From Pseudidiomarina gelatinasegens (GTDB taxonomy: Bacteria; Pseudomonadota; Gammaproteobacteria; Enterobacterales; Alteromonadaceae), in assembly GCF_004025325.1 (NCBI RefSeq), contig NZ_RSFE01000009.1, positions 1 through 64,000 on the forward strand: a stretch of DNA of 64,000 bases, in the 5' to 3' direction. The notes below the pieces were generated by a model. It saw only the letters and a program-made list of their open reading frames with translations. It was not told the DNA's origin and ran no database searches. A program made the translations under genes and the position numbers. This document shows, piece by piece, positions 1 through 64,000 of the stretch. The first letter of the stretch is position 1. Every line of letters starts with the position of its first letter.

Positions 1-220
1 AATGGAGCACTTACTGGATCGAAAGAAAAGCGGTGATCGTCGAGTGATTCTCGCTCAATATTCGTATCCAATAAGCGCATACCCTGATGCATATCAAAGT
101 GTAGTTCTCAGGGTACGAATGACTATACTTCGCTCAAAGCTGACATTAATTCCAGCGCTAATTTTTCAAAAAAATGCAAATGCCTTTTCCCCAAGAAAAT
201 TTCGGCCAGGTACTAAAAAC

Positions 221-628
221 CTAAACCTTTACATCCATGAGGTGGAATGCCTTTAGAAAGCTCTTTTTGTTTTGCTCGAATATTTTATGGTCTGGATGAT
301 TTATTGAGCGTTTCTCTTCAAGAAATGCTGGTGCGACACACCCCCAGTTCGAATTCCTTGCGAAGTAGACGACACAATCGACATTACTTTCTTTCCATTG
401 GTTCGAGACGTCGTGTTTGAGATCAGAAGCGGCGACTGTTTTAACTTGAATTCGATAGTAGTTTGGTCCATCAGAAATCAATAAATCAGTTTGATGTCCG
501 TGATCTAAAATAGGTAAGAATACTTGCCATCCATCCTGCATTAGCCATGAAACCACCATGCTTTCAAATGAAGTATTTTTTAGAGCTTGATGCGTACCCT
601 TTTGCGTTTGAGTTAGGCGACGTGGCAT
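221..628 (-). CDS. PD-(D/E)XK endonuclease-like protein
   Basis: A 135-residue protein that looks like the small PD-(D/E)XK nucleases related to group I intron endonucleases (PDDEXK_5 type). Visible signature: an early Glu in SFES, then TDLL (Asp) and, after a short strand, RIQVKT, giving the D...QxK form of the catalytic core. The longer reading frame opens at 718, but ATG at 628 is preceded by AGAGGA at good distance, and the extra N-terminus overlaps the upstream stop, so 628 is chosen. It lies 22 bp after the NERD gene on the same strand, suggesting one transcript. Cellular target is unknown; a DNA-acting role in defence or mobility is inference from the fold. Weak match overall, so function is tentative. 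Confidence 0.65.
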   Translation of the reverse strand: MPRRLTQTQKGTHQALKNTSFESMVVSWLMQDGWQVFLPILDHGHQTDLLISDGPNYYRIQVKTVAASDLKHDVSNQWKESNVDCVVYFARNSNWGCVAPAFLEEKRSINHPDHKIFEQNKKSFLKAFHLMDVKV

Positions 629-650
629 TTCACTATCCTCTGTAAGCCTT

Positions 651-1469
651 TCAAGCGACCACACCTCGGCACTTAGGAAATGCCGAGCATCCCCAGAACT
701 GCCGCCCTTGATGTTCACCTCGTTTAACCAATCGCTTTACCATCTGTGCACCACATTTTGGGCACTGAACGCCCTCATCAGCGGAATTTGATTTATTGGT
801 CTTCTGCTCAATGATTTCTTTAACGTGCTGGCGATGCGCACGAGAAGTTTGAATTGAACGTGTTAGCGCATTTGATTCAATCTTATCTCTAATTACACGC
901 ACTTCCTCAGTGCTCAACACAGGCATTTTCTTGGCTTGAATAAAATTAATATAACGTGCACCAAAGAAAACATTGTCCGGCATTTGTGACTTAAATTGGC
1001 TATCACCGATAAATACAATCAGCGAGTAAATCTGTTCATCGGTTAGTTGCAGTATTTCTTTGAGTACTTGGGTATGTTTGTAGTTTTGATGCAACGGATT
1101 TTGAAAGTTATATTTATTGCGGTAAATAACCTGAGTCCATGTCTTTTGCTTCTCAGAACCGAAAATCCAACCGCGGAAGTACTTTGTCTCAACAACAAAT
1201 ACGCCATAAATCGAGACAATAATATGATCAATTTGTGTAGTGCCGTCATCAGTAGGTAACGTCACATCTTTTATGAGGTGGTATTGGTTTTTATCTAAAT
1301 GAATTTTCGCGGCAAGGTTCACTAAAAACTCACCGAGTTTTCCTTTGAACCACGACGTATTGAAGATTTTGATAACAACAAGCAGCAACGCCATAGCACC
1401 AAGATACTTAAACATATCGGTGTTTTGCTGAAACGCTGACAGCAGAATATCCATATTCATTTTCTCCAT
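651..1469 (-). CDS. NERD-domain nuclease-related protein with topoisomerase-type zinc finger
   Basis: A 272-residue protein. One membrane-like segment sits near residues 20-38 (YLGAMALLLVVIKIF). A nuclease-related domain (NERD) follows, about residues 45-160, with the typical core TQIDHIIVSIYGVFVVETKY (Asp, then ExK). The C-terminus, about 235-272, is a four-cysteine finger (CPKCG...GCSAFPKC) like the DNA-binding finger of topoisomerase I. NERD proteins are predicted DNA processors and often occur in variable regions. ATG at 1469 or 1454 could be the start; the first codons of the longer form supply a GGAG spaced for 1454. A strong terminator separates it from gcvP, and the PD-(D/E)XK gene follows 22 bp later. 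Function unproven. Confidence 0.75.
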   Translation of the reverse strand: MEKMNMDILLSAFQQNTDMFKYLGAMALLLVVIKIFNTSWFKGKLGEFLVNLAAKIHLDKNQYHLIKDVTLPTDDGTTQIDHIIVSIYGVFVVETKYFRGWIFGSEKQKTWTQVIYRNKYNFQNPLHQNYKHTQVLKEILQLTDEQIYSLIVFIGDSQFKSQMPDNVFFGARYINFIQAKKMPVLSTEEVRVIRDKIESNALTRSIQTSRAHRQHVKEIIEQKTNKSNSADEGVQCPKCGAQMVKRLVKRGEHQGRQFWGCSAFPKCRGVVA

Positions 1470-1526
1470 TTTCGTCTCGTGACTGGCTAATATATCGCCA
1501 TAGAACCGCTAAGCAGTCAAACATAA

Positions 1527-1556
1527 AAAAAGGCGAGCTAAAAAGCTCGCCTTTTT
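1527..1556. terminator. Intrinsic terminator downstream of gcvP
   Basis: A perfect 13-bp stem, AAAAAGGCGAGCT (1527-1539) against AGCTCGCCTTTTT (1544-1556), with an AAAA loop. On the minus strand it ends gcvP and gives a T tract. Being symmetric it can also stop plus-strand transcription, and it insulates the gcv operon from the nuclease pair. Confidence 0.9.
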
Positions 1557-1573
1557 CATCACATCAAAACCAA

Positions 1574-4459
1574 TCAACGATAACTATCAACCGCTGGGCA
1601 GCTACACATCAAATTTCGGTCGCCGTATACGTCATCAATACGGTTCACGCTTGGCCAGAACTTGTTGATTTTAACCGCAGCTACTGGGTATGCAGCCACT
1701 TCACGGCTGTATGGGCGTTCCCAGTTGGCGTCAACGATGTCTGCTAACGTGTGTGGTGCGTTGTGTAATGGGTTATTGTCTTGCGCCCAGTCACCTGCTT
1801 CAACACGTTTTGCTTCTTCGCGAATGCTAATCATGGCTTCAATGAAGCGGTCTAGCTCAGCTTTTGACTCTGACTCGGTTGGCTCAACCATTAAGGTGCC
1901 CGCTACTGGGAAGCTCATGGTTGGGCTGTGGAAGCCATAGTCTTGCAAGCGTTTTGCTACGTCCATTTCAGTTACGCCGCTGGCGTCTTTCAATGGGCGT
2001 AAGTCAATGATGCACTCGTGCGCAACGCGGTCGTTACGGCCTTTGTACAGAATTGGGTAATGCTTGCTTAAGTGCTTGGCAATGTAGTTGGCGTTCATGA
2101 TTGCCACTTCAGTTGCTTCGCGTAAGCCGCGGCTGCCCATCATGACAATGTACATCCACGAGATTGGCAGAATGCTTGCGCTGCCGAATGGTGCTGCAGA
2201 AACTGCGCCGTTGGCTTTGTCGGTACCTTCAATGGTAATCACGCTGTGATTCGGCAAAAACGGTGCTAAGTGTTGTTTAACACCAATTGGGCCCATACCT
2301 GGACCGCCGCCACCGTGTGGAATGCAGAAGGTTTTGTGCAAGTTCAAATGCGAAACGTCAGCACCAATATAGCCCGGCGATGTAACGCCTACTTGTGCGT
2401 TCATGTTGGCGCCGTCAAGGTACACTTGGCCACCGTGCGCGTGCACAATTTCACAAATGTCTTTAATGCCTTCTTCGTACACACCATGCGTTGATGGATA
2501 CGTAACCATGATGCACGACAAATTGTCGCCGGCTTCAGCGGCTTTCGCTTTCAGGTCGTTCAGGTCAACGTTGCCGTTCTTATCGCAATCTACCACCACC
2601 ACGTTCATGCTCATCATTTGTGCAGAAGCTGGGTTGGTGCCGTGTGCAGAGCTTGGAATCAAGCAGATGTTACGGTGCGCGTCGCCGCGGCTCTGGTGAT
2701 ACTTCTGAATCGCCAGCAAGCCAGCATATTCACCTTGAGCACCCGAGTTTGGCTGCATAGACATCACGTCGTAGCCAGTAATATCCACTAACCACGTTGA
2801 CAAGGTGCTCAGCAATTCTGCGTAGCCTTGTGCTTGGTCTGCTGGGCAGAACGGGTGCAACTGACCAAACTCAGGCCAGGTAACCGGAATCATTTCTGCA
2901 GTTGCGTTCAGCTTCATGGTGCATGAACCCAACGAGATCATGCTGTGGTTCAACGACAAGTCTTTGTTTTCAAGCTGCTTGATGTAACGCAGCATTTCAG
3001 TTTCTGAATGGTAGCTGTTGAACACTGGGTGTTCCAGAATTGCACTTTCGCGGCGCAATGCTGCTGGAATTGACTCAACGTCGCCTGAGGCAACGCGTGA
3101 ATCCAGTACGTCAACTTCTAAGCCGTGGTCATCACCGAATAGCACTGCAAACAATGCAGCGACGTCGTGACGGGTTTTGGCTTCATCAAGGCTTACGCCA
3201 AACTGGCCGTTGCCATCAACACGTAAGTTAATTTCTGCTTGGTCAGCGCGTGCTAACACGGCATCGGTATCGCCTTCCAGCTTGAAGGTTAGCGTGTCGA
3301 ACCAATGGTTATTAACCAGTTTCACGCCCTTTTCTTTCAAGCCCAGCGCCACAATGTCAGTTAAGCGATGAATGCGTGAAGCGATTGTTTTCAGGCCTTG
3401 CGGGCCATGGTATACCGCGTAAAACGAAGCCATATTGGCTAACAGAACCTGCGCGGTACAGATGTTTGAGTTGGCTTTTTCACGGCGAATGTGTTGCTCA
3501 CGCGTTTGCATGGCCATACGCAGTGCTTGGTTGTCGCGCGAGTCTTTTGACACACCAATGATACGGCCTGGCAACGAACGCTTGTACTTGTCGCGGGTTG
3601 CGAAGAATGCAGCGTGTGGGCCACCATAGCCCATAGGTACGCCGAAACGTTGGGCTGAACCCAGCACCATGTCTGCGCCCATTTCACCCGGTGACTTCAA
3701 CAGCACCAAGCTCATGATATCTGCAGCAACGGCAACCACGCCTTTGTTCGCTTGAATGTCGGCAATCAGTTTTTCAATGTTATGAATTTCACCGTTGCGA
3801 TCTGGATATTGCAGCAATGCACCAAATACGTCCTGACTGTCGGCGTCACGTGCTGGGCCAACTAAAACTTCAAAGCCAAACTGTTCGGCGCGGGTTTTAA
3901 CCACGTCAATTGTTTGCGGGTAAACGTTGTCCGCAACGTAATAGGTGTTTGATTTGCTCTTGCTTACGCGCTTGGACATTGCCATGGCTTCGGCAGCCGC
4001 GGTTGCTTCATCAAGCAACGAGGCGCTGGCCAATTCAAGGCCGGTTAGGTCCATGGTCATCTGTTGGAAGTTCAAAATAGCTTCTAAACGACCTTGCGCA
4101 ATCTCTGGCTGATAAGGCGTATAAGCGGTGTACCAACCTGGGTTTTCTAACACGTTACGCAGAATAACGTTGGGCACTAGGGTGTCGTAATACCCCATAC
4201 CAATAAATGACTTGTAGACTTTATTCTTGCCGGCGATGGCTTTCAATTTAGCCAGCGCATCGCGCTCGGTCATTGGTTCGCCAACTGACAAGAATGGGTC
4301 GCGGCGAATCGCGCCAGGAACGGTGTCTTGCGTGAGCTCTTCGAGTGAATGAACACCCAGCTCTGCTAACATTGCTGCCGTTTCATCAGCACTTGGGCCA
4401 ATGTGACGCGCAATAAATTCACCGTGATTTTCTAACTGCTTCAGCGTGGTCGTAGTCAT
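1574..4459 (-). CDS. gcvP: Glycine dehydrogenase (decarboxylating), P protein of glycine cleavage
   Basis: A 961-residue PLP enzyme that decarboxylates glycine and passes the aminomethyl group to the lipoyl arm of GcvH. Length matches the fused gammaproteobacterial form (N- and C-terminal halves in one chain). The N-terminus has FIARHIGPS; the C-terminal half has the cofactor region [18 protein letters not shown], where the Lys after LH is the expected Schiff-base residue, and the glycine-rich stretch that follows is intact. It is last in gcvT-gcvH-gcvP, about 94 bp after gcvH, with a terminator-like hairpin in that gap. ATG at 4459 is the natural start. No defect seen. Confidence 0.98.
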
Positions 4460-4510
4460 TTACTTCAGATCCCCTAGCTTTCGGGTTGATACAAGACATT
4501 TGAAACACAA

Positions 4511-4535
4511 AACCCCGGTGCAAATGACCGGGGCT
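4511..4535 (-). terminator. Hairpin between gcvH and gcvP, possible partial terminator
   Basis: On the minus strand CCCCGGT (4533-4527), a 7-nt loop and ACCGGGG (4519-4513) form a GC-rich stem, extended by AG on one side and a TTTTGTGTTTC tail. It lies after the gcvH stop and before the gcvP start, so it would lower read-through into gcvP. Termination strength is not known. Confidence 0.65.
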
Positions 4536-4553
4536 TAGCAACAAAACGAGCTG

Positions 4554-4943
4554 TTATTCTTCGTCGATAACTGCTTGATAACCTTCGGCATCAAGCAAGC
4601 TTTCAACTTCAGTTGGGTCTTCGGCTTTGATTTTGAACAACCAGCCGTCACCAAATGGGTCATTATTTACAGTTTCTGGTGCATCTTCTAAATCTTCGTT
4701 AATTTCAACAATTTCACCAGCAATTGGTGCATAAATGTCAGAAGCTGCTTTTACTGATTCTGCAACGGCAACATCATCACCGGCAGCAACATTGGCACCA
4801 ACATCTGGCAGCTCAACAAACACCATATCGCCTAACAAATCTTGCGCGTGCTCAGTGATGCCGACAGTAAAAATGCCGTCGCCGTCGTTACGCACCCATT
4901 CGTGCGTTGATGCGTACTTAAGTTCCTTTGGGATGTTGCTCAT
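4554..4943 (-). CDS. gcvH: Glycine cleavage system H protein
   Basis: A 129-residue lipoyl carrier that shuttles the aminomethyl intermediate between GcvP, GcvT and lipoamide dehydrogenase. The lipoylation site is visible as ESVKAASD with Lys65, in the expected beta-hairpin. The N-terminus YASTHEWVR and the acidic C-terminal half are typical, and length is standard. Middle gene of gcvTHP; a short gap of about 43 bp separates it from gcvT upstream. Confidence 0.97.
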
Positions 4944-4986
4944 GTTCTGTTCCTCATTTTCTGTTCTTCAGAAAGGTAATAAATGC

Positions 4987-6069
4987 TTAGGCAAGTACTG
5001 ACTTACCGTTACGGACGAAGCTTGGTTTGACCACGCTTACTGTAACTAATTTTTTGCGAATTTCCACCTCAACGCTGTCACCGACTGTGGCCGGCACGCG
5101 GGCCATAGCAATCGAGAAGCCTAAGGTTGGTGAAAAGGTACCTGATGTGATCACGCCTTCTGCGCCATCAACCACTACTTTTTGACCGTGGCGTAGCACG
5201 CCTTTTTCTTTCATGACCAAGCCAACCAACTTATCGTGGCCCGCAGCTTTTTGCTGTTCAAGCACTGCACGCCCAATAAAATCGCGATCAGCCGGTTCAA
5301 AGGCAACGCTCCACCCCATATTTGATTCTAGTGGTGTAACGCTTTCGTCCATATCTTGACCGTACAAGTTCATGCCTGCTTCTAAACGCAGTGTATCACG
5401 GGCGCCGAGCCCACATGGTTGTACGCCAACATTTAACAGGTCGTCCCACAGCTTCTCAACTTTGTCGCCAGGCACAACAATTTCGTAGCCTTTTTCACCG
5501 GTGTAGCCGGTGGTCGCGATAAAGTAGTCACCTGCTTGTACAGACATAAACGGCTTCATGTCTGCCACTGGCGCAAATGCTTCGTCGCCCAGTACTAGCT
5601 TAAGTTTTTCTGCAGCTTTTGGCCCTTGCAACGCCACCATACCGAAACTTGGTTGTTCTGTGATGGTTACTTTGAAGCTTGCCGCAACGCTGTGAATCCA
5701 GTCCATGTCGCGCTCGCGGGTTGCGGAGTTCACAACCAGGCGATACGACTCGTCACTGAAGAAATAAACGATAAGGTCATCAATTACGCCGCCTTGTTCG
5801 TTCAGCATGCCGCTGTAAAGGGCTTTACCCGGAATGCTGAGTTTTGCAACGTCATTGGCTAACAGGTAGCGCAGGAAAGGTTTCGCATCAATACCGGCCA
5901 CATCAACAATTGTCATGTGCGACACATCGAATACGCCTGAGTCGTTGCGCACCGCATTGTGTTCTTCTATTTGCGAGCCGTAATTCAGCGGCATGTCCCA
6001 GCCGTGGAAGTCGACCATTTTCGCGCCAGCTTTCACATGCGCGTCATATAAAGGAGTGCGATTTGCCAT
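4987..6069 (-). CDS. gcvT: Aminomethyltransferase, T protein of glycine cleavage
   Basis: A 360-residue tetrahydrofolate-dependent aminomethyltransferase that releases ammonia and makes methylene-THF from the GcvH-bound intermediate. Family blocks include [13 protein letters not shown] near the start, GVFDVSHM, the [10 protein letters not shown] segment and [17 protein letters not shown]. First gene of gcvTHP and divergent from a LysR-type gene. No glycine-riboswitch-like leader was found in the roughly 200 bp upstream, so control is probably at the promoter. Confidence 0.98.
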
Positions 6070-6172
6070 GAGCTAGTTGTCCTTTTTTGGTGTCGATGCG
6101 CCGAAGTTTTCACAGTGCTTGCGCATTCAAAAAATTAGGGCGAATTATAGAACTCTAAGGCCCCCGCAACAA

Positions 6173-6223
6173 ATGAATATTACTTATACATTCATAAATA
6201 TTTTAAATATATTTGATATTCAT
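6173..6223. promoter_or_regulatory. AT-rich divergent control region with a LysR-type inverted repeat
   Basis: ATGAAT (6173-6178), 11 bp, ATTCAT (6190-6195) forms an inverted repeat of the T-N11-A kind bound by LysR regulators. A third ATTCAT lies at 6218-6223. The stretch is very AT-rich and sits between gcvT and the LysR gene. It could control either or both; inference only. Confidence 0.4.
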
Positions 6224-6265
6224 ATAAGATTCAGTAATGAAACCCATGAGAATAGGGGCTGCAGC

Positions 6266-7123
6266 ATGCAACATCTCCCGTTAGAAGCGCTACGTGCATT
6301 TATAAGTATTTATGAATTGCAGAGTTATACCGCTGCCGCCCAACAATTGAATCGTTCGCAACCGGCAATAAGCTTGCAATTGCAGCGCCTTGAAGACTTA
6401 CTTGGCGTGTCGTTATTAAGTCGCAGCGGTGGCCGTATTCATCTGACCCCTTCTGGCGCAGAGCTGCTTGATCAAGCGCGGCTGTTGCTCGGCCTGAATG
6501 ATCAAATCTTTGCGCGCTTTACCGAGCCCAGTGTGTCGGGGCAAGTGCGCTTAGGTATTCCAAGCGAGTTCGCCAGTAAACTGTTGCCGCAGGTGCTTGG
6601 TCAGTTTGCGCAGGCCTATCCGAATGTTTCGCTGTCGGTCACATCGGCGCTTAGCAAAGACTTACTCAAAGACGAACAAGCGCATTTTGACTTAGTTATT
6701 GCCTTAAAAGAGCCCGATAAGCGCGTTACCCGTCCCGGTTTGATTATCTTAAAACAAGAACCTTTAGTTTGGGTGGGCAGCCACAGCGAAATCGGTGGTA
6801 GCAGTGAAGCCCTGTCTTTGGTTGTGGCGCCCGAAGGCTGTATTTATCGGCGGCGCGCTTTAGCTGTGCTACGACAAGCCAATACGCCGGTTCGCATCAG
6901 TTACACCAACGCGGATTTCTCGGGCCTCACGGCCGCCATTGAAAGCGGTTTGGGGTTAACGGTGTTGGCGCAAAGTACGGTGCCGGACAACTTAGCGCGA
7001 TTGCAACGTAGCCACTACCATGCGCTGCCTGAACTTGGCGAGGTAAGCGTTGCGATGTGGCAAGCCGATGCCGACAATCAAGCCGCCACGCAGCTTGCCC
7101 AGTTTATTCAAGAACGCATCTAG
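6266..7123 (+). CDS. LysR-family transcriptional regulator (LrhA/HexA-like)
   Basis: A 285-residue regulator: N-terminal winged helix-turn-helix (about residues 5-65: LEALRAFISIYELQSYTAAA, then RSQPAISLQLQRLE) and a periplasmic-binding-protein-like effector domain. The frame is open from 6077, but ATG at 6266 has AGGGGC about 8 bp upstream and aligns with the family start, so it is chosen. The sequence is closer to the LrhA/HexA branch (LND after the linker helix) than to GcvA. It is divergent from gcvT and nearly abuts ubiI, which converges on it. A link to gcv control is possible but not shown. Confidence 0.9.
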   Translation: MQHLPLEALRAFISIYELQSYTAAAQQLNRSQPAISLQLQRLEDLLGVSLLSRSGGRIHLTPSGAELLDQARLLLGLNDQIFARFTEPSVSGQVRLGIPSEFASKLLPQVLGQFAQAYPNVSLSVTSALSKDLLKDEQAHFDLVIALKEPDKRVTRPGLIILKQEPLVWVGSHSEIGGSSEALSLVVAPEGCIYRRRALAVLRQANTPVRISYTNADFSGLTAAIESGLGLTVLAQSTVPDNLARLQRSHYHALPELGEVSVAMWQADADNQAATQLAQFIQERI

Positions 7124-7126
7124 CGG

Positions 7127-8287
7127 CTATTCGCCCAGCGCTGCTTTTACCAGCATACGTTTGATAGGCGCCGTGCTATTGGCCACTTTAAAGCCCACAC
7201 CGCGCACCAATTTAAGTAACGGATTGGCACTGCCGAAACCACGTTTGAAGGCTTCCATTGCGGTGATCATGGTAAGCGCGGCAGCTTTGCGCTTGCGCTC
7301 CCAGCCTCGCAAGCTGCGCTGGGACGGCGATTGCTCAAATACCGCGAGTAAATCAATAACATCACCAAAACCCAGGTTAGCCCCCTGCCCCGCTAACGGG
7401 TGAATGCTGTGCGCGGCGTCGCCGATAATCAGCAAGCGGTCTTGCAGCCACCGCTGCGCATATTGCATGCGCAATGGAAAGCCAACCCGCTGTGACGCTA
7501 ACTGCAGGGTGCCAAGGCACTGATCACTCGCGGCTTGCAACTGGTGTATAAATGTTTTGTCGTCATCGGCAAGCAACTGCTGTGCATAATCCGAGTCGGC
7601 CGACCATACCAATGACACATGGTGTGGATCATGCAACGGCAGCCAGGCCACCGGCCCTGTCGGCAAGAACACCTGCCGTGCTACGCCTTGATGCGGTTGC
7701 TCAGTTTCAATGACGGCGACAATGCCGGTTTGTTCGTAGTCCCAAAAGCTAATGGGTAACTTCGCACGTTCGCGAATGGCTGAACGCGCGCCGTCTGCGG
7801 CAATTAAATAGTCACCGTGCAATTGCTGGCCTGAACTTAAGGTTACGTGCGCATGTTCGGCATCAACCTGATGCGCGGTCACTTCTTCTTCGGCGTGCAT
7901 GACCACACCGCTTGCTTCAGCGGCATCCCATAATGCTTGCTCTAACACGCGGTTTTCAACAATCGCACCAAGGTCATCCGCATCAACTTCTGCCGCGGCA
8001 AAGCTAATCTCACCAAAACTGTCGTGGTCCCACACCTGCATGCCGGTGTACGGGCCCAAGCGTTCGCTCGGAAGCTTCTGCCACACGCCAAGGTTTTGCA
8101 GTAATGCCCGGCTATGATGCGCCAGTGCGCTTACGCGCAGCTCGGTTTGTTCGCTATAGGTCGGTCGGCCAGAGCGCTCAACCATGTGCACGCGGTGGCC
8201 TTGCTGGCGTAAGCCTAAAGCAGCGCTTAAACCAATCATGCCGCCACCAACAATAATGACTGTCAGGGCATTCGTTTGAGTTGTCAT
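7127..8287 (-). CDS. ubiI: FAD-dependent ubiquinone-biosynthesis hydroxylase, UbiI/VisC type
   Basis: A 386-residue flavoprotein monooxygenase of the UbiH/UbiI/UbiF family that hydroxylates the ubiquinone ring. Motifs: N-terminal VGGGMIGLSAA dinucleotide fold, AADGARSAIR in the middle, and the FAD motif GDAAHSIHPLAGQG near residue 290. Its start overlaps the ubiH stop by 4 bp (ATGA), so the two are translationally coupled, as in the E. coli pepP-ubiH-visC order. The exact ring position is assigned from synteny. It ends 3 bp from the convergent LysR gene. Confidence 0.92.
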   Translation of the reverse strand: MTTQTNALTVIIVGGGMIGLSAALGLRQQGHRVHMVERSGRPTYSEQTELRVSALAHHSRALLQNLGVWQKLPSERLGPYTGMQVWDHDSFGEISFAAAEVDADDLGAIVENRVLEQALWDAAEASGVVMHAEEEVTAHQVDAEHAHVTLSSGQQLHGDYLIAADGARSAIRERAKLPISFWDYEQTGIVAVIETEQPHQGVARQVFLPTGPVAWLPLHDPHHVSLVWSADSDYAQQLLADDDKTFIHQLQAASDQCLGTLQLASQRVGFPLRMQYAQRWLQDRLLIIGDAAHSIHPLAGQGANLGFGDVIDLLAVFEQSPSQRSLRGWERKRKAAALTMITAMEAFKRGFGSANPLLKLVRGVGFKVANSTAPIKRMLVKAALGE

Positions 8288-9465
8288 AGGTCACGGAACC
8301 CCATCGTTTGTCGCGCAAAAACATGGCGCAACGGCGGTAAGTTATCTAACCCAAATAAGGCTAAATTACGTCCCATAATCAATGGTGCATAGTGGTTGGA
8401 AAAGCCACGCACTAAACTGTCCGTTAACCCAATAATATGCTTGTAGTCGGCTTGGCGCGCTTGGTTGTAACCACTTAATATTGCGTAGCTGCCGGGGTCG
8501 GTGGCATTGATGAGTTTTGCACTCAACTCAATGGCGTCACGCACCCCTAAATTAAACCCTTGCCCGGCAATTGGATGCAAGGTGTGCGAGGCATTCCCAA
8601 TAATGACCGTACGATGGGCAATGCTGGTATCTGCCAAGTGCAATTGCAGGGGGTATTGCACCCTGTCGGTAACCGCTAAAAAGCGACCGGCACGGTAGCC
8701 AAAGGCCTGCTGACAAGCTGCCAGAAAGTCATCATCGGCACTTGTTAATGTGCGTTGAGACTCTTCAGGGCTTAAGCTCCAAACCAGTGAGGCTTGGTTA
8801 TTCGGTAAAGGCAATAACGCAATGGGGCCGGTTTCCGTGAAACGTTCGTAGGCCCAGCCTTGTAATGACTCAGATAAAGTCAGTGTGGCGATAATACCGG
8901 CTTGTTTATAGTCGGTGTGTTGCATGGTAATACCGGCATCGGTGCGTACTTGAGAACGCTGCCCGTCGGCACCAACCAGCAACAGCGCTGAGCTTGTGTG
9001 CTCGGTGTCATTCACCGTGTAGGTGATTTGAATGGCGGCAGGTTGGCGTTCCGCACGCACAAACCACGCACCGCCAACCCAATCAATATTGTCCTGCACC
9101 TGACACGCCTCATACAACGCCTTGTTCAGCGTTGCTGCGGCAATCACTTGCCCCATTGCTGGCACACCATGCTGGTGCGCGTGCAGTCGTGTCATCCCTA
9201 AATGGCCGCGATCGCTCACATGAATGTGTTCAATCGGGCTCGCCTTGTCCGCGATAGCTTGCCAAATACCTTGGCGCTGCAATAGCGATACGGTGGCGGC
9301 TGCCAGCGCAATGGTGCGCTTGTCTTGGGCGGGGCCTTGTTGTTGCGGTTCAAGCACGCGAATACGCCAATCGGGCCGGCCACGTGCCAGCAGCAATGCG
9401 GTCAAAGCGCCAACCAGACCGCCGCCAGCGATGATTACTGGCTGCTGTGCTACTGAGCCATCCAT
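8284..9465 (-). CDS. ubiH: 2-octaprenyl-6-methoxyphenol hydroxylase
   Basis: A 393-residue FAD monooxygenase of ubiquinone synthesis. It has AGGGLVGALTALLLARG at the N-terminus, VGADGQRSQVR, and GNASHTLHPIAGQGFNLG, where Asn replaces the usual Asp; E. coli UbiH has the same change. The gene start overlaps the pepP 3' end by 16 bp and its end overlaps ubiI by 4 bp, indicating a tight operon. Confidence 0.95.
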   Translation of the reverse strand: MDGSVAQQPVIIAGGGLVGALTALLLARGRPDWRIRVLEPQQQGPAQDKRTIALAAATVSLLQRQGIWQAIADKASPIEHIHVSDRGHLGMTRLHAHQHGVPAMGQVIAAATLNKALYEACQVQDNIDWVGGAWFVRAERQPAAIQITYTVNDTEHTSSALLLVGADGQRSQVRTDAGITMQHTDYKQAGIIATLTLSESLQGWAYERFTETGPIALLPLPNNQASLVWSLSPEESQRTLTSADDDFLAACQQAFGYRAGRFLAVTDRVQYPLQLHLADTSIAHRTVIIGNASHTLHPIAGQGFNLGVRDAIELSAKLINATDPGSYAILSGYNQARQADYKHIIGLTDSLVRGFSNHYAPLIMGRNLALFGLDNLPPLRHVFARQTMGFRDL

Positions 9466-10772
9466 TGCTCAATCTCTTCAACTGTTTTAGGTACGCCTTG
9501 TGTCATGTTTTCATAACCTTGTTCGGTAATAATGACATCGTCTTCGATGCGAATACCTATACCATGCCATTTTTCATCAACATCGGCTGTGCCTTTGGGA
9601 ATGTAGATACCCGGCTCAATGGTTAACACCATACCCGGTTCAAACTTGCGCTTTTTACCGGCTTGGGTGTAGGTGCCTACGTCATGCACATCAAGCCCTA
9701 ACCAATGGCCTAACCCATGAATCATCAACGGCCGAAATGCGTCATTTGCTATCAGTTCTTTTAGGTTGCCCTTAATAATGCCAAGTTCATGCAAGCCTTC
9801 GGTTAACGCCTTGCCCGCCGCAACCATAGCTTTTTGCATGTCGCTGCCCGGCTTTAACGTATCAAGCGCTGCCTGCTGAGCGGCAAGCACAACGTTATAC
9901 AGCGCCTTCTGATCGGCGCTAAAGCGTCCGTTGACGGGGAATGTTCGCGTAATATCACCGGCATAGCCTTGATATTCAGCGCCTGCGTCAATCAATAGCA
10001 GGTCGCCATCGCGCAGCTCACTTTCGTTTTCGGTGTAATGCAAAATACAAGCATTTTCACCGCTGCCACAAATGGTTCCGTAGGCTGGCGAAAGCGCGTT
10101 TTGCATGGCAAATTCATGGTGAATTTCTGCTGCAACCTGGTATTCAAATTTACCCGGTTTCACAAATTTCATCGCACGCTTGTGTGCATCAACACTTATA
10201 CGCGCGGCGTGGCGCATAAGCTCAAGCTCTGCGGCACTTTTTACTATGCGCATATCGGCTAACCACGGGTTAATATCAACCCACGAATGCGGCGCTTGAT
10301 GGCCTTTTTTCGGTGAGGCACGCAGCTCATCGGCCAGCGCGTGCAGTTGCCCGGCGAGTTCTGGCTTGTCATGCGGGTAATAAACTTGTTCCGCGCCATC
10401 AAGAATGGCAAATAAGTGATCGTCCACATCGTCAATGCTGGCGGTAAAGTCGACGCCCAAAGTTTCCCGTGCGCGGTCAACACCAAGACGACGGCCGTGC
10501 CACACTTCATCGATTGGGCTGCTCGGCTGACAGAATAACTGCACCGGGGTTTCGCTATCTGGCGCAAGAATCAACAGTGCATTGGGTTCGTTAAAGCCAG
10601 TAAGGTAGAAAAAGTCGCTGTCCTGACGAAATGGAAATTCCGTATCGCGGCTACGCGTTTGCAATTGTGCACTTGGAATAACGGCCACAGCCGCAGGCGA
10701 CGACTTTTTTAAAAGTTTTAATACGTGGGCGCGTCGCTTTTTGAATTCGGCAGAAACTTGGGTATGTGACAT
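9450..10772 (-). CDS. pepP: Xaa-Pro aminopeptidase P
   Basis: A 440-residue dimanganese peptidase that removes an N-terminal residue before proline. The pita-bread metal ligands are in place: LIDAGAEY (Asp), GDITRTF (Asp), GLGHWLGLDVHD (His), LTIEPGIY (Glu) and GIRIEDD (Glu). The N-terminal creatinase-like domain has FPFRQDSDFFYLTGF. Length matches E. coli PepP. It sits between ygfB and ubiH in the conserved ygfB-pepP-ubiH-ubiI order. Confidence 0.97.
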   Translation of the reverse strand: MSHTQVSAEFKKRRAHVLKLLKKSSPAAVAVIPSAQLQTRSRDTEFPFRQDSDFFYLTGFNEPNALLILAPDSETPVQLFCQPSSPIDEVWHGRRLGVDRARETLGVDFTASIDDVDDHLFAILDGAEQVYYPHDKPELAGQLHALADELRASPKKGHQAPHSWVDINPWLADMRIVKSAAELELMRHAARISVDAHKRAMKFVKPGKFEYQVAAEIHHEFAMQNALSPAYGTICGSGENACILHYTENESELRDGDLLLIDAGAEYQGYAGDITRTFPVNGRFSADQKALYNVVLAAQQAALDTLKPGSDMQKAMVAAGKALTEGLHELGIIKGNLKELIANDAFRPLMIHGLGHWLGLDVHDVGTYTQAGKKRKFEPGMVLTIEPGIYIPKGTADVDEKWHGIGIRIEDDVIITEQGYENMTQGVPKTVEEIEQWMAQ

Positions 10773-10802
10773 GTGAACCTACATCAGAAACGGGTCAGTG
10801 AA

Positions 10803-11390
10803 TTAATGTAAAATCTTATTGGTGACACAATCGGTGCCGGCTCGCTGGCCCAACTCGTTAAAGCACAACATGGCGGAAATCCGTAAATACTCCACCACTT
10901 CATAGTAGGCGCGCTCGCCTTCTTCGTCGTCATCCACGGCAAAATCAAGTTTTGCAATTTCGACCATGTCGTCAATAACTTCGCGAACATCGTCAGATAG
11001 CCCCGCCAAGTTAGTTTGATTCACACCAAAACCAACCAGATAGGACTGTACCCAACCGATCATGCTACCAAGGCGTTCAACTAAAGCTTCGTGGTCATTC
11101 GGCAATAACAGGTTAAAGCCTAAATCCGGATCGCGCATGCTGGCGCATACGTCTGCGGCCATCTCGATAAGCTGTTCTTTGACGACAGGCTTAAACGATT
11201 GACCTTCATGGATTAAGTCGCTCAGTAGCGTCAACCAATCTTCGCCTTTCAGGCTGGCGCCGCTCGCAACCATTCCGGTTAAAATGCCGTGAACTTCGGC
11301 CGCACTGGATAATATTCCTTGCTGCTCGAAGAATTCGTTTAACTGGTCGTAATTAAGTGGTTTAGCATTACTGCTACCCGTTTCAGACAT
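10803..11390 (-). CDS. ygfB: UPF0149 family protein YgfB
   Basis: A 195-residue cytoplasmic protein of the UPF0149/YgfB family; its role in most bacteria is unclear. Family features: N-terminal HGILTGMVASG, central GSMIGWVQSYLVGFG and C-terminal acidic AVDDDEEGERAYYEVVEYLR. A GTG start at 11420 is open, but ATG at 11390 with AAAGAG upstream fits the family length. The leader contains a perfect 34-bp tandem duplication that reaches into the ribosome-binding region. Head of the ygfB-pepP-ubiH-ubiI operon and divergent from zapA. Confidence 0.93.
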   Translation of the reverse strand: MSETGSSNAKPLNYDQLNEFFEQQGILSSAAEVHGILTGMVASGASLKGEDWLTLLSDLIHEGQSFKPVVKEQLIEMAADVCASMRDPDLGFNLLLPNDHEALVERLGSMIGWVQSYLVGFGVNQTNLAGLSDDVREVIDDMVEIAKLDFAVDDDEEGERAYYEVVEYLRISAMLCFNELGQRAGTDCVTNKILH

Positions 11391-11396
11391 AGCTAT

Positions 11397-11464
11397 ATTC
11401 TCTTTACGTTCTTTACGCACATCCTACCATATTCTCTTTACGTTCTTTACGCACATCCTACCAT
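11397..11464. repeat. Perfect 34-bp tandem duplication in the ygfB leader
   Basis: Two identical 34-bp copies, 11397-11430 and 11431-11464, each starting ATTCTCTTTACG and ending CATCCTACCAT. The copy nearest ygfB contains the putative ribosome-binding site, so on the minus strand the ygfB 5' untranslated region is duplicated in register. Confidence 0.95.
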
Positions 11465-11484
11465 TGCAAAGCTATTCAGGCTAG

Positions 11485-11514
11485 CTGACAAAGGCCGGTA
11501 GGACGTGTCATAAT
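11485..11514 (+). promoter_or_regulatory. Candidate sigma-70 promoter for zapA
   Basis: CTGACA (11485-11490), an 18-bp spacer and CATAAT (11509-11514) lie about 50 bp before the zapA start. Each hexamer is one or two changes from consensus. Based on pattern only. Confidence 0.4.
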
Positions 11515-11561
11515 ATTAGCAGTGTAATTAATAAGAATAGTTCAAGCACAGAGGAAGCGGC

Positions 11562-11867
11562 ATGAGTCAACGCACCATGGACATAAGATTGATGGAACGT
11601 CACTACAAGGTGAATTGTCCTGCTGGACAAGAAGTGGCGTTGCAACAGGCCGCCGACCGCTTAAATAAAAAGCTCGAAACTATTCGCGGGGCAACGAAGT
11701 TATCAAACCCTGAACAAATTGCGGTTATGGCGGCGTTGAATTTATGCCATGAATTTGCGCAAGATGAACAACGTAAACAACAGTACATTGTTGATTTAGA
11801 AGAAAAGCTGAAGTTGTTGCAAGAAACGCTTGAGCAAGTAATGGCCGAGCAACGCCCCGGACGTTAG
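11562..11867 (+). CDS. zapA: Cell division protein ZapA
   Basis: A 101-residue protein that binds and bundles FtsZ at the division site. An N-terminal globular part (DIRLMERHYKVNCPAGQE, then LQQAADRLNKKL) is followed by a long coiled-coil helix to the C-terminus (YIVDLEEKLKLLQETLEQV). GAGGAAG precedes the ATG at good distance. The conserved neighbourhood, divergent ygfB and downstream 6S RNA, supports the call. Confidence 0.95.
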   Translation: MSQRTMDIRLMERHYKVNCPAGQEVALQQAADRLNKKLETIRGATKLSNPEQIAVMAALNLCHEFAQDEQRKQQYIVDLEEKLKLLQETLEQVMAEQRPGR

Positions 11868-11880
11868 TACAAAGAATTAT

Positions 11881-12063
11881 GACTGCCTGGGATGTGCGCC
11901 AGCACGCCGATGTCCCTGAGCCGATGCTAGCAGTAAAGGGGCTCACTGGGCGACTATTGTGCAAGCTCGACATGTATCGAGAAGCCTGCGGTCGTTTCAA
12001 TTGCGCCCCGCCTTGAACCAGTGGGTTCAAGGGCCAAGGCACGCAGCGGCATTCTGGGTGGTC
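11881..12063 (+). ncRNA. ssrS: 6S RNA
   Basis: About 183 nt directly after zapA, the standard gammaproteobacterial position. Recognisable conserved segments: GTCCCTGAGCCGAT near 11913, CGAGAAGCCT near 11979, and CCTTGAACC...GGGTTCAAGGG near 12011-12033. The ends pair: GACTGCC (11881-11887) with GGTGGTC (12057-12063), including wobbles, closing the long rod. 6S RNA sequesters sigma-70 RNA polymerase in stationary phase. Ends are estimated from the closing stem. ygfA, its usual downstream partner, is displaced by an amidohydrolase gene. Confidence 0.95.
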
Positions 12064-12105
12064 ACCCTTTCGAAAAAACCAGTACGCAATTAGATATTGA
12101 AGAGC

Positions 12106-12170
12106 GATATTAGATATTAGTCAAAGTCCAACCCGCTAATATCTAATATCTAATATCTAATATCTAATAT
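12106..12170. repeat. CTAATAT heptamer array with inverted copies
   Basis: Five perfect tandem copies of CTAATAT run from 12136 to 12170. Upstream, inverted copies give a perfect 15-bp inverted repeat: 12106-12120 (GATATTAGATATTAG) with 12136-12150, around a 15-nt loop. It lies between 6S RNA and the 3' end of the amidohydrolase gene. There are no spacers, so it is not CRISPR. It could act as a weak terminator or be a slippage-prone repeat. Confidence 0.9.
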
Positions 12171-12173
12171 CTA

Positions 12174-13733
12174 TTACCGTTTTTGCTTTTCTTTTTGCAC
12201 GATGGTGCGGACGTCGGATAGCAGCTCTTGTGCATCGTAGATGATGCCATCTTTGATGGTGTAGCGAATGCCTTTGGTGCGCATTGGCTCATTGTTTTCG
12301 TCGAGCTTGTAGTGGCCGGTACCGTACAGCACCTTAAAGTTTGCTAGCGGGTTTTCGTCAACCACAATTAAGTCGGCTTTTTTGCCCGGCACCACACTGC
12401 CAATTTCATCTTCAAGGCCAAGCGCTTCGGCGCCGTTAAGCGTTGCAGCTTGAATCACTTCAAGCGCATTGAAGCCTGCTTCACGTAATAATTCCAACTC
12501 GCGGATGTAACCAAAGCCGTATATTTTGTAAATGTAACCGGCATCCGAACCTGTGGTGATGCGACCACCATGGTTTTTAAAGTCGTTTAAGAAGGTCATC
12601 CACAATTGGTAATTCTTGCGCCATGCAATCTCTTCATCGGTGGTCCAGTCAAACCAGTATGAACCGTGCGCATAACGGCTTGGCGTAAAGAAGTCCCACA
12701 GTTGCGGTAAGGTGTATTCGTCGTGCCAAATTGCCTGACGCTCCCGCATCAAGTCACGGCTTGCTTCATAAATAGTAAGCGTGGGGTTAATGGTAAAGTC
12801 GAGCGCTATCAACTCATCACGTACCTGATTCCATTTCTCTGAACCCGGCTCTGCAGCTTGTGCCCAGAGCTTACCTGCTTCACGGAAGCGATCTTGTTCG
12901 TTGTTGTAGTTGTAATCGGCCGGGTAATTTTGAATTTGCTGGCCGGTAAATAGCGCTTCTGGCAAACCATACCAGTGCTCCATGCTACCCAAGCCTAAAC
13001 GGGCAGAGTCAATAACGCTGGTACGTACCACGTTCAACTGTGCATGGTGCATCATGGTGCCAAGCTTTTGCTGGTTGGCTTCATCAAGCGCCGCCGCCAT
13101 CACTTTCGGGGTTGCACCAAAGAATTTTATCCCGGCTGCACCCTGTTTCTTGATACCGCGTACCCAATCACGTGCTTGTTCGCCATTAAAAATAGGAGCG
13201 TCAGCGCCCATTCCAAAACCTGCGTATGGGATAAGTCGCGGTGAAACAATCGAATTCTTCTCAGCCTGTTGCTGATGCCACTTGGTCCAGTCCAGACCGT
13301 TAAAGCTGCCCGGTTCGCGCACCGTGGTAATCCCGTGTGCCAGCATGAGCTTCAGCACATATTCGGCTGGAATGCCTTCAGCAGAGCCACCAATATGGCC
13401 GTGCATATCAATAAAGCCCGGCAATACGTATTTACCGGTTACATCCAGTTCGGTGTCGTTAGGCCCAGCTTTCGGCCGCCCTTGCGCTTTAATTGGTACT
13501 CCGGGGTTGCCGACACTCACCACATTCACAATGCGATCGTTTTCGATAACGATATCAACCGGCCCTTGCGCAGGTGCACCTTCACCGTTTATCAAGGTTG
13601 CCCCGCGTAGAATTAAACGCGTGTATGGGCCGTCGCCTTGGTCGCCCCGAGCTGGTGCTTTTGGCGGTGCAGCGACAGCTGTACTGGCTATCACAAAGGT
13701 CAGGGTTAACGTGGTCAGTAATTGGCGTATCAT
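12174..13733 (-). CDS. Secreted amidohydrolase (imidazolonepropionase-like)
   Basis: A 519-residue amidohydrolase-superfamily protein with a signal peptide (about residues 1-22, MIRQLLTTLTLTFVIASTAV, then AA), so probably periplasmic. Metal-binding HxH is in LPGFIDMHGHIGG; further family blocks are MMHHAQLN, GSMEHW, TTGSDAGY and the C-terminal GSVVPGKKADLIVVDENPL. The substrate is not evident. The frame is open to 13799, but the signal peptide fixes ATG at 13733. The gene is opposite in strand to its neighbours and interrupts the usual zapA-ssrS-ygfA order. Its 3' end runs into the heptamer array. Confidence 0.88.
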   Translation of the reverse strand: MIRQLLTTLTLTFVIASTAVAAPPKAPARGDQGDGPYTRLILRGATLINGEGAPAQGPVDIVIENDRIVNVVSVGNPGVPIKAQGRPKAGPNDTELDVTGKYVLPGFIDMHGHIGGSAEGIPAEYVLKLMLAHGITTVREPGSFNGLDWTKWHQQQAEKNSIVSPRLIPYAGFGMGADAPIFNGEQARDWVRGIKKQGAAGIKFFGATPKVMAAALDEANQQKLGTMMHHAQLNVVRTSVIDSARLGLGSMEHWYGLPEALFTGQQIQNYPADYNYNNEQDRFREAGKLWAQAAEPGSEKWNQVRDELIALDFTINPTLTIYEASRDLMRERQAIWHDEYTLPQLWDFFTPSRYAHGSYWFDWTTDEEIAWRKNYQLWMTFLNDFKNHGGRITTGSDAGYIYKIYGFGYIRELELLREAGFNALEVIQAATLNGAEALGLEDEIGSVVPGKKADLIVVDENPLANFKVLYGTGHYKLDENNEPMRTKGIRYTIKDGIIYDAQELLSDVRTIVQKEKQKR

Positions 13734-13784
13734 GGTATAACTCACTGTTATTCGATTTATTATGCAACTAAGGATATCAGCGCC

Positions 13785-14372
13785 GTGTCGCAACAGCAAT
13801 TACGCAGCCACCTTCTTAACGCACGCGCTAGCCTATCTGCCGCAGAGCGCGATGATGCGGCGCGACAGGTCGGTGAACACTTACGTAACTTACCTGAGCT
13901 GCAGCAATCTTGCACACTCGGCAGCTATTTTAGCGTGCGTGCTGAGCTACCCACCCATGCCATAAACCAACACCTTATGGATGCGCAGCATCAACTTGCT
14001 TTACCCATTTTGCACCCTATTCTTGCGGGGCATTTGTTGTTTCTGCAGCTCAGCGAAACCACCCAATGGACCCACAACAAATACGGTATACCTGAACCCG
14101 AATTAAACGCGCAGCACATTGTGCCGCTGCAGCAGATGCAAGTACTGCTAGTGCCGCTGGTGGGATTCGACCGCAGTGGCAACCGCATGGGTATGGGCGG
14201 TGGCTTTTATGATCGTACCTTAAGCGCCTGGCACAAGGGGCATATCAAAAACCTACTGCCTATTGGCTTAGCACTTGATTGTCAGTTGGTGGATGAACTG
14301 CCCAAAAACCCTTGGGATGTGCCGCTACCGATGGTGATTACACCCGCGAAAACATGGGACTTTCGCAGTTAA
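13785..14372 (+). CDS. ygfA: 5-formyltetrahydrofolate cyclo-ligase
   Basis: A 195-residue ATP-dependent enzyme that converts 5-formyl-THF to methenyl-THF. The signature LVPLVGFDRSGNRMGMGGGF and the YDRTL that follows are intact, as is the N-terminal RSHLLNARASLS. No ATG fits the family length; GTG at 13785 with AAGGA about 10 bp upstream is chosen. In E. coli this gene follows 6S RNA directly; here an antisense amidohydrolase intervenes, so co-transcription with 6S RNA is unlikely. Divergent from the amidohydrolase, with about 50 bp between starts. Confidence 0.93.
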   Translation: MSQQQLRSHLLNARASLSAAERDDAARQVGEHLRNLPELQQSCTLGSYFSVRAELPTHAINQHLMDAQHQLALPILHPILAGHLLFLQLSETTQWTHNKYGIPEPELNAQHIVPLQQMQVLLVPLVGFDRSGNRMGMGGGFYDRTLSAWHKGHIKNLLPIGLALDCQLVDELPKNPWDVPLPMVITPAKTWDFRS

Positions 14373-14417
14373 GACTGTATACTCAAAGGCCATAGATAAC
14401 TGACTGTGGGAATCCGT

Positions 14418-15080
14418 ATGACGACCTCTCAAGACCTACTCAAAAAGCAAGCCGCTGAAGCCGCACTAAAGTATGTAGAACCCAACACCATTGTGGGCGT
14501 TGGTACCGGCTCAACGGTAAATTTTTTCATTGACGCACTCGCGACCATGAAGAATGACATTGAAGGCGCGGTTTCAAGCTCGGAAGAATCTACAAAACGT
14601 TTGAAAGCCCATGGCATTGAAGTTGTTGAGCTCAACAATGTTGGCAACCTGCCCGTTTACATTGACGGCGCCGACGAAATTGATGAGCACCTGCGCATGG
14701 TGAAAGGTGGCGGCGGCGCACTGACGCGCGAGAAAATCATCGCTGCTGTAGCCGATAAATTCATCTGCATTGCAGACGAAAGCAAGGTGGTTGGGCGCTT
14801 AGGTAATTTCCCGGTGCCGATAGAAGTGATTCCAATGGCTCGCTCTTACGTTGCCCGCGAGATTGTAAAGCTCGGCGGTGACCCTGTTTGGCGACAAGGG
14901 TTTACCACCGACAACGGGAACGTCATTCTGGATATTCATAACTTTGATATCTTAGACCCTGTTCAACTGGAGCAACAATTGAATAGTATTGTAGGTGTTG
15001 TCACCAATGGCCTCTTCGCCAAACGCGGCGCCAATAAAGCAATTATCGCAAGCCCCGCAGGCTTAAAATTTATGGAGTAG
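14418..15080 (+). CDS. rpiA: Ribose-5-phosphate isomerase A
   Basis: A 220-residue enzyme interconverting ribose 5-phosphate and ribulose 5-phosphate. Motifs: VGVGTGSTV phosphate loop, DGADEID (catalytic Asp) and [15 protein letters not shown] at 14406 is open, but ATG at 14418 aligns with E. coli RpiA. serA follows after 2 bp, suggesting one transcript; rpiA-serA adjacency is common in gammaproteobacteria. Confidence 0.97.
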
Positions 15081-15082
15081 CA

Positions 15083-16339
15083 ATGAACGACGTGACCGCA
15101 CCACAGGTTTCACTGGCCAAAGAGCGTATTCAAATTTTATTGCTTGAAGGTGTGCATGACAGTGCTATTGAAGTGCTTAAACAGCATGGCTATACCAACA
15201 TTCGGGCACTCAAAACATCGCTCAATGAAGATGAACTGTGCGAAGCAATTAAAGATGTGCACTTTATTGGTATTCGGTCACGCACGCAGTTAACGCCGAA
15301 GGTGTTTGCTGCGGCCGAGAAACTGGCAGCGGTTGGATGCTTTTGTATTGGCACCAACCAAGTTGATTTAGAAGCTGCACGCGACCATGGCGTGGTGGTA
15401 TTTAACGCGCCATTTTCAAATACCCGCAGTGTGGCCGAGTTGGTGCTTGCAGAAATTATCATGCTGTTGCGGCGTATTCCGGAAAAGAGCGCGTCAGCGC
15501 ACCGTGGCGGCTGGGATAAAGCTGCGAAAGGTTCATTTGAAGCCCGCGGCAAAATTTTAGGCATTATTGGGTACGGGCATATTGGTAGCCAACTGAGCAT
15601 ACTCGCCGAACAGCTTGGTATGCAGGTGCGTTATTACGATATCGAAACCAAATTGTCGCTGGGTAATGCTCTACAGGTGCGCAGCTTAAATGAGCTGCTT
15701 AGCCAGGCGGATGTTATTACGCTGCACGTTCCTGAAACCCCGCAAACCCAGTGGATGATTGGCGCAGAGCAACTGGCCAAAATGAAGCCTGGCGCGGTAT
15801 TGATCAATGCATCACGCGGCACTGTGGTGAAGATTAATGCATTGGCTGATGCGCTTAAATCAGGGCACTTAGCTGGGGCTGCAATCGATGTATTCCCAGT
15901 TGAACCCAAAGGCAACAACGAGCAGTTTGAGTCGCCACTTCGTGGTCTGGATAATTGTATTTTGACGCCGCACATCGGCGGCTCGACCCAAGAAGCACAA
16001 GAAAACATTGGCATTGAAGTGGCGGGCAAGCTGGTGCGTTATTCCGATAACGGTTCAACGTTGTCTGCGGTTAACTTCCCTGAAGTGGCCTTGCCAACCC
16101 ATGCTGGCGCACGCCGGTTGCTGCATATCCACCAAAACCGCCCGGGCATGCTAACGCGCATTAACCAATTGTTGGCCGACAACAACATCAACGTTTCCGG
16201 CCAGTATCTGCAGACTGACAGCAAAGTCGGTTATGTGGTGATTGATATCGACACACCACCGAAAAGCACCATTGCCGACGACCTTTTGGTTGAGATGCGC
16301 GCCATTGAAGGCACGATTAAAGCGCGCGTACTCTACTAA
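15083..16339 (+). CDS. serA: D-3-phosphoglycerate dehydrogenase
   Basis: A 418-residue NAD-dependent enzyme, first step of serine synthesis. Substrate-binding domain with GIRSRTQLT and NAPFSNTRSVAELV, Rossmann NAD motif GIIGYGHIGSQ near residue 160, catalytic region NASRGTVV and TPHIGGSTQEAQ, and a C-terminal ACT domain (HIHQNRPGMLTRIN) that gives serine feedback inhibition in the E. coli enzyme. It is 2 bp after rpiA and ends in a terminator shared with phoU. Confidence 0.97.
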   Translation: MNDVTAPQVSLAKERIQILLLEGVHDSAIEVLKQHGYTNIRALKTSLNEDELCEAIKDVHFIGIRSRTQLTPKVFAAAEKLAAVGCFCIGTNQVDLEAARDHGVVVFNAPFSNTRSVAELVLAEIIMLLRRIPEKSASAHRGGWDKAAKGSFEARGKILGIIGYGHIGSQLSILAEQLGMQVRYYDIETKLSLGNALQVRSLNELLSQADVITLHVPETPQTQWMIGAEQLAKMKPGAVLINASRGTVVKINALADALKSGHLAGAAIDVFPVEPKGNNEQFESPLRGLDNCILTPHIGGSTQEAQENIGIEVAGKLVRYSDNGSTLSAVNFPEVALPTHAGARRLLHIHQNRPGMLTRINQLLADNNINVSGQYLQTDSKVGYVVIDIDTPPKSTIADDLLVEMRAIEGTIKARVLY

Positions 16340-16341
16340 CA

Positions 16342-16370
16342 AAAACGCCGACATCTTGTGTCGGCGTTTT
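16342..16370. terminator. Bidirectional terminator between serA and phoU
   Basis: Perfect 12-bp stem AAAACGCCGACA (16342-16353) with TGTCGGCGTTTT (16359-16370) and a 5-nt loop. It sits between convergent genes and has a T tract in either direction. Confidence 0.9.
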
Positions 16371-16387
16371 GCTATAAGGCTTAAGGC

Positions 16388-17104
16388 TTAGCGGTTGCCT
16401 TTAACCGTTTTCTCCATCGATTCTGGCGACACGTGACGTACGTCTTTGCCTTTCACGAAGAAGATAATGTACTCCGCAATATTCTGGCAACGGTCACCAA
16501 TACGTTCAAGTGAACGCGCCGACCACAACACATTCATGACTTTCGGAATACCACGTGGGTCTTCCATCATGTAGGTCATTAATTGGCGTGTGAGCGCTTC
16601 ATATTGACGGTCAGCTTGAGCATCCATTTGATGCACTTCATAAGCTGAATCAAGATCCATACGCGCAAATGCATCCAGCACACCTTGCAGCATGGCGAGT
16701 ACTTGTTGGCCTAGATTTTCCAGGCTCACCAAAAACTGCTGCTGGTCGTTGTTGAAACTCTCAAGCGCGACACGTGCAATGCGCTCAGCTTCATCGCCAA
16801 TACGCTCAAGATCAGAAATGGTCTTGAAGATGGCAATCACTAACCGCAGGTCGCTAGCTGCTGGCTGACGCTTGGCAATAATTTGCACACACGCTTCGTC
16901 AATTTGAACTTCTAACGCGTTGATTTTGTAATCGCGCTGCAGAATCTTTTCTGCCATTTCGTGATCAGACTTTTCAATGGCATGCAACGAATCACGCAGT
17001 TGCTGTTCCACCAAGCCACCCATAGTGAGTACTTGGTTACGAACCGCTTCAAGTTCATCGTTAAACTTACCGGAGATATGCCGGCTCATATTGTTTTTAT
17101 CCAT
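16388..17104 (-). CDS. phoU: Phosphate signalling protein PhoU
   Basis: A 238-residue all-helical protein of two three-helix repeats that links the Pst transporter to PhoR and keeps the Pho response off when phosphate is plentiful. Conserved blocks: HISGKFNDELEAVRNQVLTMGG, then DLRLVIAIFKTISDLERIGDEAERI and its repeat ARSLERIGDRCQNIAEY. AGGAG lies 7 bp before ATG at 17104. Last gene of pstC-pstA-pstB-phoU. Confidence 0.97.
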   Translation of the reverse strand: MDKNNMSRHISGKFNDELEAVRNQVLTMGGLVEQQLRDSLHAIEKSDHEMAEKILQRDYKINALEVQIDEACVQIIAKRQPAASDLRLVIAIFKTISDLERIGDEAERIARVALESFNNDQQQFLVSLENLGQQVLAMLQGVLDAFARMDLDSAYEVHQMDAQADRQYEALTRQLMTYMMEDPRGIPKVMNVLWSARSLERIGDRCQNIAEYIIFFVKGKDVRHVSPESMEKTVKGNR

Positions 17105-17116
17105 AGCCTTCTCCTA

Positions 17117-17935
17117 TTAACCGTAACGTCCGGTAATGTAGTCTTCCGTTTGCTTCTGTTCTGGCGTGGTAAACAAGGTATTGGTATCTGCGTACTCAAT
17201 CAACTTACCCATATACATGAACGCCGTTTGATCAGAAACCCGGGCGGCTTGTTGCATGTTGTGGGTAACAATCACCACGGTAAACTGCTCTTTTAATTCC
17301 GTGATCAACTCTTCAATAGTAAGCGTCGAAATTGGGTCCAATGCCGAGGTTGGTTCATCAAGCAATAGCACTTCAGGCTCAATCGCAATTGCACGGGCAA
17401 TAACCAAACGCTGTTGCTGACCACCTGATAAACCGAATGCAGATTCGTTCAGTCGGTCTTTCACTTCTTCCCAAAGCGCGGCACCTTTTAACGAGCGCTC
17501 AACCACTTCGTCCAAGGTGCGACGGTCATTCACACCCTGCAACCGCATCCCGTACACAACGTTCTCGTAAATTGACTTAGGAAACGGGTTCGGGCGCTGA
17601 AATACCATACCAACACGGCGGCGTAATGCTGCTGCATCAACGTCTTTTTCGTAAATGTTTTTATCATGCAAGCGAATTTCACCACTTACACGGCAGATTT
17701 CAACCAAGTCGTTCATACGGTTAATGCAACGCAACAGTGTTGATTTACCACAACCTGACGGCCCGATGAAGGCGGTTACACGATTTTTCGGAATGTTCAT
17801 CGAAATATCGTATAAAGCCTGTGCATCACCATAGTGCAAGTTCAAATTGCGAATTTCTAACGCAGTTTGCTCAGGCGTCAAATTTGCTAAGTCTAATGAT
17901 TCGACATTGCTTGTGCTCGGGGTTACCGAAATCAT
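17117..17935 (-). CDS. pstB: Phosphate ABC transporter ATP-binding protein
   Basis: A 272-residue ATPase of the Pst phosphate importer. Walker [13 protein letters not shown] signature LSGGQQQR, Walker [14 protein letters not shown] and the switch histidine in VTHNM are all present. It is 12 bp upstream of phoU and about 44 bp after pstA. The N-terminal 25 residues are a short extension before the domain. Confidence 0.97.
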
Positions 17936-17979
17936 AATGTTTAACCTTCTGCCCTAAAATTTGTTAACGCTTTAACAGC

Positions 17980-19635
17980 TTAGTGTTCAAGCGAGCGATA
18001 TTTTTCACGTAAATGGTTACGCACGCCAATAGCGGTCAGGTTAAGCCCGACAATTACGGTAACCAATAAAAATGAGGTGGCGTAAACTAACGGACGCGCT
18101 GCCTCAACGTTTGGACTTTGGAAACCAACATCATAGATGTGGAAGCCAAGGTGCATAAATTTCCGATCTAAATGGAAGTACGGGAAGTTGCCATCAACTG
18201 GCAACATTGGCGCCGACTTCACCACACCAACTAACATCAGCGGTGCAACTTCACCTGCTGCGCGCGCCACGGCCAAGATTAAACCAGTCATAATTGCTGG
18301 TGAGGCCATCGGTAAAATGATCCGCCACAGGGTTTCGGCTTTGGTTGCGCCCAATGCCAAGCTGCCTTCACGCAAGGTGCTTGGAATACGTGACAGGCCC
18401 TCTTCAGTAGAAACAATAACTACTGGCAACGTCAAAATCGCCAAAGTAATTGCTGACCACATAACCCCTGGGGTACCAAAGGTTGGGCTTGGGAGCGCTT
18501 CTGGATAGAAAATTTGGTCCAGTGAGCCACCAACCATATAAACAAAGAAGCCAAGACCAAATACACCGTAAACAATTGACGGCACACCGGCTAAGTTGAT
18601 AACCGCAATGCGTATCAAGCGTGTGATGGCATTTTTACCGGCGTATTCATGCAAGTACACAGCAGCGACCACACCAAACGGTGTTACGATAACGGACATC
18701 AGCAATACCATGAATACCGTACCGAAGATTGCGGGGAACACCCCACCTTCCGTATTGGCTTCGCGCGGGTCTTCCGATACAAACTTACCAATTTGCACAA
18801 AGAAGTGACCGACTTTACTCAATATACCCATGTCATTCGGGAACGTGGCATCGAGTACGCGGTACAAAGGTATTGAAACCTCCATGCCACGCATGTCGCG
18901 CATCACTACGCTGTCACGGCTCGCTTGCTCGCGAAATGTGAACAGCTGCTTTTCAAGCTCACGGTATTGCTCATTGAGCGCCTGCTCTTGTGCAGTAATG
19001 CGTTGTTTTTCAGCTTCTGTGAATTTGCCTTCAAGGTCTAACGCACGGGCTTCCAAACGCAAGCGGTTCAGTTCATGGTTGATTGCACCAATTTCGCCTT
19101 GCTGCAAATCAGTGGCTTTTTCATTCAGCTCTACTGCACGTTCGATGCGCTCGAATAGCACGTCGCGGATATCACGGTCGTTAACGACCGACTCGCCCTG
19201 CTCCCGCACATCGACAACGTAACCGTAAAAGTTACCGTCTTTAGAGCGCTCTAGCACGCCTAAGTCGGCTGGCGTTTCGTCGCGAATAATTTGCGGTTCC
19301 ATTACCCACATAAAGTCGAGCGGTACAAACTCACGGTTACCGACTTTAAACAGTTGACGCTCGAGCGTGTCGCCGTCAAAGCCATCGAGCTTTACGCCCG
19401 ACTCTTGCAAGCGTTCAATCGGAACTTGCTCGCGGTCGTATACTTCGCCAATGATAACTCGGGTCGAACCGTCATTGGCTTGCACTTCCACTTCGTGAAT
19501 TTGTGCGGGCCAAAAGAACGACAAGCCGCGCCAGGCAATAAGTGCCAGTAGCCCGAGTACGGCAATAAGACTCACACTAACTGCACCGGCGGTGAGCCAA
19601 ATGTACGGTTTTCCTGATTTAAACCATTTGTTCAT
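17980..19635 (-). CDS. pstA: Phosphate ABC transporter permease PstA, long form
   Basis: A 551-residue inner-membrane permease subunit, nearly twice the E. coli length. After a first membrane helix (about residues 13-35) comes a large extra region to about residue 290. It includes a long Glu/Arg-rich coiled coil (around 190-240) and would lie on the periplasmic side. The permease core follows, with five further membrane helices and the coupling segment EGSLALGATKAETLWRIILP. Such enlarged PstA proteins occur in marine gammaproteobacteria. It follows pstC by 14 bp. Confidence 0.95.
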   Translation of the reverse strand: MNKWFKSGKPYIWLTAGAVSVSLIAVLGLLALIAWRGLSFFWPAQIHEVEVQANDGSTRVIIGEVYDREQVPIERLQESGVKLDGFDGDTLERQLFKVGNREFVPLDFMWVMEPQIIRDETPADLGVLERSKDGNFYGYVVDVREQGESVVNDRDIRDVLFERIERAVELNEKATDLQQGEIGAINHELNRLRLEARALDLEGKFTEAEKQRITAQEQALNEQYRELEKQLFTFREQASRDSVVMRDMRGMEVSIPLYRVLDATFPNDMGILSKVGHFFVQIGKFVSEDPREANTEGGVFPAIFGTVFMVLLMSVIVTPFGVVAAVYLHEYAGKNAITRLIRIAVINLAGVPSIVYGVFGLGFFVYMVGGSLDQIFYPEALPSPTFGTPGVMWSAITLAILTLPVVIVSTEEGLSRIPSTLREGSLALGATKAETLWRIILPMASPAIMTGLILAVARAAGEVAPLMLVGVVKSAPMLPVDGNFPYFHLDRKFMHLGFHIYDVGFQSPNVEAARPLVYATSFLLVTVIVGLNLTAIGVRNHLREKYRSLEH

Positions 19636-19649
19636 GGAAATCCTCTAGC

Positions 19650-21893
19650 TTACATCGAGCTGTATTTTTCACGTAACCGCTGGCGAACAAGCTCTGCCAA
19701 CGTGTTAAACGCAAACGTGAATACAAATAGAACAAAGGCAGCCAAAAATAGTATTCGATAATGCGAGCTACCCACTTCCGATTCAGGCATTTCAACGGCA
19801 ATGTTTGCAGACAAGGTGCGCATGCCCTCAAAAATGTTCCAATCCATAATCGGCGTGTTACCTGTGGCCATAAGTACAATCATGGTTTCACCCACGGCAC
19901 GGCCAAGGCCCATCATTACCGCCGAGAAAATACCTGGGCTGGCTGTTAACAACACCACTTTAGTAAGCGTCTGCCACGTGGTTGCGCCCAGCGCCAATGA
20001 GCCATTCGATAAATGGTTCGGCACACTAAATACAGCATCTTCGGCAATCGAGAAGATGGTCGGAATGACCGCAAAGCCCATCGCGATGCCCACCACCAAC
20101 GAGTTACGCTGGTCAAACGTGATGCCTAATTCATTGGTAATAAACTGACGCACGTTGCCGTCAAATAGCACCCGCTCTATAAATGGCGACATTTCAAATG
20201 CGAACCAGCTGACCAGTGCGACCACCGGCAACAGAATCAAAGCGGCTCGGCCATCTGTGAATTTGTTGCGCCAGGTTTTTGGTAAGCGGCTGCTCAGAAA
20301 CGCCACCAAAATAATCGCGCTTGGCACCAAAATGATGGTTGCGACAATTCCGGGCAAGTAATTCTCAATAATCGGGGCTAGCCACAAACCTGCCAGGAAG
20401 CCCAAAATAACTGTTGGCAATGCTTCCATGATTTCGACAGTTGGCTTCACCACTTTGCGCACGCTTGGCGACATAAAGTAGGCCGTATAAACCGCAGCGG
20501 CTAAACCAATCGGCACCGCAAACAGCATGGCGTAGGCGGCTGCTTTTATGGTACCGAATGAAATCGGCACCAAGCTAAATTTCGGTTCAAAGTCATCTGA
20601 CCCAGACGTGGATTGCCAAACGTACTGCGGCTCAGGATACCCTTCGTACCAAACTTCTTGCCAAATGCCACTCCAGCTTACTTCTGGGTGTTCATTTTCA
20701 AGGTTGAAGGTGTGCAATTCACCGCCACTCTGCATCAACAAAGTGTTTGCGCGTGGGTCTATCACCACACGGTCGGCACGCAGTTTGTCAGGGTGCTCAA
20801 GGTACAGATCAGCTTCTGAAGTGGTGTGAAACACGCCCACCTGCCCATTTTCTGAAACGGTATAGAAGGTTCTGCGGTAATACTCAGCAACGATATCAAC
20901 AATGGCATCGTCACCGGCTTTGAATTCACGAATGTATTGATACTGACGGCCATTTTCACCCGCCACTTCAAACCACTGTGTGACCAGGCCATTGGCGTGA
21001 CCAAACATGACCGAGCTGGCACCAGCAAGCAACTGCATGCTAGTTATTTCGCCGTAACGGCGACGCTCAATATTCAGTAGCTGGCGCTCAGTTACTTTAC
21101 CGGTACGCGACACATCAAACACGTAAAAACGATTGCCTTGGCGTACAAAAACTTGGCTTAAGTTTGGCTGCACGAGAATGTTGTCTACTTCGCCGGTTAG
21201 CGGCAATTCAGTGAACTTTGATTCAAGCTCAACGGCCCCGGTTAAGAAGCTCTTGGTTGCCATGGCGTAATTAACAATCACGGTGTTATCGGCGGTTACC
21301 GCAGCGAACAACGACGAGTCACCATCATATTCATAAGCCAACTGCGTGAGTGTGCGTTGCTGTGGGTCAACCTGAATCAGTTCACCGTCATTGCCAAAAT
21401 CAACGTATGGCGTTGTTAAGCGCTGACCTGCGGTAAATTTAGAACGGAATTTCGGTTCGATGATGCGCACTTGCCCATTAGCTACAGCATAGGCGTAACG
21501 CTTCTTCTGCGGCTGCGTGGAAGCAAAGGCGGTAGGCTGTTCAGCAACACGTTCAGATAAAAGCACTTCACCAGGCTGCCAATCTGTGCCCGGTTTAGTT
21601 TTCAGGGCGAAAAAGGTCAAATCACCTTTATCACTGAATCGAAAACCAATTTCTGACTGCTCTTCCATGCCCATGGCGAGGGTTTGGCCCTGCCCTGGAA
21701 TGGCAAAGGACTGTTGCCGCTCAATTTCCACACCGCGGAAAATTGGCTCAACCACATATAACAAATAAAAGAAGATCAGTAGCAGTGCTATTAAGACTAA
21801 TCCGCCGCCAAAGGTTACCCCCCAACGCGCGGCTCTGTCTTTGAATAATCGCACATTACTGGCTCCCAACTCAGAGCGTTGTGATGCCGCCAT
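19650..21893 (-). CDS. pstC: Phosphate ABC transporter permease PstC, long form
   Basis: A 747-residue permease subunit, more than twice the E. coli size. One membrane helix at about 28-50 is followed by an insertion of roughly 400 residues with short repeating beta-type segments (for example FVRQGNRFYVFDVS and GHANGLVTQWFEV), which looks propeller-like and periplasmic. The C-terminal 300 residues form the usual permease with GSLALGATTWQTLTKVVL. It has its own Pho-box promoter at 21942-21975, downstream of the pstS terminator. Confidence 0.95.
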   Translation of the reverse strand: MAASQRSELGASNVRLFKDRAARWGVTFGGGLVLIALLLIFFYLLYVVEPIFRGVEIERQQSFAIPGQGQTLAMGMEEQSEIGFRFSDKGDLTFFALKTKPGTDWQPGEVLLSERVAEQPTAFASTQPQKKRYAYAVANGQVRIIEPKFRSKFTAGQRLTTPYVDFGNDGELIQVDPQQRTLTQLAYEYDGDSSLFAAVTADNTVIVNYAMATKSFLTGAVELESKFTELPLTGEVDNILVQPNLSQVFVRQGNRFYVFDVSRTGKVTERQLLNIERRRYGEITSMQLLAGASSVMFGHANGLVTQWFEVAGENGRQYQYIREFKAGDDAIVDIVAEYYRRTFYTVSENGQVGVFHTTSEADLYLEHPDKLRADRVVIDPRANTLLMQSGGELHTFNLENEHPEVSWSGIWQEVWYEGYPEPQYVWQSTSGSDDFEPKFSLVPISFGTIKAAAYAMLFAVPIGLAAAVYTAYFMSPSVRKVVKPTVEIMEALPTVILGFLAGLWLAPIIENYLPGIVATIILVPSAIILVAFLSSRLPKTWRNKFTDGRAALILLPVVALVSWFAFEMSPFIERVLFDGNVRQFITNELGITFDQRNSLVVGIAMGFAVIPTIFSIAEDAVFSVPNHLSNGSLALGATTWQTLTKVVLLTASPGIFSAVMMGLGRAVGETMIVLMATGNTPIMDWNIFEGMRTLSANIAVEMPESEVGSSHYRILFLAAFVLFVFTFAFNTLAELVRQRLREKYSSM

Positions 21894-21941
21894 TGCTGCC
21901 TCTTACGTTATAAACCAACGAATATATTTATGATGCCGCAT

Positions 21942-21975
21942 AGTATAGACGCGTTCTATGACAGTATTGTTACAG
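21942..21975 (-). promoter_or_regulatory. Pho box and -10 for pstC
   Basis: Read on the minus strand: CTGTAAC, 4 bp, CTGTCAT (21958-21964), 10 bp, then TATACT (21947-21942), five of six bases of the -10 consensus. The heptamers fit the PhoB site CTGTCAT with an 11-bp repeat, placed where a -35 would be. Confidence 0.85.
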
Positions 21976-22011
21976 TACTGTCATATTAGTGAAATTTTTC
22001 TGTCATGCAGC

Positions 22012-22042
22012 AAAAAGCCCGCTAGGAATTAGCGGGCTTTTT
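22012..22042. terminator. Terminator between pstS and pstC
   Basis: Perfect 13-bp stem AAAAAGCCCGCTA (22012-22024) with TAGCGGGCTTTTT (22030-22042), loop GGAAT. It ends pstS and separates its high expression from pstCAB-phoU. Confidence 0.9.
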
Positions 22043-22057
22043 CATGGTTCGTTTTGC

Positions 22058-23029
22058 TTAGCTTAAGCCTAAACGCTCAAGCTCTTGCTCAACCACAATG
22101 CGTGGTAATGGAATGTAGCCGTCTTTGTCGACTATTTCCTGGCCAGCTTTTGACAATACCATTTTCAAGAACTCAGCTGTTGCTGGGTCTAATGGCTTGT
22201 TTGGATGCTTATTCACATAAACATACAAGAAGCGCGATAGTGGGTACTTACCAGCAAGTGCATTTTCTGTGGTTGCGTCAACGTATTCTTCACCAGCTTC
22301 AACCGCTAATGGTACGGTTTTAACACCAGAGGTCATGTAACCGATACCTGAGTAGCCGATTGCGTTCAGTGAAGTTGATACTGACTGCACAACGGATGCA
22401 GAACCTGGCTGTTCGTTTACGTTGTTACGGAAGTCACCGTCACACAGTGCGGTTTCTTTAAAGTAACCGTAAGTACCTGAAACTGAGTTACGACCATAGA
22501 TTTGCAAGTCGCGTGCGTCCCAGCTACCGGTAAGGCCTAAATCACCCCAACGACGTACTTCTTCGGTTGCACCGCATAAACGGGTGCTTGAAAACACAGC
22601 ATCCACTTCAGCAATGGTCATGCCTTCGATTGGGTTATCTTTGTGTACGAATACTGCTAAAGCATCAATGGCAACACGAACTGCGGTTGGCTTGTAACCG
22701 TGACGCTTTTCGAAAGCTTCAATTTCTTTTGCTTTCATAGCGCGGCTCATTGGGCCAAAGTTTGAGGTGCCTTCAGTCAACGCTGGTGGCGCAGTTGATG
22801 AACCAGCCGCCTGAATTTGCATGTTCACATTCGGGTACATGCGCTTAAATTCTTCAGACCAGAAGGTCATCATGTTCGCTAAGGTGTCAGAACCCACTGA
22901 AGATAAGTTGCCAGATAGGCCGCTTACTTTTTCATATTCAGGTAAGTTGTCAGTTGCTTTTTGCGCGGTTGCTGAAAAGCTCAATAGGCCTGCAACTGCT
23001 GCGGTAATCAATGCCGATTTGAATTTCAT
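22058..23029 (-). CDS. pstS: Periplasmic phosphate-binding protein PstS
   Basis: A 323-residue high-affinity phosphate receptor for the Pst importer. Signal peptide about residues 1-22 ([20 protein letters not shown], then TA). Phosphate-binding segments resemble the family: [20 protein letters not shown] and [16 protein letters not shown] at 23041 is open, but ATG at 23029 has GGAG 7 bp upstream and begins the signal peptide. It has its own Pho box and terminator. Confidence 0.96.
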
Positions 23030-23092
23030 AATAGACTCCAATCGTTAATGTGTGTTGGCGCAAACCAACCGTTTAATCAGTAACTGGAATCT

Positions 23093-23135
23093 ATTCTAGT
23101 AGGTCAATGTGACAGTATTGTGACAATTATGACAA
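23093..23135 (-). promoter_or_regulatory. Pho box and -10 for pstS
   Basis: Minus strand: TTGTCAC (23126-23120), 4 bp, CTGTCAC (23115-23109), 10 bp, TAGAAT (23098-23093), five of six -10 bases. A further TTGTCAT lies 2 bp upstream of the first heptamer. Strong match to a PhoB-activated promoter. Confidence 0.88.
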
Positions 23136-23140
23136 AGCTG

Positions 23141-24439
23141 TCATTTTTTTATCACAAGCTCTTCAGAGATACGGAAATAAAACCGCGAGCCGCGCCCAAC
23201 AACAGAATCAATTTGCAGGCGGCTATGGTGGTGTTCCAAAGCTTGTTGCACGATTGCCAGGCCAAGACCGGACCCACCTTTCTTGCTGTTGCGGTCTTTA
23301 TCAACGCGATAAAAACGCTCCGTTAAACGCCCTACATGCTCCGCTGGAATGCCGGGGCCGTTGTCCTGAACGCTGAATTCTGCGTCTTGCCCAACCATTT
23401 TCCAGGTTATGCGAATGACGCCGTTGGGCTGCGTGTAGTGAATTGCGTTAGAAACTAAATTTGAAAACACGCTACGCAGTTCATCTTCAACGCCGTGAAT
23501 TTGAATTGGCTGGATATCAAATTCGAGTGTGTGCTGCTTGTCTTGATTAAGCCGCTCCGCGTCATTTTTCACCGTCTCCAGCATACTGGGCACGTTGACA
23601 ACGCGTTCAAACATGTCGGTGCGGTGTACATCCATTCGCGACAGCGACAGCAATTGATCAACCAGGTTGCGCATGCGGTCACTTTGGCCCTGCATATCAC
23701 TCACGGCTTTGGTAAGCATCGCTGGCGGCATAGAGGCTGGCTCATCGAGCATTTCCAAATAGCCTTGCAGCACGGTGAGCGGTGTTTTTAATTCATGTGA
23801 AACGTTCGCGACGAAGTCTTTACGCATTTGTTCTAACTGTTTCAGCTGCGTCACGTCGCGTGCCATAAGCAAGTATTGGTCGTCGCTGTAGGGCATGATG
23901 CGAACTTCAAGCTCGATGTCTTCACGCACCGGTGAAGGTATATGAATGTCTTCGCTGAAATCGCCTTTTTGCAAGTAAGCGACAAATTCAGGGTGTCGAA
24001 TTAAGTTTGAAAGCCGAATGCCAGTATCTGCTGGCCATTTCAGACCAAAATAGAACTGCCCCAGTTTATTGCACCAAATTAAGCCACCGTCTTTACGAAA
24101 CACGATAGCTGCATCAGGGATTGCTTCTGAGGCTTCACGAAAACGGCGCAGTAATCTGGCCAACGCGCGACGGCGCTGCTGGCTGCGGCGCTGGGTGCGG
24201 TAAATGCCGTCATAGATGTAACTCCAGCTACCCGGCGCGCTCGGTGGAAGCACTGTACGGCGATGCCATAGCCAGTCCACCAGCTTGTATTGGTAGTAAT
24301 AATGCCACACCACCAATGCAAACAATACAATGGCTAACGTTGCCCAAAAATAATCGAACAACCAACCGAAAAAGCCCACTGGGATAATAAACCACAGCAG
24401 GCCTTTTAGAATAAACAGCACCGAATAGCGGCGATCCAT
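23141..24439 (-). CDS. phoR: Phosphate regulon sensor histidine kinase
   Basis: A 432-residue inner-membrane kinase that phosphorylates PhoB when phosphate is short. Two adjacent N-terminal membrane helices (about 8-45) are followed by a PAS domain with AIPDAAIVFRKDGGLIWCN. Then come the H-box NVSHELKTPLTVLQGYLEM and an ATPase domain with DNGPGIP and GGSGLGLAIVQ. It follows phoB by 18 bp. The first half of the pstS control region begins directly after its stop. Confidence 0.97.
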   Translation of the reverse strand: MDRRYSVLFILKGLLWFIIPVGFFGWLFDYFWATLAIVLFALVVWHYYYQYKLVDWLWHRRTVLPPSAPGSWSYIYDGIYRTQRRSQQRRRALARLLRRFREASEAIPDAAIVFRKDGGLIWCNKLGQFYFGLKWPADTGIRLSNLIRHPEFVAYLQKGDFSEDIHIPSPVREDIELEVRIMPYSDDQYLLMARDVTQLKQLEQMRKDFVANVSHELKTPLTVLQGYLEMLDEPASMPPAMLTKAVSDMQGQSDRMRNLVDQLLSLSRMDVHRTDMFERVVNVPSMLETVKNDAERLNQDKQHTLEFDIQPIQIHGVEDELRSVFSNLVSNAIHYTQPNGVIRITWKMVGQDAEFSVQDNGPGIPAEHVGRLTERFYRVDKDRNSKKGGSGLGLAIVQQALEHHHSRLQIDSVVGRGSRFYFRISEELVIKK

Positions 24440-24457
24440 GCTCAGAACCCGCCTTGT

Positions 24458-25144
24458 TTAGCTTTTTGAGAAACGATAGCCGACACCGCGAACGGTTTGC
24501 ACCAAGCGGTCATGACCGTGGGTTTCAAGTGCTTTACGCAAGCGGCGTATGTGCACATCAACGGTTCGGTCTTCGACATAAACGTTTGTTCCCCAAACAT
24601 GGTCAAGCAACTGCTCACGACTATACACCCTATCTGAGTGGGTCATAAAGAAGTGCAGTAGCTTAAATTCTGTAGGCCCCATATCCAAGCGTTCATTAAA
24701 CGCTGTAATACGGTGCGAAACGGGGTCTAAACGCAGGCCTTCCACTTCCAGCGGCTCGTCAAGAGCGGTGGGCGCGACGCGACGGAATACAGCACGCATA
24801 CGCGCCATTAATTCTTTCGGCGAAAAAGGTTTGGTCATGTAATCATCAGCACCAACTTCTAAACCGCGAACTTTGTCTTCTTCTTCGCCGCGGGCGGTTA
24901 GCATAATGATTGGAATTGACCGGGTGAAATCATCACCCTTTAATTTTTTAGCGAGCTGGATTCCGGAACCACCTGGAATCATCCAATCCAGTAAGATCAT
25001 ATCGGGGAACGGCTCGATAACTTTATCAAGTGCACTCTGGTAATCGCCTGCTTCAACAGCTTGATAGCCATGTTGTTCCATGACAAAACTTAGCATTTCA
25101 CGAATTGGCGCTTCATCTTCTACAATCAGTATCTTTCTGGACAT
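24458..25144 (-). CDS. phoB: Phosphate regulon response regulator
   Basis: A 228-residue OmpR-family regulator. The receiver domain has the acidic pair VEDE, phospho-acceptor Asp53 in [11 protein letters not shown], and Lys in TKPFSPKEL. The C-terminal winged helix has [11 protein letters not shown] and [13 protein letters not shown] at 25153 is open, but ATG at 25144 with AGGTGA upstream aligns exactly with E. coli PhoB. A Pho box lies in front, so it is likely autoregulated. phoR follows. Confidence 0.98.
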
Positions 25145-25175
25145 GTGCGTCACCTATTGATTTCAAGCACCGCCG

Positions 25176-25209
25176 ATTATCTAGATACTTTATGACACTT
25201 TTATGAAAG
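25176..25209 (-). promoter_or_regulatory. Pho box and -10 for phoBR
   Basis: Minus strand: CTTTCAT (25209-25203), AAAA, GTGTCAT (25198-25192), 10 bp, GATAAT (25181-25176), five of six -10 bases. It lies between the upstream lipoprotein stop and phoB, consistent with autoregulation by PhoB. Confidence 0.85.
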
Positions 25210-25227
25210 TCGGCAAATTTGTTTCAT

Positions 25228-26424
25228 TTATTTTAATTGAATGTCTATCCAAACCAGCCGATGGTCAGACGAAACCTTACGGTTACGCACGAGCTCAGCC
25301 TTTGCTGCGTTGGGCTCCGGCCAAAATACGCCCGCTTGAATCAGGCTGATTCCAGCCACCGACGGTAAAACATAATCCGCGCGCTTGCGCCAACCGGCTG
25401 TGTGCGTTGATGCCTGCGGGTTATCCGGTGAATGCGCGGCCCCACCGCGACTTTCTGGGGTTACTTCGGCATTTACTTTGGGATGCTTTAGCAACTGGGT
25501 AATGGCGCCTGGCACGTTATCGTCGCTTTCAACCGAAGCATTCAAGTCACCAGCAATAACAAATGCTTGGTTCTCACCAAGACCGCCAAAATTGCCATTA
25601 TCATCGTAGATATAGTCACTCAAATGCGGCTGTATGTAGTCTGCCCAGAATCTGATTTCATCGTGGTTACGGCGCCCATTACGATTTTCTTTGCCATCAA
25701 ATACGGGCGGCGTTGGGTGGCTGACCAGCACATGCAAGGTGTGTTGCTTGACGGCTATAGGCACATCCCAATGCGACTTTGAGCTCAAACGAAATTCTTG
25801 CCACGCCTCGGCACTGTAAAACGGTTCGCTGGTACCTGGCTTCAACGGGGCAAGCGCACCTGGCATATCCTTCCACTTGAACATTTGAAAGGTACGCACT
25901 GCATCGGTTTGGATTGGGTATTTGGACAACACCGCCATACCGTATTGGCCCGGATAAAAACCGAAACCCCAAGCATCATTGCCGGTGCCCGTTGCTTCGC
26001 CATCGCCGCTTAAATCATAAGGGCTCGGCACGCCAGTATTCACCGGCGCAATATACACATACGGGTAATCAATGGGCGATTCGCCATTTTGACTCACGGC
26101 CAAATAATCACGCTTAAATACATCAACGCCGTGCTGCTGATCAACATAGTCAAATTCATTAAGTACGAGCACATCAGGGCGTGTGTGCTGAACAATTTCG
26201 GCGATTGCCTGAATTTGTGGATGTTGTTGCGCTAATGCATCACGCAAAGCGCTCGCGCCTTTGTGTGGAAGCTCTTCCGCAGCAAGGTAATTACTCGCAT
26301 CCATGCTCACGTTAAAGGTAGCTACCCGCAATGCGACTGGCTCATTAATTTTTTCTTTGGGCATATCGCATCCTACTAAAGTAAGCGCAGATACAGACAA
26401 GACAAGGGCTGTATACAATTTCAT
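25228..26424 (-). CDS. Lipoprotein of the endonuclease/exonuclease/phosphatase family
   Basis: A 398-residue probable lipoprotein: lipobox LVGC with Cys19. The body has the DNase I-like metallo-fold. Blocks are RVATFNVSMD, LVLNEFDYV (metal Glu), LHVLVSHPTPP, VIAGDLNASVESDD (catalytic Asp/Asn) and SSDHRLVWIDI (terminal His). It is therefore likely a phosphodiesterase, nuclease or phosphatase anchored in the envelope; the substrate is not visible. It lies directly upstream of the phoB promoter on the same strand and is divergent from the TonB receptor. A role in releasing phosphate outside the cell is inference from position. Confidence 0.85.
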   Translation of the reverse strand: MKLYTALVLSVSALTLVGCDMPKEKINEPVALRVATFNVSMDASNYLAAEELPHKGASALRDALAQQHPQIQAIAEIVQHTRPDVLVLNEFDYVDQQHGVDVFKRDYLAVSQNGESPIDYPYVYIAPVNTGVPSPYDLSGDGEATGTGNDAWGFGFYPGQYGMAVLSKYPIQTDAVRTFQMFKWKDMPGALAPLKPGTSEPFYSAEAWQEFRLSSKSHWDVPIAVKQHTLHVLVSHPTPPVFDGKENRNGRRNHDEIRFWADYIQPHLSDYIYDDNGNFGGLGENQAFVIAGDLNASVESDDNVPGAITQLLKHPKVNAEVTPESRGGAAHSPDNPQASTHTAGWRKRADYVLPSVAGISLIQAGVFWPEPNAAKAELVRNRKVSSDHRLVWIDIQLK

Positions 26425-26520
26425 CAGGGTGGGAGGTCCTATTAGGGTCGCGATTAGATGTCCTAAAAGAATAAAGGTTCAATTTAATCTATGCAATTTA
26501 CTTAGAAAATGCGTAAAATA

Positions 26521-26569
26521 TTGTCATATAAATGACATCTTCTTGTGAAAAATTTTTTGTAATTGTCAT
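26521..26569 (+). promoter_or_regulatory. Possible Pho-box-like site before the Oar-like receptor
   Basis: TTGTCAT (26521-26527), ATGACAT (26532-26538) and TTGTGAA (26543-26549) lie at 11-bp steps. A further TTGTCAT at 26563-26569 is out of phase. No good -10 sits 10 bp after any of them, so this is weaker than the pst sites. The near-palindromic heptamers could face either the receptor or the divergent lipoprotein gene. Confidence 0.4.
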
Positions 26570-26637
26570 CAAGGCGTAATAAATGCGGTATAGCTTTGAG
26601 TAAATTTTAAGTACAACCAACAACCCAGGAAAATAAA

Positions 26638-29600
26638 ATGAGCACCTCAATGCGATTTTCTCGCACCGCTAGTGCAATAGCCGTGGCCTTAGGCCTAGCT
26701 TCAGCATCAGCAGTTGCACAAGATACTTCGGCATCTATGCGTGGTTCTATCGTTGGCCCTACTGGTGAAGGCGCAGCGAATACTCGAGTCATCATAGAGC
26801 ACGTTCCTTCAGGCAGCCGTTTAGAAGTTACCACTGACGAAACTGGTAATTTCATTGCAAGTGGCTTGCGTGTAGGCGGCCCGTACCGAGTTACTCTTGA
26901 CTCTGACCTATACCGCGACACAACTTACAGCGAAGTTTTTCTGAAACTTGGCGAAACTTACCGCTTAACCGCTCAGCTTGAGCAATCAAACGTTGAGCGT
27001 ATCACTGTTACTGGCGCGGCGCTAAACCCAGCCAGCATGAACAGCGGTTCAACCAGCTCGTTCGGCGAAGACAATATTCGTAACATGCCGACCTTTAACC
27101 GCGACCTGAAAGACATTATTCGTCAAAACCCACTTGCAGTAAACTTGGCTGACGAAGATAGCTCTTTGACTGTTGCTGGTAGCAACCCGAAATACAACTC
27201 AATTACTGTTGACGGCATCGGCCAAAACGATGACTTCGGTTTGAATGGTAATGGTTATCCAACTCAGCGTTCACCTATTTCTGTGGCTGCTGTTGAACAG
27301 TTGTCAATTGACGTTGTGCCATTCTCTGCAAAAGACGGTGGTTTCAGTGGCGCTAAAATCAATGCTGTAACGAAGTCAGGTACCAACGAATTTGAAGGCG
27401 AAGTATTCTATGAATACACCAGCGATTCATTAACTGGTAACCCAGATGCTTCTCGTTATGAGCCAGATGCAGCAGCACCTGATTTAGACTTTTCTGAAAA
27501 AACGTGGGGCTTCGCGGTTGGCGGTCCAATTATCAAAGATAAATTATTCTTCTTTGTTAACTATGAAAAGTATGAAGAGCCAAAATCTGTAGAGCGCGGG
27601 CCAATTGGCGCAGCGGCTAACCAACAAGCTTCAGTAACACAAGATGAAGTTGACCAAATCACTCAAATCGCGCGTGATGTTTATGGCGTTGATGTGGGTA
27701 CTTGGAACGCAAACCCAGTGCAAGAAGACGAAAAAATTCTCGTTAAACTCGACTGGAACATCAATAACAATCACCGTGCTGCTTTTACTTATCAAACAGC
27801 TGAAAGCAACGCGACCAACAATAACGGCGGCAGCTCGAGCACTTTACCGTTGTCTTCACGTTGGTACGATAAGAGCGAAAAGCTTGACGCTATGGCGTTA
27901 CAAGTTTATTCAAACTGGACCAGCAACTTCTCAAGTGACATCAAATTATCACGCAAGAACGTTGAAACTGCGCAAGCACCTTTGCTTGGCTTAAACTTCG
28001 GTCAGGTTAACATCCGTACTGCAGACGGCACTGTGCAAATTGGTCCGGATCAATACCGTCACGCGAATGCCTTAGAGAACACCACAACTGAATTCCAGTT
28101 CAACGGTGAATACTTGACTGGCGACCACGCTATTGGTTTCGGTTACGAATATGAAGAAGTCGATATCTTCAACTTGTTCGTACCTGCTTCATTAGGTGTT
28201 TGGGATTTCGATACAATTGCTGACTTCGAAAACCAAGAAGCTGCATACTTTGCTTATCGCAATGCCTTCACGAACAACGCAAACGACGGTGCTGCTAGCT
28301 TAACGCCTGCAACTCACGCGTTCTATATTGAAGACACGTGGACGCCATCTTGGGACTTAGAAGTAAGCTTTGGCTTACGCTATGAGCGTCAGTCTGTTGA
28401 CGGTACACCACGTTACAACCAAAACTTCGAAGACCGTTACGGCTTCGCGAATACTGAAAACTTAGACGGTCGCGACATCTGGATGCCACGTGCTGGCTTC
28501 AAATATCAGCTTAACGACAACTATCGCTTACGCGGTGGCTTCGGTCGCTACGCTGGTGGTCGTCCAAATGTTTGGATTTCAAATGCCTACTCTGTTGACG
28601 GTGTAACTATTGTTGACGCACCATTCAGTGTTACAAGCAACTATCAGTCAGGCGTTGACATCACCACTATTCCACAAGAAGTGCGTGACAGCTTAACTGC
28701 TGGTGACGGTAACACCACACCTATCGACCCGAACTTCGAACTGCCAAACGAATGGCGTTACAGCCTTGGCTTGGATTACGAAGGTGATTTAGGCTTCTTA
28801 GGTGAAGACTGGTACGCAAGTGCAGAATATATCCGCACCCGTAAGCAAAACGATGTTCGCTGGGTTGATTTAGCCCGTCGTCCATTAACGGATGCTGATG
28901 GCAATGTGGTAACAACTTCTGATGGCGGTCGTATCATCTATGTTGTTGATGACCCATTAGATAACTTCACCCCAACTGAGCCAGGCGAATTCGGTGGTGT
29001 TGACCGTTATGACGTGATGTTAACCAACGGCTATGGTGGTAATAGTAATATTTACACCTTCTCGCTTGGTAAAGCGTTCGATAACGGTATCTCATTGAAC
29101 ACTTCATACACGCATCAAGACGTAAACGAAGCAGTTAATGGTGGTTCATCGCAAGCAGCGTCGAACTATCAATACGTAACCGCACTTGATCGTCAAAATC
29201 CGTTGCCTGCAACTGCTGGCTACGAAATTGAACATCGCTTCGTAATTACTGCGCAATACAGCACTGAGTTGTTTGCTGGTTACGAGTCGAAGTTTGCAAT
29301 GTTCTTTGAGCGTGTATCAGGTCGTCCATTTAGCTACGTAATGAGCTCATTCCGCGACTCAGACCTTGGTGACCAATCAGCGTTTAACCGTTCAAGCCAA
29401 TACTTAGCGTACATCCCAACGGGTCCAAACGATCCGAATGTTGTGTACGAAGGTGGCTTAACGTATGACGACTTAGCACAAATCATCGCTGATAAAGGCC
29501 TTGAGCAGTATGCTGGTGGTTATACGGGTCGTAACGAAGCACGTGGTCCATGGAACACCAACATCGACTTACGTTTCGAGCAAGAACTTCCAGGCTTCTG

Positions 29601-29853
29601 GGAAGGTCACAAAGGTGCCTTGTATCTTGACGTGAAAAACGTGGTTGCTCTATTCGATAAAGATTCAGCGCAACAACACGTGATTCCATTCGCAGATACG
29701 ACCCAAGGTATTGTTGACTTCGGTGGCTTGACTGATGAAGGTCAGTACATCTACGCACCAGTGTTTGGCGGCTTAGATGACTATGCACCAACGCGCTATC
29801 GTGCAGAAGCTTCAACGTGGCAAGTAAAAGTAGGTGTTCGTTACAACTTCTAA
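26638..29853 (+). CDS. Oar-like TonB-dependent outer-membrane receptor
   Basis: A 1071-residue outer-membrane protein. A signal peptide (about 1-28, ending SASAVAQ) is followed by a carboxypeptidase-regulatory-like beta domain (about 30-115). Then come a plug with FNRDLKDIIRQNP and ITVDGIGQNDDFG, and a large barrel ending in the outer-membrane aromatic terminus RYNF. This is the Oar family layout rather than the classic siderophore receptor. The substrate is not known. AGGA precedes the ATG. It sits divergent from the phosphatase-fold lipoprotein beside the Pho block, which hints at a phosphorus-linked substrate; that is inference. Confidence 0.93.
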   Translation: MSTSMRFSRTASAIAVALGLASASAVAQDTSASMRGSIVGPTGEGAANTRVIIEHVPSGSRLEVTTDETGNFIASGLRVGGPYRVTLDSDLYRDTTYSEVFLKLGETYRLTAQLEQSNVERITVTGAALNPASMNSGSTSSFGEDNIRNMPTFNRDLKDIIRQNPLAVNLADEDSSLTVAGSNPKYNSITVDGIGQNDDFGLNGNGYPTQRSPISVAAVEQLSIDVVPFSAKDGGFSGAKINAVTKSGTNEFEGEVFYEYTSDSLTGNPDASRYEPDAAAPDLDFSEKTWGFAVGGPIIKDKLFFFVNYEKYEEPKSVERGPIGAAANQQASVTQDEVDQITQIARDVYGVDVGTWNANPVQEDEKILVKLDWNINNNHRAAFTYQTAESNATNNNGGSSSTLPLSSRWYDKSEKLDAMALQVYSNWTSNFSSDIKLSRKNVETAQAPLLGLNFGQVNIRTADGTVQIGPDQYRHANALENTTTEFQFNGEYLTGDHAIGFGYEYEEVDIFNLFVPASLGVWDFDTIADFENQEAAYFAYRNAFTNNANDGAASLTPATHAFYIEDTWTPSWDLEVSFGLRYERQSVDGTPRYNQNFEDRYGFANTENLDGRDIWMPRAGFKYQLNDNYRLRGGFGRYAGGRPNVWISNAYSVDGVTIVDAPFSVTSNYQSGVDITTIPQEVRDSLTAGDGNTTPIDPNFELPNEWRYSLGLDYEGDLGFLGEDWYASAEYIRTRKQNDVRWVDLARRPLTDADGNVVTTSDGGRIIYVVDDPLDNFTPTEPGEFGGVDRYDVMLTNGYGGNSNIYTFSLGKAFDNGISLNTSYTHQDVNEAVNGGSSQAASNYQYVTALDRQNPLPATAGYEIEHRFVITAQYSTELFAGYESKFAMFFERVSGRPFSYVMSSFRDSDLGDQSAFNRSSQYLAYIPTGPNDPNVVYEGGLTYDDLAQIIADKGLEQYAGGYTGRNEARGPWNTNIDLRFEQELPGFWEGHKGALYLDVKNVVALFDKDSAQQHVIPFADTTQGIVDFGGLTDEGQYIYAPVFGGLDDYAPTRYRAEASTWQVKVGVRYNF

Positions 29854-29878
29854 TTGTTAGAAGTTACTCGAAAACATC

Positions 29879-29909
29879 AAAGCCCTCGCATATGCGGGGG
29901 CTTTTTTTT
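29879..29909 (+). terminator. Terminator of the Oar-like receptor gene
   Basis: AAAGCCCTCGCAT (29879-29891) pairs with ATGCGGGGGCTTT (29892-29904) with one G-T wobble, followed by further T residues. The innermost bases form the loop. Confidence 0.88.
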
Positions 29910-29946
29910 ATCATAGCCAATAACCTAACTAAAACTGAATCAAACT

Positions 29947-30393
29947 ATGCACCACGAAGATTTTATGCGCCGCGCGCTAGAGCTTGCTCAAACCGCCGAG
30001 GAATATGGCGAAGTGCCCGTTGGCGCAGTGCTTGTGCTGAATAATGAAATTATCGGTGAAGGCTTTAATCAAGTCATCACCCTGAATGACCCGTCTGCGC
30101 ACGCGGAAGCTCTGGCAATTAGAGCAGCGGGACAAGCATTAGGTAACTATCGACTCGTCGACACCACCTTGTACGTTACGCTAGAACCTTGTGCTATGTG
30201 TGCAGGTTTAATCACCCATGCGCGCATAAAGACGCTGGTTTATGGTGCAACAGATCCTCGCACCGGTGCAGCAGGTACTGCCATTGAAGTGCTAAATCAT
30301 AGCTCTATGAATCATAAGGTGGAGATTATTGGCGGTGTTCTTGCGGAAGAGTGCGGCGACATTTTGCGAAACTTCTTCCGTAAACGGCGATAA
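29947..30393 (+). CDS. tadA: tRNA-specific adenosine deaminase
   Basis: A 148-residue zinc deaminase that converts adenosine 34 of tRNA-Arg(ACG) to inosine. The zinc site and general base are intact: His52 and Glu54 in HAEA, Cys82 and Cys85 in PCAMC. The C-terminal basic tail FFRKRR is usual. No strong ribosome-binding site precedes the ATG. It is flanked by terminators and so is probably monocistronic; convergent with purL. Confidence 0.96.
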   Translation: MHHEDFMRRALELAQTAEEYGEVPVGAVLVLNNEIIGEGFNQVITLNDPSAHAEALAIRAAGQALGNYRLVDTTLYVTLEPCAMCAGLITHARIKTLVYGATDPRTGAAGTAIEVLNHSSMNHKVEIIGGVLAEECGDILRNFFRKRR

Positions 30394-30402
30394 ACAGGCA
30401 TA

Positions 30403-30436
30403 AAAAACCCGACGGAGATATCTGCGTCGGGTTTTT
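30403..30436. terminator. Bidirectional terminator between tadA and purL
   Basis: Perfect 12-bp stem AAAAACCCGACG (30403-30414) with CGTCGGGTTTTT (30425-30436) around a 10-nt loop, between convergent genes. Confidence 0.9.
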
Positions 30437-30458
30437 GTTTTAAACGTGCTGTTTCTAT

Positions 30459-33400
30459 TTAACCAAGATAAACACGTGCGTTGCGGAACATGCGCATCCA
30501 CGGGCTATCTTCGCCCCACTCATCTGGATGCCAGCTATTCGCCACAGTACGGAATACCCGCTCAGGGTGCGGCATCATAATAGATACGCGGCCATCCTGT
30601 GTGGTTAAGCCGGTGATACCTTCTGGCGAGCCATTCGGGTTCGCCGGGTAGGCACTCGCAACATCACCACGGTTGTTAATATACCGCATGGTCACCAGCC
30701 CTTCGTTATTCACGGTAGCAAGGTTACTGCCTTTAAACTCAGCGCGGCCTTCACCGTGTGATACCGCGATTGGCATGCGTGAACCGGCCATACCTTCAAA
30801 GAACAGTGAATTACTTTTCTGAACTTCAACCAAGCTAAAGCGCGCTTCAAAACGCTCAGAACGGTTCGTCACAAAGTGTGGCCATGCTTCTGCACCTGGA
30901 ATCAGTTCTTTCAGGTTCGACAACATCTGGCAGCCGTTACACACGCCTAATGCAAAGGTTTTGTTGCGCTCAAAGAAAGCAGCGAACTCATCGCGTGCGC
31001 GGCTGTTGAACAGAATCGATTTTGCCCAACCTTCACCAGCGCCAAGTACGTCACCGTAAGAGAAACCGCCACAAGCGACCAAGCCATTAAATTTCTCAAG
31101 GCTAACGCGGCCACTTAAGATGTCACTCATGTGCACATCAATTGCGGCAAAGCCGGCGCGGTCAAACGCTGCTGCCATTTCAATGTGCGAGTTAACACCT
31201 TGCTCGCGCAAAACGGCAACTATAGGATCACGTCCTGTATTGATATATGGCGCAGCAACGTCTTCACTGACATCAAAGCTTAAGTCGGCAAATAGGCCTG
31301 GATCATTGAGGTTTTGTTTCGCCTCGAATTCTTCATCAGCGCACTCAGGGTTGTCGCGTAACCGCTGCATTTGGTGCGTAGTTTCTGCCCAAATCGCACG
31401 ATAATGGCTGCGCAAATGCGAAAGTACTTCTTCGCCATTTCGGTTAAAGCGCACCACGTCTTCACGAACCGGACGCCCGATAACGTGTACGCAATCTTCC
31501 AACCCATGTTCGGCATAAACTGCCAGCACATCGTCCAATTGCTCAACGCTTACTTGCACCACAGCACCGAGTTCTTCGCTAAATAATGCGGCTAAGTCAT
31601 CGTCTCCGAGTGTATCCAATGCAACTTCAACACCGCAGTGACCGGCAAAGGCCATTTCTGCTACTGCCGCAAATAGTCCGCCGTCAGAACGATCGTGATA
31701 AGCCATAAGTTTCTTATCATGAACTAATTGCTGGGTTGCATTGAAGAAGCCTTTCAAAACTTCAGCGTTATCAACATCAGGGGTCATATCGCCCAGTTGA
31801 CGGTACACCTGTGCCAACGCCGACCCGCCCAGGCGGTTCTTCCCGCTGCCAAGGTCAATCAGCAACAGTTTGCTGTCACCCTTGTCCATACGTAGCTGTG
31901 GCGTTACCGTGCGGCGCACGTCGCGCACGCGGCCGAATGCGGTGATCACCAGGCTTAGCGGCGCAGTAACAGCTTTTTTGCCCTGCTCGTCTTGCCACTG
32001 GGTTTTCATCGACATTGAGTCTTTACCAACTGGAATAGTAATTCCAAGCGCTGGACATAGCTCTTCGCCAACGGCTTTTACTGCTTCGTATAAGCCGGCA
32101 TCTTCACCTGGGTGACCCGCTGCGGCCATCCAGTTTGCAGATAATTTGACGTTTTTAAGGTCGCCAATATCAGCAGCTGCAATGTTAGTCAGTGACTCAC
32201 CCACGGCCATCCGCGCGGATGCTGCGTAATTTAACAGCGCCAGTGGCGTGCGTTCACCCATGGCCATTGCTTCGCCAGCGTAGGTATCGTAGCTGGCTGC
32301 TGTCACGGCTACATCGGCTACTGGAATTTGCCACGGGCCGACCATTTGATCGCGCGCAACAAGACCTGTCACGGTGCGGTCACCAATGGTAATTAAGAAT
32401 GTTTTCTCAGCAATTGCGGGCAGTCGTAATAAACGTTTTGCCGCTTCATTAATCTTAATGCCTTCGCGAGCAAGTGCTTCACCGCTGACTTGTTGTGACT
32501 TCACGTCACGATGCATTTTCGGCGGCTTGCCGAGTAGTACATTCAGCGGCAAATCAATCGGCTTGTTCTCAAAATGCGCATCGGTAAGGCTGAGGTGCTC
32601 AGCTTCGGTAGCTTCACCAATAACCGCAAATGGCGCACGTTCGCGCGCGCAGATGTCTTCAAATACGCTCATTCGCTCTGGCGCAATTGCCATCACATAA
32701 CGTTCTTGCGACTCGTTACACCAAATTTCCAGCGGCGACATGGCTGGTTCGTCGTTGGGGATTTTCCGCAGGTCGAATTTACCACCGCGACCACCGTCGC
32801 TCACCAGCTCAGGCATTGCGTTCGATAAACCACCAGCGCCAACATCGTGAATAAATACTATCGGGTTTTTATCGCCCATCTGCCAGCAGCGGTCGATCAC
32901 TTCCTGGCAACGACGTTCCATTTCTGGGTTGTCACGTTGTACCGATGCGAAATCAAGATCTTCAGTGGAGGTACCCGAAGTCATTGATGAGGCAGCACTG
33001 CCACCTAAACCAATGTTCATAGCTGGCCCGCCAAGCACAACCAACTTTGCACCGACCGGAATCTCGCCTTTTTCGACGTGCTGCTCACGAATATTACCCA
33101 GGCCACCAGCAATCATAATTGGCTTATGGTAACCGCGAATTTCTTCGCCATTGTGGCTGGTAACTTTTTCTTCATAGGTACGGAAGTAACCCGTTAATGC
33201 AGGGCGACCAAACTCATTATTAAATGCTGCGCCGCCTAATGGGCCTTCGAGCATAATATCGAGCGCAGTCACAATACGATCAGGCTTACCAAAGTCTTCT
33301 TCCCACGGCTGTTCAAAGCCCGGAATACGCAAGTTAGAAACGCTAAAACCAACCAAGCCGGCTTTTGGTTTAGAACCACGACCGGTGGCGCCTTCGTCAC

Positions 33401-34355
33401 GAATTTCGCCACCTGAACCGGTCGCCGCACCAGGGTATGGTGAAATGGCTGTTGGGTGATTGTGCGTTTCTACCTTCATTAAAATGTGAATCGGCTCATG
33501 GAAATAGCTGTATTCGCCTGCAGCATTTGAACCGGTCGGGTACGGATAAAAACGACCCGCTTCTGAACCGACCATAACTGCGGCATTGTCTTTGTAAGCC
33601 GAAAGCACGTTGTCAGGAGTAATCTCGTACGTGTTTTTAATCATTTTGAACAACGATTTCAGTTGTTCCTTTCCGTCTATGGTCCAATCGGCATTGAAAA
33701 TCTTATGGCGGCAATGCTCTGAGTTCGCTTGCGCAAACATATAGAGTTCAATGTCGTTCGGATTACGCTTTAATGCGCTGAAGTTTTCAAATAAGTAATC
33801 AATTTCATCGTCTGCTAATGCCAGCCCCATAACCACGTTGGCTTGTTGCAGCGCATCGCGGCCACCTTGCAATATATCGATACTTTGCAGCGGCGCTGGC
33901 TCAGCTTCGGTAAATAGCACCGCAGCTTCATCAAGGCTCTCGAGTACCATTTCTGTCATGCGGTCATGAACCAAAGCGGCGGCTTGTTGCAATTCCGCTG
34001 TGGTTAGGTCGCCAGAGAGGTAATAGGCTATGCCACGTTCAATTCGATGGATTTGGGTTAGGCCACAATTATGAGCGATGTCAGTAGCTTTAGACGACCA
34101 TGGAGAGATTGTTCCTTGGCGAGGAACGACAACAAGCAACTGCCCTTCCGGAATATGAGAAGCCAGTGCAGGACCATAAGTGAGTAGCTTCGCTAATACC
34201 GCATTTGAGTCATCATCAAGCTTTTGCTCAACATCAACAAAATGCATGTACTCGGCGTATACTTCAGCGACAGGTAGACCGGCACTTTGCAAACGTTGCA
34301 ATAACTTTTCAGTTCGAAAATCAGACAAAGCGGGGGCACCGCGTACTATTTCCAC
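30459..34355 (-). CDS. purL: Phosphoribosylformylglycinamidine synthase
   Basis: About 1298 residues, the large single-chain FGAM synthase: an N-terminal domain, two synthase halves and a C-terminal glutaminase with nucleophile Cys in [10 protein letters not shown] and catalytic HPER. It makes FGAM from FGAR, glutamine and ATP in purine synthesis. An ATG at 34361 is open, but the GGAGA before it leaves only 1-2 bp. The same GGAGA is 7 bp from GTG at 34355, which also matches the E. coli start MEILRG, so 34355 is chosen. It lies 28 bp after a 40-codon ORF at the end of the guaB-guaA-mltF run. Confidence 0.96.
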
Positions 34356-34383
34356 AGACATGTCTCCAAAAATTATGGGGAAA

Positions 34384-34506
34384 TTATTCTTGTTTCTCAG
34401 TTAATCGAAACCATTTCTGCCGACGCTCGGTCTGCAAATGGCGTTGCTTTCGCAACCAAGCGCGGCGGCGCTCGGGTGATACTAATCGGCGGTTCTTATT
34501 GCGCAT
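34384..34506 (-). CDS. Small very basic protein between mltF and purL
   Basis: A 40-codon frame whose ATG (34506-34504) overlaps the mltF stop as TAATG, the usual sign of translational coupling. It ends 28 bp before the purL start. The product is strongly basic: Arg makes up about a quarter of it and Lys adds more, with runs such as [12 protein letters not shown] and TERRQKWFR. No family is recognised. It may be a real small protein of nucleic-acid-binding character, or a chance frame. Coupling and composition favour a real gene, moderately. Confidence 0.5.
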
Positions 34507-35909
34507 TATTTCACTCCATCACCACTTCCCTCAGGGATAGTGATTTCCATAGATTTAGCTGGAATGCGTCCGCGCTCGTCCAACCAAACCAACGTGTCGA
34601 AATAGCGACGTATGTTCCCTACGTATCGCACCGGTTCATCACCACGCGCAAACCCAAATCGGGTTTGTCGATAAAATTTCTTTTGACGTAATAAAGGTAG
34701 TCGTTTTCGCACATCTATCCAACGATCGGCGTCACCACCTTGTTGCTGGGTTAGAATACGTGCGTCTTCTAAATGCCCGTAGCCAATATTGTAAGCAGCT
34801 AAGGCAAACCAAATTCGATCAGGCTCAGGTATTCTGGCTGGAATTCGTTCCAACATGCGTTCAAAGTAACGCGCCCCGCCTTCAATGCTTTGTTCGGGAT
34901 TCAATCGGCTGGTAACCCCCATTGCTTTTGCGGTGGGCAGGGTTAACATCATCATACCGCGCACACCGGTTGGCGATAACGCGCGCGGATTCCAGAGACT
35001 TTCTTGATAGCTTATTGCAGCTAATAAGCGCCAATCGAGTGCGCCAGCATATTTTTCGAACGAATCACGGTATTTCGGCAACACGGTTTGTACTGCATTG
35101 ATAAATAAACTGGTATCAACGTAGTTAAAACTCGATACATGGCCATAATGCTGATCAAGCAACTGGGACAGTTGCCCTGAATGGCGCAAATTACCAAAGA
35201 AGTCGATCACTTCAGAATACAAAGAAGAATCGACTTGTTGGTTCACCAGCCAAGCAATGTCGACGTTATCACGCACGGTGAACGCAACACTTAAATCGGG
35301 GTAATAGCGCCGTTGAATGTCGAGCGTGTTGCTATCGGCGATGGTGTAGGCAATATCACCTTCAACAACCTGACGTAACAGCTCACTGGCATCGTGGTCG
35401 TCCGTTGTACGCCACTGTAAGTCTGGGTAGTCCGGGGCGACGCTTTCCAACCAGTCCTGATGGCTGGAACCTTCCACCACCACCAGTTCGGCATCCAGTT
35501 CTTCTAAACTGCGAGGCCGGTTGCGCGAACCTTGACGAAATACAATGCGCTGGGCCACTTCCATGTAGGGCGGGCCAAAACGAAATCGTTCGGCGCGTTT
35601 AGCCGTTCGGTCAAGTCCGGCAGCCAATAAATCAACCTCACCTGAGTCGAGCAGGTTCAGTAAATTTTTGACGTTGTAGCGCGACACCATTTCGAGTTCA
35701 ACGCCTAACTCGTCGGCAAAGTTCTGGGCCAGTATAAATTCAATACCGGCCTGCCCTTCGGCGTCGAGATAATAGCTGGTTGGCCCCAGCAGGGTACCAA
35801 CGCGCAGCACCCCACGTGCTTTTATAGCGTCGAGCTGGCTGGGCTGTGGCTCAGGTGCACACCCAAGCAACAACCCGACAAGCAATAAGCTAGCCAGCCA
35901 ACGAAGCAC
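34506..35909 (-). CDS. mltF: Membrane-bound lytic murein transglycosylase F
   Basis: A 467-residue lipoprotein with lipobox LLLGC (Cys17). It has a solute-binding-like N-terminal domain (about 25-260: GVLRVGT, AAGLDRTAKR) and a C-terminal lytic transglycosylase domain with catalytic Glu in ISYQESLWNP and the block SPTGVRGMMMLT. It cleaves peptidoglycan to 1,6-anhydro products at the outer membrane. Start is GTG at 35909, 3 bp after the guaA stop, so it is co-transcribed with guaBA here, unlike E. coli, where it is divergent from purL. Confidence 0.95.
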   Translation of the reverse strand: MLRWLASLLLVGLLLGCAPEPQPSQLDAIKARGVLRVGTLLGPTSYYLDAEGQAGIEFILAQNFADELGVELEMVSRYNVKNLLNLLDSGEVDLLAAGLDRTAKRAERFRFGPPYMEVAQRIVFRQGSRNRPRSLEELDAELVVVEGSSHQDWLESVAPDYPDLQWRTTDDHDASELLRQVVEGDIAYTIADSNTLDIQRRYYPDLSVAFTVRDNVDIAWLVNQQVDSSLYSEVIDFFGNLRHSGQLSQLLDQHYGHVSSFNYVDTSLFINAVQTVLPKYRDSFEKYAGALDWRLLAAISYQESLWNPRALSPTGVRGMMMLTLPTAKAMGVTSRLNPEQSIEGGARYFERMLERIPARIPEPDRIWFALAAYNIGYGHLEDARILTQQQGGDADRWIDVRKRLPLLRQKKFYRQTRFGFARGDEPVRYVGNIRRYFDTLVWLDERGRIPAKSMEITIPEGSGDGVK

Positions 35910-35912
35910 GCG

Positions 35913-37487
35913 CTATTCCCACTCTATCGTTGCAGGTGGTTTACCGGATATATCGTAAACCACGCGCGAAATACCATCGATTTCATTAATGATGCGGTTC
36001 GACACTTTTTCGAGTAACTCATAAGGTAAATGAGCCCAACGCGCGGTCATGAAATCTATGGTTTCTACTGCACGTAACGCGATAACCCAATCGTATTTAC
36101 GGGCATCACCCATTACACCAACCGAACGAACCGGTAGGAACACCGCGAACGCCTGATTCACATCGTGGTAAATGCCAGCATTACGCAGTTCAGTGATGAA
36201 GATATGATCGGCGCGGCGCAGCAGGTCGCAATATTCTTTCTTAACTTCGGCCAGCACCCGAACACCTAAGCCTGGGCCAGGGAACGGATGGCGATATAGC
36301 ATTTCGTACGGTAGACCAAGTTCTAAGCCAATTTTGCGTACTTCGTCTTTAAACAGTTCGCGCAACGGCTCAACCAGCTTAAGTTTCATGTCTGCTGGCA
36401 GGCCACCAACATTGTGGTGCGACTTAATCACATGTGCTTTGCCAGTTTTAGACCCGGCAGATTCAATTACATCCGGATAAATGGTGCCTTGGGCTAAAAA
36501 TGAAACATCTTTAATGCGGCTTGCTTGTTCGTCAAAGATATCAATAAATACGCCGCCGATAATCTTACGTTTTGCTTCTGGGTCCTGCTCGCCAGCAAGC
36601 GCATCAAGAAAACGATCCTCGGCATCAACGTGTACTATGTTTAATCCGTAATGGTCACCAAACATTTCCATTACTTGCTCAGCTTCTTGCCAACGCAACA
36701 AGCCATTGTCGACAAATACGCACGTTAGCTGATCACCAATTGCGCGATGCAATAACATTGCGGTTACTGAGCTATCAACGCCGCCGGATAAACCAAGCAC
36801 GACCTTTTCGCTGCCAACTTGTTCGCGAATTCGCGCCACTGCATCATCAATAATGTGTGCGGGTGTCCAATTGCGTTCGCATTCACATATTTCAACCACG
36901 AAGTGCTCAAGCATACGCATGCCTTGACGGGTATGCGTTACTTCTGGGTGGAACTGCACGCCATAAAAATCACGCTTATCATCAGCCATTGCTGCAATTG
37001 GGCAGGTTGGCGTTTGTGCAACAATGTCAAAACCTTCAGGTGCTTCAATGACTTTATCGCCATGGCTCATCCAAACGTCAAGTTGCGGATTGCCGTTTTC
37101 GTGCACGCTGTCTTCAATGTGGTGGAACAACGGGCATGGCGCAGTGCGCTCAACCTGTGCATAACCAAACTCACGCTCTAGCGAACCTTGAACTTTACCG
37201 CCAAGTTGCGCGGCCATGGTTTGCATGCCGTAACAAATACCAAATACTGGTACGCCCGCCTCAAATACATACTGCGGTGCGCGCGGTGAATTTTCCGCGG
37301 TAACAGATTCCGGACCGCCCGACAAAATAATGCCATTTGGGTTGAAGTTTTTGATGTCTTCGTCACTAACATCCCACGCCCACAATTCACAATAAACGCC
37401 CAATTCGCGAACGCGGCGTGCTATCAGCTGAGTGTATTGCGAACCGAAGTCTAAAATTAAAATTCGATGTGCATGAATATCTTGCAT
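35913..37487 (-). CDS. guaA: GMP synthase (glutamine-hydrolysing)
   Basis: A 524-residue enzyme making GMP from XMP. The N-terminal class I glutaminase has nucleophile Cys85 in FGICYGMQ and the later QFHPEVTH. The ATP pyrophosphatase P-loop is [11 protein letters not shown] near residue 235, and the dimerisation domain ends in PPATIEWE. It lies 6 bp after guaB. Confidence 0.98.
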
Positions 37488-37493
37488 GATTAC

Positions 37494-38963
37494 TTAACCC
37501 ATCCGGTAGTTTGGTGCTTCTTTGGTAATTTGCACATCGTGAACGTGTGATTCACCCATGCCCGCTGCAGTAACTTTCACAAACTGTGGCTTGGTGCGCA
37601 TTTCTTTCATATTCGCAGAACCTGTTAAGCCCATTGCCGAACGCAAACCACCCATCTGCTGGTGAATAATGGTGGCAATTGGCCCTTTGTAGGCAACGCG
37701 ACCTTCAATGCCTTCAGGCACTAGTTTTTCAGCTTCGTTGCTGGCTTGGAAATAACGGTCTGATGAGCCATGGCGTTGATTCATTGCGCCAATGCTGCCC
37801 ATACCGCGATACGATTTGTAGTAGCGGCCTTGGTAGAGTTCTACTTCGCCTGGTGATTCTTCGGTACCAGCAAGCATGCTGCCAACCATTACGCAGTCAG
37901 CGCCAGCGGCTATCGCCTTGGCGATGTCGCCTGAAAAACGAATACCGCCGTCAGCGATTACCGGAATATTGGTGCCCTTCAATGCGTCAACCGCATCACT
38001 AATCGCTGTGATTTGTGGCACGCCACAACCGGTAACAATACGCGTGGTACAAATTGAACCTGGGCCAATACCAACTTTAACGGCATCAACACCGGCATCG
38101 GCCAGTGCTTTTGCGCCAGCGCCTGTCGCAACGTTGCCGGCAATAATCTGTAAATCAGGGTAGGTTTTACGCGCCCACACAACACGGTCAATAACGCCTT
38201 GTGAATGACCATGCGAGGTATCAATTAACAACACATCAACGCCAGCTTCAACTAGCGCTTCAATACGCTCGTCAGTGCCTGGGCCTACACCTACAGCGGC
38301 GCCCACGCGCAAGCGACCTAGCTCGTCTTTACAGGCGTTGGGTTTATTTTCTGCTTTAGTGAAGTCTTTTAGGGTGATCATGCCGCGCAAGTGGAACGCT
38401 TCATCGACAACGAGAATTTTTTCAATGCGATGTTGATGCATCAGATTCAGAATTTCTTCGCTATCGGCATTTTCTTTTACCGTGATGAGCTTATCTTTTT
38501 GCGTCATGATTGAGCTTACCAGACGATTATCGTCACGCTCTGCACGGGTATCGCGACCGGTAATAATGCCAACCAGTTCGCCTGACTTTTCAACCACTGG
38601 GAAACCGTGGAAACCATGCTCAACCGCTAGCGCGCGAATTTCTCCAAGCGATGTATCTGGGCTAACTGTGATAGGATCAGAAACCACGCCGCTTTCGTAC
38701 TTCTTCACTTTGCGTACGTGCGCAGCTTGCTCTGCAATTGTCATATTCTTATGCACGAAGCCTAAGCCGCCTTCTTGCGCTAAAGCGATAGCAAGCGCTG
38801 CCTCGGTAACGGTGTCCATTGCGGCGGAAACCATCGGAATATTGAGTTCAATTGAGCGCGTTAACCGCGTGCGTAGGTCGGCTGTATGGGGTAATACAGT
38901 TGAATGTCCAGGGACGAGCAAAACGTCGTCAAAGGTAAGGGCTTCTTGAGCAATTCGTAGCAT
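37494..38963 (-). CDS. guaB: Inosine-5'-monophosphate dehydrogenase
   Basis: A 489-residue TIM-barrel dehydrogenase that oxidises IMP to XMP. The catalytic loop [15 protein letters not shown] has the active Cys. A CBS pair is inserted at about 95-205, and the flap region has RYFQ. The C-terminus [10 protein letters not shown] is typical. First gene of guaB-guaA-mltF-small ORF-purL and divergent from xseA, an arrangement shared with E. coli for guaBA and xseA. Confidence 0.98.
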
Positions 38964-39061
38964 GGCAACATCTCACTGGCTGACTTAATGTTGCGAGCAG
39001 ATTTTACTCGCAAACCGCTTTTCAGTAAACTGATTTTTTCAATTCTTACCGAGGTTTTCAC

Positions 39062-40399
39062 ATGCAGCAACCGCACATATTTACTGTTCATAGCTTAAAT
39101 ACCGAGGTGCGGCAGGTGCTTGAGCAAGGCTTCGGTTCAATTTGGCTGGTTGGCGAAATCTCAAACTTCGCCGCACCAGGCTCCGGTCATTGGTATTTTA
39201 CCCTAAAAGACGAGCGCGCGCAGATTCGTGCAGCGATGTTCAGAAATACTAATCAACGCGTCAAATTTCGCCCGCAACATGGCATGCAGGTACTGGTTCG
39301 CGCCAAATTAACGGTGTATGAGCCGCGGGGCGATTACCAACTTATCATTGAGCATATGGAAGATGCCGGTGCTGGCTTGTTGCAGCAAAAGTACGAACAA
39401 CTTAAAGCGAAACTGCAGGCCGAAGGTTTGTTCGATGCCGAGCAAAAACAAGCGCTGCCCGAATCAATCAAGAAAGTTGGCGTCATTACGTCGCCTACGG
39501 GTGCGGCGGTGCGCGATATTTTAGCGGTGTTGAATCGCCGTGACCCAAGTATTGAGGTCATTATTTACCCGAGCTCAGTGCAAGGCCAAGCGGCCACTGG
39601 TGAACTATTAAATATGCTGCAGCGTGCGATATCGCGTAATGAAGTTGATGTATTGATTATGGCGCGCGGTGGCGGCTCACTGGAAGATCTCTGGTGTTTT
39701 AACGACGAGCAGTTGGCGTATGCACTGCACAGCTGCCCTATTCCAACCATTTCTGCGGTGGGTCATGAAGTTGATTTTACCATTTGTGACTTCGTTGCTG
39801 ATGTGCGCGCCCCAACCCCGTCAGCCGCTGCAGAGTTAGTCAGCCGTGATCAGCGCGAAAACTTGCAACGGGTAACTCACTTAAGCCACCGTATTGAGCA
39901 GGCGTGGCAGCGCCAACTCCGGCAATGGCAGCAACAAGCAAATTACTTGGTGCAGCGCCTGCAACAACGCGATCCGCAGCGACAACTGCAGCAAAACAAT
40001 CAACGCCTTGATGAGTTGTCTTTGCGTGCGGGCAGCGCAGTACAACGTCTCGTGTCACAGCAACAACGTAATCAACTGCAGATTCAGAACCGCCTGCAAA
40101 CCGTGCATCCAGAGCGACGCATTGCCCCATTGAAACAACAGCAACAGCAACTTCAGCAGAGATTACAGTTGGCGATGCAGCAACTTGTTAAACAACAGCG
40201 CCAGCACTATCAAGGGATTACCCAAGCATTGCATATGGTTAGCCCCTTGCAAACCATTGATCGTGGTTACGCCGTGGTGCGAAAAGCGGATGGCAGCGTG
40301 GTGCGTAGCCCAGAACAGTTAGCAGCAGGTGAAGCCTTTCAGGTGAAAGTTGCGCAGGGTGATTTTACCGCCACGAAAACTGGCAACGAAAGCACTTAA
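39062..40399 (+). CDS. xseA: Exodeoxyribonuclease VII large subunit
   Basis: A 445-residue subunit of the single-strand exonuclease. An N-terminal OB fold ([22 protein letters not shown]) is followed by the catalytic core ([38 protein letters not shown]) and a long Gln/Arg-rich helical region (about 280-390). The small subunit, xseB, is at 56994. Its stop codon overlaps that of the convergent AEC transporter gene by 3 bp. Confidence 0.97.
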
Positions 40400-41325
40400 A
40401 TAGTTACTAGAAACTGAATTAGCGCATACCAAAGTGGCAAGGTGACAAAACATAAAATTACGCCGTAACCCACAATAGCGGCGGATAATGTCGGCGCCAG
40501 CCCCGCCATAATTGCTAACGCGCCAGCCGAAATCATGGCTGGCATTGCTGCTTCCATAATTGTCACCTGCACGGCCAGCTGTTCCAACCCAAAACCGTAG
40601 AGCACAGCCAATGCAACCAATGGCGTGGCAACTAACTTTAGCCCTAGAGCCCAATATAGCGGTGCACGATCTTCTTGCGGCAGACGGAATTTCAGCTGAA
40701 AGCCCACCGCGACCATGATGACGGGTACCAACGTGATTGCCAGCGAATCAATAAACTGACTTAAAACTTCAGGGTAATTAAAGCCACGCGCCGCAAAAGC
40801 GATAACCAATGCCACAAAAGGCGGGAACTTGGCTATGCGCCAGGCAATAGCACCGGCACTTGGGCGTTGTGCACTGGTGCCCGGTTCATGGCTGTAAATA
40901 GCGGCAACGATGGTTGCGTAAATCGATAAGATGAAGAACGAGCCCAGTTGGTCGTAAAGCAACGCATAAGGGATGCCTTCAGTACCGAAAAAGGCCTCAA
41001 TCATCGGGAAACCGACAAACGATGTGTTGCCAAGCGGCACCACAATCAACATTGCACCGGTGGTTAAGCGTGACCAATTCAGCCACTTTGCCAGAGCCAG
41101 TATGACCGGAACCGTCAATAACAGCAGCAACCAAGGCATTAACGCCGGATACAACAGCTCTTTGCCAAATGTCAGGCTGGGTATTTTTTGCAGCACCACG
41201 GCCGGCAGTGCAACGTAGATCACGTAGGCATTAAGAATTTGCCCCGTGTTTTGTGGAAATTGCCGACTACGTTGCAGCAATAAGCCGATAACAACGTAGC
41301 CAGCAATAAAGATGAAGTTTGCCAT
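40396..41325 (-). CDS. AEC-family transporter
   Basis: A 309-residue membrane protein with about ten hydrophobic segments in two repeats, as in the auxin efflux carrier (AEC/YfdV) family. Typical features are [17 protein letters not shown] in the middle and [13 protein letters not shown] late in the chain. The substrate is unknown; relatives move organic acids or amino acids. A TTG at 41328 is open; ATG at 41325 is taken. The 3' end overlaps xseA by 3 bp, and no terminator is seen between them. Confidence 0.88.
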
Positions 41326-41366
41326 CAATCGCGTTCGTTAAGAAAGATGGCAATAGTGTACCTTGC

Positions 41367-42317
41367 TTAAAACTTATGTTCGATACCAATCGCAAGATAA
41401 CTCTGATTCACGTCGATGCTTTCTAGATCACGACCCGTATACCAGCTATAAACTTTGGTGTTTTTACCCAGTTTATAGTCGACGCCTGCAGCCAATGATG
41501 TTTGTTCGCCATCAACACTGAAATCCATCATTTGATACTGCGCTTTGAAGGTAAAGTTTTGATACGGATATTTAATACTCGCAACATAACCATCGGCTTC
41601 AGCAGTACCGTCTACTTGTTCCTGTTGTTGCCACATTAAGCCGACAACTGCTTCAGAAACCTTGGTGTAACCGACTAAACGCTCAATATCGTAACCGTCA
41701 ACTTCACGGTCAATAGCGGCACCAACGTAAAAGCGTGTGTCGTCAAGACCTTCATCGCCGTAACTCACGCCAGTAGAGATGCCATCATCAACCAATGGAT
41801 CATCGCTAGCAATATAGCTTACTGCGAAACGCACATGGTTAAACGCTGGTGAATAGTAGCTTACGCTGCTGCTTAAGCGGTTTTCACCTTCAAAAATGGC
41901 TTTAATGTCGCCTTCATAGTCGCTGAATAAGTCAATATCGCCTTGAATTGTTTTCAACACGGTATCGCGGCGGCCAATGGTGACTTCACCAAAATTGCCC
42001 TTCAAACCTATATATTGATTGCGCGATTTTAAATTGTCTGACCCGCCCAAATCGGCTACATCCACTTGCCATTCAAGCTTATAAATAACTTCAAGATCAT
42101 CATTTAACTGCGTGCCACCTTGAATTCCGAAACGTGAAGCGTTCGATACCATATCGGTTTGCGAACCGTTTCCGTCATCAAGATCGTTACTTTGCAAAGA
42201 AACATTTATTTTACCGTAAATGTCCCAAGCTAATGGCTTCTCTTCGGCGAACGCAGGTTGAGTAAGTACTGCTACTGCCGCCGCAACTGCTGAGGTAAGG
42301 AATAATTTGTTTTTCAT
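41367..42317 (-). CDS. Outer-membrane porin, probably phosphate-starvation induced
   Basis: A 316-residue general porin-type barrel. A signal peptide (about 1-24, ending QPAFA) is followed by the first strand WDIYGKINVSLQ, the block SRFGIQGG, the loop-3 region NQYIGLKGNFGEVTIGR, and a C-terminal Phe (IGIEHKF) for barrel assembly. The frame extends to 42365, but the signal peptide sets ATG at 42317. A three-heptamer Pho box lies upstream, so it is probably the functional counterpart of PhoE; selectivity cannot be read from the sequence. Confidence 0.92.
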   Translation of the reverse strand: MKNKLFLTSAVAAAVAVLTQPAFAEEKPLAWDIYGKINVSLQSNDLDDGNGSQTDMVSNASRFGIQGGTQLNDDLEVIYKLEWQVDVADLGGSDNLKSRNQYIGLKGNFGEVTIGRRDTVLKTIQGDIDLFSDYEGDIKAIFEGENRLSSSVSYYSPAFNHVRFAVSYIASDDPLVDDGISTGVSYGDEGLDDTRFYVGAAIDREVDGYDIERLVGYTKVSEAVVGLMWQQQEQVDGTAEADGYVASIKYPYQNFTFKAQYQMMDFSVDGEQTSLAAGVDYKLGKNTKVYSWYTGRDLESIDVNQSYLAIGIEHKF

Positions 42318-42372
42318 AACATAGCAGCCCAATTTTCGGAGAACACAAGTGGATATATACCACACCCTCGTA

Positions 42373-42417
42373 ATATTGGCGGTATGTTATGTCAGAAATA
42401 TTACAGTTTCATGACTA
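42373..42417 (-). promoter_or_regulatory. Pho box before the porin gene
   Basis: Minus strand: TAGTCAT (42417-42411), 4 bp, CTGTAAT (42406-42400), 4 bp, CTGACAT (42395-42389), then 10 bp and CAATAT (42378-42373). Three heptamers in strict 11-bp phase match the PhoB site, five or six of seven bases each; the -10 is poor. The spacing equals that at pstS, pstC and phoB. Confidence 0.75.
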
Positions 42418-42440
42418 TGTGTCAGTTTTTTGGCATTTAT

Positions 42441-42473
42441 ATGTCGTTTACATGTCGTTTACATTTCACTTCT
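42441..42473. repeat. Three 11-bp repeats upstream of the porin Pho box
   Basis: ATGTCGTTTAC occurs twice in tandem (42441-42451, 42452-42462), followed by the related ATTTCACTTCT (42463-42473). The 11-bp step is that of Pho boxes, with TGTC in each of the first two units, but on the opposite strand. It touches the stop of the TPR gene. Confidence 0.7.
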
Positions 42474-43740
42474 ATGATTTTTTTATGTCAGCCTTCAGCT
42501 CATTTAAGCTATCTTGTTGTTTCTGCTCGGCTTGCGCGTAACGTTCCCATTGCGCTGCAGATTGGCGCGAATCATCAAATTTTTTCGCTTCTGCAAAGGC
42601 TTTCAGAGCCGCATTGAAATTTTCCAAATTCAGTTCAGCCATACCTATGACTAAATGCATTGAACCCGGTTGCTCCAAGTTACCTTTACGCAGAGCTTGT
42701 TCAGCTGCAGCAATTGCTTCTTGGTTGCGCTCAGCATTGAGCATCAATGTTGCACGCTGCGCATCGAGCTGACCGTTGTCACTCAACTCGGCCGCCGCTT
42801 GCAATGCTGCGTTCGCTTTGTCGGTTTCACGCGCAGCAACCCACGCCTGAGCAAGTAACTTTAAGTTGCGCAAGCTGCGTTCAATTGCACCTGTTTCTAA
42901 ACCTTGTTCAAGAACTTGCCCTGCTTTAAAAGGCACATCACTAAAAAAGTAGGTTTGGGCTAAGTTCAGCAGGTCTTGCCCTTTGGTTAAAAAGCCCTGT
43001 TGAAATGCAGTTTCTAACATCGCTAACTGTTTTTCTTCCTGACCTAACTGACCATACACACCCGCTAACTGCACCCAGTATTCAGGCTTATTGTAATACC
43101 GCACCATTTTTTCGAGCACTTTGGCGACATTGTCAGTTTGTTCCAGTTCAAAAAATACAGCGCGTTGCAGCACCAACCAGTTTTCTTCTGGCACTTGCTG
43201 TTTCGCTTCAACAGCATTAATTGCAGTTGAGATTGGTTTCAAGGCTTGCTGATAATCGCCTTTCTGATACAAGGCTTGCGCCTTCAGCACATAAGCTTTT
43301 TGCTTTTGATCTGCACCAACCAACTGTTCCCATTGGTCTAAATACGCCAACGTTTTGGCATAATCGCCTTGGCCCAAAGCAAGTTGCGCAAGGCTAAATA
43401 AGGTGTTTTGTTCCAGCGATTCAGGAATCGCTTCTTCTTTGGTCACTTTATCGAAGTAGCTAATTGCTTTGGCGATGTCATCCTGACCGTAATACATGTA
43501 ACCGTAGAAATTCCAGAGCATGGCGCGTTCGTAGCTGTTCATGCTACTGAGCTTACTTTCAACATTGTTTAACGCCTGCAAGCCGGCTTGCACATCGCCT
43601 TCATCAGCTAACTGCTGCGCGCGGGCTAGCTGGCTATACACTTGCTCGCGTAAGGCCGGTGTTTTTTTGCGTTCTTGCGCAATGGCACTGGCGTTAGCAA
43701 GCACCGACAATATAACGATAACCCATAGTAAATAACGCAT
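42472..43740 (-). CDS. TPR-repeat periplasmic protein of the TonB2 cluster
   Basis: A 422-residue protein with a signal peptide (about 1-21, ending ANASA) and many tetratricopeptide repeats over most of its length, for example ALYQKGDYQQALKPIS and SLAQLALGQGDYAKTLAYL. TPR arrays bind proteins. It is last in DUF3450-TtpC-ExbB-ExbD-TonB-TPR, 12 bp after tonB. TPR proteins accompany TonB2 loci in vibrios and relatives; the exact job is not established. It probably assists energy transfer or a receptor partner. Confidence 0.88.
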   Translation of the reverse strand: MRYLLWVIVILSVLANASAIAQERKKTPALREQVYSQLARAQQLADEGDVQAGLQALNNVESKLSSMNSYERAMLWNFYGYMYYGQDDIAKAISYFDKVTKEEAIPESLEQNTLFSLAQLALGQGDYAKTLAYLDQWEQLVGADQKQKAYVLKAQALYQKGDYQQALKPISTAINAVEAKQQVPEENWLVLQRAVFFELEQTDNVAKVLEKMVRYYNKPEYWVQLAGVYGQLGQEEKQLAMLETAFQQGFLTKGQDLLNLAQTYFFSDVPFKAGQVLEQGLETGAIERSLRNLKLLAQAWVAARETDKANAALQAAAELSDNGQLDAQRATLMLNAERNQEAIAAAEQALRKGNLEQPGSMHLVIGMAELNLENFNAALKAFAEAKKFDDSRQSAAQWERYAQAEQKQQDSLNELKADIKKS

Positions 43741-43752
43741 GACCTATCTCCT

Positions 43753-44361
43753 CTAACCATCTATCGCGAATGTGAGGCGATTCTGAACACCCTGCACTTC
43801 AACAGGTTCGCCGTTAACCACGCGGGGTTTATATTTAAATTTCAAAACCGCATCCATCGCTGCCTGATCAAAAATGCTTTCAGGTTGCGCCTCAACCACA
43901 TAAGGGTCGCGCACCGTGCCTTGCTTGGTCACTGTAAATTCCACCACCACATACCCTTCAATGCCGCGCTGAAGTGCGCGCCGCGGGTACACGGCCTGAA
44001 CTTTTACAATCGGCAGATACTCGCCATCACTGGTATCGAGCCCAACACCGCCTGACAAGCTTGTATCCGCTTGAACATCGGTGGAGAAATCTAAGCCAGC
44101 GCCATCACTTTCCGCCACATCATTTTGCATTTGCGGTTGCGGCATATCCGGTGGCGGTTGCTCCGGCTCAGGCGGGCGCTGCGGCTTGCGTTCTTTTTCC
44201 TGTACCACTTCTTCAGGCTTCACACGGACAAAGTCCAGCACACTGCCTTTGGGTGGTTCCGACATTGCACCTTCGCCACCGGCTATTAATGACTGCATTA
44301 AATAAAACAGCCCGGCGGTAACAGCGAAAGCAACAACTAAAGCAGCTAAAAAACGTTTCAT
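43753..44361 (-). CDS. tonB2: TonB2-type energy transducer
   Basis: A 202-residue TonB protein. An N-terminal membrane helix (about 5-27) is followed by a short Pro/Glu/Gln-rich linker (KPQRPPEPEQPPPDMPQPQ) and a C-terminal TonB domain (about 115-202) with YPRRALQRGIEGYVVVEFTV and FKYKPRVVNGEPVEV. The short linker is typical of the TonB2 class. It is 2 bp after exbD. It passes proton-motive energy to outer-membrane receptors such as the Oar-like protein at 26638; that pairing is inference. Confidence 0.95.
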   Translation of the reverse strand: MKRFLAALVVAFAVTAGLFYLMQSLIAGGEGAMSEPPKGSVLDFVRVKPEEVVQEKERKPQRPPEPEQPPPDMPQPQMQNDVAESDGAGLDFSTDVQADTSLSGGVGLDTSDGEYLPIVKVQAVYPRRALQRGIEGYVVVEFTVTKQGTVRDPYVVEAQPESIFDQAAMDAVLKFKYKPRVVNGEPVEVQGVQNRLTFAIDG

Positions 44362-44363
44362 AA

Positions 44364-44771
44364 CTAGTCTTCTTGGGTTGCAATCGAGACATCAAATACA
44401 CCCGCAGCACGGGCAGCGTCCATCACCTTGATCAGGGTTTCAGTGGTGGCTTTTTTATCAGCCTGAATAACCACTGAACCTTGCGGATTTTCCGCGTACA
44501 GGCGCTCAATGTTGGCTTGCACGGCGCGTGCATCCACTTGACGTTTGTTAATCCAAATTTCACCACTGTCGCTAATCGCAACAAGAATATTGGCGCGATC
44601 CTTTTGCACCGCAGTAGCAGCTTCTGGACGGTTCACGTCAATGCCTGACTCTTTGACAAAAGACGCGGTAACAATAAAGAAGATCAACATGATGAACACC
44701 ACATCGAGCATCGGCGTCATATCAATTTGCGCTTCTTCTTCATCAATCAAATTTGCAAAATGCTGTTTCAT
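44364..44771 (-). CDS. exbD2: Biopolymer transport protein ExbD (TonB2 system)
   Basis: A 135-residue inner-membrane protein with one helix (about 22-42). Directly before it is MTPMLDVVFIMLIFFIV, containing the conserved Asp of the proton path. The periplasmic domain follows (INKRQVDARAVQANIERL). It works with ExbB to drive TonB. It is 12 bp after exbB. Confidence 0.95.
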   Translation of the reverse strand: MKQHFANLIDEEEAQIDMTPMLDVVFIMLIFFIVTASFVKESGIDVNRPEAATAVQKDRANILVAISDSGEIWINKRQVDARAVQANIERLYAENPQGSVVIQADKKATTETLIKVMDAARAAGVFDVSIATQED

Positions 44772-44783
44772 TGCGCGCTACCT

Positions 44784-45335
44784 CTATGAGTGTTCAGTCG
44801 TCTGTTGATTTGAATGGTCTAGCAGCAAGCGGTCTTCAAGTTTGAGCCGCTCGCGCTTTGCCGTACGTTGTAGCCAAGTGGTGGCAAATACGCCTGACAG
44901 CGCACCAACCATTCCTGCCATGGTTGGAATGGTGGCTTTGGAAACGCCGGCTGCCATCGAACGTGCATTGCCCGTTCCAGCCACGGCCATGACATCAAAA
45001 ACTTCAATCATGCCGGTTACGGTGCCCATTAAGCCGAGCAATGGGCACAATGCGACCATTGCCTGCAAAATAGGTAAGTTGCCACCTAAAGCTAACGAGA
45101 CCCGTGAAATCATGGCCTCGCGAATTTGTTCAGCCTGCCACGATGACTTATCCGCACGGTTTTTCCATGACTGCATCGCTGCTTTTGTGGTTTCTCTATG
45201 GCCACGTAAGTAATAGAAAATACGCTCGAGAATCATTAACCACATGACAAAAATGAGTACACCGATAACCAGCAGCACGTTGCCGCCGGTTTCGATGAAG
45301 TCTTGAATTGCGTTGGTGAACTCAAGCAGAAACAT
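44784..45335 (-). CDS. exbB2: Biopolymer transport protein ExbB (TonB2 system)
   Basis: A 183-residue MotA/TolQ/ExbB-family protein with three membrane helices (about 18-38, 90-118, 135-158). The conserved core is LCPLLGLMGTVTGMIEVF. It forms the proton channel with ExbD. Unlike TtpC upstream, it lacks a periplasmic domain. It is 2 bp after ttpC. Confidence 0.95.
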   Translation of the reverse strand: MFLLEFTNAIQDFIETGGNVLLVIGVLIFVMWLMILERIFYYLRGHRETTKAAMQSWKNRADKSSWQAEQIREAMISRVSLALGGNLPILQAMVALCPLLGLMGTVTGMIEVFDVMAVAGTGNARSMAAGVSKATIPTMAGMVGALSGVFATTWLQRTAKRERLKLEDRLLLDHSNQQTTEHS

Positions 45336-45337
45336 GA

Positions 45338-46705
45338 TTAATGACTCCGCTCAGAGCGCTCCGCAATAATGCCAGACGCTTGTTCTTGCAGTATGTGCAC
45401 GATGTTACGGCTGCGCGTGTTCAAGGTGGCGAATAACAACGTCATTGGAATGGCAACGACCAGACCCAATACGGTTGTTACGAGCGCTTGTGAAATACCA
45501 CCAGCCATCAATTTCGGGTCGCCGGTGCCAAACAAGGTAATTGCTTGGAAGGTATTAATCATACCGGTTACGGTACCGAGTAAGCCCATTAGCGGCGCGA
45601 CCACTGAAATAATCTTAATAAAGGTTAAGTTGCGCGTAATTTTCGGAATTTCACGCAAAATCGCCTCGCTGAGTTTCAACTCCAGCGTTTCCGTATCAAC
45701 ATCAGGGTATTTACTTTGTACCGCCATAACACGACCGAGCGGGTTATCATTGGCTGGCTCTACTTTCTTCATCTGGCGTTTCACTTTGCCGCCCATCAGA
45801 ATCAGGGTGACAAAACGCTCTAATGCAATCAGTAAGCCGATAGCGCCCAAGGCCAGAATGATGTAACCAACCGTGCCACCTTGGTCGATGCGTTCGCCAA
45901 GATCTGGTGCTTGCACCAAAAGGCCAAGAATTGAGCCGCCCGTTGGGTCCATCGCAAACTTAACCGGATTGTTGTCTGCCGACTCAAGGGCACCAATGGT
46001 GTCAAGGTAGCGGCCCGATGGCTGACGAATTAACTCCGCCACGGTATCGGTGCCTGGTACAAGCTCTAAATAACGGCCATCCGCGACCATATTAAAGGTG
46101 CCCACACGGGTTACCGGTTTCTGCACCTTTTCACCGTTAGCAAGTGTCACTTGCGTGTCGAACTGGCTGACTTTGCCAGACTCGGTCATTTCTTGCAGAA
46201 GTGCTAACCACACTGATTCAATTTCTTCTATCGATGCTAACTTCGAGCTGCTGCCCATTTTCTGGGCCAAATCGCTCAACTGCTCACTGCGACCAGGAAA
46301 TTCAACTGACACAAACGAAGATTGCAGCTTACTGCTGGTGTCGCCCGCAACTTGTTGCAATACACCGAATAGCTCACGTAGTGAACCCATGCGTTGGGTT
46401 AATGTGTCGGTAAGCCCGGCAAGTTCGATCTCGTTCTTTTCAAAATTGGTTTCTAGCGTTTCGCTGAGTTGTTCCAAACGATCACGTTCAGCAATGGCTT
46501 CACGCAAGATGCGCGCCTGCTCATTGGCTTCTGCGCGAAAGCGTGCTTCACGCTGTTGGTTCTCTTCAGACTGTGCAAACTGACCTTGTTGCAACTGTTG
46601 TAACAACTGGTCCAAATTTATTGGGTCTTGCGGCGCGGCAGCGGTGCTTGCTGAAAGTACCATTGCGGCTGCTGCTAAAGTGGTGGTGAACAATTGTTTT
46701 AGCAT
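45338..46705 (-). CDS. ttpC: TtpC-like MotA/TolQ/ExbB protein with periplasmic domain
   Basis: A 455-residue protein. Signal peptide (about 1-23), a Gln/Glu-rich coiled-coil periplasmic region (about 28-120), more periplasmic sequence to about 270, then an ExbB-like membrane domain with APLMGLLGTVTGMINTFQA. TtpC is the fourth component of vibrio TonB2 systems and is needed there for TonB2-driven uptake. It lies 2 bp after the DUF3450 gene. The presence of both TtpC and ExbB marks this as a TonB2-type cluster. Confidence 0.93.
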   Translation of the reverse strand: MLKQLFTTTLAAAAMVLSASTAAAPQDPINLDQLLQQLQQGQFAQSEENQQREARFRAEANEQARILREAIAERDRLEQLSETLETNFEKNEIELAGLTDTLTQRMGSLRELFGVLQQVAGDTSSKLQSSFVSVEFPGRSEQLSDLAQKMGSSSKLASIEEIESVWLALLQEMTESGKVSQFDTQVTLANGEKVQKPVTRVGTFNMVADGRYLELVPGTDTVAELIRQPSGRYLDTIGALESADNNPVKFAMDPTGGSILGLLVQAPDLGERIDQGGTVGYIILALGAIGLLIALERFVTLILMGGKVKRQMKKVEPANDNPLGRVMAVQSKYPDVDTETLELKLSEAILREIPKITRNLTFIKIISVVAPLMGLLGTVTGMINTFQAITLFGTGDPKLMAGGISQALVTTVLGLVVAIPMTLLFATLNTRSRNIVHILQEQASGIIAERSERSH

Positions 46706-46707
46706 GG

Positions 46708-47481
46708 TTATTCTCCAGCGCCGGTGGTGTTAGTAAAAACGGGAAGCATCAGAAGGTCAGGTGCAAGCTGTTTACGCGCAACGCGCAGTGCTTCTTGCAC
46801 ATTGCTGGCATAGCTGGAATCTAAAGGCTGCCAATCGCCTTGTTGTTGATTCCAAACACCCATTTGATTGCCGTCGCGGGTTTTATAAACAAGTACCGTG
46901 CGGCCCATGCGCAAGAACTCGACATCTTGTTGCTGACCGTCAACAGTCATTTCACCGTTATAGGCTTCGATATTACGGCCGTAATCAGCTTCAATTTGAA
47001 AGGCTTCCATAACGCGGCGAAATTTCTCTGAAACATCAACATCGGCGCGGTCCATCAAGTCACGTAGGCCAGCGACGCGCTCAGCGCGTTCTTCTGGCAA
47101 GAATGGCACGTCAAGCTCAACAAACTTCGCCAGACTATCAATCATGCGCAACATTAATGGGGTAATTTGACGCTCAACCACGCTCACTTCATCAATCGAT
47201 GTATTGAGTTCGTTTTTTTCGGTGGCTTGGGCGTTAAGTTGTTTTTGCAGTTGCTGGGTATAAACTTCCAGCCCCTGAATTTGACGTGTTATTTGCTTAT
47301 ATTGCTGGATTCTCTCTTGGGTAGAGTCTGCAATTTTTTCAACAGTAAGTTGTGACGATTTCGCCGCTGCATTAATTTTGTTGGCCGCATCAACAACCGG
47401 CTCAAGCGAATGTTCTTGAGCGGCAAGCGGTGCGCTTAGCAACGCCAGTGCCGCGACCGAGGAAATAAAGGAATGCTTCAT
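46708..47481 (-). CDS. DUF3450 periplasmic protein of the TonB2 cluster
   Basis: A 257-residue DUF3450 family protein. It has a signal peptide (about 1-21, ending LAAQ), then a long coiled coil (about 30-110, TQERIQQYKQITRQIQGLEV), and a C-terminal globular part with FLRMGRTVLVYKTRDG and MGVWNQQQGDWQPL. DUF3450 genes regularly precede TtpC in TonB2 loci; the role is unknown. It is the first gene of the cluster, with a Pho-box array directly upstream. Confidence 0.9.
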   Translation of the reverse strand: MKHSFISSVAALALLSAPLAAQEHSLEPVVDAANKINAAAKSSQLTVEKIADSTQERIQQYKQITRQIQGLEVYTQQLQKQLNAQATEKNELNTSIDEVSVVERQITPLMLRMIDSLAKFVELDVPFLPEERAERVAGLRDLMDRADVDVSEKFRRVMEAFQIEADYGRNIEAYNGEMTVDGQQQDVEFLRMGRTVLVYKTRDGNQMGVWNQQQGDWQPLDSSYASNVQEALRVARKQLAPDLLMLPVFTNTTGAGE

Positions 47482-47517
47482 AACAATACCCTGCGCATCT
47501 AATGAGTGATGATGCGC

Positions 47518-47573
47518 ACGATACTGCAGTTATGTGACAGCTTGGTGACTCTATTGTGTCAGTTATGTGTCAA
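47518..47573 (-). promoter_or_regulatory. Extended Pho-box array before the TonB2 cluster
   Basis: Minus strand heptamers in strict 11-bp phase: TTGACAC (47573-47567), CTGACAC (47562-47556), GAGTCAC (47551-47545), CTGTCAC (47540-47534). Then 10 bp and TATCGT (47523-47518), four of six -10 bases. CTGTCAC is a known E. coli Pho-box variant. The array overlaps the 3' end of the upstream channel gene and ends about 37 bp before the DUF3450 start. Confidence 0.78.
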
Positions 47574-48825
47574 TATGACGGTTTTGTTTGATTTGTGTGA
47601 CCATCTCGCGCATATCCACCCCGCTAGGGTGCTGGAACACACGCAAGCCAAACTCGGGCAGGATTGAAATCAAGTGATCGAAAATATCCGACTGGATGCC
47701 CTCGTACGCCACCCATTCAGTGGTGGCGGTAAAACAATATATCTCAAGTGGCAAACCATCGGCGGTTGGATTCAAATGACGCACCATTAAGGTCATTTTC
47801 TGATGCACCCGTGGATGATTTTTTAGGTACTGCAGCACATACGCGCGGAAGGTTCCCAAATTGCTTATACGACGCGTATTAACCGGCTCTTTGCCTTCAT
47901 CTTTCAGCTGTTGGTTCCAGTCATCAATTTCTTGTTGCTTGGTACTCAAATAATCTCTCAACAAACGAAAACGGTGCAGCTTGTCGCGCTCATCTTCTGA
48001 CAAAAAATGTACGCTGTTTTGATCAAGCATCAAGTTGCGCTTAATGCGCCGACCGCCCGACTCTTGCATGCCCCGCCAGTTTTTAAACGGGTCAGAGATA
48101 AAACGCTTGGTTGGTATGGTTGATATGGTTTTGTCCCAGTTCTGCACTTTTACGGTATGCAGTGCAATATCAATCACATCACCATCAACACTTAAATTAG
48201 GCATTTCTACCCAGTCGCCCACACGAATAATGTCATTCGAGGTAATTTGAACACTGGCAACCAATGATAATAGCGTATCTTGAAACACCAACATCAGTAC
48301 CGCGGCCATCGCACCGAGGCCAGATAAAAGTATGATGGGTGAGCGGTCAATCAATGCTGCAACAATAAGGATGGTGACAACGGCGTAGATACCAATTTTG
48401 ACCACCTGAATATACCCTTTGATGGGTTTTTCATGTGCGTCGGGCTGCCGTTCATAAACTGTATTCACCACGGTAAGTATGCCGCTAAGCGCGCGCCCTA
48501 TGGTGAGCACCACAAAGGCATTGCACACATTGGTGACAACTATCGCAACTTCCTCTTGCAACCCCGGTACCGCGCTAATCCCGTAGGAAATAACCAGAGC
48601 AGGAACGACATTGGCCAATCGCGCAATGATATTGCGCTCAAATAACTGACGATCTTTTCCGGCTGGCGTGTACGAAAGTGCGGTCATGGCACCGCGCATC
48701 AGCACTTTTTTGACAATGAAATTTGCGAGCCAGGCACCAGCCAGTAACAGGACGAGTTTGACGATAGTGTCCGTATCAGGGTGCTCTGAAAGCCATTGTT
48801 GCCACTGCTGAAATTGCTCTTGCAT
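47563..48825 (-). CDS. Mechanosensitive channel, MscM/YbdG type
   Basis: A 420-residue MscS-family channel close to YbdG. Five membrane helices fill about 1-195, the pore helix region is LGAMAAVLMLVFQDTLLSLVASVQ, and the beta domain has VGDWVEMP and DGDVIDIALHTVKVQNWDKTISTIPT. A YbdG-type insert after NWRGMQESGGRRIKR and a C-terminal alpha/beta domain follow. It protects against osmotic downshock. It is divergent from the histidine kinase; its 3' end carries the distal part of the TonB2 Pho box. Confidence 0.93.
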   Translation of the reverse strand: MQEQFQQWQQWLSEHPDTDTIVKLVLLLAGAWLANFIVKKVLMRGAMTALSYTPAGKDRQLFERNIIARLANVVPALVISYGISAVPGLQEEVAIVVTNVCNAFVVLTIGRALSGILTVVNTVYERQPDAHEKPIKGYIQVVKIGIYAVVTILIVAALIDRSPIILLSGLGAMAAVLMLVFQDTLLSLVASVQITSNDIIRVGDWVEMPNLSVDGDVIDIALHTVKVQNWDKTISTIPTKRFISDPFKNWRGMQESGGRRIKRNLMLDQNSVHFLSEDERDKLHRFRLLRDYLSTKQQEIDDWNQQLKDEGKEPVNTRRISNLGTFRAYVLQYLKNHPRVHQKMTLMVRHLNPTADGLPLEIYCFTATTEWVAYEGIQSDIFDHLISILPEFGLRVFQHPSGVDMREMVTQIKQNRHIDT

Positions 48826-48972
48826 GCGGTTTTATCTCTGTGCGACACCGTATTGGCGAAGGGTTTTAAACTTCCCCTAACATAGCTGAAGCGGGTCGTT
48901 TTCGCAATGCTTGATATATTGCGAATCTAGCTAAATTCCAGTACCTTGTGTGAAAGTTTTATAGGACCTCAC

Positions 48973-50703
48973 ATGGCAACGTCGAGTATTTCAAAATCCC
49001 TTTTGACGAATGTACTCTCAGTGTACTTTGTACTGACACTGATCGTTACGTCCGTGCAGGTTGTGGGTGAATACTACGACACCAAAAACATGTTGGTGCA
49101 GGAATTAAACAACCAACAAAGCACGTTCAGCCACTCGCTTGCCCGCTCGTTGTGGGAATATAACACGCCGCAAATTGATGCAATCGCCGACGGGCTTATC
49201 AATATTCCCGCCATTGCTGGCTTGGTTATTCGCGATGATACCGGTCGGATTGTTAGTCAACTTGGCCGCACCCCGCCGCTTCGCGCATTCCCAATTATCT
49301 CGGCTGACAGTTATGAATTGCCGGAACGCGAGGGTGTGTTCGGTTACTACGCAAAGTTAGTTTTTGAGTTCTCAGGCGACTCCACCCAAGTTGGCGATGT
49401 AACGCTCTACACCACCCGAGACATTGCCATTGAGCGGATTAAAGTAAGCTTATACTTCATCATTGGCTCCGCCATTATCAAAAGTACATTTCTCATCATG
49501 CTCTTTAGTTTTGCCTTTCATCGCATGCTGAACCGCCCGATGCGCGACATGATTGGGCAGATTAAAAACTTCCGTCTCGATGACCTTGACCACTCTAAGT
49601 TGCATTTACGCAACTTACGCAACACTGAATTCTTGCTGCTTGAACAAGCTTATAACCAGCTGGTCGATAGCCTGAAAGATTACCAAGACGACCTTGACCG
49701 CACGCAAAAACAACTGCTGCATGCCAATCGCAAACTGGATGAACAAAACGGCATTCTGGAGCAAGAAGTTGCCCGTAAAACCAGTAACTTGAGTCGGGTT
49801 CTGGTTGATCTTGAGCGCCAGAAGAACGACCTTGAATTGCGTCAGGAATCATTGGAAAACGAAATTCGCCAACGCCGCGTTATTGAAACCGATTTGCGTG
49901 AAATTAATAGTCGTTTGCAAGAATCATTAAGTGCGCTTGAACGCGCCCAAGATCAATTGATTGAATCTGAGAAAATGGCTTCGCTGGGCGGTCTTGTGGC
50001 GGGTATTACGCACGATGTAAATACACCGATAGGCATTTCAGTAACAGCCGCAACCTACATTCGCGATCAGCTCGCCGAGGCAGAGCGCGCGCTTGGTAAT
50101 AAAGAGCTGACCCAGGCCCAGCTGAAAAAAGTGTTTGCCCTGAGTAAAGAGTCGCTCGACTTGCTTGAAAGTAATTTAGCACGCGCATCCGATTTAATTA
50201 GTAGCTTCAAGCAAGTCGCTGTTGATCAGACCTCGGAAGCCATACGCGACATTAATATGAAGCAATATGTGCAAGGCGTTATCCAAACCCTTAACCCACG
50301 CTTTAAGCCGTTTAAGCCAAATATTCACGTTGACTGTGCCGATGACATTAACGTGCGTTGCCCAGCTGGGGCATTTGCCCAGATTTTCACAAATTTAATC
50401 ATAAACTCATTGATTCATGGCTTCGAAAATAAGCAAGATGGCGAAATAGATATCGCCATTAAGCGAATCGATGACAAGCTTGAAATTACGTATAACGACA
50501 ACGGAAAGGGTCTAGAGCAGCAGCAGCTTGATCAGCTGTTTGACCCTTTCTTCACCACCAAAGTGCAACAAGGTGGCAGTGGCTTGGGTACGCATATTAT
50601 TCGCAACCTAGTTACCCAAACACTAAATGGCACGATTGAAGCACAGAGCAAGCCCGGACACGGCTTAACCTATCGAATGACACTGTCAGTTACGTTTATC
50701 TAA
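48973..50703 (+). CDS. Orphan membrane sensor histidine kinase
   Basis: A 576-residue kinase. Membrane helices lie at about 12-30 and 158-182, with a periplasmic sensor between. After a HAMP-like stretch, a long coiled coil (about 225-335) leads to the H-box GGLVAGITHDVNTPIG with His347, the HxxNxP type rather than HExxTP. The ATPase domain has NLIINSLIHGF, DNGKGL and GGSGLGTHI. A TTG at 48946 is open, but ATG at 48973 follows AGGA. No response regulator is adjacent, so the partner is unknown. Confidence 0.92.
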   Translation: MATSSISKSLLTNVLSVYFVLTLIVTSVQVVGEYYDTKNMLVQELNNQQSTFSHSLARSLWEYNTPQIDAIADGLINIPAIAGLVIRDDTGRIVSQLGRTPPLRAFPIISADSYELPEREGVFGYYAKLVFEFSGDSTQVGDVTLYTTRDIAIERIKVSLYFIIGSAIIKSTFLIMLFSFAFHRMLNRPMRDMIGQIKNFRLDDLDHSKLHLRNLRNTEFLLLEQAYNQLVDSLKDYQDDLDRTQKQLLHANRKLDEQNGILEQEVARKTSNLSRVLVDLERQKNDLELRQESLENEIRQRRVIETDLREINSRLQESLSALERAQDQLIESEKMASLGGLVAGITHDVNTPIGISVTAATYIRDQLAEAERALGNKELTQAQLKKVFALSKESLDLLESNLARASDLISSFKQVAVDQTSEAIRDINMKQYVQGVIQTLNPRFKPFKPNIHVDCADDINVRCPAGAFAQIFTNLIINSLIHGFENKQDGEIDIAIKRIDDKLEITYNDNGKGLEQQQLDQLFDPFFTTKVQQGGSGLGTHIIRNLVTQTLNGTIEAQSKPGHGLTYRMTLSVTFI

Positions 50704-50764
50704 TTTTAAACAAGGTAATGAACGTAACGGATACATGTCGCATTGATTGATTCAAGGAACAAAC

Positions 50765-51658
50765 ATGTGGTTTAAGAACTTGCGTATTTACACGCTCGCA
50801 GAAGACTTTGCATTACCAGAAAATATTGAACAGCGCCTCGAAGAGCATGCATTTCGTCCGTGCGGACGCCAAGAACTCGCAACTTTCGGCTGGAGCTCAC
50901 CTTTTGGTCAAAATAGCGAGGTGCTTTCACACCAGCTTGGCAGCAGTTATTTATTTTGCGCCCGCAAAGAAGAAAAAGTATTGCCTGCTGCGGTGGTGAC
51001 TGCAGAACTTGATGAGGCCGTTGCTCAAATCGAAAGTGAGCAAGGTCGTAAAGTACCGAGCAAAGAAAAGCAAAACATGAAAGAAGACATTATTCATCGT
51101 TTGCTGCCACAAGCCTTTACGCGCTTTCGTTTAACCTGGGGCATGCTTGACACTGAGTTAGGTATTGTTGTGGTTGATGCGTCAGCAGCTAACCGCGCTG
51201 AAGATTTTCTGGGCTTATTACGCGGCAGCTTCGGCTCGTTACCGGTGAAACCCCTGTTTAGCGAAAACCCAAGTGAGCTTTACTTCACTCAGTGGCTGAA
51301 AGACGGCAAAGCACCAGGTTCATTTGATTTTGGTGACGAAGTTGAATTGCATGACGCTGCCGATGAAGGCGGCATTGTTCGTGTGCGTAAACATGCATTG
51401 ACAGGTACCGAGATAGATACCCACCTTGAACATGGTAAACAAGCTATAAAAATAGGACTAAACTGGAACGATCGAATGACGTTTGTGCTTGAACATGATC
51501 TTGCAATAAAACGCTTCAAGCCAACCGACATGCTCATCGACGAGCAGGACAAGCTCGTTGATGCGACACCGGAACAAAAAATTGATGCTGACTTTGCGCT
51601 CTTGGCCGGAGAAATTCGCGCGTTGTATCCAGACTTAGTTAGCTTATTTAAGGAATAA
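50765..51658 (+). CDS. rdgC: Recombination-associated protein RdgC
   Basis: A 297-residue DNA-binding ring protein that limits RecA filament activity. Conserved segments: MWFKNLRIYTL at the start, FGWSSPFG and LPQAFTRFRLTWGMLD. The frame opens at 50747, but ATG at 50765, after AAGGA, is the family start. Followed after 2 bp by a peptidase lipoprotein, an unexpected partner. Confidence 0.96.
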   Translation: MWFKNLRIYTLAEDFALPENIEQRLEEHAFRPCGRQELATFGWSSPFGQNSEVLSHQLGSSYLFCARKEEKVLPAAVVTAELDEAVAQIESEQGRKVPSKEKQNMKEDIIHRLLPQAFTRFRLTWGMLDTELGIVVVDASAANRAEDFLGLLRGSFGSLPVKPLFSENPSELYFTQWLKDGKAPGSFDFGDEVELHDAADEGGIVRVRKHALTGTEIDTHLEHGKQAIKIGLNWNDRMTFVLEHDLAIKRFKPTDMLIDEQDKLVDATPEQKIDADFALLAGEIRALYPDLVSLFKE

Positions 51659-51660
51659 CA

Positions 51661-53334
51661 ATGAACAACACATTACGCATCACCATGACAGCACTGGCCA
51701 TCAGCTTCGCTTTGGTCGGTTGCAGCAAAGAACCAGCGCCGGTCGAACCGGCTAACACAGAGGTTGCCGAAACAACGTTAGTTGCCGGTGCTGAGTCGCG
51801 CTTAGGCATTTACTATCCCGTTGATTTAAAAGCTGACTTAAGTCACTTGTCTGATCGCCAACGGCATGTTGTGGAGCTACTCATTGAAGCTTCCGAAATC
51901 ATGGATAACTTATTTTGGCATCAGGCCTACGGCGCAAGTAAAGATAGCTTGTTGAGCCGCATCAATGATGAGCAAGTGCGCCGATTTGCAGATATAAACT
52001 ACGGCCCTTGGGACCGCTTAGATAACAATAAACCGTTTTTAACGGGGTTTGGTGATAAGCCTGCAGGCGCAAATTTTTATCCTGCTGATATGACCAAAGC
52101 TGAGTTTGAACAAGCACAGTTTCCAGGGAAAATAGATTTATACACGTTGGTTCGTCGCAACGACCAAGGTGAACTCTATGCGATTCCCTATAACGAAGCC
52201 TACCGCAGTGAATTAGAGCGCGCGGCCGCATTGTTACGCGAAGCTGCCGAATTCGCCGAAGATGAAGGCTTCAAAAATTATCTAACCATGCGCGCGGATG
52301 CCTTTTTAAGTAATAACTACCAGCCGTCTGACTTTGCATGGATGGACATGACCGAGAACGCCATTGATGTGGTCATTGGCCCTATAGAAAGCTACGAAGA
52401 CCAACTCTATGGCTATCGTGCAGGGTTTGAGTCTTACGTGTTGATCAAAGACTTGGCCTGGAGTGAAAAACTCGCCGTTTACGCACAGTATTTACCTGAG
52501 CTGCAACGTAACTTACCGGTACCGGCCGAGTACAAAGCGGAAGTGCCTGGTTCGGGTGCTCAGTTGAATGCCTACGACGTGGTCTACTATGCTGGCCACT
52601 CCAACGCAGGCAGTAAAACCATCGCGATTAACTTGCCGAATGATGAGCAAGTTCAACTGCAAAAAGGCACGCGCCGTTTACAACTCAAAAACGCGATGCA
52701 GGCAAAGTTTGATGCCATCTTGGTGCCTATCGCAAACGAGCTGATTGTGCCGGACCAGCGCCAGCATATTACCTTTGACGCATTCTTTGCCAATACCATG
52801 TTTCATGAAGTTGCACATGGTTTAGGCATTAAAAACCTTATTGGCCAAGAAGGAACCGTGCGTGAAGCCTTAAAAGAGCATGCCTCGGCGCTAGAAGAAG
52901 GCAAAGCTGACATTTTGGGCTTGTACATGGTCACCCAATTGCTTGAAGCTGGGGTGATTGAAGAAGGCACACTGGAAGATTACTACACCACGTTCTTAGC
53001 GGGCATTTTCCGCTCAGTGCGTTTCGGAGCTTCCAGCGCACACGGCAAAGCCAACATGATTCGCTTCAACTACTTTGAGCAAGCGGGTGCCTTTTCACGC
53101 AATGAACAAGGCCAGTATTCAGTAAACATGGATGCCATGCGCGAAGCGATGAATAGCCTGTCAGAGAAAATTCTGACCCTGCAGGGCGACGGTGACTACG
53201 CGGGTGTTGGTGAGTTATTTGATACCATGGGGAATATTGGGCCGCAGTTACAAGCTGATCTTGATCGCCTGTCAGCTGCCGACATTCCAGTTGATATAAC
53301 CTTCCGTCAAGGCAAAGACGTGTTGGGTTTATAA
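51661..53334 (+). CDS. Zinc-peptidase lipoprotein, dipeptidyl-peptidase III (M49)-like
   Basis: A 557-residue probable lipoprotein: lipobox LVGC with Cys21. Zinc site HEVAH (His382, Glu383, His386) is followed by EEGKAD (Glu412/Glu413, Asp417), as in the M49-like group, though this has the short HExxH rather than the HExxxH of classic DPP III. Further blocks: YYAGHSNAGSKTIAINLP and FRSVRFGASSAHGKAN. It likely trims peptides in the envelope; the substrate is not known. It begins 2 bp after rdgC and ends in a strong terminator. Confidence 0.8.
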   Translation: MNNTLRITMTALAISFALVGCSKEPAPVEPANTEVAETTLVAGAESRLGIYYPVDLKADLSHLSDRQRHVVELLIEASEIMDNLFWHQAYGASKDSLLSRINDEQVRRFADINYGPWDRLDNNKPFLTGFGDKPAGANFYPADMTKAEFEQAQFPGKIDLYTLVRRNDQGELYAIPYNEAYRSELERAAALLREAAEFAEDEGFKNYLTMRADAFLSNNYQPSDFAWMDMTENAIDVVIGPIESYEDQLYGYRAGFESYVLIKDLAWSEKLAVYAQYLPELQRNLPVPAEYKAEVPGSGAQLNAYDVVYYAGHSNAGSKTIAINLPNDEQVQLQKGTRRLQLKNAMQAKFDAILVPIANELIVPDQRQHITFDAFFANTMFHEVAHGLGIKNLIGQEGTVREALKEHASALEEGKADILGLYMVTQLLEAGVIEEGTLEDYYTTFLAGIFRSVRFGASSAHGKANMIRFNYFEQAGAFSRNEQGQYSVNMDAMREAMNSLSEKILTLQGDGDYAGVGELFDTMGNIGPQLQADLDRLSAADIPVDITFRQGKDVLGL

Positions 53335-53340
53335 TCATTT

Positions 53341-53369
53341 AAAGGGAGCCAAGGTTTTTGGCTCCCTTT
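53341..53369 (+). terminator. Terminator after the rdgC-peptidase pair
   Basis: Perfect 12-bp stem AAAGGGAGCCAA (53341-53352) with TTGGCTCCCTTT (53358-53369), 5-nt loop. The symmetric A/T flanks may also serve the convergent small membrane gene. Confidence 0.88.
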
Positions 53370-53392
53370 CTCTCACCTTTCAATTTCGCCAA

Positions 53393-53623
53393 TCACGCTC
53401 GGTCGAATTTATTAACAAACCAGTAGAGCGCTGCACTCGGTATTCCAGCAACAAGCGTTAAAATGAACCAAAAGAATCCATTCAATAAATAAATATTCTT
53501 ACCGGCTCGTCGGGTTGAAAGCGCATCTGAATACACGGCAACGGCTAATACGACATGAATTATAGCCGTAAGAAGTAAATAAAAAATGCCGATACCCGAA
53601 GTAAAAGAATGTTCGAAAATCAT
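53393..53623 (-). CDS. Small two-helix membrane protein
   Basis: A 76-residue protein with two hydrophobic segments, about 8-32 (GIFYLLLTAIIHVVLAVAVY) and 46-72 (GFFWFILTLVAGIPSAALYW), joined by a short polar stretch SDALSTRRAGKN. ATG at 53629 is also open, but AAAGGAG would abut it; the same element is 6 bp from ATG at 53623, so that is chosen. No family is recognised with confidence. It stands alone between convergent and divergent neighbours. Confidence 0.75.
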   Translation of the reverse strand: MIFEHSFTSGIGIFYLLLTAIIHVVLAVAVYSDALSTRRAGKNIYLLNGFFWFILTLVAGIPSAALYWFVNKFDRA

Positions 53624-53782
53624 ACACATCTCCTTTTGTGATTCGCCACAACTATACCAATAAATATCTCTGCAGACTTAATGTTTTCAAGCATCGCACA
53701 TTGGTCATCTTTAAGGTAAAATTGCTGGCATTGAAAGCCCATCGGCTTCTCCGTGGCTTCTCCGTAACTACAGGAATAACGC

Positions 53783-54985
53783 ATGACACCCGATTGGGAT
53801 GAACTCGAACTGGACGATGAACTCATCGACGTTCTACGAGCAGCTGACATTAACAAGCCCGCTAAAGTACAGCAAGCCGTAATTCCAGCGGCCCTTGAAG
53901 GGCACGACCTATTGGTTAATTCGCCGACGGGTACGGGTAAAACACTCGCCTTTCTGCTACCAGCTATTCAGCATTTGCTGGATTTCCCACGTCGGCACCC
54001 AGGGTCTGCACGCATCTTGATTTTAGCGCCAACGCGCGAATTAGCGCAGCAAATAGCAGAACAAGCCGATGCGTTTGGTGAAACAACCAACCTGAAAACG
54101 GTATTAATTACCGGCGGCGTCAATTACGGCTCACAGCATCAAGCTTTGCAAGCCAACCATGACATTGTGGTGGCGACGCCTGGCCGCTTGCTGGACCTGA
54201 TTGGTGCTGACCAATATGAACTTGAAAGCGTTGAGTGGTTGGTGATTGACGAAGCCGATCGTATGCTTGACATGGGCTTCACCAGTGCCGTGAAACAGCT
54301 CGTTAACGAAGCACGCAATCTTAAGCAAACTCTGCTGTTTTCTGCCACGTTAGACAGCACTGGGGTGCAACGTTTTTCTGCGGAGATTCAAAAAGAGCCG
54401 CAGCAAATTACCATCGACCCGCCGAAGCGCGAGCGCGGTAAAATAGTCCAACGCTGGTATCAGGCAGATACCGCGGCGCACAAATTCAAGCTTCTTGAGC
54501 GAATTCTGGGCGAATACAAAGGGCGCCGTATTATCTTTGTTCGTACCCGCGAGCGTGTTGAAGAGCTGGCCGGGAAACTGCAGTCTGCCGGCGTTAAAAC
54601 GCTGACCTTACGTGGCGATATGCCGCAGTCAGATCGCCAACGCATTATCGCGCGCATGGAAAAGTTCGAAGACAGTACGTTGATTGCAACTGATGTTGCT
54701 GCGCGCGGTATTGATATTGACGATATTGAAGTGGTTATTAACTTTGATTTGCCGAAGCAGGCAGACGTTTACCTGCATCGCATTGGCCGCACAGCCCGCG
54801 CCGGTAAGTCGGGTGTAGCCGTTGCCTTGGTAGAAGCACATGATGCCGAACTACTTGGGCGGATTGAGCGCTACCAAAAGGTCAAAATGGAACGTCGTGT
54901 AATAGATGACTTACGCCCGCAGTATAAATTCCCTACGCCAGGCAAGTCGAAAAAGAAAAAAGCAAAGAAAAAGAAAGCTAAGTAG
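53783..54985 (+). CDS. srmB: DEAD-box RNA helicase SrmB
   Basis: A 400-residue ATP-dependent RNA helicase for early 50S ribosome assembly. Motifs: Q-motif area KVQQAVIP, SPTGTGKT, PTRELAQQ, GG, ATPGRLLD, DEAD, SAT, and in domain 2 IIFVRTRERV, ATDVAARGID and HRIGRTARAG. The match to E. coli SrmB includes LQHLLDFPRR-like and VIDDLRPQ segments. The lysine-rich C-terminal tail is short. Its last codons form half of a bidirectional terminator. Confidence 0.93.
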   Translation: MTPDWDELELDDELIDVLRAADINKPAKVQQAVIPAALEGHDLLVNSPTGTGKTLAFLLPAIQHLLDFPRRHPGSARILILAPTRELAQQIAEQADAFGETTNLKTVLITGGVNYGSQHQALQANHDIVVATPGRLLDLIGADQYELESVEWLVIDEADRMLDMGFTSAVKQLVNEARNLKQTLLFSATLDSTGVQRFSAEIQKEPQQITIDPPKRERGKIVQRWYQADTAAHKFKLLERILGEYKGRRIIFVRTRERVEELAGKLQSAGVKTLTLRGDMPQSDRQRIIARMEKFEDSTLIATDVAARGIDIDDIEVVINFDLPKQADVYLHRIGRTARAGKSGVAVALVEAHDAELLGRIERYQKVKMERRVIDDLRPQYKFPTPGKSKKKKAKKKKAK

Positions 54986-55001
54986 GCAACTACTTAGCTT
55001 T
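54974..55001. terminator. Bidirectional terminator made from both srmB and VanZ-like gene ends
   Basis: Perfect 12-bp stem AAAGCTAAGTAG (54974-54985) with CTACTTAGCTTT (54990-55001), GCAA loop, then TTTC. The srmB stop TAG (54983-54985) and the complement of the opposite gene's stop (54990-54992) pair with each other, so the stem is coding on both sides. Confidence 0.9.
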
Positions 55002-55343
55002 TTTCTTATGGTGAAAGCGCCAATAGGCGAACGCGTAATAGGTTGCGGCGCCAGCCGCATCAGCAAGCAAATCACCTAAGCTGGCCTGCCGATAGGGCAA
55101 TAAGTCTTGCGCCCACTCAATTGCCAAACCATAAGACGTCAAAATAGCCAACGCTGCCCATATCGGGATTGGAAAGGCCCGATGAAATGTAAGGGCCAAA
55201 ACAAAAAAAGCACCGAAATGAACAACTTTATCTGCATGCTCAAACCGCGGTACTTGATTGCCAGAAATTTGCACGAGAAAAGCAACCGACAACCCTATCA
55301 GTACAATTAAAAATATAATTCGAGCAACATTTCTTGGCGTCAT
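54990..55343 (-). CDS. VanZ-like small membrane protein
   Basis: A 117-residue membrane protein with about four hydrophobic segments and the VanZ-like pattern: HADKVVHFGAFFVLALTFH, then IEWAQDLLPYRQASLGDLLADAAGA. The family role is unclear; the name comes from a glycopeptide-resistance accessory gene, and no resistance is implied here. It is 11 bp after thiI on the same strand and converges on srmB through a shared terminator. Confidence 0.85.
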   Translation of the reverse strand: MTPRNVARIIFLIVLIGLSVAFLVQISGNQVPRFEHADKVVHFGAFFVLALTFHRAFPIPIWAALAILTSYGLAIEWAQDLLPYRQASLGDLLADAAGAATYYAFAYWRFHHKKKAK

Positions 55344-55354
55344 TTAGTATCCTT

Positions 55355-56866
55355 TTACGACTTGTTTGCCTTGCTTTCAGGCTGGAACACTGCAACGTTT
55401 TTGTACCCCTGCTCTTGCAAATACAGGGCCTGTAATTTACTCATTACCCCTTTGTCACAATACAACAAATAGGTTTTACTCGGATCAAGTTCAGCAAACG
55501 CCGCTGCCAATTTAAAAAACGGAATATGGCGTACCTGAATATCCGCGCCTGGCGCAATAAAAGCTCTTCGCTCAACTTCATCGCTACTGCGAATATCGAT
55601 AATTTCGCTGGTTGAACCGTCGACCGTGCTGACCGAGTCAACTTTTTGAATTTGTTCTTCCGTCGCACTGCCAATTTGGCTGACTTCTTCAACGCGCGAC
55701 TGCCGCACAACCTGTTCCAGCAGGCTCGCATCCAATGCAGCCTCAGCTTCAATCAACGCATCACGTTGTGCTTTCACTGTCGGCTTATTAGAAATCACAC
55801 CACAGTATTCTGGCATACTTCGCGCAAAATCGGCGGTACCAATTTGTTGCGCAATGTTAATGATTTCTTGTTTATCCATAGTAATCAACGGGCGCAGCAC
55901 CAGTTTATTGGTGGCTTCGTCAATTACACTAAGGTTACTAAGCGTCTGGCTCGACACTTGACCAAGTGCTTCCCCGGTTACGATTGCTGCGGTGTGCAGT
56001 TTATCAGCAACCATTTCTGCCGCCCGCAACATTTGGCGTTTTAATACCACGCCCATTAAGCCGTTATCTATTTTGGTAAGAATCTCTTCCACCACAGGTG
56101 CGAAGTCGATACTAATAAATTTAAGCGGATGTGAACTGGCATATTGCTGCCACAGGTAATAAGCAGTTTGCCTGACACCCGTTTCGTGTTGTGCCCCGCC
56201 TAAGTTAAAAAAGCAAAAATGCACACGCGCACCGCGGCGAATCAGCTGAAAACTCGCAACACTTGAGTCAAAGCCGCCCGAAAGCAGACTTAACACGGTT
56301 TCTTGGGTAGGCAGCGGGAAGCCACCTAAGCCCTGTTGCTTGTCACCGAATACACGAACCACGTCATTATCGATTTCAACACGTACCTCAACGTCTGGCC
56401 GGCCTAAGTTCACGCGGCTATTGTGGCAATGCTGTAAAATGGCGCCACCTAAGTAACGCTCTAAATCTATTGAGCGAAAAGGATGTGTCCCTTTTCGTTT
56501 TACGCGAACAGCGAAACTCTTGTTCGGCAAAGAGGACTGCCAACACTGCAATACTTCCGCCATAATCGGCTCAAAGTCGGTTGGGTCACCGCTCGCATTT
56601 CCGTAAGGCAAAGGCAGCTCATGTGAACGGCTAAACCACGAGATACCCGGAATGCGTTGTAAGAGTTCGCTGATTTGTTCGGCGCCTTGCTGCTGATCGT
56701 TCGCAACAACCACTTCGATTCTATCCCAACACCAGATAACCTTGGCGTCTACTTCGTTACGTCGCAAGATACTTTTCAGATTATTTACCAGTACCTTACC
56801 GTAGCGTTTACGAACGCCTTTACTTTTAATGGTGATTTCTGCGTGCAATCGAACTATAAATTTCAT
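55355..56866 (-). CDS. thiI: tRNA 4-thiouridine synthase / thiamine thiazole sulfurtransferase
   Basis: A 503-residue enzyme. THUMP domain about 60-165, ATP pyrophosphatase P-loop LLSGGFDSSVA near residue 190, PEYCGVISNKPT (partner Cys), and a C-terminal rhodanese domain (about 400-500) with the persulfide Cys in LLYCDKGVMS. The rhodanese domain is the gammaproteobacterial form, used for both 4-thiouridine at tRNA position 8 and thiazole synthesis. Divergent from xseB. Confidence 0.96.
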   Translation of the reverse strand: MKFIVRLHAEITIKSKGVRKRYGKVLVNNLKSILRRNEVDAKVIWCWDRIEVVVANDQQQGAEQISELLQRIPGISWFSRSHELPLPYGNASGDPTDFEPIMAEVLQCWQSSLPNKSFAVRVKRKGTHPFRSIDLERYLGGAILQHCHNSRVNLGRPDVEVRVEIDNDVVRVFGDKQQGLGGFPLPTQETVLSLLSGGFDSSVASFQLIRRGARVHFCFFNLGGAQHETGVRQTAYYLWQQYASSHPLKFISIDFAPVVEEILTKIDNGLMGVVLKRQMLRAAEMVADKLHTAAIVTGEALGQVSSQTLSNLSVIDEATNKLVLRPLITMDKQEIINIAQQIGTADFARSMPEYCGVISNKPTVKAQRDALIEAEAALDASLLEQVVRQSRVEEVSQIGSATEEQIQKVDSVSTVDGSTSEIIDIRSSDEVERRAFIAPGADIQVRHIPFFKLAAAFAELDPSKTYLLYCDKGVMSKLQALYLQEQGYKNVAVFQPESKANKS

Positions 56867-56993
56867 GATATTATTTACGGCCGTTTATGTTACTTCGTGT
56901 AAAAACGCGGCATTATACCTGATTTGACCGCACTGCGGAATCAAGGTAACTTGTGCGCCATATAACAGCACAGCCACTGGATTCACTAGCCTT

Positions 56994-57230
56994 ATGAGCG
57001 ATTTATCATTTGAACAAGCCATGCAACAACTTGAGCGTATTGTGGTTCAGCTTGAGCAAGGCGAACTGCCGTTAGAACAAGCGCTTGAACAGTTCGAGCA
57101 GGCCGTGAAATTATCCCGCTTAAGCCAACAGAAATTGCAGCAAGCTGAGCAGAAAGTCAGTCAGCTATTGCAACAGCAAGGCGCGGAAACTCTTGCACCA
57201 TTTCAGCCAGCAGCTGAGGACGACGCGTGA
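56994..57230 (+). CDS. xseB: Exodeoxyribonuclease VII small subunit
   Basis: A 78-residue helical subunit that regulates XseA. Typical [26 protein letters not shown] pattern across the first 30 residues, then a coiled coil rich in Gln. The stop overlaps the ispA start by 4 bp. It opens the xseB-ispA-dxs operon. Confidence 0.96.
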
Positions 57231-58126
57231 ACCAACGCGAACACCTGCAAGCCCTGCTGGATGAAACGCGGGAACAATTTAATCAACAACTGACGCGTTT
57301 ACTTGAGCAGCGTACTGCGCTGGCACCGCGCCTCAATGAGGCCATGCATTATGCTTTGGTGCTCGGTGGTAAGCGTGTGCGCCCTTTCTTAACGCTGCAG
57401 GTTGGCCGATTATGCGGTGCTAATAAACATAGCTTAGAACGGGCTGCGGCCGCCGTTGAATGCGTGCATGCATACTCATTGATCCACGACGACTTACCCG
57501 CCATGGATAACGACAGCTTACGCCGCGGTCAACCAACGTGCCACATTGCATTTGACGAAGCTACGGCCGTTTTAGCTGGCGATGCGCTGCAAACCCTTGC
57601 TTTTGAATTGCTCAGTACCAACGACAAAGCCTTGGACCCTACCCGCCAACTGGAAATGATTCATGTGCTTGCTGATGCCAGCGGTGACCGTGGTATGTGC
57701 GGTGGTCAGGCATTAGACTTAGCCGCAACGGGTATGAAGCTGCCTGAGTCTGAGCTGGCCCAAATACACATTCATAAAACCGGTGCGTTAATTCGTGCCG
57801 CTGTGCAACTCGGCGTTTTGGCGGGGCATGCAGAAGCCCAATCGTATCGTGCTCACTTTGATGCGTTCGCGCATTATCTGGGTCTGGCATTTCAGGTGCA
57901 GGATGACATTTTAGATGTTGTTGGTAATACCGCAGCGCTTGGTAAAACCCAGGGCAGCGACCTGCATGCCAACAAAGCAACCTATGTAAGCTTGCTTGGA
58001 ATAGACGGCGCGAAGCAACGGTTACACGATTTACACCATAAAGCGCTTCATGCGCTGAGCAAAATTCCTTACAATACCCATATATTGGAAGCATTCGCAG
58101 ATCATCTGCTGAACCGGGATCATTAA
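57227..58126 (+). CDS. ispA: Farnesyl diphosphate synthase
   Basis: A 299-residue prenyl transferase making farnesyl diphosphate. The two Asp-rich motifs are DDLPAMDND and QDDILD, with the basic GGKRVRP block near residue 45. Start is GTG at 57227 overlapping the xseB stop. It supplies precursors for ubiquinone side chains and undecaprenyl carriers. Followed after 3 bp by dxs. Confidence 0.97.
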
Positions 58127-58129
58127 TAC

Positions 58130-60004
58130 ATGTCGTCACCTAGCAGTCACTCAACGTCTTCAGCAACTTTGTTGGACACTATCAACCTACCGGCAGACTT
58201 ACGCTTACTTCATGAGCGTCAGCTACCGCAGGTATGTGCGGAGGTGCGTGAGTTTCTGCTTAATTCGGTTAGCCAGAGCAGCGGGCATTTAGCTTCGGGC
58301 TTAGGTACGGTGGAACTCACCGTGGCACTGCATTATGTGTATTCAACACCACATGATCAGTTGGTTTGGGATGTTGGCCACCAGGCGTATCCGCATAAAA
58401 TACTGACAGGCCGTAAAAATCAGTTGCACAGCATTCGTCAAAAAGATGGTTTGCACCCGTTCCCATGGCGTGAAGAGAGCGAATACGACACGCTAAGCGT
58501 TGGCCATTCCAGCACCTCGATAAGTGCTGCTTTAGGTATGGCGATTGCCGCGCAACGTAATAACAGTCAGCAAAAAATCGTTTCTATAATTGGTGATGGC
58601 GCGATTACTGCCGGCATGGCTTTTGAAGCACTCAATCATGCGGGGGATATTAAGCCCGACATGTTAGTGATTCTTAATGACAACGACATGTCGATTTCCG
58701 AAAACGTTGGCGCACTGAATAATCACCTTGCGCGCGTTTTATCCGGCAAGGTTTACACCTCCATTCGTGAAGGGGGTAAAAAGTTACTGCAAGGCATGCC
58801 TGGTATCTCGCATCTTGCCAGCCGTGCTGAAGAGCATGTGAAAGGCATGGTTGCACCAGGTACTATTTTTGAAGAACTTGGCTTCAACTACATTGGCCCA
58901 ATTGATGGGCACGATGTGAACTTGCTGGTGGATACACTGCGTAATATGCGCAGCTTGAAAGGCCCACAGTTTTTACATGTGGTTACCCGCAAAGGCAAAG
59001 GCTATGGGCCAGCTGAGAAAGACCCTATCGGTTATCACGGCGTGCCTAAATTTGACCCGAAACAAACATCGCTGCCAAGCAAGAAGCCAGGCACCCCATC
59101 GTATTCCAAAGTGTTTGGCGATTGGCTGTGCGAAATGGCGGCAACCGATGGCAAACTCATGGCGGTTACGCCAGCCATGCGCGAAGGTTCCGGCATGGTC
59201 GAATTTTCGCAGAAATATCCTGACCAGTATTTCGATGTAGCTATTGCCGAACAGCATGCGGTTACCTTTGGAGCTGGCTTAGCAATTGGCGGGTACAACC
59301 CAGTTGTCGCTATCTATTCAACGTTCCTACAGCGTGGTTATGATCAATTGATTCATGACGTGGCGATACAGAACTTGCCGGTGTTGTTCGCCATAGACCG
59401 TGCGGGCATCGTTGGTGCTGACGGCCCAACCCACCAGGGCGCATTTGATTTAAGCTACATGCGCTGCGTGCCTAACCTGGTGATTATGGCGCCTAGCGAC
59501 GAAAACGAATGCCGCAACATGCTCTATACCGGGCATCTGCATCAGGGCCCAGCCGCTGTGCGTTACCCGCGTGGTAATGGTATTGGCGTTAAAATGGACG
59601 AGCACATGCAACAATTGCCAATTGGCAAGGGCCGAATTGTGAAAAATGGGCAAGGCGTGGCTATCTTAAATTTCGGTACCCTGCTTGAAGAGGTGCAAAC
59701 CTGCGCCGAAGCAATCAATGCGACGGTTGTTGATATGCGCTTCGTGAAGCCGCTCGACACTGACTTAATTGATAGCGTTTGCGCGGAGCATGAACTTATC
59801 GTAACGGTTGAAGAGAACGTCATTGCTGGTGGTGCTGGCAGTGCGGTGAGTGAGTATTTGGCATCGCAAGGGAAAGCCATGCAACTCCTGCATTTAGGTT
59901 TGCCAGACGCCTTCATTAAACACGGTAGCCAAGACGAGATTCGCCACGAACTGAAACTTGACGCAGCGGGCTTAGAAGAACAAATTAAAGCCCGTCTGAA
60001 GTAA
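58130..60004 (+). CDS. dxs: 1-deoxy-D-xylulose-5-phosphate synthase
   Basis: A 624-residue thiamine-diphosphate enzyme, first step of the MEP isoprenoid pathway. Motifs: [18 protein letters not shown], the ThDP motif [18 protein letters not shown] ending in NDN, and the C-terminal transketolase part [13 protein letters not shown] and PRGNG. Its last 33 bp overlap the convergent pgpA gene. Confidence 0.97.
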
Positions 60005-60445
60005 GTGTAATACGGTGACGCTGGCCACGCCGGCCAGCAAGTCATCAACCATGATCCCCGCCCCACCTTTTAGATTTTTATCGCACCAGCCAATTGCACC
60101 AGGTTTGTAGATATCGAAAAACCGAAAAAGCACGAACGCGCCAAGCACGTTGTACCAGGTAAATGGCAATGCAAACATTGCAATCATATAGCCGGCAATT
60201 TCGTCCCAGACTATCGCAGGATGGTCGTGTACACCGAGCGCTTTTGCGGTAAACCCACAAATCCATAGCCCCGCCACTGCCGCGATGATTGTCACCAAAG
60301 CGTAGCCAACAATATTTAAATACTGCATCGCAAATACGAGCGGAATGGCCGCCAATGTGCCGAAGGTGCCAGGTGCTTTCGGTGCCAGGCCGCTACCGAA
60401 TCCAAGCGCTAAACAGTGAACGGGGTGCAGCAATAAGCGTTTCAT
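59972..60445 (-). CDS. pgpA: Phosphatidylglycerophosphatase A
   Basis: A 157-residue membrane enzyme that dephosphorylates phosphatidylglycerophosphate to phosphatidylglycerol. Family blocks: [51 protein letters not shown] and [14 protein letters not shown]. About four hydrophobic segments. It is 3 bp after thiL. The 3' end overlaps dxs by 33 bp on the other strand; the final residues [11 protein letters not shown] lie in the overlap. Confidence 0.95.
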
Positions 60446-60448
60446 AGC

Positions 60449-61444
60449 TTAGTCCGACTCAATGGCTGAGGCGCTAAAGTGTTCAAAGCCATGTGCTGTT
60501 TCCGGTAGTTCCCAAGGTTCATCGCCGTGCCGTAGCTGCAGCACTTCAGCGTCACTGGTAATTCTGCCAATACATACCGGTTTGCTGGGGCTGTGTGCGG
60601 TTACTGTGTCAAACAGTCCACGTTGAGACTCTGGCACAGTAAATAACAATTCATAGTCATCACCGCTAGTTAACGCATACGTTAAAGCATCTTCAGCCGA
60701 AAGGCTTTCGGTTAGCGCCATAGACAGTGGCAATTCATCCACGCTGATACGCGCGCCTACGTGGGAGGCTTTGAGTACATGCTTGATGTCAGCCAACAAG
60801 CCATCAGACACGTCTATGGCGCTGCTAGCTATGCCGCGTAAAGATTGCCCTAGGGCAACGCGTGGTGAAGGGAAATAAAGCCGCTCTGTTAAGCGGCGTT
60901 GGTAATCAGGGTTAAGTTTACGGCGATGTTGACGGGCAGCTAAAGCTAAGCCTGCATCACCTAGGGTGCCGCTTACATAAAGCCAGTCACCGGGCTTGGC
61001 CCCATCACGACGAACGGCCTTACCGCGCGGCACAAAACCATGCGCTGTCACGGTAATCGATAGCGGCCCCTGTGTGGTGTCGCCACCAATAAGCTGGCAG
61101 CTATAGTAGTCACAGATTTCACGCAATCCGTGCGCGAAGCCTGTTAACCACTCTTGATTAACCTGCGGCAAACTGATCGCCAAGCTAATCCAAGCTGGTT
61201 CAGCGCCCATGGCAGCTAAATCACTTAAATTAACCGCAACAATTTTATGGCCAACGGCTCGGGCAGGCGTGTCCTCATCAAAGTGAACACCCTGCACCAT
61301 GGTATCGGTTACAATAACCAAGTCAGAATTATCTGGAACTCGCGTAACAGCACCGTCGTCACCGATGCCTATTTCAACATCATCGCGCTTGGGTAAGCGG
61401 TGCGTGAAATAGGTTTCAATGAGATCGAACTCACCAAAGGCCAT
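60449..61444 (-). CDS. thiL: Thiamine-monophosphate kinase
   Basis: A 331-residue kinase making thiamine diphosphate. Conserved acidic clusters GIGDDGAV, TDTMVQGVHF and IGGDTTQGPLS, then SGTLGDAG and DVSDGLLADIKH. GTG at 61456 is open, but ATG at 61444 has AGGTGA at good spacing, formed across the nusB stop. It follows nusB by 12 bp, the usual ribH-nusB-thiL-pgpA order. Confidence 0.95.
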   Translation of the reverse strand: MAFGEFDLIETYFTHRLPKRDDVEIGIGDDGAVTRVPDNSDLVIVTDTMVQGVHFDEDTPARAVGHKIVAVNLSDLAAMGAEPAWISLAISLPQVNQEWLTGFAHGLREICDYYSCQLIGGDTTQGPLSITVTAHGFVPRGKAVRRDGAKPGDWLYVSGTLGDAGLALAARQHRRKLNPDYQRRLTERLYFPSPRVALGQSLRGIASSAIDVSDGLLADIKHVLKASHVGARISVDELPLSMALTESLSAEDALTYALTSGDDYELLFTVPESQRGLFDTVTAHSPSKPVCIGRITSDAEVLQLRHGDEPWELPETAHGFEHFSASAIESD

Positions 61445-61456
61445 ATCGTTTCTCAC

Positions 61457-61876
61457 CTACTGGCGAGCAGCACGGAGGGAATCAATTGCTTTATCGAGCA
61501 CACCATTTACAAATCGATGGCTGTCATCAGCACCGAAAGCTTTTGCAAGCTCAATCGCTTCATTAATCGCGACCTTATACGGAACGTCTAAACGCTCACG
61601 TAGTTCATAGGCAGCTAGCCGCAGTACCGCACGCTCTACTTGATCGAGATCTTTCAATGGGCGGTCTAAAAACGGCTCAAGCGACGCATCCAATGTATTC
61701 GATTGACCGGCTACGCCTCGCACTAACGCAAGGAAGTAATCCACATCAATTTTACTGGTGTCGTTATCGGTTAAAAACTGTGCTTCGATATCACTCATGC
61801 TATTTTGCGTTAATTGCCATGAGTAAATCGCCTGTACGGCAAGTTTTCTAGCCTTACGGCGTGCAGCTGGTTTCAT
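61457..61876 (-). CDS. nusB: Transcription antitermination factor NusB
   Basis: A 139-residue helical protein that binds boxA RNA with NusE in rRNA antitermination. Features: [18 protein letters not shown] at the N-terminus, [16 protein letters not shown], and [28 protein letters not shown]. It is 11 bp after ribH. Confidence 0.97.
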
Positions 61877-61887
61877 TATCTACTCTC

Positions 61888-62352
61888 TTAAATTTGGCTC
61901 AGAACATTAACCATTTCGAGTGCGCTGAGTGCCGCCTCGGAGCCTTTATTGCCGGCTTTGGTACCGCTACGTTCAATGGCTTGCTCAATGCTGTCGGTGG
62001 TTATAATACCGAATGCAACGGGTACTTCGTGCTCAAGGGCAACGCGACCAAGGCCACTGTTACTCTCGCCAGCAACAAAATCAAAATGCGGCGTACCGCC
62101 ACGGATAACTGCACCAACAGCGATAATCGCGTCGTAGTTACCTGACTTCGCCAGCTTTTTCGCTGTCAGTGGAATTTCATAGGCACCAGGCACGCGTACT
62201 ACAGTGATATCGTCACTATTTACTTGGCCATAATGCTTCAGCGTTGTTAAAGCGCCCTCTAACAGGCTATCAACCACAAAGTGGTTAAACCGAGAGACGA
62301 CAATCGCAAATTTCTTACCGGGAGCGGCAATTCCGCCTTCAATAACTTTCAT
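61888..62352 (-). CDS. ribH: 6,7-dimethyl-8-ribityllumazine synthase
   Basis: A 154-residue enzyme of riboflavin synthesis that condenses the pyrimidinedione with dihydroxybutanone phosphate. Motifs: [47 protein letters not shown] (catalytic His) and [24 protein letters not shown]. No FMN-riboswitch-like leader was seen in the 50 bp before it. Heads ribH-nusB-thiL-pgpA. Confidence 0.97.
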
Positions 62353-62402
62353 GGTTGAATCCTTTTCTTAAAATCGGCGCGATAATAGCACAAATTTGCC
62401 GA

Positions 62403-63011
62403 TCAGGCATGTTCTGGATGTTTTCCGACCGCATGCGCTAGAGCTGCCTTAACGCGTAACAATTCGGCGTCAATTTCGCCACGGATCATAAGTGCTGGGG
62501 TAATCTCAATGACTTTACGGGAAAAGTCTAACGCAATAGGCACTACGGGAACCTTCGCGGACTGGGCTATATGTAAAAAACCTTTTTTCCATTCAGCAAC
62601 TTTTTTGCGTGTGCCTTCTGGCGACAACGCCAAAATCAGATGCTCACGCTGCTGAAACTGAGCAACCATCTGCTCCACCACACCACTGGCTGCGCGTCGA
62701 TCGACGGGAATGCCACCTAGCCAGCGCAGTAAGCTATTAACTGGGAAACGAAATATGGTGTGCTTGCCTAAAAAACTTAAGTTCAAACCCAATGCTAGCA
62801 TTGCAAACACGCCAATGAAAAAGTCCCAGTTCGATGTATGCGGCGCAACCGGAATAATGGCTTTGCGTACCTGAGGCAGGTCACCTTCAACTTTCCAACC
62901 ACCCAATAATAATAGGCCGGTACGCCCAACCCAACGGCTAAAAGCGTTTCCTCGAAGCGGAAAGTCACCTTGAATTTCCGCAGGGATTTGAGCTGATGAA
63001 GCGTCTTTCAT
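62403..63011 (-). CDS. 1-acylglycerol-3-phosphate acyltransferase-like protein
   Basis: A 202-residue acyltransferase of the PlsC superfamily. The HxxxxD motif is APHTSNWDFFIG (His and Asp), and the second block is LSPEGTRKK. One hydrophobic stretch lies between (FAMLALGLNLSFLG). It probably transfers a fatty acyl chain to a lysophospholipid or related acceptor; the acceptor is not known. ATG overlaps the DUF3014 stop by 1 bp (TAATG), so the two are coupled. Confidence 0.88.
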   Translation of the reverse strand: MKDASSAQIPAEIQGDFPLRGNAFSRWVGRTGLLLLGGWKVEGDLPQVRKAIIPVAPHTSNWDFFIGVFAMLALGLNLSFLGKHTIFRFPVNSLLRWLGGIPVDRRAASGVVEQMVAQFQQREHLILALSPEGTRKKVAEWKKGFLHIAQSAKVPVVPIALDFSRKVIEITPALMIRGEIDAELLRVKAALAHAVGKHPEHA

Positions 63012-63877
63012 TACTGCATGAGAGCCTGTTGTATTGACTCAAGTTTCAGTTTGATACGGCGAATATTATCTGGGCCCGTACGTAACATTTGCTTCTGCGC
63101 AGCAGGCAATTCTTCTAAGGTAGGGTCTGCATAACGGTACATTACACTGTCGTCATTCAACTCAATGACAGTGCCGACCGAAGGCGTTGCTAACAACGTG
63201 TCGATAGCTTCTAGCAACACGTCGTTCGGGTTCTGATCAGGGTAACCAATCTCGGCAAGTGCGTCGCTGATTAATGGGCGATAACGGTCCATCATAGTCA
63301 CCAAAACTTCAGTGTCCAAGCTTACAAACCAGTCCACAATCGGGTTGTAGCGGTCATAGCTGCGCGGATCGATATAGATTTTACCGTTCTGTTCCAGTAC
63401 ACGGAATTGGGCTTTCGGACCTTCGATAACGGCCTTCTCACGAATCACCATGCCTTGACGCAGGTTATCGACAAACACCACGGCGTCACGAATAATCTGC
63501 TTGCTAACAACTGGCGCGATATCCTGCTCGGCTTCTTGCAGCTCGGCCAACACAACCTCAGAGCTCTCAGCCAACGCTGGTAGCGGCTTGGCTGGCTCTG
63601 GCGCTGGTTCAGGTTCTAACTCAACCGTCTCGCTAATTTCAGGTATTGGTTCATCAATTTCAGATTGTTCAACCGGCTCAGGTTGCTGCTCAGGAACTTG
63701 CTGAGACACAGGGTCAGGTTGCTTGATTTCGGGCTCTACCTGCTTCTCTTGCTGCTGTGCTAACCAAAAGACCACGACAATCGCAATTGCGATAACCGCA
63801 ATGACGCTTAAGATAAGCTTACCTTTATGCGTAGATGTCGCTGCTGGCTGCCCTTGCTCCTGCCCAAAATCTCTCAT
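63011..63877 (-). CDS. DUF3014 single-span membrane protein
   Basis: A 288-residue protein. One membrane helix near 20-42 (LILSVIAVIAIAIVVVFWLA), then a Pro/Glu/Gln-rich stretch (about 45-100) that would cross the periplasm. A conserved C-terminal domain (about 120-285) follows with VFVDNLRQGMV, YIDPRSYDRYNPIVDWF and DVLLEAIDTLLATP, matching DUF3014. Function unknown. It is coupled to the acyltransferase and 19 bp after the truncated gene at the window edge. Confidence 0.85.
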   Translation of the reverse strand: MRDFGQEQGQPAATSTHKGKLILSVIAVIAIAIVVVFWLAQQQEKQVEPEIKQPDPVSQQVPEQQPEPVEQSEIDEPIPEISETVELEPEPAPEPAKPLPALAESSEVVLAELQEAEQDIAPVVSKQIIRDAVVFVDNLRQGMVIREKAVIEGPKAQFRVLEQNGKIYIDPRSYDRYNPIVDWFVSLDTEVLVTMMDRYRPLISDALAEIGYPDQNPNDVLLEAIDTLLATPSVGTVIELNDDSVMYRYADPTLEELPAAQKQMLRTGPDNIRRIKLKLESIQQALMQ

Positions 63878-63896
63878 TGCTTACCCCTTAACAGTG

Positions 63897-64000
63897 TTAC
63901 TTTTGGTCGCGTTCAGCGCGATAAAATACCAACTCACTCTCGGTGGACTCATCTGCATTAAAGCGATAACCACCGGCGTTAAATTGGCGCAGTTCAGCCA
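63897..64000 (-). CDS. 3' end of a gene cut by the window edge
   Basis: The last 33 codons of a minus-strand frame ending in TAA at 63897. The tail reads as plausible protein (RFNADESTESELVFYRAER), with no stop in the window. The family cannot be told from this fragment. Spacing of 19 bp to the DUF3014 gene suggests the same operon. Confidence 0.55.
   Translation of the reverse strand, partial: AELRQFNAGGYRFNADESTESELVFYRAERDQK

Follow-up and report, generated by a model that had tools for sequence, protein, structure and literature searches.

TonB energisers are usually regarded as general or iron-linked, and the entry of phosphate through the outer membrane is regarded as passive, via porins. 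A 64,000-nucleotide stretch of the Pseudidiomarina gelatinasegens genome (on contig C28 of a 2.47-Mb genome; the whole stretch is referred to below as the window) carries a six-gene TonB cluster preceded by an array of heptamers resembling a PhoB-binding site, raising the question of which nutrient controls this energiser and which receptors it serves. A sequence-only reading of the window had proposed that the cluster is driven by PhoB and, further, that it is a dedicated energiser of phosphorus uptake.

Cluster organisation and promoter geometry

Pfam annotation placed, in minus-strand order, an mscS-like gene, the run DUF3450-TtpC-ExbB-ExbD-TonB-TPR and a porin (Table 1). The six genes of the run, with intergenic gaps of 2, 2, 12, 2 and 12 bp, are those of a TtpC-type TonB system, the TtpD2 of Vibrio vulnificus being likewise a TPR protein. 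No Rfam family was found across positions 41300-48900.

The minus strand between the mscS-like gene and DUF3450 reads TTGACAC-ATAA-CTGACAC-AATA-GAGTCAC-CAAG-CTGTCAC-ATAACTGCAG-TATCGT. This comprises four 7-bp direct repeats at the 11-bp period of PhoB-controlled promoters, with exactly 10 bp between the fourth repeat and the hexamer TATCGT. The same distance from box to hexamer is found in the pstS (TAGAAT), pstC (TATACT) and phoB (GATAAT) promoters of the window, and the repeats, their position directly upstream of the cluster and their shared geometry with these promoters were all confirmed, by direct reading, as first described. In the pho promoters of E. coli, PhoB on its box recruits sigma-70 polymerase without a -35 element. 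On the minus strand, a simple sigma-70 scan found nothing in the interval from mscS to DUF3450, as expected where PhoB substitutes for the -35, and the array stands about 10 bp before the putative -10, as in promoters of that kind.

Conservation of the heptamers among relatives had been set in advance as a test of PhoB control, and the array was retained in all 25 cluster-bearing genomes among the 26 genomes of the genus Pseudidiomarina examined. The hexamer 10 bp past the array was TATCTT in 21 of these, TATTGT in 2, TATCGT in 1 (the window) and TAAAGT in 1. Across the 25 promoters, heptamer columns were less variable than linkers (0.38 vs 0.80 bits), a modest contrast equalled in size by 439 of 10,000 phase permutations. 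The only zero-mismatch match to the four-heptamer pattern in the genome itself was the cluster promoter, a circular ranking given that this same site had supplied the pattern; at up to 2 mismatches the pattern matched the cluster promoter in 25/25 genomes, and the reversed control gave no match in 26 genomes. A search at 3 mismatches was dropped as too loose (443 matches vs 354 for the reversed control).

Table 1. Features of the window discussed in the text, with the annotation or score on which each is based.
Feature	Position	Strand	Basis
TtpB-like DUF3450 protein, opening the cluster	46708..47481	-	PF11932 2.5e-89
TtpC-like MotA/ExbB-domain protein	45338..46705	-	PF01618 2.1e-30; placed in type-A clade
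ExbB	44784..45335	-	PF01618 6e-22
ExbD	44364..44771	-	PF02472 3.5e-33
TonB	43753..44361	-	PF03544 1.1e-20; one of 2 TonB_C matches genome-wide
TPR protein (TtpD-like), final gene of the cluster	42472..43740	-	TPR families
Porin (Porin_4), own Pho-type promoter	41367..42365	-	PF13609 2e-37
Pho-like heptamers 5' of porin gene	42389..42436	-	matrix >=8 in 20/20 (window + 19 relatives)
phoB-phoR-pstS-pstC-pstA-pstB-phoU, regulator and reference promoters	16388..25153	-	NCBIfam
EEP (endonuclease/exonuclease/phosphatase)-family protein, lipobox-like LVGC	25228..26424	-	PF03372
Pho box of TonB-dependent receptor	26521..26542	+	matrix 16.8; >=8 in 16/19
TonB-dependent receptor, Pho box immediately 5'	26638..29853	+	PF25183, PF00593; Plug
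Four direct-repeat heptamers, 11-bp period (double Pho box, predicted)	47534..47573	-	heptamers 1 to 4 at 47567-47573, 47556-47562, 47545-47551, 47534-47540
TATCGT, putative -10 hexamer, 10 bp past heptamer 4	47518..47523	-	

Scoring with an independent PhoB matrix

A 22-bp PhoB matrix was built from 60 training sites, namely the pstS, pstC and phoB promoters of the window and of 19 relatives (20 genomes in all), with the cluster promoters excluded from training and the threshold set at a score of 8. The region upstream of DUF3450 reached this threshold in 21/21 genus loci, with a score of 18.7 in the window, whereas among 337 regions upstream of 17 other genes at the same loci a single one did so (summed from rows). 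Of 4000 null 400-bp stretches taken away from Pho genes, 85 reached 8 and 9 reached the 18.7 of the window, although this null may contain real sites.

Members of the OmpR family share the use of tandem direct repeats, and the array could in principle be bound by another OmpR/PhoB-family regulator that recognises 11-bp direct repeats and responds to a signal other than phosphate. This is considered very unlikely given that a matrix derived from pstS, pstC and phoB alone recognises the array, that the pst/pho promoters share its 10-bp spacing, and that clusters of this type are in places syntenic with phoB (see below). With matrix scores, conservation and promoter geometry in agreement, PhoB control of the cluster is predicted as very likely.

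Distribution of the cluster and its boxes

Within the family, the TtpC type of this cluster (type A; the cluster is hereafter cluster A) was separated from other types by a clear gap in best E-value and was carried by 90/118 sampled genomes, while 28/118 had more distant TtpC types only. Among family loci outside the genus, the matrix reached 8 before DUF3450 in 24/26. A scan of named relatives, restricted to the best 80 of at least 519 and overlapping the genus and family samples, gave scores of at least 8 upstream of DUF3450 in 70/80 loci. All ten misses among these best 80 were in Pseudoalteromonas, in which boxes were weak (17/27 reaching 8 and 10/27 below it, with a maximum of 11.6), and 53/53 of the loci outside that genus reached the threshold, representing Pseudidiomarina, Idiomarina, Alteromonas, Glaciecola, Bowmanella, Colwellia and others. 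A type-A cluster with the lipoprotein and receptor genes described below was also observed in Aliikangiella coralliicola of the Pleioneaceae (L245), grouping with genome G301 of family f7, possibly by horizontal transfer.

When 56 TtpC rows were placed in a tree, the 22 type-A rows (the window, L129 and 20 of the best 80 named loci) formed one clade with support 100/100, with some deeper forks left open. High matrix scores were nearly restricted to this clade: when approximately 400 bp before DUF3450 was scored in clusters outside it, a procedure that would miss promoters further up an operon, 1/39 reached 8, comprising 0/19 in a set that included the type-B cluster of the same genome, 0/15 in a second set (highest 7.9) and 1/5 genus type-B loci. 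At L131, DUF3450 was preceded by what appeared by eye to be the end of a receptor gene. The sole type-B cluster with a high Pho score, 16.2, was at L030 in genome G023, which may be fortuitous or mark a second change in control.

Iron control and the TonB2 comparison

An ordinary iron-regulated TonB2 cluster, in which the heptamers are the product of chance or of the end of the mscS gene, would account for gene kinds that match those of the TonB2 operon of V. vulnificus, which iron limitation induces (PMC6957404), and the mscS open reading frame, ending at 47563, does overlap heptamer 1. The array nevertheless persists at loci with no mscS detected on its upstream side, and the best Fur match upstream of cluster A was 11/19, a level that was common in the null. 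Fur-like sites of 15-16/19 preceded 5/6 clusters of family f21, which is taken to be Vibrionaceae, with one further site (L292, 15/19) in the remaining nine loci of that scan; among random 350-bp stretches of the window, whose composition differs from that of the f21 loci, 0/1000 exceeded 13/19. In the TtpC tree, type A did not group with these Fur-site clusters, f21 being placed elsewhere with the deep forks open. The label TonB2 given in the sequence-only reading is therefore imprecise, as the type-A proteins form a clade of their own, and the iron-regulated alternative is regarded as highly improbable.

The Fur-like sites of f21 and the Pho boxes of type A together suggest that the same architecture answers to iron in one lineage and to phosphate in another. 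If true, a single machine has been linked to either of two nutrients that are limiting in the ocean.

A candidate lipoprotein-receptor partner

The best candidate partner of the energiser lies outside the window, elsewhere in the genome on contig C3, and consists of a lipoprotein gene (f4) and the TonB-dependent receptor gene beside it (f5). On C3, f4 occupies 20427-22025, and its box, scoring 11.2, is at 22086. The gene that follows encodes a receptor, called f5-like from position and N-terminus only, for which the box upstream of f4 presumably also serves. Three members of f4 that were scanned had no Pfam match above cut-off, and f4 had no sequence match among solved structures. Its structure model was strand-rich with a mean pLDDT of 85.7; no fold match was obtained at E 0.001 or better, and the best, weak matches were mostly right-handed beta-helix proteins. 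The f4 protein may be a surface lipoprotein with a beta-helix, acting either as an enzyme or as a binder.

The pair was found within the 20 kb examined at 9/19 family loci outside the genus, directly upstream of cluster A at seven, two genes off at L180 and directly downstream at L184. A separate box upstream of the lipoprotein gene reached the threshold of 8 in 7/8 scorable cases among these out-of-genus loci. Among the named loci (the top 80 of at least 519), 55 carry the gene and 47/51 scorable ones reached 8, four being omitted for want of a usable start (L214, L232) or of a lipobox in the locus (L230, L238).

The link between these genes and phosphate comes from their synteny with phoB, phoR and pstS. 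In G091, cluster A has phoR on one side and phoB on the other; in three genomes of genus g28 it was followed shortly after by porin-transporter-phoB-phoR-pstS. A phoB of at least 68% identity lay within approximately 9 kb at 11/80 named loci (the best 80 of at least 519), and the gene order phoB-phoR-pstS-f4-f5-cluster A was observed at two Glaciecola loci and one Thalassotalea locus.

Within the genus, f4 was present in 25/26 genomes, G013 alone lacking it and also alone lacking cluster A, which was counted as one event. Across 118 family genomes, 89 had both f4 and cluster A, 19 had neither, nine had f4 alone (one of them resting on a weak f4 match, 1.8e-4) and one had cluster A alone, for a Fisher probability of 3e-14 that ignores the relatedness of the genomes. 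Of the five sampled genera that vary in cluster A, f4 co-varied in g8, g9, g26 and g52 and did not in g20. Co-occurrence does not establish that the TonB of cluster A drives the f5 receptor.

It is also conceivable that the operon is PhoB-driven yet acts as a general booster, with phosphate starvation lifting TonB capacity for all receptors. The genome encodes 15 Plug receptors vs two TonB_C proteins, and nine family genomes carry f4 without type A, both of which would fit such a role. Against this, the lipoprotein-receptor pair adjoins and co-occurs with cluster A, and TonB systems can differ in reach, as for aerobactin and TonB2 in V. vulnificus (PMC6957404), making a general role unlikely in comparison with a private one.

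Other receptors and Pho-type sites

The receptor in the window was the only one of the 15 with a box of at least 8 directly upstream (16.8). Fur-like sites of 13/19 were present at three other receptors; these prove little, as 42/1000 null stretches reach that level. The window receptor is divergent from an EEP-family gene that adjoins phoB, and the two are a possible scavenging pair for nucleic acids or phosphodiesters. Matrix scores upstream of the EEP gene itself are weak, with 5.4 for the window and only 6/20 reaching 8. No sequence match to either protein was found among solved structures. The window receptor (26638) was set aside as the partner of the energiser in favour of f4-f5, since G013, which is without cluster A, still has this EEP-linked receptor and, scoring 10.7, a Pho-like site for it, indicating that the receptor does not require the cluster A energiser.

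Two further observations were made on Pho-type loci. An asnA-like gene, identified by eye, lay between pstS and pstC in 8/9 relatives picked from 20 (e.g. L037:7151-9038), while the corresponding gap in the window is 164 bp without such a gene; the intervening gene, judged by its asnA-like appearance, is not a phosphate-related one. Separately, a second four-heptamer Pho-like array with 2 mismatches was found at C11:208123-208161 (-) of the same genome, corresponding to about 6124-6162 of locus L295, with similar matches in G012, G017 and G022. It lies approximately 24 bp 5' of an open reading frame (L295:4835-6100) presumed by eye to be acyltransferase-like, a possible case of PhoB-controlled lipid remodelling.

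Proposed model

The explanation preferred here, with a probability of roughly three in four, is that the PhoB-activated operon is a second, private TonB energiser for phosphorus acquisition. Under scarce phosphate, PhoR would phosphorylate PhoB, and two PhoB dimers would occupy the four heptamers and bring sigma-70 polymerase to the -35-less promoter, by analogy with E. coli. The products of DUF3450-TtpC-ExbB-ExbD-TonB-TPR would then couple the proton motive force to co-produced outer-membrane receptors, chiefly the f4-f5 pair on C3 and perhaps the receptor beside phoB; the lipoprotein and receptor probably capture phosphorus compounds. The binding of PhoB, the induction, the physical coupling and a phosphorus-containing cargo are what we infer from these genomic patterns.

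This explanation is favoured by scores from a matrix trained on other promoters, the contrast between heptamers and linkers, near-restriction to one clade, synteny with phoB and the pairing with f4. It is weakened by the weak Pseudoalteromonas boxes, the ten discordant genomes of 118, the receptor retained in G013 and the score at L030. Dedication to phosphorus uptake, as originally proposed, stands as a likely interpretation rather than an observation, based on the synteny with phoB, phoR and pstS and on co-occurrence with a Pho-boxed lipoprotein-receptor pair. A broader formulation, for which the balance is even, is that of an Alteromonadales machine in which a PhoB-controlled surface lipoprotein, a receptor and a private six-protein energiser pull a phosphorus compound across the outer membrane, having arisen by the placing under PhoB of a TtpC-type energiser that elsewhere is Fur-controlled. 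If true, outer-membrane phosphorus capture can be energised in common marine bacteria, and the locus with natural loss of both parts in G013 offers a concrete place to seek the substrate.

Comparison with known systems

The TonB2 system of V. vulnificus (TtpB2, TtpC2, ExbB2, ExbD2, TonB2, TtpD2) has the same gene kinds as cluster A, with the DUF3450 gene first; its TtpB2 (DUF3450) and TtpD2 are essential to the system, its expression is raised by iron limitation with a Fur site discussed, and aerobactin use is lost without TonB2 alone (PMC6957404). Cluster A differs in its Pho boxes and in a TtpC clade apart from the Fur-site clusters of f21. The V. vulnificus TonB3 system has the same six protein kinds and showed no iron transport, but its operon opens with a receptor gene; its expression is reported for human serum or for a minimal medium containing glycerol and little casamino acids, and in the portion of the source drawn on no mention of phosphate control was found (PMC6957404).

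The surface lipoprotein ElpS (CC0170) of C. crescentus is induced by phosphate starvation, has an LAGC lipobox and is encoded beside the TonB-dependent receptor Cc0171, with which it co-occurs across genomes (PMC2996285). The f4-f5 pair shares this arrangement of a predicted surface lipoprotein gene adjoining a TonB receptor gene, and f4 resembles ElpS, by description, in having a lipobox, a roughly similar size and a receptor gene alongside (PMC2996285). The ElpS/Cc0171 genes, however, are described beside a type II secretion cluster with no energiser, and cc0171 is reported as constitutive (PMC2996285). The PhoB regulon of C. crescentus includes TonB receptors, and ExbB is absent from the main text of that paper (PMC11208175).

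A TonB energiser with a pho box promoter is found in the phdA-pdtB-exbB2D2-tonB4 operon of P. aeruginosa, where binding of PhoB was observed by EMSA (PMC4971064). This operon additionally requires the ECF sigma factor VreI, with no DUF3450, TtpC or TPR gene named in the portion of the source drawn on (PMC4971064), and exbB2D2-tonB4 lies in a two-partner-secretion region and is called uncharacterised (PMC7035377). In the open-licence literature without bioRxiv, no title or abstract opening on PhoB control of a TtpC-type energiser was found among the matches listed. A PhoB-controlled energiser therefore has precedent in P. aeruginosa exbB2D2-tonB4, and what appears to be new in cluster A, relative to the open-licence literature among those matches, is the TtpC type, the sigma-70-like promoter geometry, the breadth of distribution and the pairing with a receptor.
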